A stretch of 64,000 bases of DNA from Scenedesmus sp. ARA3 (Eukaryota > Chlorophyta > Chlorophyceae > Sphaeropleales > Scenedesmaceae), in contig RWJK01001054.1 of assembly GCA_004335835.1 (NCBI GenBank), positions 1 to 64,000 of the forward strand, written 5' to 3'. Shown here piece after piece: positions 1 to 64,000 of this stretch. The position numbers and the translations under genes were made by a program. The notes beneath the pieces were generated by a model that saw nothing but the letters and a program-made list of their open reading frames with translations, was not told the DNA's origin and did not search any database. Each line of letters opens with the position of its first letter. Position 1 is the first letter of the stretch.

Positions 1-30
<30 letters not shown>
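1..30. repeat. (GT)15 microsatellite
   Basis: Fifteen perfect GT units sit at the very left edge of the window, so the true tract may extend further left. Confidence 0.98.
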
Positions 31-31
<1 letters not shown>

Positions 32-960
32 AGATTGAGAACAGCAGCCAGGAACTTCAGACGGAAATGCATGGTTTTGGGCTGACAGTCGACAAGCACA
101 GCGTCTGCATGTTGTGCGGCGGCCATTACGAGTGTCCTGCATGTGTGTGGAGAAATGTGGCAACAATCAGTGTGGTAGGCGCATGAGCAAGATCCGTGAA
201 AATTTGCGGCTGCAGATTGGCTTCGTGTGTGAGAAGAGTGGAGTGCGCTGTACAGTAGCACATTCCTTGTGTTGTGTGCTGACAAGTTGTCCGCTAAGTG
301 TTGAGTTGCTTCTGCGTGCATCCCACTCAGCATAGGCGTTTGCAGACCACCTGCATGTTCAGCACCAAGGTTACCGGGCTGTGCATGCAAAAAGGGGTTA
401 GAAAGTGCGCATCGTAGCATGCTAGTCAAGGTATAGAGAGCTGCCAGTGCATCACCGCCGTGCGCATTGTGCCTAGATGCAGATCCAGCAATCGCTGCAG
501 ATCCACTGCCGCTGTTATTGCGGCATCTGTTTGTACTGTATGTGTATGTAGTGGTGCCAGCTGAATTCAGCCAGCCAGATTTGTTGCTGTGATGTCTGCT
601 GTTTTGGCAGCTGTCTTTGCACAATGGGTTGGGTGTAGTCAGTTCTCCACTTTGCTGCGCGCTCTGCTCTGCTCAACGCAGGCGTGCTCTTCTCAGTTCA
701 GTGCATTAGCAGCAGTAGCTTCATGCTTTAGGCACAGAAAGGTCTCAGAGGAGGGGTGGAAAGTTCTCAAAAGTGGTGGACAGGCTCAAATCGCCCGAAA
801 ACCCGTGGTCTTTTGTGTGTGGCAGTGACATTGACTGCATCAGGCTGCAGCAAGGCATATGGGCCTTGCAAACCAGCCCATCTCTGCATGTGTCTGCATC
901 ATGTCTGCTGGGTCTGGTGTATCAAAAGTTGGAGTGCCCTTGACATTGCCGGGGGCAGAT
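31..960. other. No gene seen between the GT tract and the minisatellite
   Basis: Only short overlapping open frames occur here, none with a recognisable domain or a coding-like residue mix. No RNA gene was recognised. Confidence 0.5.
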
Positions 961-1640
961 TCAGCAGCACAACTGCTGCTGCAAACAGTATGGGAAAGTG
1001 GAGTGCCACCTGGCGTGATTGGGGGTGGTTTTACAGCACAACTGCTGCTGCAATCAGCATGGGGAAGAGGAGTGCTCCCTGGCGTTGTTGGGGTGGCTTC
1101 AGCAGCACAACTGCTTCTCAACTGTATCCGAAAGAGGAGTGCCACCTGGCGTTGTTGGGGTGGCTTCAGCACAACTGCTGCTGCAAACAGTATGGGAATG
1201 TGGAGTGCCACCTGGCGTTGCTGGGGTGGAATCAGCAGCACAACTGCTGTTGCAATCAGTATGGGAAAGTGGAGTGCTGCCTGGCGTTGTTTTGGTGGTA
1301 TCAGCTGCACGACTGCTGCTGCGAACAGTATGGGAAAGTGGAGTGCTACCTGGCGTTGTTGGGGTGGATTTGACAGCACAACTGTTGTTGCAAACAGTAT
1401 AGAAAAGAGGAGTGCTGCCTGGCGTTGTTGGGGTGGCTTCAGCTGCACAACTGCTGCTGCAAACAGTATGGGAAAGTGGAGTGTCACCTGGCGTTGCTGG
1501 GGGTGGATTCAGCAGCACAACTGCTGCTGCAAACAGTATGGGAAAGTGGAGTGCCACCTGGCGTTGTGAGGTGGATTCAGCAGCACAACTGCTGCTGAGC
1601 TTTCTGTACCAAAGAGGAGTGCCGCCTGGCGTAGCTGGGT
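961..1640. repeat. 69-bp minisatellite, about ten units
   Basis: About ten diverged copies of a 69-bp unit stand head to tail. Each contains a form of CAGCACAACTGCTGCTG followed by a variant of GTGCCACCTGGCGTTG. The period is 23 codons, so several frames on both strands stay open and make 23-residue repeat peptides (for example a plus-strand frame at 859-1569 and a minus-strand frame at 840-1487). I treat this as a non-coding tandem array because no frame is clearly favoured. The units differ by substitutions and small indels, so the array is not a very recent expansion. Confidence 0.9.
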
Positions 1641-4600
1641 GTTACCTTTGCATGCTTGATTGGGTGTGGCACACTTTCCAGCAGCCGTACTGATGCGCAT
1701 GGCAGGGAGTGCACAGATCGTTAGGCACAGAATGGTGAACATGGTCAGTATGCACACAGATCGTGCTGCTGTCCCCAGAGTTGGCATGCTGGGTGCGGTT
1801 AGGTGGCAGACTGGTTACGAGCATGGCCGGGTGAGCACAGACTGATAGGCATAGAATTTGGAGTGTGGCTTGTTGTGCATCGTGCTGCTGTTCCACGCTG
1901 TGGTGTTGTGCTGCTGGCATGCGGGGTATGTATAAGCACATACAATCCTGCATGGAGATGCGACAGAGTGCCAGGAGCAACTTGGAAATGTGTTACTGAC
2001 TGTGCACAGCCTGTTGAATGTGAGGAGGCCAGGCATAGCATATCAGACTGCAGTGATTGATTGTACGTGTTGTCTCCAGTGTTAAGATACAGACACTCAC
2101 CTAGTGCCGCAAGGGATCGCTCCTTGTGCTTGAGCTGCATACCGTGCTGTTTGACTTTTTGTGCCGTCATGGCCGCTACAAGCTGCTCTCTGCATGGCAT
2201 GGAATCTGGGTTTGCGCACAATTGGACAGGCGTTATTCACGTTCCGTTCTCAATAAGCTGCTTGCAGCGGGGTTGGTCCACAGGAGAGCAGCAGATCAGC
2301 GGATCGAATCCTGCCGCAGCACGTGGATCGCTGAATGCGTTAAATAACATGCTTGGGTTGCATATGCATGCATGCAGCAGTGCTTGGCTGGAAAGAATCC
2401 ACAGACAGGCCACATTTTGGCTGATGTCATGCTGGAAGCTACCAGCAAGGCTCTGCAACCATGCAGCATGTGCTGGGGTTTATGCACTTTACCAAGGTGT
2501 GCACTGCACAGGCAGCTGGCAGTGCAAAAGCTGGTGCATTGGTGCCAAGCTAAGCACCTCAGACTGAGACTTGCCCACAATGCGGCATTGCAATGAGTGT
2601 TGCAAGCAGCTAGGCAGAAAATTCCAGCTGCAGTTTGACATATTCTGGCACTGGCAGCTGGCTGGGCTTGTCATATCATGCGGTATGTGTGTCACCAGTG
2701 AAATGCCGTAGTTGCAGTAGTGGAATTGTTGGCGTGCAGCGCTGGTGTACTGAACAGCGCAGCTGCGCACCCGCCACTGGGTTTGAAGCAGCGCGCAAGC
2801 AGGATGCAGGTGCCGCAGCTGTGGCTGGCGTTGTGCGGCGCTTACGCTGCTGCTCACTGGACCAGCCGGTGTTGGATCAGAATTACGCATTGTTGCTTAC
2901 TTTTTGCTCGGCTGCCTTACTTACTGTCCCTCGGCTGTCTTACTTACTGTCCCTCATGGAGGGCGATCCAAGCATTGCTTTGTATACTTGTTTCCGAGCG
3001 TGGCCGGCTGACTTGGTGCTTTGTGTTGGGATGTTCGGTGTGTGTCACAGGCAAGGCTTGCCCATTGCGAGCTTGCTTCATTGCTACTTGAAGAGCAGCT
3101 ATTGCAGCTGCCCAGCAGCCATGCAGGCAGGCTGCAGCTGCAGCTGTACAGCCAGTGTCGCTGTCTGCTCGATGTTTGACTTGTGTTTTGCACCATGGAG
3201 CCTGCAAGCTTGAATGACACAAGCTCCAGTTGATGCCACAAAGAGGCTGCCAAAGTCCGTTTGTTTGCTTTAACCTTGGACTTGAACTTGGTTTGCATTC
3301 AAATTGTATTGCAGCCCAGCGCTGCTGCACCCAGCTGCTGTGGTCTCAGCCGGCTGTGTGTCATCAGGGTGTACCCTTGTGCTGTTGCAGAGCAGCTGCC
3401 CACTGATGTCTGAAGCCGGCACCTGCACAGATGCATGTGTCGTGATGGCCTGTTTGCATGTTGAGTACTTGCTGAGTTTGGGTGTGAGCCACACAGAAGC
3501 AGCTGTCACAGTTGACCGCTGATCAACTGTGCCTGGCTATATGGGCTTCCCCATGACAAATTGGAGCGTTTGAAAAGCGGGGCATGCATGCTGCATGTAT
3601 GCACCCGCCAGCTGCTGGGGCGGGCAGGAGTTTGCCACGCATTTCCAGCATGCTTTGAGCAAGACTTGCAGCTCATCAATGCTGCCGCGCAGTGTCTTTG
3701 GTTGTTGCTATGGCTGGCTTAGTAATGTGACATTTATAAGTCTTTTGGGTGATTGCGTACCTGGTGCTTGGCTGCCGGCTTGACGGCATCACTTGGTTTG
3801 GATTGAGGTGGTCTGGCTGTACCCCATGGCTTGGTTGGTAACACAATTAGTGAAATGACATATCAGCACCCCCTGTCCTCCCTGGTAACCAAAAACAAAC
3901 AGCACAACCTTGGCCAGCGTAAATGGAGAGCAGCGTGTTACATCTTAAGCACTGTGCTACACTGCACTGGCAAAGGCAGCTGCAATTGGGCACCCACACA
4001 GCAACAAGCACTGCTAAGTACCTTCAAACAGACGCACACCAGTCGGCTACAACCAACAGCATGCGCGTGCCTCTTATTTAGTATATGTATGCGCCTGCAT
4101 CACCGCGGGCGACACTGTTTCCACAACGGTGTGAGTAGTTGTTGAAGTGCAAGGCTTTGAAGCAGCAACCCACACAGCAGCACTGCATGTGCGGCAACCA
4201 GCCCCCAACTGCGACCCCGCCACACACCAGCAGCAGCCCAAACTCTGCTGATGCAGCAAGCCTGCTGGGAGTCTGATCAGGTCATGACCGCATGTGCTGC
4301 AGTGTCCATTGTTAGGCCATGCTTCATGCAGTGATGCGCAATGACTCGCACAAGGTGCAGACAGATCTTGCACAAGGCATGGGCCCGCATCATGTGTGCC
4401 ACATGGGCAGTAGTAGGTGAGGTGCACGAGTGGCGTGTTGCACGTGACACCCTGAGACGCAGCAGCATGTGCAACACATGTGCATGGCAAAGAGGCACGA
4501 CAACAGCATGCCGGTGATGCACTTGCTGGCTGTTAAAACATCCGTGTGTCCCTGCAATCCTGCGCGCATGCTGCCTGCAGCACCCCAGCAGCTGAGGTGT

Positions 4601-5250
4601 GAGTAGAGGTATGAGTGCACCATACGTGTGCGTGTCGGCCCAAGCAGCTGCCTGGGACACGCCACATGCAAAGCAGGTGCACCCCACAGGTCATTAGGAG
4701 GTCCTGCAAGCATGCAGTTGCAACTCATGCATGAGCCTGCATCACTTGACATGTGCAGTAGTGAATGGCGTGCACAAGTGTAAAGCTCCTTGCAAGATTT
4801 GGCTGCTGAGCAGGACCATGCACAAATGCACGCGTCACAGCCGTTGCTGCTTTGGTCATGCCAGTGCTTGCCCCTCAACGGGCTTAGCAACACAGCACAC
4901 CAGGAAACAACACACTGCACGCCACATACGTTGAGGTGGAGCCACCCAGCTGCTTTGCCGTAGTAACAGTACCAGCACAGGCTGTAAGAGGTGCAGTGCA
5001 GCGCTGCGCCACCTGCACACTGCTGCACGCCATGAGCTTGAAGCACGCAGCTGCGCAGCACCACACAAGGCCTTCTAAATTATACTTAGTAGTTAGCCAA
5101 AACTCACCGACTGCAGCATACAGCGCATATCATTACTGGCACAAACACGCACCAAACATATAGAGCACGGCGCATCATTCAGCATACCACACACAGACAC
5201 ACGCAGTCACCAGCAACCGTCCACAGTCAGCAACCACCGGCACAGACACC
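1641..5250. other. Long stretch without a recognisable gene
   Basis: Open frames up to about 220 codons are scattered on both strands, for example 2635-3213 (+) and 4390-5064 (-). They overlap one another, are Cys/His/Trp-rich in the manner of random frames in GC-rich DNA, and show no domain. A diverged direct duplication covers about 1700-1920, where a segment around CACAGATCGTTAGGCAC recurs as a variant. A short tandem duplication of CTTACTTACTGTCCCTC lies near 2915-2955. No RNA gene was seen. Confidence 0.5.
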
Positions 5251-5338
5251 ATGGCCCCAAACGCCCCTGGTGCTGCCATGTTGGTCAAAGAAACCCTGCC
5301 AGCACCTGGGTACAAAAAGCAGCTGCCATTTGTCATCT
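5251..5338 (+). CDS. Possible isolated first coding exon
   Basis: An ATG in a strong context (CACCATGGCC) follows a CA-rich leader that looks like an algal 5' UTR. It opens 29 codons beginning MAPNAPGAAMLVKETLPAPG and ending at a possible donor, T|GTAAGC. I found no second exon downstream on the plus strand before the convergent gene at 6013, so this may be chance. No function is proposed. Confidence 0.22.
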
Positions 5339-6012
5339 GTAAGCAATCATCTAGGTGAAAGAAAAGGCAGTGAAGCACTGGGCTAGTCAGCAACGCGTTG
5401 TCGAGCACATCCTGCAGCCTGCTGCAGCCTGCCTGCTACTTCGCGCTGCGTCACAAACACCAGAACCACAGTGTGCCATTGCCGTTTTGTGTCAGCACAC
5501 AGCACACACAACAGAAGTAGCAAGCCTGGCAGCGAAGGTACACTGCAGCCAGCTCCTCTACCTGAGCAAAACCACGGTGTGGGAAAGCCAGCACCGTGTG
5601 CTGATACGCAAGTGCAGTCAGCGTACCGGCAGCTGCAGGTGCCTATAAGCAGCTGCACTGCCTGCCTAATAAAGCAATGTGGGCCTACACAGATGGTTCT
5701 TCATGTTAGCACGGAGGGCGCCACCAGACGTTGCAGGACAGCACCACACACCTGCCTTCCACCAAGGCACACGCTGCCCGCATCTTGCAGCACACCGACA
5801 TTGTGTACAGAGCTGGTTTGTTCAACAGGCACTACCGCAACATGCCCACGTACACCTTTGCCCGTCCCTAGACTCTGCCCACAGCTGCACCCCACATACG
5901 GTTCTGCCCTCAAAATTGAACCTGCAGGAAAGCAGTCCTCACCATCCCAGGGTGTGCCGCACTAAATATCGCCGCTAGCCTGCAGGGCTCTCTATTCATA
6001 CATGGCAGAACA

Positions 6013-6938
6013 CTATTTCCTGCCCTTGCCCCTGCGGCCACCACCCCTACCACCGCCACCGCCCCTGTTGCCGCCGCCGCCACCGCCCCTGTTGCCGCCA
6101 GCAGCACCACCCCTGCCGCCACCGCCACCACGCTTGCCACCACCACGGCCAGCGCTGCCAGCTGCCTCAGCTGCTGCTGAGGTCTCTGCTGTCTGCCCTG
6201 CTGCAGGTGGTGCTTCTGTAGCTGGTGGCTCTTCAACCACGGCAGCCTCCTCCTTTGCCTGGGCTGCAGGAGCTGCTACCTCCTGCGGGGCCTCCTGCAA
6301 GGGTGCAGCAGGCTCCACAGCTGCTGCTGCCTCAGCTGCTGGTGCTTCTTGAGCCGGCTCAACAGCTGCAGGAGCAGGAGGTGCTGCCTCCACTGCTGCT
6401 GGCACCTCTGGCTCCAGCACAGCAGCTGGTGCTGGGGCCTGTGCTGGCTGTGAGTCAGCAAGGTTGATCAGCACCTGCTGTGCATCTGCTGCAGGAGGGC
6501 CAGCTGCTGCGTCAGAAGCAGCTGCTGGCGCCTCGTCTGCTGCTGCAGCTGGGGCTGCAGGCTCAGGAGGTGGAGGAATGGTGGGAACATCTGCTGCCTT
6601 GACTGGCTCCTGGGCTGCTGTTGCCTTCTCCGCACCACAGCAGCTCTTGGTAGGAGCAGATTCCTGAGCTGGTGCAGCGTATGGCACTGCTGCCGCGGCT
6701 TCGGGAGCGGAGGACAGCAGTGGCTGCGTAGCAGACGGGGACGCCTTGGCGGGTCTGCAGCAGCTGAATAAGGCTGCAGGCAGCAGAAAGCAAGAGAAAC
6801 ATATAGTTTATAAGTCATAACCTCATGACGAGCAGGCGTGCGGCTTAAGTGAGAGCCCCAGCTGCGTCAACTGCTTCAACAATCCTATCTGCATCTGTCG
6901 AGCCTCTTCCCGCTGCGACGCCGCCCCTCACCTCCCAT
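6013..6938 (-). CDS. Ala/Pro-rich RGG-box protein with a MGALFSCC N-terminus (putative lipid anchor)
   Basis: There are two exons. Exon 1 (6932-6938) is only ATGGGAG followed by a GGTGAG donor. Exon 2 (6013-6773) follows a CCTGCAG acceptor. Joining them (phase 1) gives about 255 residues starting MGALFSCC. Gly2 with the adjacent Cys pair is the standard layout for N-myristoylation plus palmitoylation, so peripheral membrane attachment is inferred. A second Cys pair, SCCGAE, lies about 40 residues further in. The middle (~60-200) is low-complexity Ala/Pro/Glu. The last ~40 residues are Gly/Arg-rich RGG repeats ending GRRGKGRK, a composition typical of RNA-binding tails and arginine-methylation substrates. 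No folded domain is recognised. The 7-nt first coding exon is easily missed by gene finders, which would start at an internal GTG or Met. Function is unknown. Confidence 0.68.
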
Positions 6939-9625
6939 AATGTCTTATGATACGACAAACTAAATAAATTGGCAACGCCCCTGGGCCTCCAGCACCCTAT
7001 TTAGAATCACCGAGACTGTACAGCTGCGTGTCGACCAGGTCTGGGAAACAATGCGAAGGTGCAACAAGCACATGCAAGCATGCACGGCAAGGCATGTAAT
7101 GATTGCAGTCAGGTGCAGGCTCCCGCCCTTTGTCGGACTTGTGACACGGGCTGTGGTGTGGCCAGTTTTACCACATCGTCCACGCGATTGCGCAGCAATA
7201 TAAGCACAATATGTCGAATAACACAAAGGTTACATGATCAAGCATGTGACACTGTCAATGTGTGCTGAGGCAGGGGACCCACGGTGGCTTGAATGCAAGC
7301 CTTGGACAACAACCTCCACTGCCTTTGAGGCTGCCTAGGTGTTCTCATAGCTGAGTTAACGCAAAATAGAGGATTGATTTTATGCAGTCTTTTCGCTAGC
7401 CGGTGCTTAAAGCTGCCAAGAGGTGACAGCCTGCAGGCCAGTTGGGGCGTACTCTAGACTCATGATGCCGCATACCCATGTTGTGTGAAGGCTTCCCAGG
7501 CACAAGGCCTTCAAGGCTTGTGTAGAACGCTGCATGTCAGCTAGCCCGTTACACGCAATCTGATAGTTATGCGTAAAGTCATGGCAGTTGTATACCTTGA
7601 TCAAGGTCATGTGAAAAGGTCAGCCAACACCACACATGCCATTGATCGCATGCTTGCCAGCAACCGGCCAGTAGCTCAAGAAGTTGGACTCAGCGGAGGG
7701 TCACCTGAACGCCCATGCCTGTGCCGTCATTTGGCTTGCAGGCCACCACGACCAGGTAAGGACTAAGTCCACAACTTCTAGCTGCAGGCACGATTGCTGT
7801 TCAGCACGCAATGTGACACACGTCGTCAGCAGCCAAAGTCGACTGTCATACGTAGCAGTCAAACCAAAGTCGAAGTCAGCAAGTCAGTCAGCCAGAAACC
7901 CTGCATCCAAATGCCTGGGCACCATCCTGCAAAGAGTGAAAGCCAGCTCAGGAACTGGATCAATCCACAACTTGCGAGAATACCATCCTTCTCCTAGCTT
8001 GCCGCCACTGCAACGCCTGGCCATTCACCAGCGCAGTTGCAAGTGCCCAAGCCCTCACGTCATCAAAGTCACTGGTCATAAAAGAGGTGATGAAATCAGC
8101 GCACACGCAAGTCGGGCGCCACACACGGCAGCAACACCTGCAGGCGCCATAAAGCCAATTGAACGCTACATACACAGGTGCTGCTGCGTTACTGCTGCAT
8201 CTCGTCATACCTGCTGGCTGGATGCAGCCACCAAGAACAACAAGATGCACAGCACCATGCACACACGTGTCCAGAGGCTGGCCACACTGCCAGGCATCAC
8301 ACCACATGTACAATCATAGTCTATGCAGGTCAGGTCAGGGTCAATAGATAAAATGTCACTTAATGGTGATAAAACTGGTAATGAAACTAATCAAATGGTC
8401 ATATGTATATGTAAGCCTGCAACCACGGGCAGCAATTAAATACCAAAGGTTTCCAGCGCCACCAATGGTATCTGAGCGTCAGCACGGCAAACACTAGTTG
8501 CCTGTTTGGTGTATGTCCTGTCTGCACAAGTCACAGCCAAAGCACAGCACATGTTCCAGTGGAAAACTGCGCAGCCGCAGCCACAGAGACCGTGCTTGCG
8601 CAGCTGCATCACATCAGAACCAGCACATCAAATTGAATGTCTTCTGCTAAATAAAACAGTATTGTAGTTTGTATATGTAAATGAGGCCCATATGAGGCCC
8701 CAGTTTCCAGAGCACGCATCATAAGTACACCTCTGATTCTGTATTCAGCTCTAACACCTGAAGCAGGTGATGCACCCAACACACAAACAGTTGGCATTAG
8801 CCGCAACTCTTGCTGAACAGCCATGCGTCTAGGAGAAAACAACAGATTTGTAGGTTGCAGCACACAACTCGCGTGCATGTCAGCTGGTCTGCAACGCAGG
8901 GGCCAAGCACTGCAGGTTCAACAGTAGGGTGGTGCTGCATTGCCGAGTATGACGGCAGGCAGCACATTAGTGACCATGCAGCTGCGGCATGGGACACGGC
9001 TCAAAGATTGCCTGTGTCAGCCACTACACACTCCGTTTAGTTAGCGAAAGAAGACCCATGGCCAGGGTCTGCCAGCTGATGCAGCATGGCCCACAGCAAC
9101 GGCGATGAGACCGCGTTTTGAACAGGACGCTGAAGCAGAAAGCAGTGCAGATCACCAGGCTGCAAATCACCTCCACCACGAACATGGCACAATGCAGCTC
9201 TGCCCACATCATTGGAGTCAGATGGCGCCTGCCTTTCTCAACTCCAAGACACTTTGTAACAAAGTACTTGACATAAATGCACGGCATGCATAAGGTTTAT
9301 GCGCACAGACACACCTGGCAGACAGATGGGGTCGCGGCAGTGAGTGCCTGCGTAACACCAGCAGACATCCTGCACAGCAAAAGAGACACATCCTGCAGGC
9401 TGTAGCAGCAGGTGACTGCGGCACCAGCGCGCTCAACTGCCAACAACGGCAGCGGGCTGCAGCAGCTGCCGCTGTCACCCAGTCACTGCTGCTTCTCGCA
9501 TGCAATCAAGCATGCTTCAGGGCCAGTCTCCGGCCAAGCAACCAGGAGGAAATGCGCCACACGCCAACAGCAGATTCAGGCACGTATTGCAGAACACCGA
9601 CAACGAACGTTATCCCAAGCACTCT
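6939..9625. other. Intergenic stretch without a recognisable gene
   Basis: The part next to 6938 should hold the promoter and 5' UTR of the minus-strand RGG gene. The longest open frame (7684-8319, +) has no domain and an implausible residue mix rich in His, Ser and Cys. The stretch is less GC-rich than the genes around it, and no tRNA or rRNA was recognised. Confidence 0.5.
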
Positions 9626-9707
9626 TCACAGCTCCAGCAGCTTTGACAGCCACTCATCCAAGTTCTGATCAACGTGGCCTGCACCCTCAGCTGCCTGCCT
9701 TTCAGTG

Positions 9708-9745
<38 letters not shown>

Positions 9746-11593
9746 GTGGCTGCCAGCGATCCAGCTAGGCCCTACCGCCTGTACAGCAACAGCAACAGCC
9801 TCTGCCAGACCTGCAGGTTCAGCATGCGCCACACCTGCAGATGCAGCAGCTGCGGCTAGCAGCTGCGCCCGCTGCGCCTCTATAGGCACTGCAGCAGACA
9901 CCATGGATGGCATACCCCTCACCATGGGTGATCCAAGCAGCTGCCCTGGCGGCACCATGCCGGCAGATGCCATTGGCAGTAACGGAGACCCCTGCAGCTG
10001 CTGCACCACAGCCAGCTGGCCGGCTGTAGCAGCCAGCTGACCAGCTGGCAACTCCTGCCACATAGGCGGCAGCTGCGGCGGCGTTGCCAGCACCTGCACG
10101 CGGGGCTGGCCCTGCATCAGCAGCAGCTGCTGCGCCTGCAGCTGCGCCTGCGCCTCTGCTTCGGAGCGCTGCTGCTCCATCGCCCTGTGCAGCTCCCACT
10201 GCTTGCGCCGGTAGCGCTGCCTGTGTGACAGCCCACTTGTGCGCTTGGCCTGCTGCTGCTGGGACTGCTGGCCTGCAGCTGCCTGCGAAGATGTGCCAGC
10301 CTGCTGCTGCACCGCCTGCCCTTGCCTGTTTGAAGCCGAAGCACCGGCAGCATCTGCAGCTGCCGCTGCTGATGCGCCTTCAGTCAGCAGGGGATCTGCT
10401 GATGCCTGGCCCTCCCCCTGTTCATCTCCCTGCTCCTGCTGACTGCCTGCTGTCTCCTGGATGCCCTTCCTGCCCCTCCTGCCACGCCTGCGCACCCGCT
10501 TCTTCTCTGGCGAGCCTATGCCAGCCTCTCCTGCTGACACAGCAGATGCTGAGTCAGCGCTGCCTCCCTGGCTGCCTGAGTTGCCTAAACCAGAGCAGCT
10601 GGAGTCTGCTGTGGGGCCTGATGATGCGGAGTCGGAAGTGACACGGGCTACTGGCTTTCCTGCAAGCTGCTGCTGGCTTTCCTGCAAGCTGCCTGGCTCA
10701 GCAGCTTCCTTGCCAGCCTCAGCCGCATCAGCTTTCTTCTGCTTGCTTCTGCCTCTGTTGGGCCCCCTGCGTGTCTTGCGATGGGCTGCAGGAGCGGTTG
10801 CCTGCAAGCTGGCAGCTGCGCCTGCGGCTTGAGCCAGCAGCTCAGGCTGCATCATCAGTGGCTGCAGCTGCAGCTGTTGCTGCTGCTGCTGTGGGTCCAT
10901 CACTGATGCTCCAGGTGGCAGCAGTATCAGTGCGTACGCTGGTACCTCCTGCAGCTGCTGCTGTGGGATGTACTGCAGCACTTGCTGCGGCTGCAGCTGC
11001 AGGACCCTGGTGTGCTGCTGTGGCTGTGCTGCCAGCAGCGTGCCCTGCTGCAGCTGCACATGCTGCATTGCAGGCAGAGCAGCTGAGACAAAGGTGCCTG
11101 CTGCTGCTTCACCTCCCACAAGTGCCTGCGGTGACTGCCAGAAAGGGATCTGGTCTGGCCGCTGCTCCAACTGTGCCCATGCAAGCCCTTGCTGAGCAAC
11201 AGGGCTGTGCTGCAAGTGCTGTGGCTGCAGCTGCCTGTGCACTTGCTGCTGCTCAGACAAAGGGCTGTTGGACTGCCATTGCTGCAGCAGAGTAGGCTGC
11301 GGCGGCTGTGCCATCATCTGCATCTGCACTGGCTGCTGCTGCTGGTAGCCAGGTGGGATGTTCACTGTGACGTTCACTGAAACGTACTGCTGGCCTGTGT
11401 TGTCCCAAGCAAGCTCGCGACCTATGACTTCTTGGTTGTAAGCGGCTGGCATGATGTTCTGGTAGTCTGGATGAAGCTGTGGGGGCAGTACACCTGTTGG
11501 CAGTGGGTGCGCCGCAGTTGGGGTGCTGACTGGTTGCTGGACTTGCACTTGAGCAGGGACACCTTCACGGAGCAGCTGATGCTCCTGTTGCAT
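9626..11593 (-). CDS. Gln-rich low-complexity protein, function unknown
   Basis: One long open frame of 655 codons is rich in Gln, Ala, Leu and Pro, with many Q runs. The longest is a CAG-encoded run near the C-terminus (about 9703-9740). The protein ends NLDEWLSKLLEL. The N-terminal ~80 residues are less biased and include PDYQNIMPAAYNQEVIGREL and a VSVNVTVNIPPGYQ stretch. Two basic patches look like nuclear localisation signals: KTRRGPNRGRSKQKK and KKRVRRRGRRGRKG. A charged segment, SHRQRYRRKQWELHRAMEQQ, is probably helical. A good acceptor (TTGTTGCAG|GC) lies just upstream of the first Met, so a non-coding or short 5' exon may exist. The composition resembles transcriptional or RNA-regulatory proteins, but no domain is recognised. 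Confidence 0.6.
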
Positions 11594-12340
11594 GCCTGCA
11601 ACAATGTGGGTTGAGGATAGTCAGGTCAACAGGTCGTGCTAGGTGCTGGTGGTCTGAGCGGTGATGGCAGGCTTGTGGGGTGATCCGGTCTGTTTCCCAC
11701 CTGATGCGCCTGTCCGGGTATGCACAATTACATAACGTAACTAATTTGCAGTATTATGATGAATGTATTCTGCTTTTCGCTGTCAATGGCCGCTGTTCTG
11801 CTGATGTCGGTTGCACGCGGCCTCGGTTCCCAGATTGACGTGCGACCGTGGCAGTGCAAGCTGCATGTGCCAGACTCACGAACAAGCGATTTATTGATGT
11901 GATAACTAGTTCGTGCCTGCTAGCGTATCCTGCTGGCCACAAACAGCCAACCGAGACAGAATTGGCGTTCAAGGCATAGCAAGGCAACGAGTGAATCCTA
12001 AATCTATGTTTTTTAAACTAAGTGGTGAAGATCGATGAACTTGGTAGCTTACGTCAAAGTGGGCATCTTCTGAGCAGGAAACCGACGTCAGTCAGCCAGT
12101 CAGTCAACCACTTGTCACTTACAGGATCATGCAAACCCAGTCATACCTTTGATGTTTCAAAAAAGCAACGGGTTCATAGTTTTTGTATGGACGTCGCGAG
12201 CCTCAGGAAACCAAATCGACTCAGCTCGATATCCTTGCACCAAAAGAACTGGGCCTGCCTGCTTCAGCTTTGAACACTTGTGATTCAAACATACTTTATT
12301 TGTTGTAATAATTAGCCATTAATAGATTTCTCGCGTCGAA
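11594..12340. promoter_or_regulatory. Divergent intergenic region between the Gln-rich gene and CFAP69
   Basis: This 750-bp interval separates two divergently transcribed genes, so it should contain both promoters and 5' UTRs. It is more AT-rich than its flanks, especially at 11730-11780 and 12270-12330. No specific factor site can be named with confidence. Confidence 0.45.
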
Positions 12341-15300
12341 ATGGCGTCCAATGAGCTGGAAAAGACAGTCAGGCTGTTCCTGTCGCAGCATGGAGAAGAA
12401 CGGCTGCATGGGCGCCATGCTGCAGCCATACATACACTGTGCAGGCAGAATGCTTCCGGGTTTTCAGCCATGGATCTTCCAGCGGTAACACAAGTGCTGG
12501 AAGTGACGTTGGAGCTCATCAGCAAGGGCGCAGCTCAGTTCCTGGACCCAGCATGCATCCTCGTCAGGTAAAGGAAGAGCACACTGGTGTACATCTCAGT
12601 GCAACACTCATTTAATTCCATGTTGCTTTTCTACTGCATGCAAATCAGAAGGCCAGTCAGACACTACAGCCTGCAAAGCCAATCGTCAATAACAGGCCTG
12701 TACCTGGAACCCCATTGTGCAAGCACCGAGCGCGCTCCACGTTACTGCAGCCAACATTTGACTTTGCAAAGCGCTTCAAGTGGCTCAAAGCCAGAAACAA
12801 TAACAGGCAGAACAGGCAGTAAGCGGCCAGAACTGTGTTCATGAGGATCATGAAAAGCTACATGACACATAGCTGTGCACTCTGCTGCTTGCAGGACACT
12901 TGCCAAGCCTTACAGCAAGCAGAGCTCAGCAGATGAGCTGAAGCTGCTGGGCATCATCGGTGGAGTGCTGCATACGTTGACTGCAGTGCTGCAGCCAGGC
13001 ATGCCAAAGCAGCTGCAGGAGTGCACAGCTGAGGTAGGCCATTTGCTACAGCAGCATGTGCGGTGCTGCTGCTGCTGATGATGCAACGGTGCCGGCTGTC
13101 ATGCACACTGTACAGCAGCAGTAACACCACATCAGTATGGCCTATGAGCAGCTGCACATGGACCAACATGCATCATGCTTGCTGATGTATCGATACAGTA
13201 AGTGCTTGCAAGCAGATGGCGGTGTGTCGTGTTTCAACACTATGCAGATGCTGGCAGACTTCTCATCTGCATACAACAACCGCCCAGAACTGCCGGAAGC
13301 CCTGGAGGCCACTTCAGCAGCAGCAGCCAGCGCAGCAGCCACTGCAGACCTGCAATCAGCCAGGCGGGTGTACCACACACATCAAAGGTGGGCATAGTGT
13401 GCAAATTGTACTGCTCAACAACAGTGCAAGGCACAGCACCAGCAGCAACACCTGCATGCCAGCACACTGCAGCACACCTACAGCGCATGCCTTGACATAC
13501 TACACTGCACACACTGTCCCACTGCGAACCAGTTGGCGCTGTCGCCACCCTGTCTCGCTCTGCTTGTTACACGCGCAGCTTGCTTGCAAAAAGCAAGGTG
13601 GCTCCAGCAGTGTGTGCCCTATTGATTTCAGTGCTCAGCCATCCAAGTGAAAGCAGCAGCAGCAGTGGCTGTGCTGGTGCCAGCTGTCCTGCAAGCACGC
13701 CCAGCAGCAGGCCAGTCAGTGGCAACCAGGCACATTGCATTGCGGAGAGCAGCCTCACAGCTGCGCTGCTGTCTGGCCTGGCAAACTTCTCCTATTCAGC
13801 TGAGCTCAGTGAGCAGCTGCTGCAGCATGGCATCATACCAGCTGTAACAAAGTTGCTGCAGATGCTTATGGCCAGCAACAGCGGGCAGGAAGGAAAGCTC
13901 ATGAACCGGGTGATTGATCTGCTGTGGAACATGCTGGAGCTTGCACCACATGCAGCAGAGCAGGCATTGTCAGCAGCAGCAGGAGCAACCAGCGCAGTCC
14001 CACAGACACAGCAGCAAATACAGCAGATCAGGAAGCAGCACCAGGTGCCGGGTTCTGCAGGAGAGCCACCATGGCAGCTATCAGCCACGCCAGCAGCTGC
14101 TGCTGACATTTGGGTGCGGCAGTCGTGTAACGCCAGCTGTAGCAACAGCAGGCCAGCGACCAGCGTGCCACCTGTGATGCCACATCAAGCAGCGGAAGCA
14201 GCGATGACAGCTGCCACTGGCAGACCAGACAGTGCACAAGCCACAGCAGAGCATGCAGACAATTGCAGGCCTTGCCACTGTGCAGCAGGAGATGGGCATG
14301 CCTCAGCTGCCACTCAGCTAGTAGAGGTGCTGGGCTGCCTGTTCAAGCAGCAGCTGCAGATCACCAGCAGCAAGCAGGTGAGGATTGGGACCCGCACGGC
14401 TTGCATCTGTGTTGCGTGTGTTGTTGCAAGAGACGCCGTGTATTCCCGAGGCTTGAGGCACATGCATAGTGGCAGCAACTCCACAGGCAGGCTGCAACAT
14501 GCGTCAACATGCTCTGCGCACATCATCACCGTGCTATGTCATATTAATCTTGCAGGCCAAGGAGCGGCGCAATGACGTGCTGGCAGTGCTGCAGCACCTC
14601 AGCAGCATCCCCTGCTGCTGTGCAGCATTCGCCACTGCCAGCTTCCTGCCAACTGCCCTGGCAGCTGCCACCACCCCAGAGCTGCAGCCCAGCAGCCAGC
14701 TGGTGCCGCCGAGTGCAATCACCAGCGAAGATGCAGACCATGAGATGAAGCTGCTGCTGTGGGGCATCCTAGGCAATGCAGCAGCTGGCAGTGGCGGCTG
14801 CCTGGCTGCTGTGGCGCCTGCTCTGCTGCGGGCGCTGCTGCTGGTGGTGGATGAGTCCGCGGTGCATGGCTGCTTTGCGGTTGGCAGGTGGAATCCCGAG
14901 CAGCTGCTGGCGATGAGGAAGAGCACCTGGTCTGTGCTGCAGCAGGTGAGCAGCAGCAACTCCCTTTGAATCATACTCAGGCTAGTAGTCCAAGTTACAC
15001 CTGCAGCCTACAACCGCCAGCAGCAAAAACTTCAACTTTCCTCTCCTGGCAGCTGCAGCCGAGTGGACCAACGTTCGGATGGAAGGCTGCGCGGCCCCAT
15101 TTTTTGCCTCTTGCCTGTCTTGTGCCTGCCACTGCAGTTGGCGCCACTCTGCAAGCCAGACTTCTGCAGCTGCGGCGGCGCCAAAGTCCTCGTCCGCCAC
15201 ATCAGCAGCTGCTACAGCAGCAACTGCAGCGCTGAGTGGGCGCCCCGCAGCTGCAGCAGCCCAGGGGGCCGGAGCCAGGCTGGTGGTGGCATTGCAGCTC

Positions 15301-17845
15301 TTGCAGCTACCAGCAGCCCCAGCCTCCAGGCCACTGGCTTTGTGTCAGGTGGGGGCGGCACGTTCTCTGGCCGGCTCAGCAGCAGCAGCATTGAGCCAGC
15401 GCTGAGGCTGCTGCAGCGGCTGGTTGCTGGCGATGCAGCAATGGCGGAGGCGCTGGCAGAGCAGGGCCTGGTGGGGGCGCTGCTGCAGCTGCTGCAGGCG
15501 CCGGTGTGCGGGGATGCTGCTGCGGCGCGGCAGGGGCTGCTGCTGGTGCTGGCTGACATGTGTGAGGCTGGTGGCAGGGGCGTCACCAGCAAAGTTTGGC
15601 AGGCGGACGGCGTGGGGCTGCTGCTCAAGGAGTGCCAGGAGTGAGTGTGGCGATGCAATCAGTGTGTTGGGACATCCAGCATGAGAAACGAGCATACAAC
15701 ATGTTCCGTGTCAACAGGCAGCGTCATGCAGGCACATGCAGCAGCTTGTGCATCGTGCATGTGGTTGCCGTCACCTTCCTCAGCATCAAACCGTATGTTT
15801 CATGTGGTGCGGCTGCAGCGTGCTGGACTCGGACGCCACCCAGCCCAGCCTGGCCGGCCTGGCTGCGCTGGGCGCGCTGTGGCGCTGCGTGCTGCCCAGC
15901 GGCAGATCGCGTGCGCAGCTGCTGGCGCTGGACGGCATGGACGTGCTGCTGGCGCTGCTGCAGCGCGGCAACCAGTACATGAGGTGCGGTGGCAGCCGGT
16001 GGGCGAGCTGTATCTGCAAGCCTGCTGTAGCCTTGTCGGGGTGATGATTGCGGGCTCCGAGCCTGGTGCTGGTTGTGCTGGGTGTATCAGACCCAAACAC
16101 ACAAAACAAGTACGTATGCTGAAGCAGTGACCGCATACACTTCCCATATGCTGCAGGCCTGTCACTTTGTCGGTGCTGGCGGACCTGCTGGCTGACAAGC
16201 GCTCCCACCCGTTCTTCCTGGAGTGGCATGCGCCAGCCACCAGCAGCAACACAGCAGCAGGCCCAGATAGCACCAGCAGCACCTCACTGCTGTCAGCAGC
16301 ACGCCTGAGCGCTGGCTCTGCTGGCCTAGCTGGCAGCCTCGGCGCGCCGCAGCCGCCCAAAGTGAATGCTGCGCAGCTGCTAATCGGCATCTGGCGGGAG
16401 CAGGACCAGGCAAGGGGCCTGTCAGGGCCAGATGGCTTGCTGGCCAACCCCAGCAGGCCCCTGGCAGGCAGCGGGGAGCGTACAAAGTGGGCTGTAGGGG
16501 AGGTAGGCGTGGCTGGCGGCTATGGCGTGCTGCAGAGCGGGCGCAAGGCGGTGCTGCAGCGCATTGCGCAGGCAAGCTGCCCAGACCTTCTGATGGACAA
16601 GGTGGGCGGTTGTTGTGAGAAGCTGCAGTGCAAAGGGGATGGTTCATGCGTGGCAGGCTGCCGCGAGTTGCTCGTGGGCATGCTGATGGAAGACCCGCAG
16701 CAGCTCTGAGTATGCGGTCAAGTGCAGCTGCAGGCATTGTAGGAATATACCTTACCACAAATCATGCACGTCTAAAATCTCACGCGCATCTGCTTCCAAT
16801 TGCATCTGCAGGTGTACGCCTGCTTTGCGCAGCTGGACCTGGCCGGGCTGTCCAGCCGGCTGGCCCCCGCTGATGCTGCCGCGCTGGCCTTCATCCGGCA
16901 GTACCTCAAGTTCAAGCAGGGCGAGGTGTGGCAGGGCATCGCGGCAGACTTTGAGGCGGCGGGGCTGAGCCCCACGCAGGAGGACAAGTGAGTGGCGGCA
17001 GTGTGTGTACAGCAGGAGCAGGCTGCTGATGAGCGCAGTACAGGCGCTTGCAGTGCATGCCTGCGGTGTGCAGTTGAAGCGCAAGGTCACCTGCCAGTGG
17101 AGATGTGCTTGGACGCCACTGGTTTGCAAGCCAGGCTGTACCTGGAGGACAAAACACAAGTGGGGCCTGTAGTAGCATAGCAGGTGTGTGGCTGAGCTTG
17201 ATCCTGCTGCTGCTCTGCTCACTTGGTGTTGCTGGTATTGCTTACAGGCTGCGGGTTGTGTCTGGTATCCAGCACTCTGAGCTGATTGCGCACCAGGTCC
17301 GCAGCGAGCAAGCTGCGCTGCTGTCTGCGGTCAGGCAGCAGCAGCTGGCTGCTGAGCAGGCGGGCTATGATGCCATGCTGGCACAGGCAGCGGCTGATGC
17401 CCAGTCAAAGGTGGGATGAGGTTTCACGAGCCTGCTGGTGGTTGGTGTGGCATAAATGCCAGTTAACACGGTGTGAGGCTGTGGTTGCAGCATGCTTGAA
17501 CACGATGGTGGTGATCACACTGATGCAGCATGTTAGAGCGCACGCTGTGGTCGGTCACAGGGATGGGCTGATGTGTTGAAGACGGCGGCTAGCACTCTGT
17601 GCGGGTATCTGTGAGCTGTTTATGTGTGCTCTCATGTCTAAAAGTAGTTGTGCGTAACATCAACGCTTGCAGCTGCGCTGCTGATGGTGGGCCTGCAGAT
17701 TTGGCAGAAGGACTCTGTCAAGCTGACGATGCGTGAGCGCCTGGCAGCCAAGGAGCGCAAGGAGGACATGCTGGCGCACAGCATCACCAGCAGCATCAGC
17801 GCAGCGGTGGCAGCAGCGCCAGATCGGGAGAAGGCGGAGCTGTAG
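12341..17845 (+). CDS. CFAP69: Cilia- and flagella-associated protein 69 (armadillo-like)
   Basis: Eleven exons are read as 12341-12567, 12895-13033, 13248-13387, 13579-14377, 14556-14945, about 15053-15640, 15819-15983, 16157-16601, 16812-16987, 17248-17410 and 17699-17845. All junctions keep phase except the start of exon 6. The product is about 1,120 residues of helical armadillo-like repeats. The best family matches are the segment VYACFAQLDLAGLSSRL followed by FIRQYLKFKQGEVWQGI, the ALRLLQRLV block, the ALGALWRCVL block and the basic, coiled-coil-prone tail IWQKDSVKLTMRERLAAKER. These agree in order with animal CFAP69 (about 940 residues). Family knowledge places CFAP69 in the motile axoneme and associates it with the central-pair apparatus. 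Exon 4 carries a Ser/Gln-rich insertion. At exon 6 the first ~150 nt after the obvious acceptor are not in the frame of the conserved part, so the 5' end of that exon is unresolved. Introns are short and free of exon copies. Confidence 0.87.
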
Positions 17846-19110
17846 GCGCAGCATGGTGACAGTTGCTGGATTTGAATGCGGCGGTTGCGCAGCTGCAATG
17901 ACAGCAACTGTACACAGCAGCTGCTGTACACAACATAGTATTATTCATGCTCGTTGCCTGTTTCAACACTGTCAGTGCGCAGTATCTTATTCCAGGCAGC
18001 TAGGATTCAGTATTGCCGTCCATGCCTTGGAGGCAATCTGGTGAATCAAGCAAGTTGATTGTTCCACAGCCATCTGTTGCTGGCAACTGCAGTGCTGTAG
18101 TGTGACAACAATTGGTGTGCCACACCGTTATCAGTGATAGCCCTTGCAAGGGTTGGATCGTCCAGTTGCATTGTCACAGCTGCAAACTATGGACTGATGC
18201 TTGGTGCACTCGCCATCGCAAGTGGCACTGGCACACACAGCCACAGCCCACCCAGCGAACTGACTGCGCCCAGCCAGTTGGAACTGCAGTTCCAGTCGCA
18301 ACCGGCCAGTGCAGCATGGGTAAGCATGATTAGCCCATCGGCTTCTGCCTGCTCCTGCCTTGAAATGTAATTTGAAGTATCAAATTCTTACAAAATTACT
18401 CCTTTCAGAACTGCATGATCGAGTCCCTTGACGGTGCCAGTGAGCGCCCGGTCTTGCCGCCAGCCGGGCCGGGTTCAGGCCTTTTCCCGGCTCCAGCCGG
18501 CCCCAGCTGCCCAGGGAGCAGCTCCCGTTATATCTGCAACATGCAACCTTTGGCGGTGTAATTCGTCCTGTCCTGTCACATTTTTTTGTTTTGATATGAC
18601 TTGTGTGCTCTAATAAGCCCCCTTTTGAGCCTGTCCTGTAATCTACCGGTGACGACAACAGCTGCAGTCCGGACGGTGCCGTTGGCAATCCATTCAGCTT
18701 GTCAACAACACCTAGTCCTCCAAAGGCTTGATATCAGATAGTTATATCAGTGAGACGCTCCATCCCATCCAAATCCCGCTGCGGCCGCGCGGAACACGAT
18801 GGACACGACTAGGGCCATCAGCCAAAAAGGTCTCGAAGCAGAATGTCAGTTGCGCTAAAACTGATTCTTGGTTAGAGTCTTTTCATGTGAGCCGAGGTTC
18901 TGAAAGCTCTCTGCCTTCAGGCAAGCTTGCTGCTGCTTGAGTCAGCAGTGCACCATGGCTTCAGCTGCAGCTGCAACATGGTGTCACCTGGCTCCGTCTG
19001 TGCTCGCCCAACATTTATTGTGCTTGAGCAACGCTGAGACAGCTGCGTGACACCGCCTCAACCACAGCAAGTGACACCTGCTCCCACTGCTGCCTGCTGC
19101 TGCCCTGCAG
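17846..19110. other. CFAP69 3' flank and upstream region of the LRR gene
   Basis: TGTAA at 18366-18370 is a candidate poly(A) signal for CFAP69, though about 520 bp past the stop. A GC-rich segment at 18460-18520 (CCGGGCCGGG and CCAGCCGGCCCC) can fold back on itself. The first exon of the downstream F-box/LRR gene should lie here. CACCATGGCTTCAGC at 18951-18965 is a candidate start, but its splice phase to the next exon could not be confirmed. Confidence 0.4.
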
Positions 19111-21265
19111 GTCACCTCATTCCGCGCCCTGCAAGCACTGATGCGGCACCCATCTGTCAGCAGCGACAGCAAGACAGTGTGCAGCCTGCTGCAGACCTGC
19201 AAAAGTTGGCGCGCAGCATTGCAGCAGAGTGCTGCAGGGAACCTGCACATCAGAACAGTTCCGCCGCTGCGCATCCAAGGCATCCACAAGCTAGCCCTCA
19301 TTTGCAGCTGGCTGCAGCGGCAGGCAGGGCTCGTGTCATCAATCGAAGTCTACTACCCCCATCTATGGAGATGTGAATTCAAAGATTCAGACACTTGTTT
19401 TGACACAGCTGAGCAGCTGCTTACCCTCAGCTTGCAGACAGCAGCCGGTGCGCAGCTCCGCAGCTTCAGCACACGCATCGTCAGGAGCCCTGCACTGCTG
19501 TGTGCACTGCCTGCGGCAGCGCTGACACGGTTGGAGCTGCAGCACAGCAGCGCATGGCGCAGCAGCCTTGACTTGAACAGCAGCAGCATCGCTGCTGCGC
19601 TTACGCAGCTCAGCAACCTCCGCAGCCTGCAGCTGGCTGGATCAGTGGGAGACGCGTGCATGGCGGCAGTGGGGCAGCTGGCGAAACTCACAGGCCTAAG
19701 CGTTGACTCAGACAGGACAAGCTGCCAGGCTGCAGGCAGCTGCCACCAGCAAATGCTGCCGCCACAGCTGCAGCAGATGACCCTTAAAGTCAGCAACGGT
19801 GGTGCAGCACGAATTACGCTGCAGCACGTGACAGCCCTGCGGGATCTAAACCTGTTGCTTGTTGACTGCAGGGCAGCAGCTGGCTCAAGTCTACCAGCTA
19901 GCCTGACAGCTTTGACTCTTGGCGTCTATACTACACCGCCTGGAGAAGCACTGGTAGCTACAGTACTCAGTGCACTGACCACTGCTACTATTCCTGCTCC
20001 TGGTGAAGCTGCTGCAGCAGCCAGCATGCAGCACCTGAACATGACAGCGCTGCAGCAGCTGCAACGCTTAACGGCCAGCAACTGCCTGCAGCAGCCACAG
20101 CTGCTGGTGTCACTGTCTGCAGTGACAGCACTCACATATATCAGCCTCCAGTATGATGCTACATTTGCTGTGCAGGCAGCACCAGCTTGGCAGCATCTGT
20201 CAGCCCTGCACTCCCTGTATTTGCAAGTGGGTGATGACTTGGAAGAGAGAGGCGGCCTGGACCCCACGCAGAGCCTTCTGCTGCTGCAAGGGCTTGCAGC
20301 AGCAAGCAGCCTGACATGTTTGGTCATCGATGGACGCATTGTGCATGACAGTATGCAGCTGTGTGCGCACTTGACTGGCCTTACTCGCCTGCAGGAGCTG
20401 TGCCTTAAAAGTGGACACCCGGCCAGCTGCGGAGATGCGCTGCACCTGACGGCCCTCACCAGCCTCACCAAGCTAATGCTGACTGGGGCTGCCGGTGTTG
20501 ATGACACAGCAGCCGCTGTCCTGGCACAGCACCTGAAGCGGCTGCAGGAGTTACATTTGGAGGAGTGTGGTCTGCGCAGTGCTGCTGCTTTACCATATAT
20601 TGCTACCTTGACAGGACTGATATTTCTAGGTCTGTCCCTGGGACAACCTCCGCTGGGACGCGATGAGTTGCTGCTGCTGGCGCCGCTGCCGCAGCTGGAG
20701 GTGGTTGTGATTGGGGACTCCCTCACATGTGCAGCTTGTGCAGCAAAGCCTGGTGGCATCGACAAGGACACCAACCTGGATGAGATGACAGTGAGCAGGC
20801 CTGCCCAGCGTGGCCTATTTGGATGCCTTGTTATGCGGCTGCTGACCTCCCTGGTGCTGCCTTGCTATGGCCTGCAGCGACGTTGTGTGCGCAGGCTTTC
20901 AATGTTCAGACACTATGGGCCCGCAATTGCGGCACACAAGTTACATTGCTGTGTTTTGCTCTGACAGCTCTGACTCTCATCAAGACCCGCGGCATCAGAA
21001 GTTGCCGTTCCAAGTGCCGTCTGTGGCATCAGTCGCTCTTGTGCTTCACTTGTTCCTTTATCTGTTGTCGTAATCTGCCGTCGACTAATGATGCCTGCTG
21101 CTCTCAATGCTGCTCCTCTGGCTGCGTCTGCAGACCCCTCAGCTCAAGGCGTGGGTGACGGACAGCAGCCTGGAGGACGAGGCGGTCTTCAAGCTTTGCC
21201 AGAGCAGCAATACCGAGAAGCCTGACTGGGTCAAGTACGTGAAGAAGAAGCTGGCGGCATGCTGA
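19111..21265 (+). CDS. F-box-like leucine-rich-repeat protein (RNI type)
   Basis: The main exon (19111-20790) follows a CCCTGCAG acceptor. It runs into a donor, ACA|GTGAGC, and joins phase 0 to a last exon (21134-21265) that ends VKYVKKKLAAC. The first exon was not securely found, so the N-terminus is incomplete. The first in-exon Met is at 19141. Near the start, VCSLLQTCKSWRAALQQ matches the C-terminal half of an F-box. About 20 leucine-rich repeats follow, for example LRSLQLAGSVGDACMAAVGQ and LQELHLEECGLRSAAALPY, in the irregular ribonuclease-inhibitor style. Such proteins are usually substrate adaptors of SCF ubiquitin ligases, and this lineage has many of them. The substrate is unknown. 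A frame extension past 20790 reads through the intron and should not be annotated. Confidence 0.75.
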
Positions 21266-21425
21266 GCTAGCTCACCCTCGAGGGGCTGCGGCTGAGCCAC
21301 CACGGTTGCTTGTTGTGGCAAAACGTCGTTTTTTAATGCCCTGGTATTGCTTGTTGTAGAACAAAACAGGAGAATTGCGTCCTCACACGGTTATCTGAAA
21401 TGTGTTGAGCGCTGTGCGGCGCTGG

Positions 21426-21430
21426 TGTAA
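21426..21430 (+). terminator. TGTAA poly(A) signal for the LRR gene
   Basis: TGTAA lies about 160 bp after the LRR stop codon on the coding strand, a normal spacing for chlorophyte 3' UTRs. The motif is short, so the call rests on position. Confidence 0.5.
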
Positions 21431-21496
21431 CCATGTGCAGCTTCTTTGGAGGGGGTAAGGAAGGGGGTGGGAGACCAGGGTAAGAAGGGAGGTAGG

Positions 21497-21546
21497 NNNN
21501 NNNNNNNNNNNNNNNNNNNNNNNNNNNNNNNNNNNNNNNNNNNNNN
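21497..21546. other. Assembly gap of 50 N
   Basis: Exactly 50 N, probably a placeholder of unknown true length. Both flanks are strongly G-rich on the plus strand (GGAGGGGGTAAGGAAGGGGG before, GGTTAGGAGTGAGGGGGTG after), so a hard-to-sequence G-tract or quadruplex-forming repeat is the likely cause. Confidence 0.97.
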
Positions 21547-22786
21547 CCCCGGGGGGTTAGGAGTGAGGGGGTGTGGGGAGGGTAGGTGTTTGCAGCTTGT
21601 GCAGCTGAGGACCTGCTGTCGCAGTCAGATGATGATTTGCACCAGCTGTCAGATGATTCAGATGATTATTTGCACTAGCTGTGAGATTGGGGACTACGGC
21701 AGGCACAGGGAGTGCATTTGATGCAGCGGCTGCACCGTGCAGCGACAGCAGCAGCGACGCACCGGACCAAGCACATGCACCTTGCGCCTACGCACTGTGT
21801 TGCATTGTGCTTTGCAAAGTGTGTTCCCTCATGAGCAGTATATCGGGTCGCTGGGCTAGTGCCTGATGCAGGTCCGTCCTGTACTGTGGTACTACCACCG
21901 TAGTACTGGTGTTGTTGTTGGTGTTGGAATACACTACTGTCATAATGAGCAGCTGTGGATGTACTGCTGTAATGGATACCAAGTAGCTGCCAGCTGTTGG
22001 ACTGGTGTTCAGCTCTAGGTTGGAAACTGACAGTCCATGCTCTGGGCATAAATTCACCCGAATTGCTGCACTGGCCATCACCAGAATGCAGATAGATTGC
22101 TAAGATCACTGTACAGTACTGTAAGCTAGTGTACAGGGCACAGTGATCTTAGAAATCCTTGTGCACCAGCTGTGAGATTGGCGCAACTGATCAGCACACA
22201 TCATGATGACGGGGTCATGTGAAGCAGTTGTAATTGGTGGGCGTCACCGGAAACAGAGTGCAATGGTTAGAGACATTAACATGCTTCAGCACAACCTCTT
22301 GGATGCTTCACATATCTATAGCCTGCTTGCATGCAACTGACGCAAATATTGTGTCATAAACGTAAATTGCCCAATAGAACACTGTCACTTGCACAGACAG
22401 CCCGCCGACAGCTTCATGTCGTGCGTCCTTCATGCATGACATATGCCATATGACATATGTGCCATTCACAAGCAACACTGCAACAGCAGCCAACAAGGAA
22501 TGTGTGCAGACATTAGAGTGTCTCACAAGTGCTGCACATGCTTCTGGCTGTATCAATGCTTTAAGAACCAGCAGCAGCTCCTGCACAAGATGTTTGCCAG
22601 CCACCCTTCATTCACACCAGCAGCCTGTAACACAGCCTGACAATAGCTACAACGTTGCAGCCACGACTCTTTGACTCCTACGATTGCCTGCAAACTCTTG
22701 ATTCACCAGCAATCGTCATTCACACCAGTCATTCACACCTTTAGCCTAGCCTATCGCCACAACCCTGCAGCAAACTCCCACTGCTC
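21547..22786. other. Intergenic stretch downstream of both flanking genes
   Basis: No gene was recognised. The region lies between the 3' ends of the plus-strand LRR gene and the minus-strand aldo-keto reductase. It contains an imperfect duplication around CAGCTGTGAGATTGG (about 21670 and 22168) and the hairpin annotated at 22100-22152. Confidence 0.5.
22100..22152. repeat. Inverted repeat, 13-bp perfect arms
   Basis: CTAAGATCACTGT (22100-22112) is matched exactly by its reverse complement ACAGTGATCTTAG (22140-22152), with a 27-nt spacer. The spacer itself begins with bases that complete the 12-bp palindrome TACAGTACTGTA. It could be a small foldback element or a hairpin RNA. No flanking target-site duplication is obvious. 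Confidence 0.8.
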
Positions 22787-24580
22787 CTACAAGATGTTGG
22801 ATGCGTCCCAGCAGTACTTGTGGCCGTCCTCCAGTGCATTCAGCGCTGCCACGTCAGCATCAGCCAGCTGCCAGCTCAGCAGCTGCTGCGGGCTGTACTG
22901 CTGGATGTACTGCGGGTGCACCGACTTGGGGATGACTGCACAGCCCTGCTGCAGCGCCCAGCGCAGCAGCACCTGCGGCAGCGGAGCACGTGCAATCCAC
23001 TCACTGCGGCACAGGGCACAAGCCAGCATGGGACCTGCTCTTGCTTGTCCAAGCATCACACCTGTCCTGGGTTACAACACGTAGGGATCTCGAAAAGTTG
23101 CACTTTTGAACTTGCACGAGACAGCAGTTTCCATCGCCACAGCACGCAACATGCACGCTGCCAGTGCTACCAGAGCCCCTGCAGCCCAGCTGTTTGATCA
23201 AACATGCATCGTGCATGCAGCCAGCACTGCTGCATGACCAGTAGCCCACCTGTGCCTCTGTCTTGCCTGTGCGTGCAGCCACCTGCCGCACCACAGGCTG
23301 CTGCAGCAGGTCCCCGCAGCCTAGGCTGGCATACGCCACAACAGCCACGCCTGCTGCTGCACAGGCCTGCCGCAGTGCCACTTCTTGTCTGCGGGGGTGT
23401 AGCTCAAACTGTACGGCACAGCAGCGCAGCACACAGGTTTATCATAAGATGACACGCAGTAACTATGCATTACAGGACTTGAAAAACCAAAAAGGCGCAT
23501 CTGCTACTTCTGCCCAGCTGCTGCGGTTGGCTGCAGCTGCTAGCAGCAAACGTCCACGTGCCAGCTGCTGCACAACCCATACCAGCACGAGCAAGGCACG
23601 CGCCTGGTTCACTGCTGGCTTCACTGCTGCACGAGTCAGCAGCTCCTGCAGGTGGCTGGCGCTGTAGTTGCTGACACCTATGGCACGTGCCTTGCCCTGC
23701 TGCTGCAGCTGCTCCAACACCTGCAGGCAGCAGCAGCAGCAGCAGTGGCAGCAGTGGCAGCGGCATAGAACCGGCAGCTACAAAGAGGAGTCGTGCCCAG
23801 ACAGGGCGGCAGTGCTGCTGCAGCTGCTGCAGTACCTGCAGGTATGCAGTAGCCAGGTATGAGGAAGCAGGCAGGGCCAGGCAGGGCTGCTGGAGCAACT
23901 CAAAGTGACTTGCCTGTTGCTGGTGCTGTGCAGCATTGAGGGGTGAGGCAGCATCAGCGCCACTGCAGCTGCACAACTGGTTACAGCAGTCAAATTCTGT
24001 CACTTATGTTACGTTTGACCCACCTGCCATGTCTGCCACCTCATCTCAGCGTTGTGGGGTGAGGCGGCGTCGGTGCGCGCCACCCCAGGCCAGTGCACCA
24101 GCATCAAGTCCTGCAAGAAAACACCCATCAGCGTGCTCATGGCACTGCTTGCTTCGCTGCTGCCTAACACTGCTGCCGAAGATGCAGCAAATGGCGTTCT
24201 CCAGGGATTGGCTGGTGCTCAATGGCACTTAACATTGAACAAGCACTGCCAAGGAGTGCTGTGTGTATGAACACAGCAGCTGTTGCTGTGTAGTGTGCTG
24301 ACATGCGAGTCACGGCCGCAGGGGTAAACAGCTAATCTTTGCTCACCACGTAGTCCGTCTGCAGCCGCTGCAGTATCTGCTGGCAGGCCCGTGTGGCCTG
24401 CCCAGTGCCCTGCTCATACGGCGACACCTTGCTCGTGATGAACACATCTTGGCGGGATACGCCCTGCTCTTTTAACGCTGCTGCTATGTCCTCCTCGTTC
24501 TGCGGGTTTGACAAAAAAAGGGGCTGGTGTACAGTATCAGTAAAACACTCCATAGCAGTTTGCCTGCTGCTGCTGCCCCC

Positions 24581-24611
<31 letters not shown>

Positions 24612-24838
24612 ACTCGTGCTACTGTTGGTGCTGTTTGCCGAGGACTAGCGTGTCAACAGCCGTAGGTGGCCAATTTCACTACCTTGTAGATCGAAGCAGT
24701 ATCTATGTGGCGGATGCCTTGCTGTAGAGCTGTGCGGACTGCTAGCTTTACAGACTCTCCGCGCGCCTTGAATGTGCCCAGGCCAATGAGTGGCAGATCC
24801 ATGCCGTTTGCAAGCGAAATCATTTCTTTCGCATTCAT
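22787..24838 (-). CDS. Aldo-keto reductase (AKR superfamily)
   Basis: Six exons are read as 24683-24838, 24347-24499, 24024-24110, 23604-23720, 23250-23408 and 22787-22972, all phase 0, giving 285 residues, a normal length for the family. The catalytic tetrad is present: Asp46 and Tyr51 in HIDTASIYK, Lys76 in VFITSKV and His109 in LMLVHWPG. Other family marks are [18 protein letters not shown] then FELHP, and IPKSVHP near the NADPH-binding end. The product should be a cytosolic (no targeting sequence seen) NADPH-dependent carbonyl reductase folded as a TIM barrel. The substrate cannot be assigned. The gene resembles the bacterial/plant 2,5-diketogluconate-reductase-like group. Intron 4 appears to begin with GC rather than GT: the codons around CAG|GCGCGT only restore the conserved VNQ-FELHP if splicing occurs there. 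Confidence 0.9.
23931..23961 (-). repeat. Partial copy of AKR exon 3 inside intron 3
   Basis: A 31-bp stretch repeats the 3' part of exon 3 ([11 protein letters not shown] against [11 protein letters not shown]). It lies about 117 bp downstream of the original in transcript direction and stops before the donor. Confidence 0.6.
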
Positions 24839-25115
24839 CTTTGCAATGCAGTAGTTGCACGCACTTCAACATGGCCGATGCAGCAGAAGTACCAGACTAG
24901 GGCTTTGCCAACACAGTTGGCACTGTCACACATGTGATCTGGTGGTTGTGTCCGTCTTGGCCACCAGAAAAAAACCCATCTCCGAAGAACACAACGTAAA
25001 TCAAAATTGCGGAGATTTATCATAAGCTGGAACAGGGCGCTACCAGGCAGAGACAATAAATAACAACCACTACATGAGATCAAGTATTCAGCTGCACAAT
25101 GTGCTGGCAGCCACC

Positions 25116-27221
25116 TCAAGCAGTAAGGCTAAACTTCAGCCTGTCCACAGCCCAACTGACACGCAAGCTAAGGCTGCTACTGCTGCTGCTGCCGACGCTG
25201 TCATCAGTCTCATCCTCATCAAACGTCGCCAGCCCACCTCCCAGCACTGCTGCCGCAACAGCAGCAGCAGCCGGCGGCGCTGCCACAAATTCCACACTCT
25301 GCTGCCAGTGACCATACTTTGTAGTGCCAGGTGCTGTGCTCAGCCAGCCTCCAGCCCCACAGTCTGCCTCAAACCAGGACACTACACAGAGCTCCTTGGC
25401 TGCTGCTGCTGCTGCCGCTGCCTTCTTCTGCTGTGCCTTCTTCCTAGCCTGCTGCGTCACAAGACCCGGCCCCTGCTGCTGCTGGGTTGTCACTTGCTGC
25501 CCCTGCGGCTGCAGCTGCTGCTGCTCCATCCAGCTACTTAAAACCAGTGCCTCCTCAAGCACTTGCTGCTTCACATCGGCCTGCCCATTCAGCCGCAGCA
25601 ACCAATCCTTTTCAAAGTCAAACTCCAAAACAGAAGCAGGAGCTGTCAGCAGCAGCAGCTCCCCCGCCAAGTCATCTAGCTGCAGCTCAAGCTTGCGCGG
25701 CTGCAGCAGCAGCAGCGACGATACATCAAACGACAGACTGCTGCTGCCGCCAGACTGCTGCTGCGGCAGCCGCAGCCGCTGCTGCAGCGGCGGGCATGCT
25801 GCCACAGCAGCAATGATGCGGATTGCACGAGGCACACAGCGCGTGCCTGGCGCTGCCAGCTGCTGCTGCACCTGCCGCAGTGCTGGCAGCACGTGCTCAC
25901 TGAGAGGGTCAGTTCCAAAGATCTCATGCACCACGAGTGCTGCTGCTGCTGGCATGTCTGCTGCCATGCTGCTGCCCCTGCCGCTGCTGATCTGAGCAAC
26001 CTCCCCTGCTTTTGTTTGTCCTGCTGGCTTTGATGCATCTGGCGTGTCAGCAGCAGCAGCAGCAGCAAGTGTGAGCTGGCTGCTGAGCTTCTGGTGCACT
26101 GCAATCTGCTGCTGCATGCCGTGTGCTGCCACCAGCTGCTGCGCAACAGCCGCCAGGGCAGGCTCACGCTCACATGCTGCAGCAAGAGAACGGCCAGCAG
26201 GGCAGGCAGCGCGGCGGCGCAAGTGTCAGAGGGCCAAAGCAGAAGCGTCGCGTCAACATTAACATGAGCAGCAGGAATCGAGCATGTGCAGTATTGCTTG
26301 ACCATTGTTGCCATGCACAAGGTGCCGGCAGCGCACGCACAACACCCATGTACACCATGCACTGCGGTCTCCCTAGGACACGCAAGCTGACTCACCGACT
26401 ATTTGAAGCCGCTCGGCAGCGCGCCCGTCAGCAGCAGCAGCAGCAGCAGCAGCAGTGGCTGCCATCATGGACAGCAGCCCAGTCCCACAGCCCACATCCA
26501 ACACAACAGCAGCAGCACCGAAGCCAGCACCAGCCTGCTGCTGCTGCAGAAGCTCTTGCACTGCTGCTGATATGCCCTGGTCATATGCTCTGGTGCGTGC
26601 GTGGTCATTCAGCATAGACAGGTGGTAAGGCAGGATATCCCCTGCCCCCTCCTGCTGCTGCTGCTGCTGCTGCAGGTTGAGCTGTGCCAGCTGTTCTGGC
26701 AGGTTGTTCATGCCACCATCCGCTGCTGCTCCACTGCTGCTGCTGCTGCTGCTGCTGAACAGAGACATGCTGAGCTGCTCAGCTGATGCCACCACACGCA
26801 GCAGCAGCTGCTGGCCAGCAGACACCTGCTGCCCCTGACAGCATGCTGCTGCCAGTGCACTGCTGCTGCCACCTTCATCCCCCTGCTGCTGCTGCTGCTG
26901 CTGAGGCAGGTACTGCACGTGCTGCCACACATGCGGCCGCAACACATCTGCCTGACCTGCACTGCTCCTGCTGCTGCTACTGCTGAGCCCAGGGGCCCTG
27001 CCTGCTGCTGCTGCTGCTGCTGGTGCAAAGGTCACACTGCAGCCTGGCGCCAGTTCGAACTCCAGCCACCAAACCACACAGTCCAGCCTCCCTGAGGTAT
27101 GCAGCGACACAGCCATGCTGGCTGCTGCCGACCCAGCAGAGCACAGCGCAGCAGCAAGTGCAGCTGATGTAGCCGAGCTGCGGGAGCTGCCCTCTGCGCT
27201 GCCCTGCTGGGCCTGATCCAG

Positions 27222-27256
<35 letters not shown>

Positions 27257-28009
27257 TGCCGGCCTCACCCTGCTGCTGCAAGCTATGCAGCAGATCCTGC
27301 AGTTTAATCTCCAGCACAACAACCGGCTCTGCCAGCTGCCGCGGCGCAAAGCGTGACACCTGGCAAGGCCTGCTGCTGCGGCGCAGCGCTGCGTTTGCAG
27401 CCGCATAGTTGTAGCAGCCAGCCGTCTGCTGCGCGATTTCCTGCAAGTCGACCTCATTGAGGTTCAGCAGGTCTTTGCAGGACACGGGCACGGCCCAAAC
27501 CCTAATGGCTGCAGGGCTCAGCACACATGCCTTGTTTGTGGTGCTGCTGCTGCTGCTGCTGCTGCTGCTAGTGAGGCCGGCTAGACCCCTGCAGGCGCTT
27601 CTGCAGGCTGCTACTGCATTGCTCCAGTTTGGTTGGATGCAACCGGCCAGCAGGGCAGCACAAGAGATCGCTTCTCCTCCCTCTGCTGCTTCACTGCTGC
27701 TGCCGCTGTCATGCTGCTGCTGCTGCTGCCGAAGCTCAGTCCACGAGCACACATCTATGATGTCATCAACATCATTGTCAGCAAACAGCTGCCCAGCTAA
27801 ATGTGCTGTCAGGCCGTCTGTTGGCACAAAACTCAGCGCCATAGACGGCACTCGCTGCTGCTGCTGCTGCTGGGGTGCTTTCAGCAGCTGGCTCTGCACA
27901 CTCGAGGCTGCTGCTGCTAGCTGCATTGCCTGCAACCCTAGCCCTCCCACTACCAGCAGCTGCACATGTTGAGGGTCTGCTGCTGCATCTGCAGCTTGAA
28001 CATCTGCAG

Positions 28010-28042
<33 letters not shown>

Positions 28043-28216
28043 GTGCTGCTGCCATCGCCTGCTGCATTGCTTGCCTGGTGATGTGTGCAGCTGCCGCAGC
28101 AAACCTTGCCTGCAGTGCTGTGTCTGCTGCTGCTGCCGGCCAGGCCTGGGGCAGGCTGCTGTTGGCCATGAGCCAACAGTTGTCTGCCGCAATGGATGCC
28201 ATCAGTTGGTGACCCT

Positions 28217-28255
<39 letters not shown>

Positions 28256-28972
28256 GAGCAGGGCCGGTTGCTGTAGCTTTCGTGTCGACACACATATACA
28301 CGTACCTCCTGCTACATCTAGACGTGCTGCTGGTGTGCATGCCAGTACAGCAAGGGTTCAAGGTTTCACATGGCTGTGCACATCTACATTCGCGCAGCTA
28401 CTGCAACATTCACCCAAACATCAAAAAGGCGCTACCGCAAGCCGCAACTGCAAGCCAACCAGCAAGCGCTGCTCTCACCTGGCCCTCAGGCTGCGGCCCC
28501 AGCAGCTGCAGTGTTCGCAGGAAGCAGATGCAGCAGCTGCCGTCCTGGCCGCCCTGCTTGCCCAGGGCAGTGCCCAGGTAGTACCACACCTCCGGGGCAT
28601 CTGCATAGCGGCGCGATGCTGCTGAGAGCAGCTTGACTGCCACATCCGGCTGCAGCAGCAGGAACAGCAGCGGCAGCAGCGGCAGCAGTACATGGCAGTG
28701 AGATGCAGCAGCAGTGCAACATGCTGAGCCACACCAGTTTTTGGCTGCTGTGTGTATGGACACCGTGTTGGGCAGTTTGTCTTTAGCTAGCATCCACACG
28801 TGGGTGTCGAAGAGGTGAAATGTTTGAAAGGCAGCAAGCAGTAGCAGTTGGACGACAGCTGCAAAAGAATAAGTGGGGCCTTCGTCTCTTGTGTTAGTCG
28901 AGTCTCAGCACTGGTTACCTTGTTATCAGCTAGTTCCCGCCTTGCGATCGTAAGCACTTTGTTCAAGTCCAT
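25116..28972 (-). CDS. Protein arginine methyltransferase with TPR-like N-terminus and two PRMT units (PRMT7/PRMT9-like)
   Basis: Four exons are read as 28919-28972, 28479-28649, 26396-28214 and 25116-26176, in phase throughout, giving about 1,034 residues. Residues ~19-75 look like a TPR unit (APEVWYYLGTALGKQGG). Residues ~76-560 form a degenerate PRMT unit. It has the family's late motifs (VVWWLEFELAPG, HVWQHVQYLP), but where the SAM-binding glycine loop should be it reads VQLLVVGGLGLQAMQLA. The second unit is complete. It has LSMLNDHARTRAYDQGI, motif I VVLDVGCGTGLLSMM (~645-659), ACEREP, and a double-Glu loop HEIFGTDPLSE with Glu at about 766 and 775. It ends with WLSTAPGTTKYGHWQQ. The enzyme should transfer methyl groups from SAM to arginine. 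In animal PRMT7 and PRMT9 the first unit is the active one, so this order is reversed. Many Gln, Ala and Ser runs interrupt the fold. Confidence 0.85.
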
Positions 28973-29758
28973 GGTACGGCTGCTGGCTGCCTCGTGCAAG
29001 GTGATGCCGAAGACAACTTGGCAGTCAGCCAGGCGGCTTGCCACCACAAGTGAAACAGTATTGCAAAACAAAAGCCGTCACGCAGCCACTCCAGCACCTT
29101 GCGTGCTTCCCAGACCCAACACAACAGCATAACGCGATCCCAAACCCTACCCAGAACCCAACCTGACAGTCCTGCTGTTGTACAGGCATTGCAGCATGGC
29201 CTGGCCCGATGATACGCTGAATACAAGCATTTGCTACAGCACAGACTGTAGCGGGGCTGGCTGCTGCCAGCTGCAGCTCACTATGTGCACAAGGCCAGCA
29301 CGAGGGTCAATGTTAGACCAGGCAACACTCCTGGCAAAACACCGCCAGGCCCACAAACCAAACTGCAGCTGCGACACAGAAGATCACCGCCTGACAATAA
29401 TCCATGTTAATGCATTTCAGGCTCTCCTTTGCCTGCTCAGCCATCACTTTGATGCATACATGAATAAGCCAATCACAAGCCGTAGACGCCAGCGTGCAAT
29501 GCACACGAGCCGGCTGCTGCTCCGCTGCTAATGTACACGGCCCGCACAGCAACCACGGCCAAGCACCAGCCACTATCAATACCTTTGGAACACAGCATGC
29601 TGCCCAGGGCAAGCATACCGCCTCTGACCTGCAGGTTGTGCTGCTGCAAGGGTGCTAGCCTGCTGCCTGGATCGCTGCTGTCGCAGCTGCCGCTGTGATG
29701 CCACCTGATTGACGGCCCGGTGCTGCTGCCGCTGCCGCCGCCACCGCCGCCGCCGCTG
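28973..29758. other. Intergenic: PRMT promoter side and carrier 3' flank
   Basis: No gene was recognised. The part next to 28972 should contain the promoter of the minus-strand PRMT gene. The far end holds the 3' flank of the carrier gene. Confidence 0.5.
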
Positions 29759-29815
29759 CTACACCTCCATGGCCAGTGCGTCGTTGAATTCGCGCTCCAC
29801 TTTGCTCTGGCTCTC
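29759..29815 (-). repeat. Second copy of the carrier's last coding exon, in the 3' flank
   Basis: The copy encodes ESQSKVEREFNDALAMEV followed by TAG. It repeats the real C-terminus VSQSQVEREFSETLAMEV plus stop at 29868-29942. It starts downstream of the real stop, so it is presumably 3' UTR or an alternative terminal exon. The frame and stop are preserved. Confidence 0.75.
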
Positions 29816-29867
29816 AGGTGCTGCCAAACAGCTGACAGCGCTTCTGCTGCTGCTGCTGCTGCCAGAC

Positions 29868-31944
29868 CTAGACCTCCATGGCCAGGGTTTCGCTGAACTC
29901 CCGCTCCACTTGGCTCTGGCTCACACCAAACACACGCAGCAGCTGCAGGGGCAACCAGCGCAGCACATGACGGTGCATGGCAGCAGGCACAGCATTGCAC
30001 CGTGTGAGAAGTAGTTCGCACAGGTGCTGCCACAAGCTGACGTCTCTGGCGCAGCATGCACCATCACTGGCATGTTGTGGGGATCCGTGTGAGCGTTAAG
30101 TGCAGCCTCTCCCTGCTCATTTCCAGACACACACCAGCACGACAAAGCAGCTGAGCACTCTGGCCACCTCACCGCACCCCAACAAACGCAGATGGCCTAT
30201 AACTCTACAACTCAAGCACCCCATCCCACTCACCTGCTCAAACATGACCAGCCCCACGCTCTGCCCTTCCGCCCAACCCTACCAGATCACCCTAGCTCTA
30301 CTCAATCACCCTAGCTCTAGGAAAACACCAAACCTGACTTTCTAGGATGCTTCAATAGCCTGCGTGCATGCAATTGACTGCAATCTCTCTGTCAACACCA
30401 CCGCAGCCGCCCTCATGCTTCCTCCCACCTGCTCAAACATGACCAGCCCCACGCTCTGCCCCACCCCCAGGCGCAGCGCCTTGGGCACAAAGCCGCGGTA
30501 CAGCGCAGGCAGGCCCTCCTCAGCCGCAATGGTGCGCAGCGACTGCAGCACGCTTGTGTACTTGGCCTGGCCTGGTAGCTGGCTCTGGAACCTGCGGCAG
30601 TCACACAGAGACAGATGAATCATACTGGACGGAGACATGCATTCGTGTGTTGGAGCCTGCATATCACATCAATGACGATATCCAGCAATGTCTGTGACTG
30701 CCACACGTTGCCTTGCATGCAGACTGCCTATAAGCTACCACAATTAGTCGACAACCCCACGCATACTGCACCTCACATCCCTCGCACCCCACCTGCTTTT
30801 CACGACGTCAAACGGCGCTTCAGCGCACGTCGTCGCCACGCCCACCGCACACGAAGCAGCAGCATATATGCCACACATTGCAGCACAATGAGTCCCCGCA
30901 CCTGCTTTTCACGACGTCAAACGGCGCGTTGGCGCACGTCGCCGCCACGCCCACCGCCGTGCCAATTGCCAGCTGCCGCGCAGCCGCCGCGCCATGACTC
31001 TCAAGCTGCGGCAACTGCTGGTCGATCGCATGCATAGACCCATAATAGAGGCAGTTCCAGATGCAGTTGCGGTACAGTGTGGGGGCGAGGCCTATGAAGA
31101 GGGCTGCGGGGCCTTCTTGTTGTAGCACTTGTTTGAGGCAGTCGCTGCTGTTGCGGTAGCGGCCCAGGTGCTCCTTGGCCATCAACCGCACCTGCAGGGC
31201 AGCATATGTTATCATAACAGTTATTTGTTTTATTACAAACAGCAATGGGCAATCCAAGCTGCTGTCGCGGTAGCGGCCCAGGTGCTCCTCGGCCATCAAC
31301 CGCACCTGCAGGGCAGCACACTCTGTTACTTTATGTATTCAAGGCATGCAGTTTGGGCTGCTGCTGTAGCGGTTGGTGGAGTGCTCCTTGGCCATGAGCC
31401 GCACCTGCATTTCCAGGGCTGCATTGCTGCGCATTAGGACATACTTCAGCCTATGCCACAGTGTATGCAGCCACCTCCTGTTTGCAATGAGCCACTGTGC
31501 ATTTCATGCAGCGGGCCCGCTGCTGTTCTGCCTGCAGTAGCACACGCAATACTCTGTGTGACCAGCACAAACATCGCTTCACCTTGATCACTTGGAAGGG
31601 CGCAAAGGCCACGCCCTCAGTGACGCCACACAGCGCACCAGACAGGTACGCGTAGCGCGTGGGCAGCTGCCCGTCATGCCACGACCTGGGACACATAACA
31701 TAACATTATAAAAGCCAGGCAGGCAGGCAGGCAGCCAGGAAGCAAGGCAGAAGGGACTGATAAGCTTTCCAGCTGGCTGTAGGCAGCTTTTGTGTTGCCA
31801 GTTCAGGGTTGTGCTCTACGCAATCACTGCTGATGAGCACACAGACATAACTACATGCTGGAGTGCCGATGTGTCAGCAGCTGCACAGATTGGTTCCCCT
31901 GTTATGCTGGTCTACAGGTTACGTGCAAGACGCGTTGTGTCACC

Positions 31945-31991
<47 letters not shown>

Positions 31992-32157
31992 CAATGGCTT
32001 TGCTGCTGCAGCCCACCTGAACAGCCGCCTGCTAAACTCCAGGGTGGACAGCGCTGCTGTTGCCCGGGGTATGAGGCCCAGGATCTCAGGAGCGCCACCA
32101 CGGTACAGCTGCCGCAGCCCACCCTCAGCTATGATCTCTGCAGCAGCGCTCGCAGGA

Positions 32158-32198
<41 letters not shown>

Positions 32199-32759
32199 TG
32201 TTACAGCACGCCTTGATGATAGGATTTCAGGCGAGTGGTGTGTGGAACAATGCTGTTGGGTGCTTGCAGCCAGCTTGCAGGATTGCTGTCAGCTGCTGCA
32301 CCAACTTAGAAGCTGCAAGACTGCAGCGGCAGGCCTTTCAGCTGGAAGCACCAACCATGTGTACGTCTGCAGCAGCAGCTGCAGCAGCTGCTGTTTCTGC
32401 TACTGTTGTCAGTCCTGCCTGCCAACACCCTGACAGCGGGCGGGCTGTCCTGAGCGTAGGTGTGGGTGGTGTGCTGTCATACTACCAATATAGCTGATGA
32501 CCGAGTGCCAACCAGCCAGTCAGTCTGTGTCCATGCTGCTGCTGGCCTATGCTGCAGCTCAGCTGCGCCGCTGCGCACCTTTGACTGTGGGGATGATGCG
32601 CAGGCGTGCACCCTGGTTTATCTGGAAGCGCGTCTTCAGCATCTCCAGCGGCTGAATTGTTACGCCCTCTGCCACACCACTGATAGCCCCGGCTAGGAAC
32701 ACATACTGGCTGTTGTCTGAGCCCTTTGCTGGGGCGCTGCTGCTTGCAGCGCCAGGCAT
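29868..32759 (-). CDS. Mitochondrial carrier (SLC25 family), 2-oxodicarboxylate-carrier-like
   Basis: Six exons are read as 32579-32759, 32017-32137, 31583-31685, 30902-31191, 30429-30591 and 29868-29942. All phases agree and give 310 residues, normal for SLC25. The three carrier signatures are present: QPLEMLKTRFQ in repeat 1, APFQVIKVRLM in repeat 2 (the acidic residue replaced by Gln) and APFDVVKSRFQ in repeat 3. LYRGGAPEI and LYRGFVPKALRLG are the typical matrix-loop motifs. Six membrane helices in three ~100-residue repeats are expected, with location in the inner mitochondrial membrane. The combination KTRFQIN, AKEHLGRYRN and KSRFQSQ resembles the 2-oxodicarboxylate carrier (SLC25A21/ODC), which exchanges C5-C7 oxodicarboxylates in lysine and tryptophan breakdown. 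Substrate assignment is tentative. The introns contain several partial exon copies. Start is taken at the first ATG in frame, 32759; a TTG further up is unlikely. Confidence 0.88.
30234..30267 (-). repeat. Donor-side copy of carrier exon 5, in the next intron
   Basis: The 34-bp end of the exon at 30429-30591 (encoding GQSVGLVMFEQ) is repeated exactly or nearly so, including a good donor, CAG|GTGAGTG. It lies about 195 bp further along the transcript. Confidence 0.85.
30793..30850 (-). repeat. Donor-side copy of carrier exon 4, in the next intron
   Basis: The 3' end of the exon at 30902-31191 recurs about 109 bp downstream in the transcript, encoding VGVATTCAEAPFDVVKSR against VGVAATCANAPFDVVKSR. 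It keeps the frame and the donor AGCAG|GTGGGG. Confidence 0.85.
31258..31404 (-). repeat. Two acceptor-side copies of carrier exon 4, in the preceding intron
   Basis: The exon start VRLMAKEHLGRYRNSS (real acceptor at 31192) recurs as VRLMAEEHLGRYRDSS with its acceptor CCCTGCAG at 31305|31306. It recurs more weakly as VRLMAKEHSTNRYSSS with acceptor ATGCAG at 31404|31405. Both copies are in frame at the start and lie upstream of the real exon in transcript direction. Confidence 0.85.
31947..31988. repeat. (CTG)14 tract in a carrier intron
   Basis: A perfect CTG run lies in the intron just past carrier exon 2. It reads as CAG on the transcript. Confidence 0.9.
32160..32197. repeat. (CAG)n tract upstream of carrier exon 2
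   Basis: About 12 CAG units, which read as CUG on the transcript, lie just before the acceptor of exon 2. They form most of the pyrimidine-containing stretch there. Confidence 0.9.
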
Positions 32760-33342
32760 GGTGATGGTGCTGCTGCTGATTCCTTGCTGACTTGGCTGCA
32801 ATGTTAGCCTTGCAAGGCTGTAAGGCTGCTTAGATGCTACTCTATGCTATATATCTGAGAGTCTTGGGGCTGTAGCCACTTCAACGATGTGCAATTACTC
32901 GGAACGAGCTTTGGTTGTTGTTCTGTTCCACAGTGCCGCGCGCATCTAACTGATCACAAAGCTTCGAGCAGTTCAAATGTACCGTTTCAAAGCTATAAAT
33001 CACTACTGTCAGTAAGACTGCACTTAACGGGCCGGATGCTGGAACAGAACACCAGCAATCACATGTGGCAAGCTCCTCTCCCTTACAATGTGTCTAAACT
33101 CAACCCTCAATCACCACATAACTTGGCAGTCATTATCATCCACCTCAATCCAACTGCAGGAGCTGGTGAACTTGTGCCATAGTACCCATCACCATGTTCA
33201 TAGTGCGACACTGCGTGTAGTGCGACCTGCACCCCAGTGCCATCTCCAGCCAGGCCCTGAACCCTTCCACTCAAAAATTCCGCCTCACCCTGCCCCTCCC
33301 TCTCCTCAGCTGCCTGATTTAACACCTCAACATGAACCACAA
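32760..33342. other. Intergenic: carrier promoter side and MsrB 3' flank
   Basis: No gene was recognised. The stretch at 32820-33010 is comparatively AT-rich and abuts the carrier start. Confidence 0.5.
33083..33087 (-). terminator. TGTAA poly(A) signal for MsrB
   Basis: TTACA on the plus strand (TGTAA on the coding strand) lies about 255 bp beyond the MsrB stop. The call rests on position only. Confidence 0.4.
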
Positions 33343-34594
33343 TCAAGCTGTCTGTGCGCCAGCAGGCTTGAAGTCCAGCGCCAGGCCGTTCATGCAGTAG
33401 CGCAGGCCAGTGGGTGGGGGCCCGTCGTCAAACACGTGGCCCAGGTGGCCCCCGCAGGACTTGCAGCGCACCTCGGTGCGGGGCATGAAGAAGATGCTAT
33501 TGTCCGACGTCTCCACCACAGCGCCTGCAAAGTGAACAAAGAGGCGGGGCGGAGAAGGCAGGAAGCAAGGGTTCAGGGTTTGCCATGAAAATGAATCCAA
33601 CGTCCATCGTCACCACAACACCTGCGATGTGAACGGAGCGGCGGGGCGGAGATAGCAGGAAGCAAGGGTTTGAGGCATGGCTTAAAAAATATGCTGCTGT
33701 CCATTGTCTCCACCACAACACCTGCAAGTGATGGAGGAAAGCAGGGGCACAGGGCAGAAAGTGGCGGTGGACATGAAGGGGGCGCAAGGTGCAAGTTAAA
33801 GCTGCTCAGCAGATGCTGCACACCGTGCAGACTAAGATGAAATACATTGGGTGTCAAGCCATGGCAGTGTGTGCCTGGCGTGAGCATGGAGCATGCAAGT
33901 AAACGAGTCAGCTGACAGAGGAGCAGGCGCCCTGGCAACGACAGACCTGTCCCTCATCACGACAGGCGACAGAGTCATCGCTGTCACCCCACACAGCCCA
34001 GGTCTGTAGCAGCCACATGCTGAGACACTCAAAGACACAAAACAGTATAACAAACAATATAACAATTAAGCCCACCGTCAAGCGGCTCGTAGAAGGAGGG
34101 CCATCCCGTGCCGCTGTTGTACTTTGCCTCAGATGAGAACAGCGGGGTGCCGCAGCCCGCACACACAAACTGCCCGCGGCGCTTCTCGTCGTTCAGCGGG
34201 CTGCAGGGAGGCAAACAGTTGTGGCAGCAGCAATTGTTAGTCAACTCTCAGCTGCATTGAGATGCGTGTGCTGCTGGGCAGATCTACCATCCTTTGCTGA
34301 GCAAGCCAGGCTGCATTCTTCTCAAAAGCTGAATCTGATCAAAATCAAGGTATGTGCTCAGCTGGCAATGGCAACCTCAGCTTGGGTGTTGTGACAAATC
34401 AAATGGGCGCCACTGATGTGACTTCCAGCAGATCATTTGCTATGCTGCTTCTGGGTAGGCGGCAGCAGATGCAAGCTCTTGCACCCACCTGCTACGAGGC
34501 AGCTCCGTGCCTGCCTGCCGCAGGATGAAGTACTGCCCAGGTGACAGCGCCGCCTTCCACTCCACATCGCTGCGCACCACGCCCTGCAGCAGCC

Positions 34595-34658
<64 letters not shown>

Positions 34659-35637
34659 GACCGCACATGCTCAGCACACAGCTGCTGTGCAGTGTATCTG
34701 GCTCGAGAGGTGGTGCACTCCACACTGCCTCAAGCAAACTCTGTTTTGGTTGTGTTGTGTTGTTTCTGCTGCTTGCTTTGTGTATCCTGCTGACAGTGCC
34801 GGCCAAGCATGCCAGCAGCCACCAGCACAGCACCGTAATAATGACATGTTTTGTGCTGGGTAACCACAACCTGCTGCTGCTGCTGCTACAACTGATACAC
34901 GCCAACACAATTTTGTATCTGTGCAAGTTGGTGTGGGGCCGCACCTCTCCCTTGCGCTCGTCCTGCTCCTCTGCTGCATATGCCGCGCCAGCAGCGCCCG
35001 CTGACAACAGGCTCCCGCCCAGCAGCACGCGCCTCGACAGCCCAGGCCTAAAAACAACAAGGCATGGCGGACGCAGCAGCAACACACACCGTTGTGTGTG
35101 ACAATCAAGACATGCAGGACCAGGGCGGGTTTGCCTGTTGTACAAGCTTTGTGTTGCTCAAGCATGCAGGCGGGTTGTGCGCATGTGTGTACTTGGAATG
35201 GGGCTTTGTCAAGGCCACAGCTGCTGGGACTGTTGCAAAGGTGTGCGCAGCTCCACTGCTAGCGTGCCCATGTGTTGTGGCGCTTGCTAGGCAACGCTGC
35301 TGAGTGGCAGGCCTCAACTGCGCAAATCCATGGCTGCTGCACCACCCTTTGCTGCTGCACTCTGTTTCTAAGGCTGTCTCTTAGGCTGCTGCAACCATGC
35401 TCGCTGGCACCACCACCATGCGACCACACATGCAACACAGCAGCAGCATGTGTTCCACACATCAGCAGACACAGTGTCCCACCTGTCTTCGCTGGCAGCC
35501 TGCGATGTCTCCTCAGCAGATGCACGAACAGCTACGGACGTCGACCTCCGCTGCACCTGAGTGTAGACACGCCCGGGCTGTGCCTTGCTCACTGAGGAGC
35601 AAGACACTCCAGAAAACACCCTCCTGCTGAGCAGCAT
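33343..35637 (-). CDS. MSRB: Peptide-methionine (R)-S-oxide reductase MsrB, predicted plastid thylakoid-lumen form
   Basis: Five exons are read as 35483-35637, 34945-35047, 34489-34583, 34076-34200 and 33343-33524, with agreeing phases, giving 219 residues. The MsrB fold is clear. Zinc-binding pairs are CAGC (131/134) and CKSC (180/183), with [22 protein letters not shown] and the catalytic motif RYCMN with Cys203. The enzyme reduces the R epimer of methionine sulfoxide in proteins, usually with thioredoxin as donor. The N-terminus looks bipartite. Residues 1-51 ([20 protein letters not shown]...) resemble a chloroplast transit peptide. Exon 2 then gives [21 protein letters not shown] followed by AEE: a twin arginine, a hydrophobic stretch and an A-x-A cleavage site, as in Tat-imported lumen proteins. 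Family MsrBs are normally stromal, cytosolic or mitochondrial, so lumen targeting is an inference. Confidence 0.92.
33590..33721 (-). repeat. Two acceptor-side copies of MsrB exon 5, in intron 4
   Basis: The start of exon 5 ([13 protein letters not shown]) recurs as [13 protein letters not shown] behind a TTGCAG acceptor ending at 33722, and as [12 protein letters not shown] behind ATCGCAG ending at 33622. The spacing is about 100 bp, and each unit also repeats about 60 bp of intron (GGCGGGGCGGAGA...AGCAAGGGTT). Confidence 0.88.
34589..34655. repeat. (GCA)n tract before the MsrB exon 3 acceptor
   Basis: About 20 GCA/CAG units, one interrupted, sit directly before the acceptor of MsrB exon 3 and read as CUG repeats on its transcript. 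Confidence 0.92.
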
Positions 35638-36617
35638 ATCTACTGCTGCTTGATATAAGCCGTGGATCGTTTGTGAATCAAACTATTGTGGCTGAAAGGG
35701 AACGACCGGTCGCTGGGAGACGTGCAAGTGTGTGGTGAGTGGGAAACAAGGTAGCGATATCATGAGCACGTCAACCGACTAAAGAGCCCGTACATTGGCA
35801 GGAAGCTGCTGTCATAACGGCGTTTGCAGAATGTTTGGCTTTGCAGAACATGACAAGTGACAGTACTGCCCATGCAGCACTGCTGCATGCTGAGCATGGT
35901 GACTGTGCACCACCAAATGGCATACCACCTGGCTCTTGAACTGGCGAAATCAGCGCGGTTACACCGTATCGCATATCACAAGTCACTGAGGAGATTACCA
36001 ACCGTCAAGATGCTTGCTGGACCAGCTAGTTGTCTGCCACACCTTGACACCGGCACCGCTGAGTCAGCACAGCACACACACCCTCCAGGTGCCACCACAG
36101 TGTAGGCAAGACCAAAATAATGCGGGACAGCAGAAAAGGCTTAGCAGCCTGCAGATATTCTATATGTTGATGGTGCTCGCAACAGCAGTGCCAGCCCCTG
36201 CAATCATGACAATGTGGAGCTGCAGGCGCAATGTGCACTGCCGGCCATGGCCCGCTTCATTAACAGAAGAGTTGTTAACCGTCTGTTAACAGGACAACAG
36301 GCCGTCGACGACCTCAGACAGAAGCAGCAGTGCAGTGCATGTGCCTGCGGGCGCCCCACATGCCGCATGCAGGCTGCAAAAGAGCGTGCCTGTCTGCCTG
36401 CGTGCCTGCCTGCCTGCCTGCATGCGGCGCAACGCCGCCAAATCAATTGTGTGTACGTACTTTTAAAGGCATGCAGGCAACTCAAGCCAGGCAACCACCC
36501 AGCCCCTGGCCTAACCTAGCACAAGCCACTGACTGGCCAAGACGAGCATCAAGCCAGTACAAAGAAAAAAGGTAAGAGAACAGATCAGCTCCGCACAAGC
36601 GAAGAAGAGTAAAGCCG
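35638..36617. other. Intergenic: MsrB promoter side and purU 3' flank
   Basis: No gene was recognised. It contains a short run of TGCC units at about 36393-36420. Confidence 0.5.
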
Positions 36618-39413
36618 CTAGTCCTGCCAGACCACGGTGCGCCCCGTGGGTGTGACCAGCACGCGGTCGTTCACGTGCCAGCGCACCGCACGCGCCAGCA
36701 CCAGCCGCTCAAGGTCACGCCCCTTGCGCACCATGTCCTGCGGGACAGCAAATCAGCCACAATGTGTCAGTCGAGGGTGTTGATCCGGTGCTCACTACGT
36801 CTGTAAGTCAGTGTATGCTGAGTCACTTTAGGTTGCGACCAACGTGAGGGCCTTGCGCAGCATGTTCTGCAGCCAGCAATCACAACATGTGCGCATAAGA
36901 GTACATATAACTATAAATAAAATGATGCGCACCTGCACCCTGTGTGTGATGCTTGTGTGTCATGCTGTACGACAGTAACCCAGCCGCCCTCTGGCTTCAA
37001 CAAACATTCAAGAGGTGCAATCATCCACATTCGCACCTGCACGCTGTCCCTGTGTGTGATGCGCGTGATGTCCTGCTCTATGATGGGCCCCGCGTCCAGC
37101 TCGCTGGTGGCGTAATGCGCAGTGGCGCCAATGATCTTCACGCCACGCTCGTGCGCCCTGCGAGGATGAATACACACTTCGAATATTTATGTGCGTCGAC
37201 GCATCTGTACCGATGCACTTTGCAGGGCAAGGCCCGTCGCGGGCCTAGTCTGAAGTGTGTGCAGCCGCTGGCAGCTGCTGCTCCTGCTGCTGTCTGCCTT
37301 CCTTGGCACCAATGCAAGCACAGTTGCCGCAACCACCTTGCTGCAGCACCACCCCTGCACGAACACCTGCTGCCGCCGCGGCTGCACCTGCCTTGGCACT
37401 GGCAGCAGCTGCTGCTGTACACATCAAGCAGTGGAATAGCCGGCTGCTGCCCCCCTGGCCGCACCTGTGGTATGGCTTGGCTCCCTCGAATGCTGGCAGG
37501 AAGGAGTGGTGGATGTTGATGGTGCGGCCCCAGTTCTTCTCACAAAACTCCTCACTGAAGATCTGCATGTACCTGCAGCAGCAGCAGCAGCAGCAGCAGC
37601 AGAACGCCAGAGGCAGAAGGAGACGAGGGGTTACTTTGACATACATCAGGCGCAAGCAGATGCAGAACACGCTGCGTGCCGAAGCAGTGCCCTGCTTGCA
37701 GACTGCGGTGCATGCATGACCCATGACGTAACACAGCACGGCCTGCAGCTGCTGCTCAGGCCTCAGCGGCAGCCTCACAACCACCAACAACTGCTGCAGC
37801 TGCTGAGTCTGCGTCTGCGCCTGCTGCCTCTGAGCCTGCTGCTGCTGCTGCTGCTGAGTGTGCATCTGCATCTGCATCTGTGCCGCACCTAGCCAGCACT
37901 ATCAGGTCCACATTCGCCTCCTCAAGCACCTGCAGGCAGCAGCAGCAGCAACAGCAGCGCCTCAGCAGCTGGAACCCAGTGCGGTTGAAAAGTTGCAAGC
38001 AAGCTGTTCCCAGTTGCTACTCATGCTGCTCAAGCTGCGTTTCTGCAACGCCAGTGACGAGCATTCACCCCAAACGCAGCGCATGCGTCAGACCGACTGC
38101 AACCTCTGCAGCCAAGCCCTAGCGCACTGACTCACCCGCTGTATGGCCGCCTCCTGCTGCTGCTTGGCCGCCACCTTATCCACCCAAAAGGCAGCACATG
38201 CATCAATGCAACGGCAGGCACTTCAGTCAAGCTCTTATGTTACATCTCCTCGAGTACTCACCCGCTGTATGGCCGCTTCCTGCTGCTGCTTTGCCGCCAC
38301 CTTATCAATGTCTCGTCTGAACCCCAGGTGCTCAAAGTCCACGCCAAACATGCCCGCCACGTGCCCTAGATCCGAATGATTCGAAATGACGACCGGGATA
38401 TCGCAATGCAGCTCGCCGCTGCGCTGGCGGATGAGCAGGTCAAAGAGGCAGTGGTCCATCTTGGAGACGAGCAGCGCCATGCGCTTGCGCTGCGTGCGGT
38501 ACGAGATCTGCGGGGACAGGCAAGGATGCATATAGATGATTAGGCATACACAGTAAGCGGATTGTAGAACAAAGAGGAGGAAAAGAGTGTTGCATATGTT
38601 GCTTGGTGGTTGCCAGTGAAAGTGAAAGCAGCCTGCGCATTACATGCGCCTGCTGCAGCATGCAGCTGCTATTGCCTTGCCTGTGCACAGCTGGTAGTGC
38701 TGCGCCAGGCTGCTGCAGAGGCTCGAAGCAAAAGTTATTGAATGCACACACACATATCGCTGTTGCACGTGCCACAATGCTGCTGTCAACCAACCCACTT
38801 GTTGCAAGCAGCTGCCAGCACCTTCCAGCCCATCTGCATGCAGGGTGTAATAGCAACTGCTAAACATGCACGGAAGCTCTTACATTCCTCAGCACAAGCC
38901 GCAACGCTGCTGCCTGTTCAAACCTATTCAAAGAACAACTCAAATCCAATGAAATGCAAGTCAACCCACCTTCCAGTCCATCTGGTAGCGCTTGGCCAGG
39001 TCAGCCACGGCAGTCTCCAGCACTGCCAGGTTGCCCGTGCCCACCGAAATATCCTTGAAGTCAAAGTGGATACGCTGGAAGAAGCGGCTCGGCGCAATCG
39101 TCTCATCGCTGAACTGATCGCTCTGCAGGATGTTGCAGTTGAAGCCAAACAGCAGCTGCGCAAGCGCTGCAACTACACCCTTGGCATCAGGGCACTGGAC
39201 CAGCAGCACCCCAGTGGTGCCAGCAGCGCCAACGCCGTCTTCTTCAAGGCTGGAGAGTAGCTGCGGCGCTTGAGGAGCTGCTACTCGCGGCACGGGTGTT
39301 TGGCGCTGCCTGCTGCATGCTGACGCAGCTGCTGCTCTAGGTGCTGCTGCCGGAGTGCGGCTGCTGCTGCTGTTGCAGTGCCGCTGGCACTGCTGGCTGC
39401 GCATGAGCTGCAT
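36618..39413 (-). CDS. purU: Formyltetrahydrofolate deformylase (PurU type), organelle-targeted
   Basis: Six exons are read as 38970-39413, 38262-38507, 37889-37929, 37465-37572, 37037-37157 and 36618-36737, all in phase, giving 359 residues. The first ~60 residues are Ser/Ala/Arg/Gln-rich and look like a mitochondrial or plastid presequence. An ACT-like regulatory domain follows ([20 protein letters not shown]). After it comes the formyltransferase-fold catalytic domain, with [24 protein letters not shown], the motif [10 protein letters not shown] (Asn263, His265) and [15 protein letters not shown] (Asp301), which supply the Asn-His-Asp catalytic set. It ends [17 protein letters not shown]. 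It hydrolyses 10-formyl-THF to formate and THF. In plants the organellar enzyme keeps the folate pool balanced during photorespiration. Start choice: two in-frame Met codons at 39413 and 39404, of which the first is taken. Confidence 0.92.
36841..36866 (-). repeat. Acceptor-side partial copy of purU exon 6
   Basis: CTGCAG followed by AACATGCTGCGCAAGG resembles the real exon start GACATGGTGCGCAAGG (acceptor at 36737|36738), about 129 bp further upstream in the transcript. It is more diverged than most copies. Confidence 0.6.
36933..36952 (-). repeat. Donor-side partial copy of purU exon 5
   Basis: GCATCACACACAGGGTGCAG followed by GTGCGC repeats the end of exon 5 and its donor, with a small internal deletion. 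Confidence 0.65.
38134..38185 (-). repeat. Donor-side copy of purU exon 2, in intron 2
   Basis: About 50 bp repeat the end of exon 2 ([15 protein letters not shown]) and its donor GTGAGT, about 127 bp along the transcript. The frame is intact. Confidence 0.88.
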
Positions 39414-40754
39414 GACGCTCTTGAAGGCTAAAGAAGCTATTAAAGAACTATAAACAGCTGTCGAAGGGGGTTCACAGGACTCCTCGCAAGGAAGACGTGA
39501 CCGATGCCAGCAACCAACTCGACACAGCCAGTACCAACACGGGCCAGACAGTAAAATGTTATCAAGACAGCCAAAGGTAACAAGCATGCCCTCTGATCGG
39601 ATCCCAAGGACATCTACACGGAACATGTCGGAACAATGACAAACGTTACAGTTTCACAGAGTTGCAGGAGCGTTGATTGCTTGTATCAGTCTTAAGACAG
39701 TGCATTTCTTACGTATTGGAGGCCAGCGTGACATGAGCGGCAGCACGACTAGTAGGAACAGTCGTGCACGTGGCAGCCCTTAGTGCTGTAGTTTGCCAAA
39801 CATCGATCCTGGCTCTAAGAGTACTTAAAATACTTTACCTTGTAATTTGCATTGAAGCCATACTGCGTTGCAGGCGCGCAGCACGTAAGGGTTCAACCTG
39901 TTTCCAACGTATGATACCACCAAGTCATGGCATGTTCCATGCCTAGTTGACGCCGATCGCACGATCGACCTAGTGCTTATTTCAAGTTCCGACGCGTTTG
40001 AAAGACCATCCTTGTGACAGGCACACGGCTACCCTGCAATTTGTGCAAACAGCTGATAGACAGAGCAACAGGCAAGTCGCCACTGTGATGAATTCAGGAA
40101 CTGTGCAGGCGCTTGTGCAAGCAAAATAGCAGTAAATGTGTATGATCTCATTGTCTGCTGCGGCTGCTGTCACTCAATACAGTTTGTGCTGCTGCTGAGC
40201 TAGCATGCACGCCCAGCACATGCGAGTCTGAACTGCTGCCTGCACCTGTGGCATGTCCATAAAATCCAGCCTGATCAGTAGCTTGGCACATAATATCAGC
40301 AGCTACACACAGAATCTTGCTCAAGCCAAGAGCGCAGCTTGGCAGCTGCTGCTTGACTGTTGTTTGCTGCGCCTACTCAGCAGGCAACTGACGCTGCATG
40401 CATTGCATGTGCCTGCACTGCTCTGCCAACCGTTACCGCCTTGGCTTGCAGGACAGCGTACTTGCAGTACTTCATCATCCTCTGCGTCAGAGAAGTACGC
40501 CAGTAGCACGCCAAACAGGAAGAGCGGCACGGCAGCACTGCCGCTGCCCCCTGCGCGGCTGTCAGCGCAGCAGCACTGCTTGAAAGCAGTACCTCAGCAC
40601 TTGGCAGGTGTTGCAGTCCCAGAGCAGCCGGGTTTCCCTTTGAGCACATTTAGGCAAGGGCTTGCCCTTGTATGGGGTATCGGTGCAATTGCTTGCAGAA
40701 AACAAGTAGCAGCCCGGGCCGTTTCACAACAGCAGCGGCGCTAGCAGCAGCAGT
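39414..40754. promoter_or_regulatory. Divergent intergenic region between purU and the Ala-rich gene
   Basis: About 1.3 kb separate two genes that point away from each other, so both promoters are expected here. The stretch 39600-40150 is clearly more AT-rich than the flanking genes. No individual element can be named. An upstream exon of the plus-strand gene cannot be excluded in 40250-40750. Confidence 0.45.
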
Positions 40755-40957
40755 ATGATGCGCTCTCCTGCAGCAACAGCAGCCAGTGGCAGTGATCCCA
40801 ACAGCAGCAGGCACACCAAGCAATCTCAACTTGCACCCAGCAGCAGTGCCGACGATGTTGCTGTAACCGCTGATCAAGGGTCAGCTGAGGCAGGCAGCGC
40901 ACACCAGCTAGCACCTGAAGGCAGCAGCGCAACTGCTGCTGCTGCCGCCAAAGGCAG

Positions 40958-40991
<34 letters not shown>

Positions 40992-43900
40992 TCAGCAGCA
41001 GCCCTGCTGCCCTCAGCCAGTGAGCTGCAGCAGGTCATCGACAGCGCCGCACCAGCACCAGCAGCAGACGCTGCCCTCACGCCCGCTGCTGCTGCAGCTG
41101 CTGCCGGCCCACCCCCAGAGGCTGCTGCTGCTGCTGCTGCACCCCAGGACTATGAGCTCCTCTCAACAGCCACTGTTAGCACCCCCAACGCAGCAGACCA
41201 CAGCAGCAGCAGCAACAGCAGCAGCAGTAGCAGGCAGCAAAAGCACCTGGTCACTGGCTACAAGAGTCCCCCTGAGCTGACGTCCGCACCCTCAAAGGGC
41301 AAGGTGACCATTGCGGGGCGGCGGCTGGCCACTGGGGAGCTGGTCGGGGACGACGTCATCACGCTGGCGGATTACTCCGCGGCTGGCGAGGGCGCTGGCG
41401 ATACTGGTGACGCTGGTGATGCTGCTGGCATGCTGGGTGGCCCTTCTACAAGGATTGCTGGTGAGTTGTTTTTTATTCGATAACAGTAGGTGCAGCGCAG
41501 GCCCTGCTGCACTTTGTGGTGATCAAACGTACTGCGGTAGTCATGGTGTGTATGGCCGTTTGCCTTTATAGCTCAAGCGGCACCATTGCGGGGCGGCGGC
41601 TGGCCATTGGGGAGCTGGTGGGGGATGACGTCATCACGCTGGCGGATTACTCCGCGGCTGGCGAGGGCGCTGCTGCTGGTGACGCTGGTGACAGTGGTGC
41701 CGCCATGCTGGGCGGCTCCTCTGCACTGCATTCAGGTGAGCTGGTCGGGGATGACGTTATCACGCTGGCGGATTACTCCGCGGCTGGCGAGGGCGCTGCT
41801 GCTGGTGACGCTGGTGACAGTGGTGCCGCCATGCTGGGCGGCTCCTCTGCACTGCATTCAGGTGAGCTGGTCGGGGATGACGTTATCACGCTGGCGGATT
41901 ACTCCGCGGCTGGCGAGGCCTTTACTGGTGGTGGTCTTAATAGTGGTGGTGGTGGTGGTGGGATGCTGGGCGGCGCCTCCACAATGTATTCAGGTGAGTG
42001 AGTGAGCCGCAGTAGGTGCAACTGCACCTGATGGGGAGGATTAGTTTTCATATGGTGCACTGCGGCACACTTTGCACACCAACACCAGGCCCAGGCGGCA
42101 GCGCCCATGGCACAGCATGGATGGCGCACGGATGCCTGTTGACACGGTGCTGTTTGGTTGTTGCGTGCCTGGTTTTTGGGCAGCCTTGCAGCCTTGTTTT
42201 GTCTGCTCCTGTGCAGAGGCGGCCCTGCTGGATGAGGCAGAGCGTCTGCAGGCGCACCATCCTCTCCAGCAGGGCCGCCTCTGAATGGGTGCGTTGCTTG
42301 TTACTACACTTTTAGAACTCTTTTCAAACACTGTGGAGAATAATCATGATGAAGCGCAGCATAATCTCTAGCAGCGCCTCCTCAGAATGGGTGCATGGCT
42401 GTTTTGGCCTGTTTTCAAATGCCGCGGGAATTTCAGCAGGTTGGCAATCTGTTAGCCTTCTCCCGGAGTGTTGCATGACTATTGAGGGGGAGAGGCAGCC
42501 TCATAACTGTGCCGGTTCAGAGGCGGCCCTGCTGAAAAAGAAGCCGCGGCTTCAAACGCGGCCTCGGCTTCAGCGGCGTCTCCTCTGAAGGGGTGCATTG
42601 CCCCAGGGGTGCATTGTTTCAACATATTGCTTCAGGCAGGTTGTCACAAGTTGTCAATAAAATCAACACAGCGAGTCTGTCTACCAGCTTGGCAAGCTGC
42701 TAGCCTTTGATATTACAAGGTCTGTTGTGTTGCTGCAAGCCTGTTTGTTGGCAGTTGTCCTGGCGTCCTGCCTGGTCACATTGTGTCCTCTTTAGAGGCG
42801 GCCCTGCTTTCGATGGATGGATGTGCCTGACACGCACAGCATCTGCGTCAGCAGCGCCATCTCTGAAGCAGTGCATAGCTGTTGGCCTGTCTTCACACAA
42901 AGCAGGATGTGCTATCATCTTATAAGCTACATGCCTACCACATCGGTGGCTAGTAATTAATCGTACTGTGTTTTGCTTAGAGGCGGTCCTGCTAAATGTG
43001 AAGCTGTACGCGGCAAAACACGTGCTGTGCACAGCCCACATTCAGTAGCTTCGTCTTTGAAGGGGTGCATTGCTGTCGACCTGTCTGCACGAGCAGCAGG
43101 TTTTGTTATGAGTTGTGTGGTGGATTACTCCGCGGCTGTAGGGCGCTGGTTTTGATACCGGTGATGGTGGTGTTGGTGGTTGGGGTGCTGGGCGGCTTCT
43201 TCGGTGGGGTGGCCCTGCTGGTTGATGCTGGCGCGTCTTTATGCGCACCATCATCTCCAGCAGCGCCTCCTCTGAATGGCTGCAGTGCTGCTTTTGGCCT
43301 GTTTTCAAATGCGGCGGGCGTGCTACCAAGTTGGCAAGCTGCTGGCGTTGTACAGCGGTGTCTACTGCGGTGCATGACTGTTGTGGTGCACAGGCAGCCC
43401 TGCTGGAGTTGAAGTTGTGCCCTCATGAAGCTGTGTTCATGCGGTGCACTGCCACACACATGTTGCACAGGAAGATGGGTCCCTGGCTGCAACTCTGACA
43501 CATGCTGGATGCGTGTTTAGACAGTGTGGTGTTGTTATTGCTTGCCTGTTTTTGGGCAGCCTTGCTGCCCTCATTATGATGCCCGTTCAAAGGCAGCCCT
43601 GCTGATGGTGGTGGGGCGCCATCAAGCGCAGCATCAACTTCAGCAGCGCCTTCTTTGAATGATTGCACTGCTTTTGGCATGCAGATTTACTGCACCCAAT
43701 GTACTTAGGCAGCATTTGACTTCATGTTGTTTACTGCGGCACACATTGCACTGGATCTCCGAGCCCCGGCGGCAATGCCCATTGCACACGGATGTGTGTT
43801 GGCACAACGCTGCTGTGTTGTTGCGTGCCTGTTATTCAGACAGCCTTGCTGCCTTGATTGCTGTTCCCGTGCAGGGTTGGCCCTGCTGGGTCTTGATGGC

Positions 43901-45889
43901 GTGTGTCTAAGCGCACCATCATCTCCAGCAGCGCCTCCTCCGAATGGCTGCATTGCTTGTCGTCACTTCTGGAACGCTTTTGAGACACTTTTGGAACATC
44001 ATCATGCTGGCTCGCCTCATCGTCTTCAGCAGTGTCTCCTCTGAATGGCTTTGTTGTTTGATATCACACTGCTGAAACTCTTTTGGAACACTTTTGGAAC
44101 ATCATCACGATGAAGTGCAGCATCATCTCCAGCAGCGCCTCCTCTGAACGGGTGCAGTGCTGTTGAGGCTTGTCTTTGAATTCGGCGGGAATTGCTACCA
44201 GATTGGGAAACTGCTAGCCTTCTACTGCGGTGTTGCACGACCATTGCGGTGCAGAGGCAGGCCTGCTGATGATGAAGTTTGCTTCATGGGTTGTCTTCAT
44301 GAGGTGCACTGCCACACACGTTGCACATGCACATGTTTTTTCCGGCTGTGAGGCAGGCACATGCTGGATGCGTGTTTAGGCGGTGTTGTTTTGTTATTGC
44401 TTGCCTGGTTTTGGGCAGCCTTGCTGCCGTCATTTGCACGCCCCTTCAGAGGCGGCCCTGCTGAAGGTGAAGTTGTAACACGAAGTGCAGCATCATCTCC
44501 AGCAGCGCCTCCCCTACATGGACGCATTGCTGTTCTGGTCTGTCTTTAAGTGCGGCGGGAATTGCTACCAGATTGGCAAACTGCTAGCCTCTACAGCGGT
44601 GTCGCCTGACTATTGCAGTGCAGAGGCAGCCCTGCTGGAGATGAAGTTGTGTTTCCTAAAATTGTCTTCATGTGGTACACTGCCACATACGTTGCACAGG
44701 AAGATGGTTTCCTGGCTGCAACTCTGGCACATGCTGCACGTGTGTCTAGAGAGTGATGTGGTGTCATTGCTTACCTGTTTGGGGGGGCAGCCTTGCTGCC
44801 CTCGTTAGTTTGTCTGTTCAGAGGCGGCCCTGCTGATGATGATGAGGCGCCGTCAAGCGCAGCATCAACGTCGGCAGCGCCTTCGCTGAATGCGTGCATT
44901 GCTGTTGGCATGCGGCCAAACGCAGCGAGTTTTTCTGACAGCTTGGCGCGCTGCTAGCTTACAACAGCGGCGTTGCAGCCGCTAACGCGGGCCATGGGAT
45001 CACACGAAGAAGAAGCATTGCACGCTGCTGCTGCTGCTGCTGCTGCTGCTGCCCCTCGACTTCTTGCTTTGCTTGTCATGTGCTTCATCCCCCACACACA
45101 CACCGGCACAAGCTCAAGCAGCAGGCATGTGGGGACGAACGAGACAGCAGCAGCAGCCTGCCTCTCCACCACAATTATTGCAACCATGCCTGCTGAACAT
45201 CCACCGCAGCAATGTGATGTGCAGCTGCTGTAGCCCTTTCATGTTCACGCCAGCAGCACCTTGCTTATTGTGTGTATGCCTTCTCGCAAATTTGATGTCG
45301 TCTGCAGGAGGCCCTGCCCGTGCCCAGGTACCCCTGGCCCTGGCACCTCTCCTCTACAACCCCCACAACCTTCAACTTCAACATTCACTGCAGGGCTGTG
45401 CTGTGCAGCGGAATTTAGCCATGTCCTGTTAACACCAGCAGTAACCTCGCACTGATGTGTGCTTGTTGGTTGTTCATGCTACATGCAGGAGTGACCGCCC
45501 GTGCCCAGGCACCCCTGGCTGTATCAACTGTCGAGACAGCAGCAGCACACCTCGCCACCACCATCCAAGAGACCACCAAGACAGCAGACCAGGTCTACAC
45601 CACCCACGCGGCAGCAGCAACAGCAGCAGCGGCAGCAGCAGCACTGCACGGCACGCGCGGCCTGGGTGTCCGCACTGCTGCTAATGTAGCAGAGGCAGCT
45701 GTTGACCCTGCTGCTGTTGTTGACTTTGACTCTAGCTGCTTGAACGTGCCTGCCAGCAGCACGCAGCAGCAGCTGCAGCAGCTGGCAAATCCTGCTGCTG
45801 CTGATGCCAGCAGCAGCAGCAGTGCCACAGGCGGTTTTGCAGCAGTAGCATCTGGCTGCTGCGGACATGTGGCTAGCTTGGAGCCGTTG

Positions 45890-45920
<31 letters not shown>

Positions 45921-46092
45921 CAGCAGGTGATGACATCAGCGCCCCGCCAGGTCATGTGCTGCAGGAAGACAAGCAGCAGATTGCAGAGATACTTGAGCGG
46001 CTGCGCTCAGCAGGGCAGCTGGCAGGACCTGAAGGCGCAACAACTGCACCGGAAGCCGCACCTGCAGCAGCAGCAGCAGCGGATGAATCGGC

Positions 46093-46125
<33 letters not shown>

Positions 46126-48244
46126 GGATGGTAGCAGTGTAGGGGGCACAGGTTTAGTGCCAGCACCAGAGATAGTGTCGGCATGCGACCAGGGTTCAGC
46201 ATCAGGCTTTGCTACAGTGGCGACTGGCCCAGGACGCACCAGCAGCAGCACTGCATCAGACACTGCTGCTGCTGCTGGTACTGCTACAGCAGCAGCAGCA
46301 GCAGGTGATGGTGGTGGTGATGGGGTTGTGGTGGCGCTGGCTGCACACGATGCTGCTGCACGTGCAGCAGCAGTAGCAGGGGCGCTGGTGCACCTGGGCC
46401 GGGGTGTGGCTGCTGCTGCTGACTTGGCTGACGTGGCTACAGACCCTGGCGTTGCACTGGATGCTGCTGCTGCTGCACGTCAGCAGCAGCAGCAGCAGCA
46501 GCATGAGGTGCATGGTGCTGCTTCCTACCTGAGGGACAGCACAGCAAGCTCTGAAGCAGAACAGGAGCCGGCAGCAACAGCAGCAGCAGCAGGGTCGGGC
46601 ACATCTAACACTGCAAGCACGCCAGCAGCAGCAGCAGCAGACACATCCGGCAAGGCAGGTGTTGCTGCACTCGCTGACCCATTTGCCGCAGCAACAGCAG
46701 CAGGTGCAGCAGCAGGCACTGAGCCAGTGCCTGGCCAGCTGGAGCCTGCCTGGGGGCAGCTGGTTGACGTGGCACCTGCTGCTGCTGCTGCTGCTGCTGC
46801 TGCACCTGAAAGCACCAGAAGCAGCAGTAGTGCGGGTAGCAGCATGGCCAGTCCAGGCAGGCCTGGTAGCAGCACATCAGGTGCTGCTGCTGCTGCTGTT
46901 GCTGCTGGCATTGAGGATCCGACAGATGAGCAGATCGCAGCAGCAGCGAAACTGGCAGCAGCAGTGGCAGCAGCAGGTGAAAAGCTGCGCAAGGAGGGCT
47001 CAGGGGCAGCAGCAGCAGCAGCGGCATCACCATCAGCAGCAAGGGGTGAAGTTTTAGGTAGCCCCAAGGGTGTTGCTGCTGCTATGCGGCTGGCAGCTTT
47101 TGAGCCTGCTTGGATGTCAATGGTTGATGTGGGCCCCGCTACTGCACCATCACCCAGCAGCAGCACAGCAGCTGATGCGAGTGCACCACAAGCCGCAGTA
47201 GCAGACCCAGCAGCAGCAGCAGAGGCCGGGGTACCAGGTACTTCAGCAGCAGCAGATCCAACAGGCCGCCCAGGCAGTGCAGCAGCAGGCACAGGGCTGA
47301 CAGGAATGGCTGCTGCTGCTGAGCTGGCAGCAGTGGAGCCTGTCTGGATGTCACTGGTGGATGTGGGCCCCTCTACTGCATCCACAGCAGCAGATGGTAG
47401 CGCAGCAAGTGCTGCTGCTACTGTCCCTCAAGAGGCCCTAGCAGCAGCAGCAGCAGCAGCAGGGTTTGTGGACCCTGGCAGCAGCAGCAGCAGCAGGGCT
47501 GCTGCTGCTGCTGGCAATGCAGACGGTATCACTGATGCTAGTCCCCCTCCTAGTAGAGAGCTGGCAGCAGCTCTTGTTGCTGCTACTGTTGCTAGTGAGG
47601 AGAGAAGGTTCAGGAGGCTACCCACCCCTCCAGCCACCCCACCCCCTGCAGGAGAGGGCAGCAGCAGCAGCAGCGCGGCGAGTGATGCACAGGGGGGCGG
47701 CAGCAGCGGCTTTGTGAGTGACGTCAGCAGCAACGGCAGCAGCAACAGTGTGGATGAGTTTGTGGACCCTGCTCTGCCAGAGACTGCTGCCGCTGATGAT
47801 GATGATGATGGTGCTGATAGTCAGCCTGCAGCTGCTGCCCAGACAACAGCAGCAGCAGCAGCAGCAGCAGGATCAGGTGGGTTGGGGTCGGGTGCCCCAC
47901 CTACTGCTGCTGCCACTAGGGCCATCTTTGACTTGGTGCATCAGGCAGTGCAGCAGCAGCAGCAGCAGCAGGTGTCTGGCCAGGCAGGCGAGCTGCGCAC
48001 TTCTGTGTTTGGAAGCCTGCAGGAAGCAGACTTGTTGTCAGCGGGTGACTTTGTAGGAGAGCCAGCAGCAGCAACAGCGGCAGCAGCGCCAGCGCCTGCA
48101 TCGGCACCTTCTCCTGCACCTGCTTCATCCAGTGAGGCAGCAGCAGCAGCAGCAGCAGCAGCAGTGGATGCAGGGCCTGAAGTGCTGCCAGCACTGACGC
48201 CGGCAGGCAGTGAGGCGATGGTGACGCCACCTGTAACAGCAGCA

Positions 48245-48284
<40 letters not shown>

Positions 48285-50255
48285 CCGAAGCACCTGCAGT
48301 GCTGCCAGCACTGACACCAGCAACATCAGGTGACACAGAACCAGCAGACCCGCCAGCAGCAGCAGCAGCGGTAGATGCTGCTGTTGCCCAGGCTGCTGCA
48401 GCCGGCAATGCGCTGCTTATGCAGCAGCGCCTACTGCAGGGCAGCAGCGCAACCCCTGAACAGCAGCAGCAGCAGCAGCAGCATGGTGGCAGCGGCAAGT
48501 CCAGCAGCACTGCCAGCCTGTGTGGTGACGCTGAGGAGCTCAACCCTGCCCTGCTGGTGACACCCTCTGACTCAGCATCTGAGTCAGCAGCAGCAGCCGC
48601 AACTCCAGAGGCAGCAGCAGCAGCCCTGCAGCCATTTGCGCCTGCAGTAGAGCTGGCGGCTGCAGCAGAAGACTCCACCACAGATACAGCCACACCACCA
48701 CCACCAGCAGCAACGGCAGCAGCAGCAGCACTGCCAGATGCGGCAGCAGCAGCAGCACTGCCAGATGCGGCAGCAGCAGCAGCAGGCCGGGCCTTCCTGC
48801 AGGGTGCTGCTGCAGCGCAGCTGATCCAGGCAGGCAGTGAGGGAGTAGCCAGCAGCGGGGCAGCAGACCATGTGCTGTTTGGACCCAACCCCCTGCCTGT
48901 GGATGTGCCGGCAGCAGCAGCAGCAGCACCACCAGCAGCAGCAGCAGTAGCAGGTGGATCGGATCCGGCATCAAACCAGGGTACCCACATCACTGCTGAC
49001 ACAGCAGCACTGGAGGGGACTAGCTACCCAGCTGGAGCAGCAGCAGCTGGCAGCAGCAGCAGCAGCAGCAGTGGCATCACAGCCATGGGAGCAACTTCAC
49101 CTCTGCTAGCGTCAGGCGCTGGCATTGCTCCTGTATCTTCTGCCATCAGCAGCAGCAGCAGCAGTGCGGCACAACTGCCAGACTCCACAGCTGCAGCAGC
49201 ACTATCAGCTGTGCCTGCCTTAGCCTTTGGCTTTGCTGCAGCGCCAGCACCAACAGCAGCTGCACTGCCCAGTTCAGTCTCTTTGGGGCTGCCAGCACCA
49301 GCAAGTGGCCTGGCTTTTGACAGCAGCCCAATGCTAGCTGGTGCTGCAGCAGCAGCAGCACTAGCAGGAGTGCCAGATAGCTTGAGTGGAGCAGCTTTAC
49401 CACAGGCTGCAGGTTCAGCAGCAGCAGCAGCAGCAACGGATGCTGCTGTAGCAAGTGCTACACCTCTGGGTGCAATGTGCAGCGGTACCGCAGTGCCGCT
49501 GCCTGCGCCTGCACTGCTGATGGGCGGTGGCAACACTGCTGCTGCTGCTGCTGCTGCTCTGGCTGATCCTGCAGCTGCTGCTGCCCTGCACGGTGTGCCG
49601 GCAGTCAGCATTGGATCAGCAGCAGCAGCAGCAGCACCTGGAGATGTTGCACAGGCAACGCTGCTGCCGGCAACTAGCAATGTCAGCGGCAGCAGTGGTA
49701 CACAGCAGATGCTAGACCCCTTTGCAGCTGCTGCATTGGCTGGCATGCCTGATGCAATGCTGCCAGCCTCTGGCATGGTCGGCAGCAGCAGCAGCAGCGG
49801 TGTGCCACAGATGCTAGGCACCTCTGCAGCTGCTGCACTGGCTGGCATGCCGGCCTTTGCAGGACAGGCAATGCTGGCCAATGCAGCAGCGGCAGCAGCA
49901 GATGCAGCGGCTGCAGCTGCTGCTGAAGGTGACACAGACACTGCAGCGATGATGAATGAGGCTGCGGCTGCTATGTTCAGTGGAGCAGCAGCAGTTGCAG
50001 AGGCCGACTCAGCAGCGGCAGCAGCAGCCGCAGCAGCAATGCCGGTAGCGACAGCAATGCAGGAGGATCCCACACCATCTCCAGCAGCAGCAGAAGTGCT
50101 CGAGCTGTCAGAAAGTGATTTGCCGCTGGTGCTTCCCATCATGGCTCCTTCTGGAGTGGCAGTAGCGGAGCCACTGCCTGATGTGGCCTTCAGCAGCAGC
50201 AGCAGCAACGGCGGCAATTCCTCACACACCCCTGCAGCGGCAACCTTGGACCCTT

Positions 50256-50311
<56 letters not shown>

Positions 50312-51856
50312 GGTCCGCAGTATGAGAGTTCAGCAGAGGAGTTGATGATGCAGGGTATGGCGCTTTCAAACACCTTTGATCCGCTGCTGGTACAGTTGGC
50401 GCTGCAGCCGCAGCGCGCTGGATCCTCACCCTATGCACTGCAACCACTTTCTGCAATCTTGCCAGCAGCGGCAGCAGCAGCAGCAGCGGAAGGGCAAAGC
50501 AGTCCGCTGAGTCCTGCAGCAGTGGCAGCAGCAACGGCAGCAGCAGGCGTCACACCTCCAGCGTGGTTTGTGGGCTTACCTGCGGTGCTAGAGGGTTCAG
50601 CAGAAAGCGGGAGCCTCACACCTGACTCAACTGCAATGCAGCCGGTAAACGGTGCAGCAGCTGCTGCAGCTGAGCTAGCTGCTTCGGCTGCTGCAGTAGA
50701 GATCGTGGCGCAAGATGCGGCAGCAGCGATGGCAGCAGCAGCAGGCTTGGAGTCGGCAGAGGCAGCGGCAGCAGTAGCTACTGCGGAGGCGGCTGCTGGG
50801 CTTGCTGCTGCTGTTGGTGCTGAGAGCTTGGCAATGCTAGGTGGTGCGGCTGTGCCCCTGGCAAGCGCCTCAGAGGAGGTTTTGCACAGGTGGGTGGGAT
50901 TTTGGTGACGCCTGTACCTCTGTGTAAGAGCCCCCCATCAGAGATTGACATCTGAACATGCACCATGCCCCTGGCGAGCGTCTCAGAGGAGGTTTTGCAC
51001 AGGTGGGTGGAGCGCTACAAAGCAGTGCTGCTCCACTGTGTCTACTCCCTCGTTACTTTTGTAGTGTGGTGAAGACAGTCTGGAGAGCTCACCAAGTGCT
51101 GAACTGCATGCAGGAGCACCACAGGATGTTCCTGCATCCCTGAATTGCACCAGCTGCAGTTCTTCTTTTGGGAATGCACACATCCAGTAGTCATTCATGC
51201 ATTCAAACACTGCGATGGCTGAGTGTATCTGTATGGGAATGCAAACAGCCTATTGTTGACGCTCTGAGTTTCTGTTATGTCTGCCTGCCCCTGCAGCAAC
51301 CTGGCAGCGGCGGCGGCCGCGCTAGATCAGCTGGGCTTCCCCCTGGACCTGGCCAGGCAGCGCACCGACAGCATCAGCCTCACTGCAGGGCTGTCGGCAG
51401 CACCAGGAGAGCTGGATGATGCAGCAGCAGCAGCAGGAGGAGATGGTGGCGGTAGCAATGGAGCAGCAGGCGCACAGGCATCCGCAGGCAGTGAGTCAAG
51501 CAAGGCCTTTCCAGGGTTTCATGGAGCAGCACCAACAGGAGGTGGAAATGCACCAACAGACAATGCGCTGGTGGCACGAGATGCAGCAGAAGCAGCGAGT
51601 GAGTTGGTGCCATTGCTGGCAGCAGAGGAGGGGGCAGGCCCCAGCTCAGGCGCAAGTGGCAGCAGCAGCAGCAAGGCCAGCATGGGTTCTGCTAGTGCTG
51701 TTGCTTCCAAGATCCCAGCAGCAGCAGAAGGTGTCAGTGGTGGTGCTGCTGCTCCTCACGACCTGCACCGCGCAGACACCACCTCTGGCTACTTTTTGGT
51801 CAACTCTGCTGACACAGACGCTGCCTTCAAGCGACAGCAGAGCGGCGAGCAGCCAG

Positions 51857-51913
<57 letters not shown>

Positions 51914-52534
51914 TGGGCAGGGCAATGCACAGTGCAGATCCAGCAAAGGCAGGCAGTGCTGCTGCAGCAAACAGGCTAGACATCCATAGGGCTGACACTG
52001 ATGCTGGCTACTTCCTTGTGTCTGCAGCAGGCAGGGCAGTGCCGGCACCAGCAGCGCTGGCAGCAGCAGCAGCAGCCACACCATATGAGAAGATTGATGA
52101 GGAGCCTGCTGCTGAGGTGGCTGCTGCAGCTGCTGCTGCAAAGCAGCCAGGGGAGGCAGCAACACCGAGTGTGGATCCTGCAGCACCAGCAGCAGAGCCA
52201 GCAGCAGCAGCTGCAGGAGGAGGTGTAGATGTCGCTGAGGCTGATGAGGGTAGCTTTGATCCTGAGGAGGCTCCACTGCTGCCGCCAGAAGCCAGGGCCG
52301 GCGGCAGCAGTAGCAGCAGTGTCGCAGGTGATGGTGACGATGGTGACGTTGGGGCTCAAGTTGGTGCTGATGTCAAGGGCACAGGCAAAGCTGAGAAGGC
52401 AGCGCCCGCAGCACCAGAGGCAGAGCCATCAGAGTCTGTAGCAGATCCTGCAGTGGCAGCAGCAGACGATGCTGATGTTGCTGTTTTTAATCCTGAGGAG
52501 GCTCCGCTGCTGCCAGCTGATGCCAGGGCGGGTG

Positions 52535-52565
<31 letters not shown>

Positions 52566-52956
52566 CATTGCAGGCGATGATGAGGACGAGGGCCAACCTG
52601 CAGCAGATGATGCGGCAGGACAGGGTGCGGCTGGGCAAAAGGGTGCGGCTGAGCGAACAGCAGCAGCAGCGGAGCCAGCAGCAGGGTCAGCAGCAGTAGC
52701 AGCGGAGCCGGGTGGCTCATCTGATGGTAGCTTTGAGGAGGCACTGGAACAGTTTGAGGAGGGGCCTGCTGCTGATGATGATGATGACAAGTCAGCACCT
52801 GATGACTCAGCAGCAGCACAAGCAGCAGCAGAGCGTCTAAGGAAGGAGGTCGGTGAGCAGGGTGCAACACAGCAGCAGCCCGGCGGCGACGGCAAGGTTG
52901 AGGGAGGCAGCGATGCCAGGCAGGCGGCTGTGCAGGCACCAGCAGGCCCTGCCTAG
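40755..52956 (+). CDS. Giant Ala/Ser/Gln-rich low-complexity protein, function unknown
   Basis: Three exons are read as 40755-41460, 45489-50889 and 51297-52956. The junctions (phase 1, then phase 2) join without a stop and give 2,588 residues. The sequence is dominated by Ala, Ser, Gly, Pro and Gln runs, with no recognisable folded domain, signal peptide or membrane helix. Short conserved motifs stand out of the Ala background. One is EPAWxxxVDVGP, three times (around 46740, 47100 and 47340; variants LEPAWGQLVDVAP, FEPAWMSMVDVGP, VEPVWMSLVDVGP). Another is HRADTxxGYFLV, twice (51760, 51985). A third is FxPEEAPLLPxxARAGGSSSS, twice (52255, 52490). Acidic runs follow, such as EEALEQFEEGPAADDDDD. 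Exon 1 ends with GELVGDDVITLADYSAAGEG. Motifs spaced along a disordered chain suggest a scaffold or wall/matrix protein, but that is a guess. Intron 1 is 4 kb and full of duplicated units. Confidence 0.6.
41577..41998 (+). repeat. Tandem copies of the end of exon 1, 126-bp period
   Basis: Three further copies of the exon-1 segment encoding GELVGDDVITLADYSAAGEG follow the first donor. Copies 2 and 3 begin at 41738 and 41864, are nearly identical and 126 bp (42 codons) apart. Each ends in a donor-like CATTCAG|GTGAG, in which GAG is also the first codon of the next copy. If entered from the candidate acceptor at 41571 the conserved frame is not kept, so these are probably intronic. Confidence 0.85.
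42214..42283. repeat. Perfect 18-bp inverted repeat with 34-bp spacer
   Basis: CAGAGGCGGCCCTGCTGG (42214-42231) is matched exactly by its reverse complement at 42266-42283. The other units of the array keep imperfect versions of both arms, so the unit itself is a foldback. Confidence 0.92.
42214..44900 (+). repeat. Diverged tandem array of about a dozen AG|AGGCGGCCCTGCTG units
   Basis: Units recur at about 42217, 42517, 42795, 42978, 43200, 43390, 43588, 43873, 44250, 44446, 44620 and 44818, spaced 175-375 bp. Nearly every one starts right after an AG preceded by a pyrimidine-containing stretch (an acceptor-like context). Most also contain a second block, CAGCAGCGCCTCCTCTGAATGG, about 50 bp on, then a form of TGCATTGCTGTT. 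Some copies keep only the second block (42360, 44010, 44130). The units read like EAALL-type peptides but lack consistent donors, so I treat the array as intronic repeat. Confidence 0.8.
45308..45340 (+). repeat. Acceptor-side copy of exon 2 of the Ala-rich gene
   Basis: CTGCAG followed by a 33-bp stretch containing CCCGTGCCCAGGTACCCC repeats the start of the real exon at 45489 (CCCGTGCCCAGGCACCCC), 181 bp upstream of it. Confidence 0.8.
50966..51002 (+). repeat. Donor-side copy of exon 2 of the Ala-rich gene
   Basis: The exon end encoding PLASASEEVLHR with donor CACAG|GTGGGTGG recurs 113 bp downstream as PLASVSEEVLHR with the same donor, inside intron 2. Confidence 0.9.
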
Positions 52957-52959
52957 GCG

Positions 52960-53255
52960 GCCGCAGGGGAGGTGCTGCAGAACCATGTCAGTGCATGGGT
53001 GGCTCCTTTGCTGGCAGCAGCTTTGAAAAAGCTCTGGTGGAGCTTGAAGATGCTGCTGCCGGCAACTCGGCAGCGCCAGCAGCAGAGCTGGAGAGCAAGG
53101 AGGGAAGTGAGCATGGCCCACAGCAGCAGCAGCAGCAGCAGCTGGAGGAGGCCCAGCCTAAGTCTGCCATACTGCAGAGTGCAGGCGAGGGCAGGGGTGA
53201 GGAGCGTGGGGCTGGCAGGCTGGCAGCTGTGCAGGCACCAGCTGGATCTGCCTGA
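52960..53255 (+). repeat. Diverged second copy of the gene's C-terminal coding segment
   Basis: An open frame (52995-53255) repeats SSFEKALVELEDAAAG-like and AAVQAPAGSA-stop sequence. It matches the real end SFEEALEQFEEGPAADDD...AAVQAPAGPA-stop. It lies past the stop in the 3' flank. Confidence 0.75.
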
Positions 53256-55286
53256 GCCGCAGCAGCAGGCGCGCTGCAAAGCCTTCACTGTGTGTTTCAC
53301 TGTATATTTGACTGTTGGTTTGCCTATATGTGTGATTTTGTGTTTGACTGTATGTGTGACTGTATGCTTGACCCGTATGCTCGATCGTATGCTGGTTTGT
53401 GCAGGGTTGCCAAAGGTTGTGTGTGGAGTGCAGTGTGATTGGGTCAGCTACATGCAGATCTGTGCGGGGCAGCGTGGGTCAAAGTGCCCTCAAGATACTC
53501 CGTTCAATGCGCATGCTCAGATTGTGCGTTTGGTATCACTGTTTTGTTGGCAAACCCAACTTAGCTTGTAGGTTGCGATCCTGCTGTGGCAGCAATGGCA
53601 GGCTCAGGATCATGCAGCATGATACCACTGGTGGGCAGCGTTTGTGCCATGTGCATGGACCTGTGCAATGCTATCTTAGCAGCATAATGGTTTGCAGATT
53701 GTTGTGAGGTTGGTTGCGTTCAACTGAGCAGGATCTCTGCTCAAGTCAAGCAGCACACCGTGTTTTGGCGCTGCTGCTAACGCTGGTGGCACAGGCCCAG
53801 CTCCGGCAGAGTACATAAGACACAGCTTGTTCAGGTTTGTTGTCAGTGCTCCCGTCGCCTGTTGTTGCGCGATGTGTTGCAGGATTCAGTGTGTTGTCTT
53901 TGTCAGCGGCTGGTTGTTGCTTGTTTCCAGCAAAACGCTCTATCAGGGATTGTTAGGGGCGTTGGGTGTACAAACATGTTCGGGGGGAAGGATTATTGGG
54001 CTGCGTGTGCCATGTGCAATGACGGCAGCAGCGACTGTACAGTATATGTCCATGTGCATCGCTGCCTGCGACTGTCTCTGGTGTGGCTGTACGCACAGCA
54101 TCATGGCATGATACGTACCATACATCTGGCAGCTTGCTTGCCAGGCCATGCTTCAGTGAAGGGGTGAGCAGCCTTTCCTTTGGCAGCTGTGCAGTGCATG
54201 GTGCATGCTAGCCTCCTCTAGAGGGCAGAACCTTGCCCTGCAGGGCAGCTGCCAGCGGGAATTACCCTTGGATGTAGTTGACTTGCAGTTGACAGTTGCA
54301 CACGTTCTGCCACACCGGCAGCCAGTTTCAAGTCCCTTGGTTTCAGCTGTCACAGCCGCATGCCGCCTGTTGCCACTGCTGCAGTTGCGCTCTTGGGACA
54401 GTTGCGAAGCATGACTTGTCGTATGCAGCAGTTGGCTCAGCGCTGAGCTACTGATCAAAATGTGTTGCAGGCAGCACTGCTGCAGATCATGGCATGACAC
54501 GGCGCTGAGCGGTAACAGTACCATCGTAGGACGTTGTTTTTCACCCACCTACACTACCATGAAATGTCAACAGGCTGTGTTCCCCGGCTGCAAAGCAGTT
54601 GCACTTCGCGCAAGTGACAAAGTGCACGGCAACACACTGCTCAGTTGCCACTCACAGCTATGGTGGCAGCTTAAATGTGCCCAGCTGGCGCCATGTAACA
54701 AATGGGAAACTACTTTAGATTGGGCATAACTCAATGACACACGGGCAGCAGGCAGGAAGTTGGGATAACCAGCCTACAGCCTTGCGTTGAAAATGCGGTC
54801 AAGATGCGGTGAAGATGCGGCGAAGCGCGCTGAAACTCACATGCCTGGTGCATCCTACGCATGCAGCTGACCTTCCCTGCAGCCCAAACGTTCACTTCAA
54901 AGGTAATGCCACGCCAAACAGCTTGTCTCTACTTTGTAACACACCATGTCACTCCTTTCGCTGCGCTTGCTGCAAACAACTTGTCGCTAGTTTTCGGTGG
55001 CGATGTTTGCACTATTTACTGAGCTAAGTTGCTTTTTAAAGCATTTTCATTACTATTTCACGCATCCACTGCGCCTCAACGTGCTCCGGTGCAGAGCACC
55101 GATACTCGGTACCTCCGCGTGTGCGCTACACCGTGCCAACCTCCGCGCAGTTGTTCAAAACCAACCAGGTATGCAAAAAGTTCAACGCAATTTGCCACGT
55201 ATAGCCACCTGGGAAAGTACGCTAGCCAGCGGCGGAAGCTGCGCTGAAGTCAAATTGACATCCCATGAGGGTCGCGCTTGAGCCAT
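53256..55286. other. Intergenic stretch without a recognisable gene
   Basis: No open frame here has a domain. A TGTATG/TGTGACTG-rich stretch at 53280-53400 is a degenerate simple repeat. The 3' UTR of the Ala-rich gene should occupy the left end. Confidence 0.5.
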
Positions 55287-56046
55287 TCAAACTTCTGCAT
55301 CCGAAGCACATATGGCAAATGCAACACATCTGGCACATCTGGCAAAGGCAACACTCCCAGTCGCATCCTTGCCTGAGTAGGTGCCCTCAGGGCAGGGTAG
55401 GCAGACACACCGCGGCACGCCACCGTCCTGCTCATGGCGCCCATAGCCTGGCATGCACACACTGCATGCCTCGCCTGATACACTGCCAGAGGATGCAGTG
55501 GTGTAGCCATCTGGGTTGCATGTGCAGCATGGCCAGCATTGGTAGTAGCCCAAGCGGTAAGAAGACCGCTTGCGGATGTCTCCAAAGGTGAGGTTCATGA
55601 TGTGGGCTGGCTTGAAGGACCCGACGCTGCAAGCTTGGCAGAGGCAGCTTCCAAAACATGGTGGGTCCCATCCCGATGGACATGTGAAGTAGCGCCCGGC
55701 ACCACACAGCTCGGGTTCATGCTGGCATGGATACTCCGCAGGTAGTGTGTGCGAAGGTTGTGTCGTGGCTGCAGGTACCACATGCGCAACAGGCGCATGC
55801 ACATGCAGTGCGCTGCCACGTGCCTGTAGTAGTGTCTGGGGGCTCAGGCCCTGACGGTCTGATAGGAGTCCGACTCGGCCAGCACACACATCTGTGCGGG
55901 CAATTCAACAGCAATGATCCTGCTGTACTCGAGTACTCCGAGCTCGGAGGGAAGACGTGGTAGTGTTTGTACGTGTTGTGACCTGGCATCAGTGGGCATT
56001 GTGCCTGTGGCAGGTATTTCATCCTGGGGTTCACCTGCTGCTGCTG

Positions 56047-56143
<97 letters not shown>

Positions 56144-56188
56144 CGCTGCAATCATGGACAGCAGCAGAAGCAGTGCTGCAACGTGCAT
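55287..56188 (-). CDS. Secreted Cys-rich protein (GCC2/GCC3-like repeats), gene model incomplete
   Basis: The N-terminal block starts at the Met at 56188: MHVAALLLLLSMIAATA is a good signal peptide, and it runs straight into about 31-35 Ala encoded by a CAG repeat, then GEPQDEIPATGTMPTDARSQ. The C-terminal block, in another frame (about 55287-55770), is Cys-rich: CGAGRYFTCPSGWDPPCFGS, CQACSVGSFKP, CWPCCTCNPDGYTT, CSVCMPGYGRHEQDGG and CLPCPEGTYSGKDA. These CxxC/PGY/EGTYS patterns match the ephrin-receptor-like GCC2/GCC3 repeats common in extracellular proteins of algae. The two blocks must be joined by an intron or a frameshift within about 55760-55980; I could not decide which. The protein ends soon after CARCVAFAICASDAEV, so it may be truncated or have further exons. 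Extracellular or wall location is inferred. Confidence 0.5.
56050..56142. repeat. (CTG)31 perfect trinucleotide repeat
   Basis: Thirty-one uninterrupted CTG units on the plus strand (CAG on the minus strand) lie directly after the signal-peptide codons of the Cys-rich gene. There the frame reads poly-Ala. It is the longest perfect trinucleotide tract in the window. Confidence 0.95.
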
Positions 56189-57053
56189 CGTAATAGTATT
56201 GAATAAGTCGCCTTGCACCCTTCAGTGGTGCTCGGATTCACTGAAGCAGACAAAGAAAAGGCTCTGAAGTTTGCCTTCAAGCTGCTTCAAGGCTTGCCGG
56301 CTTTGTTGCATAAGAGCGGAGCCTTGCAGGTCAGCGACTGCTGATGATGATCAAACATCTCAACTAATATTTGTTTGTACGTTCTGTATGCACTGAAAAC
56401 GCACTGTTTTGGCCACCGACATCGAATTAGAGCGCGATTCATGAAGAATAGGACGCGCAGACGCTGGAAGCCAGCAGTAAGCATTGATACATATCTCAAC
56501 TAACGATACTCTTAGCTTCACCAGCTTCCTCCCGGTGGCGGGCGAAACTGACAGTGGCGGGGGCGTCATCACGGGGCGTCATCAAGGGATCGATGACTGG
56601 CTTATGTGGACGTCGTGTGTATTGACGTCAGCAGCATCACGTGCATGTTCTTCGGGCAGACTCTGAACAGATTATATGCTTACCGAATAGCTAAGCAACT
56701 CTGTTGGCTGCCAGCCAGTGGCCAACTGGCAGATGCTGTGAATGAGCAGCCCTGCACTGCAGGTTGCATGCAGCACTGCTACACTGCATGCCATAGATAC
56801 TGGAGGCTACCCAAATGCAACTGGCTGGCTAGAATGCGGCTCCGGCCACCTGTTCAAGCGGCAGGGGAGCTTCAAATGGCTTCAACTGTTGATACACCTT
56901 GTCAGGCCAGACTCTGTCAGGCGTACACGCATGCCCACCACACCACTCCGGGCGCCTCCACAGATCATCATCACCATCATGTTACCCATCAAGCCATAGC
57001 ATCAACGCCATCGCGCCTCCACAGATACACCTTGCCCCTCTCATTGTGAAAAA
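56189..57053. other. Intergenic: Cys-rich gene promoter side and SNF2 gene 3' flank
   Basis: No gene was recognised. The stretch 56340-56520 is AT-richer and may hold the promoter of the minus-strand Cys-rich gene. Confidence 0.5.
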
Positions 57054-57058
57054 TTACA
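57054..57058 (-). terminator. TGTAA poly(A) signal for the SNF2 gene
   Basis: TTACA on the plus strand (TGTAA on the coding strand) lies about 20 bp beyond the stop of the SNF2 gene. The call rests on motif and position. Confidence 0.45.
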
Positions 57059-57076
57059 CATGGGTAACCTTGCCTC

Positions 57077-58862
57077 TCAGGTCAGGTCAATCGTTTCAAC
57101 CTGCTGCTGCTGCTGAGCCTGCGCCAGAGCCGCCTTGATCTCCTTGTACTCAGCATACATGGCAGCCCACTGCTGCTGCTTGTAAGCCGGCAGCCGCTGC
57201 CCCTGCTGCCGCAGCTGCTCCTTCAGTTTATCCCCAGCCTGCAGCGCCTTCTTCAGCACATGCTTGCGCTGCTGCAGCTGCGCCATTGTTGGCACGTGCC
57301 CGTCCAAGGTTGTCACACCAGGAGGGGCCTGCCTGTCTACCGCTGCTGCTTGAGAGGTGCTGCTGCTGCTCTGATGGCTGCCGCTGCTAGCACTGCTAGT
57401 GCTACTGCTCTGCTTGAAGCCCTGCTGCTGCTGTTGGGGAGGTGGTGGTGGTGGTGGCGGTGGCAGCTGCCGCTGCTCCAGCCTCTGAGCAGCTTCTGGC
57501 GGTGGGGGCGGTGGCGGGTACCGCTGCTGCTGCTGCTGCTGGGGAGGCCTAGGGGGTGGGGGCGGTGGCGGCACTCCTTGCTGCTGCCACTGGCTGTTGC
57601 CAGGGAAGCTGTAGCCTGCTGCTGCTGCTGCTGCTGCCGCACTACCTGCTTGTGGTTGCTGCTTTCCTGCAGTTGGCCTGCTGCCACCTGCGCTGCTTGG
57701 CTGCAGATCCAATGCAGGCGCCCTCAGCGGCTGGCAAACAGCAGCACCTTGCTGCTGCTGCTGCTCATCCCAGCTGTGCTCACTGTTGGTGATGTCAGCA
57801 AGAGCATGAGACCTGGGCTCAACAACCACTCCAGCTGCAGCTGCTGCTTGCCCGAGCTGCTGCTGCTGGGGCTGCTGCTGCTGGGGCTGCAGCTGCTGCA
57901 GCTGCTGCTGCGCTGCCTCCAGTGCATCCTGCAGCTCCAGCTGTCGGGCCTTCAGCTGCAGCAGCAGACAACAGGCGCGTGCAAAAGCAGTTGCAGCATC
58001 GAGATTATAAGAGTTGTTGATTGTTGCCCGCTGCCGTACGTATGGCGCTAGTCATGCCAGTAACAGATGCGCATTGAAACTCTGAAATGTAACTTCCAGC
58101 AGCACCTCTGCAGCCCCATTTGATCAAGCACATCAACCAGCCATTCAGCGAATCTTCAGCGGCGGCTGTGCTGTCAAGTGCTGCTGCACAATGCTGAAAA
58201 AGCAGGCACTGCAGCCATCACCAAACAAAGTCAACGCCCTGTGCCGCACCTTGCTGCCGCCGTCAGGCAGGCGCGGCCCCACCGTAGCCAGGTCAGTGCT
58301 CACACGGCCCAGCTGGTACTGCAGGTGCTGCACCTCCGCCTGCAGCCTCTCCTGCTGCTGCTGCTTCGATTGCTGCTGCTGCTGGTGCTGTGGGCTTCCG
58401 CCTGCTGCCCCCTTGCCAGAAGCAGCAGCAGCGCCAGGGCGGTTGCTGCTGCTTGCAATGTTCAGTGACGACATCATGTTGCTGAGCTCAGCTGCCGATG
58501 GCCCTGCTGATCCTGCTCCTGCGCCTGTGACCGGCCTCGATCCGCCACGTCCATACCCACTGATCCCCAACCCTGCTGCTGCCGCTGCTGCAGACCCCGG
58601 CACCAGGTTTGGGTTTAGGTGTTTAGGGTCCAGCTGCAGGTGCTTCCCTTCAGGGTCCTGGTGGCTAAACAGCATGCCGTGTTCGCTGGTGCCTGCACAG
58701 AGTGCATGTGCCTCCAGCCACGCCACATGGCTGGAGACTGCTGCCAGCTCAGCGCTGCGGGAGTGCTGCTGGGTCAGCAGCTGCTGCGTCTCGCTGGTGC
58801 GCAGTGCTGCGGGGTCCCATTTGAAGAGCTCGTGTAGCTCCTGGTGCGTGAAGTAGCTATGG

Positions 58863-58899
<37 letters not shown>

Positions 58900-61800
58900 C
58901 GGGAACACATGTACAGCGTAAGGGTTTGTGGAAGCAGCAGCACGACCAGAGGGAGCAGCTGCAGTGTCACAGAAGCAGGATAGCTCGTGCAGCTCCTAGG
59001 GCGTGAAGTAGCTACGGGCGGCAGCAGTAAACACAATTACAGTCGAAGCATAACAGCAGCAGCAGCAGCAGCAGCAACAAAGATTGAGTGACATACGAGG
59101 GTCCATGACAGGGGCAAGGAAGAAAGCATCCAAAGAACTCATGGTGCGCAGTGCTGCGGGGTCCCATTTGAAGAGCTCATGCAGCTCCTGGTGCGTGAAG
59201 TAGCTGAGGTGTGAAGGGTGATCAGTAACACACAGTGTGTTAGCAGCAGCAGCAAAAGCAGTGTTAGACGTACTTGACATGGCACAGATAAACACGGGAT
59301 CCCAGCAGAAGAGGAATGCGGGGTCCATTTGAAGAGTTCATGCAGCTCCTGGTGCGTGAAATAGCTACGGGCAGCAATTGCACGGAGCGTGTCTGCAGGA
59401 TGAATTGTAATTTGTGTTAGCAGCACAGAGAGTAGCAGCACCCTGAAAAGAAGCAGACGTGACATCAGCAATACATCCTGCAAGCACACCCTGCTGCGCT
59501 AGCCCATGCCTAATCATCCTTGGTTAAGCCGCATGCATGCAATGCGCTGACCCGGCAGCACCATGTAGTCATCGCTGTGTGCCCCACCGCAGCTGCACGC
59601 CCTCCTCCATGCCTGCCCTGCTGAGCCCACCCCCAACCACTACATACGTCCCAGCAGAGCAATAACTTCAGGAAAACAAGCAGCGACCTCAGCTTGCTCA
59701 CCGCAGCTGCACTCCCTCCTCCATGCCCGCCCTGCCCAGCTTACCACAACTCGCCCATTCCAGCAGCAGCAGAAACCCAACGTCTACAAACACGACAGCA
59801 GCAGGTGTGGCTCACCGCAGCTGCACGCCCTCCTCCATGCCTGCCCTGCTCAGCCCACCACACACTCGCCCGTTTCAGCAGCAGCAGAAACCCAACATAT
59901 ACAAACACGACAGCAGCAGGTATGGCTCACCGCAGCTGCACGCCCTCCTCCATGCCTGCCCTGCTGAGCCCTCCCTTGAAGACCTGCTTGCGGTAGATCT
60001 TCTCTTCGACCGTGCCACACGTCACCAGGCGGTACACCACCACATCACGTGACTGCGGTACAATGTGGCAGGCAGTACAGCAGTACAATGCTTATGGAGT
60101 TGTGGATCTTCTCTTCCACGGTGCCACACGTCACCAGGCGGTACACCACCACGTCACGCAACTATAGTACAATGTGACAGACAGTACACCAGTACATCAA
60201 GCATGAGCTGCCGTGAGCCGCAAAACATGGGAGGACACCCGAGGGTGCTTCGCGCAGAACCAGTACAGCAGGCAAAGCAGTTTCGCATGCATACATGTTG
60301 GCCACCAACTCATCCCCTCCCACGCCACGCATAGCACCACGGGAATACGAACACAACTACTGGTCAACCTATACACGGAGACCGCCACACCTGGCCAATC
60401 CTGTAGGCCCTGTCCACGCTCTGGTTGTCAGTGGCGGGGTTCCAGCTGGGGTCAACAATCACCACACGGTTGGCGGCAGTCAGCGTCAAGCCCAGTCCAC
60501 CAACCTGTAGAATTGAAGCAGCAGCAGCAGCAGCAGCAGCAGCAGATGTTTGTGACAGCAGTGGCAGATTCCAGCTGGGGTCCACAATGACCACGCGGTT
60601 TGCGGCAGCCAGCATGAGCCCCAGCCCGCCGACCTGCAAAAATGAAGCAGAAGCAGAAGCAGAAGCAGCAGATGTTGGTGACAATGGCATCAGTGACAGG
60701 AGGGGTCCACGATCACCACACGGTTGGCGGCAGTCAGCGTCAAGCCCAGCCCGCCGATCTGTTGAAGCAAAGCAGTAGCAGCAGCAGCAGATTGTGATGT
60801 AAGTGGCAGGAGGGGTCCACAATGACCACACGGTTGGCAGCGGTCAGCGTGAGGCCCAGCCCGCCAACTGCAGCAGTGTGCAGCGTGTGCAGCCGCACCT
60901 GTGTCGTGAGCAGGAACAGAGGCATGGCGCTGCCTGCCGCCTGGAAGCGCTCCACACACCCGACTGATCCTTCCACACACATTTGGCCAAGCAATGCTTG
61001 AAGGTGCGCAGCTTTGCAACTTTCATGCTAGACTGTCCATCGTTACATTTGACAACCCGCATTTACAATAAATTTAATTTGTTGCCCACAAACGCACCTG
61101 TGTCGTGAGCAGGAACACAGGGATGCTGCTGCCAGCCGCCTGGAAGCGCTCCACCTCCGCCTGCCGCGCGTCAGTTGAGGACATGCTGCCGTCGATGCGG
61201 CAGAAGGACCAGCCTCGGGCAACAACGGCGGCCTGCGACAGCAGCAGAAGCGACACATGCTGTATCAGCAACAGGCACAGGACATGCTGCCGTCGATGCG
61301 GCAGAAGGACCAGCCGCGAGCAACAACGGCAAACCTGCAGCAGCAGCAGCAGCGGCAGCAGCAGCAGCGGCAGCAACAGCAGCAGCAGAGGCACAATCTG
61401 TGTCAGCAAGAAGTCATGCTGCCGTAGGTGCGGAGGAAGACCAGCATCGCGACACCACAGCATCCTACGGCAGCGGCAGCAGGACAAGCTGTTTCGGCAC
61501 CAATACATGCTGTCATGGACGCGGCAGCAGGACCAGCTGCGCGTCACCGCAGCAACCTGCAGCAGCGGCACCACCGCCAGAAGACAGCGGTGTCCTGTCT
61601 CAGCACCGACAGGGACACTCAGCAGCCAGCAAAAGACAAGCTGCTTACCATGCGGGCAGGAAGGCAAGTGACGCGCTGTCACAACGCCCGCGCTTGTGGC
61701 TTCTCCGACAGGCAAAACTTAAAAAGCAAGCCGCAGCCACACCACCTTTCACTCTGCCCACCTGCAGTATGTCCAGCATGACCCTGCTCTGGCTGAACGC

Positions 61801-64000
61801 CAGCATGCGCTTGCCGCTCCTTCGACAAACTCAAGCAGGAAAGAACACTGAGACTTTTCCAGCCGCCCGCACCCACCTGCAGTATGTCCAGCATGACCCT
61901 GCTCTGGCTGAAGACCAGTGTGCGGTGCCCCCCAGCCACCAGCCCCTTCAGCAGGTCAGCCACAAACAGCGCCTTGCAGGAGGCCTCGGGCCCCTTGGTG
62001 CGGATGCCTTCTAACAACCGATCCTGCAGCCCCTCGGCTGCTGCCCAGGTCATGAACTCCTCACTGAAGCCTACGGCACGATGCAACACAAAATCAGCAG
62101 CACAGTGTAAGTGCCAGCACAGCGTGAATTTATGTATATGGTTTGGGTGGTGGCGCCTTGCAGGAGGCCTCGGGCCCCTTGGTGCGGACGCCTTCCAGCA
62201 GCCGATCCTGCAGCCCCTCGGCTGCCGCCCAGGTCATGAACTCCTCACTAAAACCTGCAGCGCAGCGCAGCACAAAATCAGCAGCACAGTATAAGTGCCA
62301 GCATAGCGTGAATTTCTGTATAGGGTTTGGGTGGTTGCTCCTTGCAGGAGGCCTTGGGCCCCTTGGCGCGGATGCCTTCTAACAGCCGATCCTGCAGCCC
62401 TTCTGCAGCCGCCCAGGTCATGAACTCCTCACTGAAGCCTGCAGCGCAGCGCAGCACAAAATCAGCAGCACAGCATAAGCGCAGCATAGCGTGAATTTCT
62501 GTATGGGGTTTGGTGGTTGCGCCTTGCAGGAGGCCTCGGGCCCCTTGGTGCGGATGCCTTCCAGCAGCCGATCCTGCAGCCCTTCTGCTGCTGCCCAGGT
62601 CATCCTCACTGAAGCCTGCGGCACAATGCAACACAAAGTGAGCAGCTCAAAGTGAGTGCAAGCATACTGGTGAACTGATGGTTGATGGTTTGGATGGTTG
62701 CCCATTGCACAGATGGCTATGGGCCCCTTGGTGCGAATGCCTTCTAGCAGCCGATCCTGCAGCCCTTCGGCTGCTGCCCAGGTCATGAACTCATCACTGA
62801 AGCCTGCAGAGTAAACAGCAATGCATAAGTGCAGCCATAGCAATGCAGAAAAGCTGAGCTTAGCCCATTGATGGCTGATAATGTAGCTGGCTAAGTGCAG
62901 TCTACAGTTGTGTGCCCTCAATTCAGCACCGATTGTGTGACTTCATGCAACCAGCAGTAGCAAGAGAGCTGCACAGTAAATAACAGCGTGCAGGCTCACC
63001 CGCATCATCCAGCGATGCAGCCACTGCGGCGCGGCTGCGGGCCGCTTTGCTGTTGAAGCCGCCGCCGCTGCCGCTGCTGCCATTGTCTGACTCGCTACCG
63101 CTGCCAACCTCGTCGCCACTGCCGCTGTTTTCAACACTGTCATAACCGCCATTTTCATCATCGTCATCATCCACGATAAAGTCGTCCATGCTGCTGCGGC
63201 GCTGCTTGCTGCCCTTGCCGCTGTGCTTGGACTTGCCCTGCTGCCCACGCCTGCTGGCTGCAGCGCAGCAAGAGGAAAACAAAGTGCCACAAACAAGCGG
63301 TGGCAAGGGCAGATGCTGTCAGCAGGACTACAGGCAGCACAAGCTGCAATGGTTGCAGCAGGCACAAGCTCTGCATGCGTAGCTAGCTAAGGTGGTACTG
63401 TCCCATCTAATGCACACAGTTGACTAGCACCTCATCATCAGCAGATGCACATCGGAGAGACTCCAAGGCCCCAAAGCCGCAAGCCCGAACCAGCCGCACC
63501 TGTGAGCACCAGCTTGGTCGCGCGCTCGCTCAGCAGTGCCGGGTGGTCGCACACCTTCTTCAGCACCGTCAGTGCAGCCAGCGGCGACTTGCTGCTGTTC
63601 AGCGCTGCTTTCACGGCATCAGAGTGCAGGAAAGCTTCATATATATGCCGCTGCAGCGGCTGCAGGCGCAGCCATATGACTAGGTCATGCTTGGTACCCA
63701 TCATAGCAGGCACAGCAGACCCTCCAACTGTTGTTGATCCTGCTGCTGCTGCTCCTGCTGAACTCCCGCTGCTGCTGCTGGCCGCACTTGCTGCTGCCAC
63801 CACAGTGCCTGAACCCCCGCCACTGCTGCTGCTGCCGGCACCCGCTGCACTGCTGCTGCCGCTGCCACTGCCAAAGACCTCCTTCTTCTCCCTGCGCAGC
63901 ATAAACGGCGCCACAATGCGCCGCAGCTCTGCTGCCTTTGCTGCTCCGAGCTCCCGCACCCGCAGCCCTGCGCTGCGGTCCTGCCCTGCTGCAATCGGCT
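57077..64000 (-). CDS. SNF2-family DNA translocase, ERCC6L/PICH (CHR24) type; 5' half beyond the window
   Basis: Eight exons are read as 63500->64000, 63000-63257, 61877-62070, 61098-61232, 60391-60504, 59931-60052, 58250-58856 and 57077-57955, all in phase, giving about 936 residues. The N-terminal ATP-binding lobe lies off the right edge. Visible in order are [15 protein letters not shown]; an Ala/Ser/Gly insertion; [32 protein letters not shown]; and an acidic linker ([12 protein letters not shown]). Helicase lobe 2 follows with [83 protein letters not shown] and [15 protein letters not shown]. The YFTHQELxELF segment and the later [21 protein letters not shown] match the ERCC6L/PICH and plant CHR24 group rather than other SNF2 proteins. 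It should be an ATP-driven double-strand DNA translocase. PICH acts on mitotic ultrafine bridges. The tail is Gln/Pro-rich, ending VETIDLT. Every exon from the third to the seventh has partial copies in neighbouring introns. Confidence 0.9.
58865..58895. repeat. (CAG)n tract before the acceptor of SNF2 exon 7
   Basis: About ten CAG units, CUG on the transcript, stand immediately before the TCCATAG acceptor of the exon ending at 58856. Confidence 0.9.
58985..59370 (-). repeat. Three acceptor-side copies of SNF2 exon 7
   Basis: The exon start [20 protein letters not shown] recurs near 59143-59205 (almost identical), near 59310-59365 (one base lost) and near 58982-59016 (short, with a stop replacing one Gln). 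Copies at about 58982 and 59310 keep GTAG before the coding part. Confidence 0.88.
59587..59850 (-). repeat. Three donor-side copies of SNF2 exon 6
   Basis: The exon end encoding [14 protein letters not shown] with its donor CTGCG|GTGAGC recurs at about 59815-59855, 59701-59740 and 59587-59625, roughly 115 bp apart. Donors read GTGAGC, GTGAGC and GTGGGG. Confidence 0.9.
60110..60160 (-). repeat. Acceptor-side copy of SNF2 exon 6
   Basis: [20 protein letters not shown] behind a CTATAG acceptor repeats the real start [20 protein letters not shown] (acceptor at 60052|60053), about 110 bp upstream in the transcript. Confidence 0.9.
60571..60868 (-). repeat. Three acceptor-side copies of SNF2 exon 5
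   Basis: The start of the conserved motif V/VI exon ([20 protein letters not shown]) recurs at about 60571-60628 ([20 protein letters not shown]), 60703-60760 ([20 protein letters not shown]) and 60811-60868. Each has an acceptor (TTGCAG, CAACAG, CTGCAG). Frames are intact. Confidence 0.92.
60898..60955 (-). repeat. Donor-side copy of SNF2 exon 4
   Basis: [19 protein letters not shown] followed by donor CAG|GTGCGG repeats the real end [19 protein letters not shown] (donor at 61098|61097), about 200 bp along the transcript. Confidence 0.9.
61280..61560 (-). repeat. Three acceptor-side copies of SNF2 exon 4
   Basis: The exon start [17 protein letters not shown] recurs as [18 protein letters not shown] (about 61282-61333, acceptor CTGCAG), as [17 protein letters not shown] (about 61505-61555, acceptor CTGCAG), and as a worn copy near 61420-61445. 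Confidence 0.88.
61764..61823 (-). repeat. Donor-side copy of SNF2 exon 3
   Basis: [12 protein letters not shown] with donor CAG|GTGGGC recurs about 113 bp downstream of the real exon end at 61877. Confidence 0.9.
62153..62803 (-). repeat. Four acceptor-side copies of SNF2 exon 3, ~184-bp period
   Basis: About 100 bp of the exon start ([20 protein letters not shown], then GIRTKGPEA) recur four times upstream of the real exon. Exon-start positions are 62254, 62438, 62615 and 62803, against 62070 for the real one. Spacing is 184, 184, 177 and 188 bp, and every copy has a CCTGCAG- or CCTGCGG-like acceptor context. One copy has a short deletion in the FMT region; the others are open. Confidence 0.93.

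What the first reader, a model, noticed from the sequence alone, without database searches (positions are those of the whole stretch)
57077..64000. A SNF2 gene whose introns are filled with splice-junction copies of its own exons
Exons 3 to 7 of this ERCC6L-like gene are each accompanied by partial copies: exon 3 has four 5'-end copies and one 3'-end copy, exon 4 three and one, exon 5 three, exon 6 one and three, exon 7 three. Copies of exon 5' ends always lie upstream with an acceptor. Copies of 3' ends always lie downstream with a donor. All are same-strand, mostly open in frame and 50-100 nt long. This geometry is what repeated tandem duplication of a unit spanning an exon-intron boundary would leave when the copy attached to the full exon stays in use. 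It is a neutral way to lengthen introns while multiplying splice sites. I know of no named description of such a systematic pattern.
Basis: partly seen in the sequence, partly recalled or inferred. Interest (0 to 1): 0.88.

Follow-up and report, generated by a model that had tools for sequence, protein, structure and literature searches.

The report
Introns filled with splice-junction copies
In this green alga, short stretches spanning exon edges have been duplicated side by side again and again, so that introns of a helicase gene and of several other genes consist largely of old copies of their own exon ends, which leave a record of the gene's past and a natural test of how cells choose splice sites.

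Summary
The minus-strand ERCC6L-like SNF2 gene runs past the window to about 67.5 kb and holds 28 junction copies: 17 exon 5' ends, all upstream with AG kept, and 11 exon 3' ends, all downstream, 10 with GT kept. Extra units make up 3,793 of 5,827 bases in nine introns. The same geometry recurs in other SNF2 genes (24 of 60 exon matches) and chaperonin genes (7 of 9), with no end copy on the wrong side; kinesins had none (0 of 21). Best reading: repeated tandem duplication of 90-260 bp units spanning a splice junction, then exchange among units; copies are unused and decaying (12 of 28 broken). Beyond a simple neutral story, copy-exon differences are mostly synonymous (third codon position 3 to 4 times the others; about 1.7 expected), and in several arrays outer copies have lost intron-flank similarity. 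Exchange with, or repeated copying from, the functional exon explains most of this. No RNA, raw reads or relatives were available. Tandem duplication is known; this scale and pattern I did not find described.

The parts
63500..64000 (-). SNF2 exon ED (63500-64175 on the contig, cut by window end); no junction copies
   Evidence: gene model; copies sought
63000..63257 (-). exon EE; no junction copies (only low-complexity hits)
62721..62805 (-). 5'-end copy of EF, outermost, AG kept
   Evidence: 94% identity
62519..62630 (-). 5'-end copy of EF with 5-nt deletion, AG kept
62337..62440 (-). 5'-end copy of EF, AG kept
   Evidence: 92%
62153..62256 (-). 5'-end copy of EF, innermost, AG kept
   Evidence: 93%
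61757..61809 (-). 3'-end copy of EF with donor GTGGG
61505..61570 (-). 5'-end copy of EG, outermost
   Evidence: 73%
61415..61479 (-). 5'-end copy of EG, frameshifted
   Evidence: 76%
61279..61349 (-). 5'-end copy of EG, innermost, frameshifted
   Evidence: 90%
60894..60955 (-). 3'-end copy of EG with donor GTGCG
60812..60868 (-). 5'-end copy of EH, outermost
   Evidence: 86%
60702..60766 (-). 5'-end copy of EH
   Evidence: 89%
60559..60648 (-). 5'-end copy of EH, innermost
   Evidence: 80%
60102..60176 (-). 5'-end copy of EI
   Evidence: 88%
59801..59859 (-). 3'-end copy of EI with donor, innermost
59696..59735 (-). 3'-end copy of EI with donor
59577..59632 (-). 3'-end copy of EI with donor GTGGGG, outermost
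59317..59376 (-). 5'-end copy of EJ, outermost, frameshifted
59142..59205 (-). 5'-end copy of EJ
   Evidence: 97%
58982..59026 (-). 5'-end copy of EJ, innermost, with stop codon
30231..30461 (-). 3'-junction pair (36 nt identical, donor included) in another gene
   Evidence: read by eye
30787..30957 (-). 3'-junction pair nearby
   Evidence: read by eye
31144..31318 (-). 5'-junction pair nearby
   Evidence: read by eye
33514..33725 (-). overlapping repeat pair with acceptor-like GCAG sites, probably a 5'-junction array
   Evidence: read by eye
38130..38306 (-). 3'-junction pair in another gene
   Evidence: read by eye
50853..51010 (+). 3'-junction pair in a plus-strand gene
   Evidence: read by eye

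Best explanation
Short units of about 90-260 bp that span a splice junction are duplicated head to tail in this genome, repeatedly and in many genes. If the unit holds an intron end plus the start of an exon, the extra exon start lies upstream with an acceptor; if it holds an exon end plus an intron start, the extra exon end lies downstream with a donor. Only the copy joined to the rest of the exon has both an acceptor and a donor, so exon definition can pick it and the orphan sites are ignored (inferred; no RNA). Arrays then grow and are partly homogenised by unequal exchange or gene conversion among units (supported best in one array), so the exon parts stay similar to the functional exon while intron parts drift. 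The copies are not translated; they are snapshots of past states of the exon. Shown: anatomy, geometry, spread to other genes, decay, bias to synonymous differences. Inferred: splicing behaviour, order of events, exchange as the main cause of the bias.
For: 28 of 28 copies in the gene fit the geometry; other SNF2 exons: 26 5'/upstream and 15 3'/downstream, 0 end copies on the wrong side; chaperonin exons: 9 and 12, 0 on the wrong side. Near-equal unit lengths within arrays (EF 177-188 nt; EI 115, 114, 114). Fully matched units: EF 61969-62619 against 62153-62807 at 86%. Dead copies: 12 of 28 broken (my reading); 6 stop beside 87 missense changes in other SNF2 genes, no lack of stops by my rough estimate of 1 in 18. 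Exchange: 11 of 15 informative site pairs in the EF exon part fail the four-gamete test, 8 of 10 if one site lying beyond the end of one copy is left out. Differences shared by several copies fall 5:4:36 on codon positions, those private to one copy 27:19:45 (15 arrays, Fisher p = 0.0008), as expected if old variation passed through the functional exon and new variation did not.
Against: The pooled third-position excess (3.15-fold, 95% 2.38-4.25 in 39 arrays; 16.5% against 4.2% and 3.7% in chaperonins) exceeds the 1.7 that I expect for neutral copies, and base-specific rates do not explain it. Changes private to inner copies are still biased (21:17:45). Some pairs with exon parts nearly identical have unrelated intron flanks (30231/30426, 30787/30896), which a recent simple tandem duplication should not give; 38130/38256 does keep flank similarity (z 5.8). 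In the 11 donor copies ungapped identity to the parent is near 0.94 in the exon and 0.09-0.64 from intron position +6 on. All 11 arrays in the gene touch a junction; random placement of such units expects 7.8 (P = 0.019). The four-gamete result may partly be homoplasy. Kinesins lack copies (0 of 21), unexplained.
Confidence: 0.7

Rival explanations
1. Assembly artefact: divergent haplotypes or strains were strung together, so the copies are alleles of the exon edges.
For: Copy-exon differences are mostly synonymous, as between alleles; exon edges are alike while introns often are not. No raw reads could be checked.
Against: 12 of 28 copies are broken (my reading); changes private to the outermost copy are nearly even over codon positions (18:19:24); up to five copies per edge with regular unit lengths; no N in contig bases 52001-82000; a 501-base piece of exon ED has one full-length place in the assembly, the other 49 listed matches being partial and in its low-complexity part, so no second haplotype of it was seen.
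Confidence: 0.1
2. The copies came from a diverged functional source, for example by template switching to the other homologue in a very heterozygous or hybrid lineage, and died afterwards.
For: Explains why third-position divergence is high (16.4%) beside low divergence at positions 1 and 2 (6.1% and 4.3%), and why some outer flanks are unrelated.
Against: Needs allelic divergence beyond that of most known species (recalled); no second locus found for two pieces of the gene; flanks of inner units are clearly homologous to the functional intron (EF z 16-20, EI z 19).
Confidence: 0.12
3. The copies are used: alternative acceptors and donors give regulated or coding transcripts, and selection keeps exon parts and splice sites.
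For: 27 of 28 copies keep AG or GT; third-position bias. If copies diverged neutrally by 18% per site, such retention would be very unlikely (P 0.0002).
Against: Stops and frameshifts in 12 of 28 (my reading); stop changes not rarer than expected beside missense (6 to 87); using a copy would add spacer sequence, in which stops are common (by eye). At the divergence seen in exon parts retention is only mildly surprising (P 0.02 to 0.28 for 10% to 4.5% per site).
Confidence: 0.06

Closest known systems
[quoted passage not shown] potato RdRp case, PMC4974935: abstract and introduction read; review PMC3443670: passages seen)
   Same: Tandem duplication inside genes; in the potato case the unit crosses an intron-exon boundary and supplies splice signals
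   Different: There one duplication makes a new intron; here introns are lengthened by arrays of up to five extra copies at many junctions. Whether intron positions are old could not be tested
Ubiquitous internal gene duplication (Gao and Lynch 2009; recalled, and seen only as cited in PMC3443670 and PMC4974935)
   Same: Frequent duplications within genes, some holding splice sites
   Different: Here partial exon ends only, in one fixed geometry and many copies
Novel introns by tandem duplication in Drosophila (PMC2891723, abstract read)
   Same: Duplicated coding sequence ends up in an intron
   Different: Duplications of coding sequence with a proto-splice site that make new introns, not arrays at existing junctions
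Introners (PMC9860276, start of abstract seen in search listings)
   Same: Repeated sequence tied to introns
   Different: Introners copy themselves into many genes; the one array searched here matched only its own gene

Membership tests
Tandem genomic duplication within genes | Same-strand copies next to each other at short spacing | tested here: met
   28 copies, spacing 91-257 nt; no local inverted repeats in 21 stretches at E 1e-6. One inverted hit was seen later in a chaperonin stretch (L044)
Tandem genomic duplication within genes | Whole unit, exon and intron part, is homologous between neighbours | tested here: inconclusive
   Clear for inner EF, EH, EI 3' units, the EI 5' copy and the inner- and outermost EA units; absent or weak for the outermost EF, EH and EI 3' units and for EG 3'
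Intron gain by tandem duplication | A new intron position is created | not testable with these tools
Introner-like elements | Same sequence in many unrelated introns | tested here: not met
   The EF array DNA has five matches in the assembly, all in its own gene (one array tested)
Whole tandem exon duplication | Copy holds a whole exon with acceptor and donor | tested here: not met
   No whole-exon copy in the ERCC6L-like gene; the three 'whole' hits concern one match at C782 that is itself a 5' copy

The most novel reading that the evidence does not exclude
A copying process tied to splice junctions themselves, not random tandem duplication, multiplies exon edges with their splice sites, and exchange with the living exon keeps the dead copies close to it, so each intron stores a layered record of the exon's past synonymous states and may feed variants back into it.
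Probability: 0.2. Interest if true: 0.88.

Novelty: new variant of a known kind. Interest (0 to 1): 0.66.

Why it matters
It gives introns a concrete and still visible way to grow: about two thirds of the bases in nine introns of this gene lie in extra units. Each such junction has a natural set of near-identical decoy splice sites that lack their partner, a direct test of exon definition in a green alga. The arrays also record successive states of one exon, so synonymous change and unit exchange can be read within a single gene. Gene prediction in such genomes will be misled by the copies: the apparent SNF2 matches C782:19906-19995 and, probably, C1018:236384-236557 are themselves junction copies.

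Tried and rejected
Second-order selection (a mutated copy is harmful because it may be converted into the exon) was considered as the cause of the coding-like bias and judged too weak by rough reasoning: the observed divergence needs exchange only some ten times the mutation rate, too rare for such selection at usual population sizes (inference, no call). Base-specific mutability as the cause of the third-position excess: not supported. Random placement of units: expects 7.8 of 11 arrays to touch a junction, observed 11, P = 0.019, so enrichment is modest, and purely intronic arrays may also decay out of sight. Pfam scan of two raw stretches found nothing. SSU rRNA search did not complete. Kinesin genes (6 genes, 21 exon matches, stretches of 3 to 3.5 kb) gave no copies; I have no explanation for the patchiness. 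Five antisense hits in the SNF2 set were not looked into.

Rows dropped: the exon C1533:107412 (its match runs past the donor) and two apparent exons that are themselves copies (C1018:236384, C782:19906) were left out; one search had kept C1533. Searches use only arrays with at least 2 and 3 copies. In one search the pair C1018:235887/236384 is counted from both sides, so the 26 and 15 hold one double count, and 9 internal hits are not in them; one of these (C1529:46856, downstream) stops short of the real donor, an exception to the rule that copies hold the junction. In one search the donor coordinates given for the three window arrays at 30 and 38 kb were 1 to 4 nt off.
Full report
Setting. 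The window is bases 1-64000 of contig C741 (124,856 bases) in an 87.3 Mb assembly of 1,567 contigs. The assembly holds an rbcL gene on a stretch of 29.7% G+C whose best solved relatives are the Rubisco entries headed by 1gk8, which I recall as Chlamydomonas; a green alga fits. The species was not identified.

Gene model. The gene lies on the minus strand. From open frames and GT-AG sites I placed exons EA (ends 66685; start near 67480 by eye), EB 65548-65148, EC 64634-64534, ED 64175-63500, EE 63257-63000, EF 62070-61877, EG 61232-61098, EH 60504-60391, EI 60052-59931, EJ 58856-58250, and a last exon ending at the stop at 57077; the joined frame from EB to EJ is open throughout. Pfam SNF2 matches lie on ED and upstream. 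The name ERCC6L-like rests on my recall of the human protein.

Copies. The ten exons EA to EJ were compared with the gene region by blastn; CAG/CTG-rich hits and two weak single hits were set aside. Exon 5'-end copies: EB 3, EF 4, EG 3, EH 3, EI 1, EJ 3, all upstream, 17 of 17 with AG. Exon 3'-end copies: EA 5, EB 1, EF 1, EG 1, EI 3, all downstream, 10 of 11 with GT; the outermost EA copy has AT. EC, ED and EE have none. Adjacent units are 91-257 nt apart, median 116.5; extra units fill 3,793 of 5,827 bases of nine introns (65%), which collapse to 31-358 nt.

Spread. Of 60 SNF2 exon matches in 20 other stretches, 24 have copies: 26 5'-end copies upstream, 15 3'-end copies downstream (one pair counted from both sides), 9 internal, 3 whole, 0 end copies on the wrong side, and 5 antisense hits not looked into. 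The three whole hits concern one match that is itself a copy. Of nine chaperonin (TCP-1 family) exon matches in four small stretches, seven have copies: 9 and 12, plus 2 internal, 0 on the wrong side; these stretches were picked partly because one search showed doubled matches there, so the rate is biased upward. Kinesins gave 0 of 21. In the window itself six further repeat pairs touch junctions, read by eye without a gene model; contig bases 4-28 kb and 68-82 kb have no local repeats at E 1e-6. In 21 stretches local direct repeats cover 9.4% of bases, from 0 to 47% by stretch, with no inverted ones.

How the copies evolve. Copies against full exons in this gene differ at 37 of 535 first, 20 of 536 second and 96 of 532 third codon positions; in other SNF2 genes 48 of 850, 39 of 849, 127 of 840, with 121 synonymous, 87 missense and 6 stop changes; in chaperonins 19 of 455, 17 of 458, 76 of 460, with 75, 36 and 1. 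Over 39 arrays of the first two sets the ratio of third to other positions is 3.15 (bootstrap by array 2.38-4.25; 0 of 2,000 at or below 1.7). The 1.7 is my expectation for a neutral copy beside an exon that accepts only synonymous change. Splitting the changes helps: private to the full exon 5:0:20, private to the outermost copy 18:19:24, private to inner copies 21:17:45 (23 arrays); shared by several copies 5:4:36 against private to one copy 27:19:45 (15 arrays). So older variation looks coding-filtered and newer variation much less so. Together with stops and frameshifts in 12 of 28 copies (read by eye) this says the copies are dead but descend from, or were refreshed by, functional exon sequence at several times.

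Intron flanks. Between neighbouring units, from the functional exon outward, flank similarity gives EF z 16.4, 20.4, 5.9, 1.4; EI 3' z 19.3, 1.6, -1.0; EH 7.3, 7.8, 0.5. Against the rule, EA stays similar to its outermost unit (8.8, 3.0, 3.5, 2.3, 7.7), the single EI 5' copy keeps its flank (9.7) and so does 38130/38256 (5.8). EB (4.8, 0.9, 2.3), EG 5' (1.9, 0.2, 1.5) and EJ (3.1, 2.1, 2.4) are weak: unrelated acceptor flanks reach 3.57. EB 3', EF 3' and EG 3' give 1.8, 2.3 and 0.3. In the 11 donor copies ungapped identity is high to intron position +5 and drops at +6; in most of 17 further donor cases similarity ends about 5-20 nt into the intron, with some unit-long matches and one copy that stops before the donor (by eye). 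In EF, 11 of 15 informative site pairs of the exon part and 5 of 15 of the intron part fail the four-gamete test; in a chaperonin array 2 of 3; in EA 1 of 6. One EF site lies beyond the end of one copy; without it 8 of 10 pairs fail (counted by hand). EA seems to alternate two unit types (by eye).

Reading. Junction-spanning tandem duplication plus exchange among units covers the anatomy, the geometry, the decay and most of the synonymous excess. What it does not cover well: nearly identical exon parts beside unrelated flanks, the remaining bias in inner-private changes, and the lack of purely intronic arrays in the gene (11 of 11 touch a junction, P = 0.019). These leave room for a junction-tied copying process. 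An assembly artefact is unlikely but cannot be excluded without reads. Splicing behaviour is inferred only.

Literature. Nine searches in an open-access library gave tandem-duplication intron gain as the nearest kind; no title or abstract start listed described arrays of junction copies. Four papers were named: PMC4974935 (abstract, introduction), PMC2891723 (abstract), PMC3443670 (passages), PMC9860276 (start of abstract in listings). Most subscription journals are missing from that library, so this is not proof of absence.

Noticed in passing
925-1642: Minisatellite with a unit of about 69 bp.
   Followed up: no
41307-44977 and 45419-50905: Many direct repeats, and an 1829-codon open frame with internal repeats.
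   Followed up: no
30823-31338, minus strand: Open frame that looks like a mitochondrial carrier protein (recognised by eye, not tested), with junction copies of both kinds nearby.
   Followed up: partly
29759-29925: Tandem copy of a possible last coding stretch including its stop codon.
   Followed up: no
60868-60898: Between the only EG 3' copy and the first EH 5' copy lie just 31 nt that start GTGCGG and end GCAG, as if the outermost copies kept a very short ancestral intron.
   Followed up: partly
G000:C1428:148375-157903: Kinesin matches covering the same part of the domain twice, 7-8 kb apart, suggest a tandem gene pair.
   Followed up: no
stretches listed: CpG observed/expected ranges from 0.44 to 0.84 among nuclear stretches of one assembly.
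   Followed up: no
L044:899-978: A self-inverted match of 80 bases in a chaperonin gene stretch.
   Followed up: no
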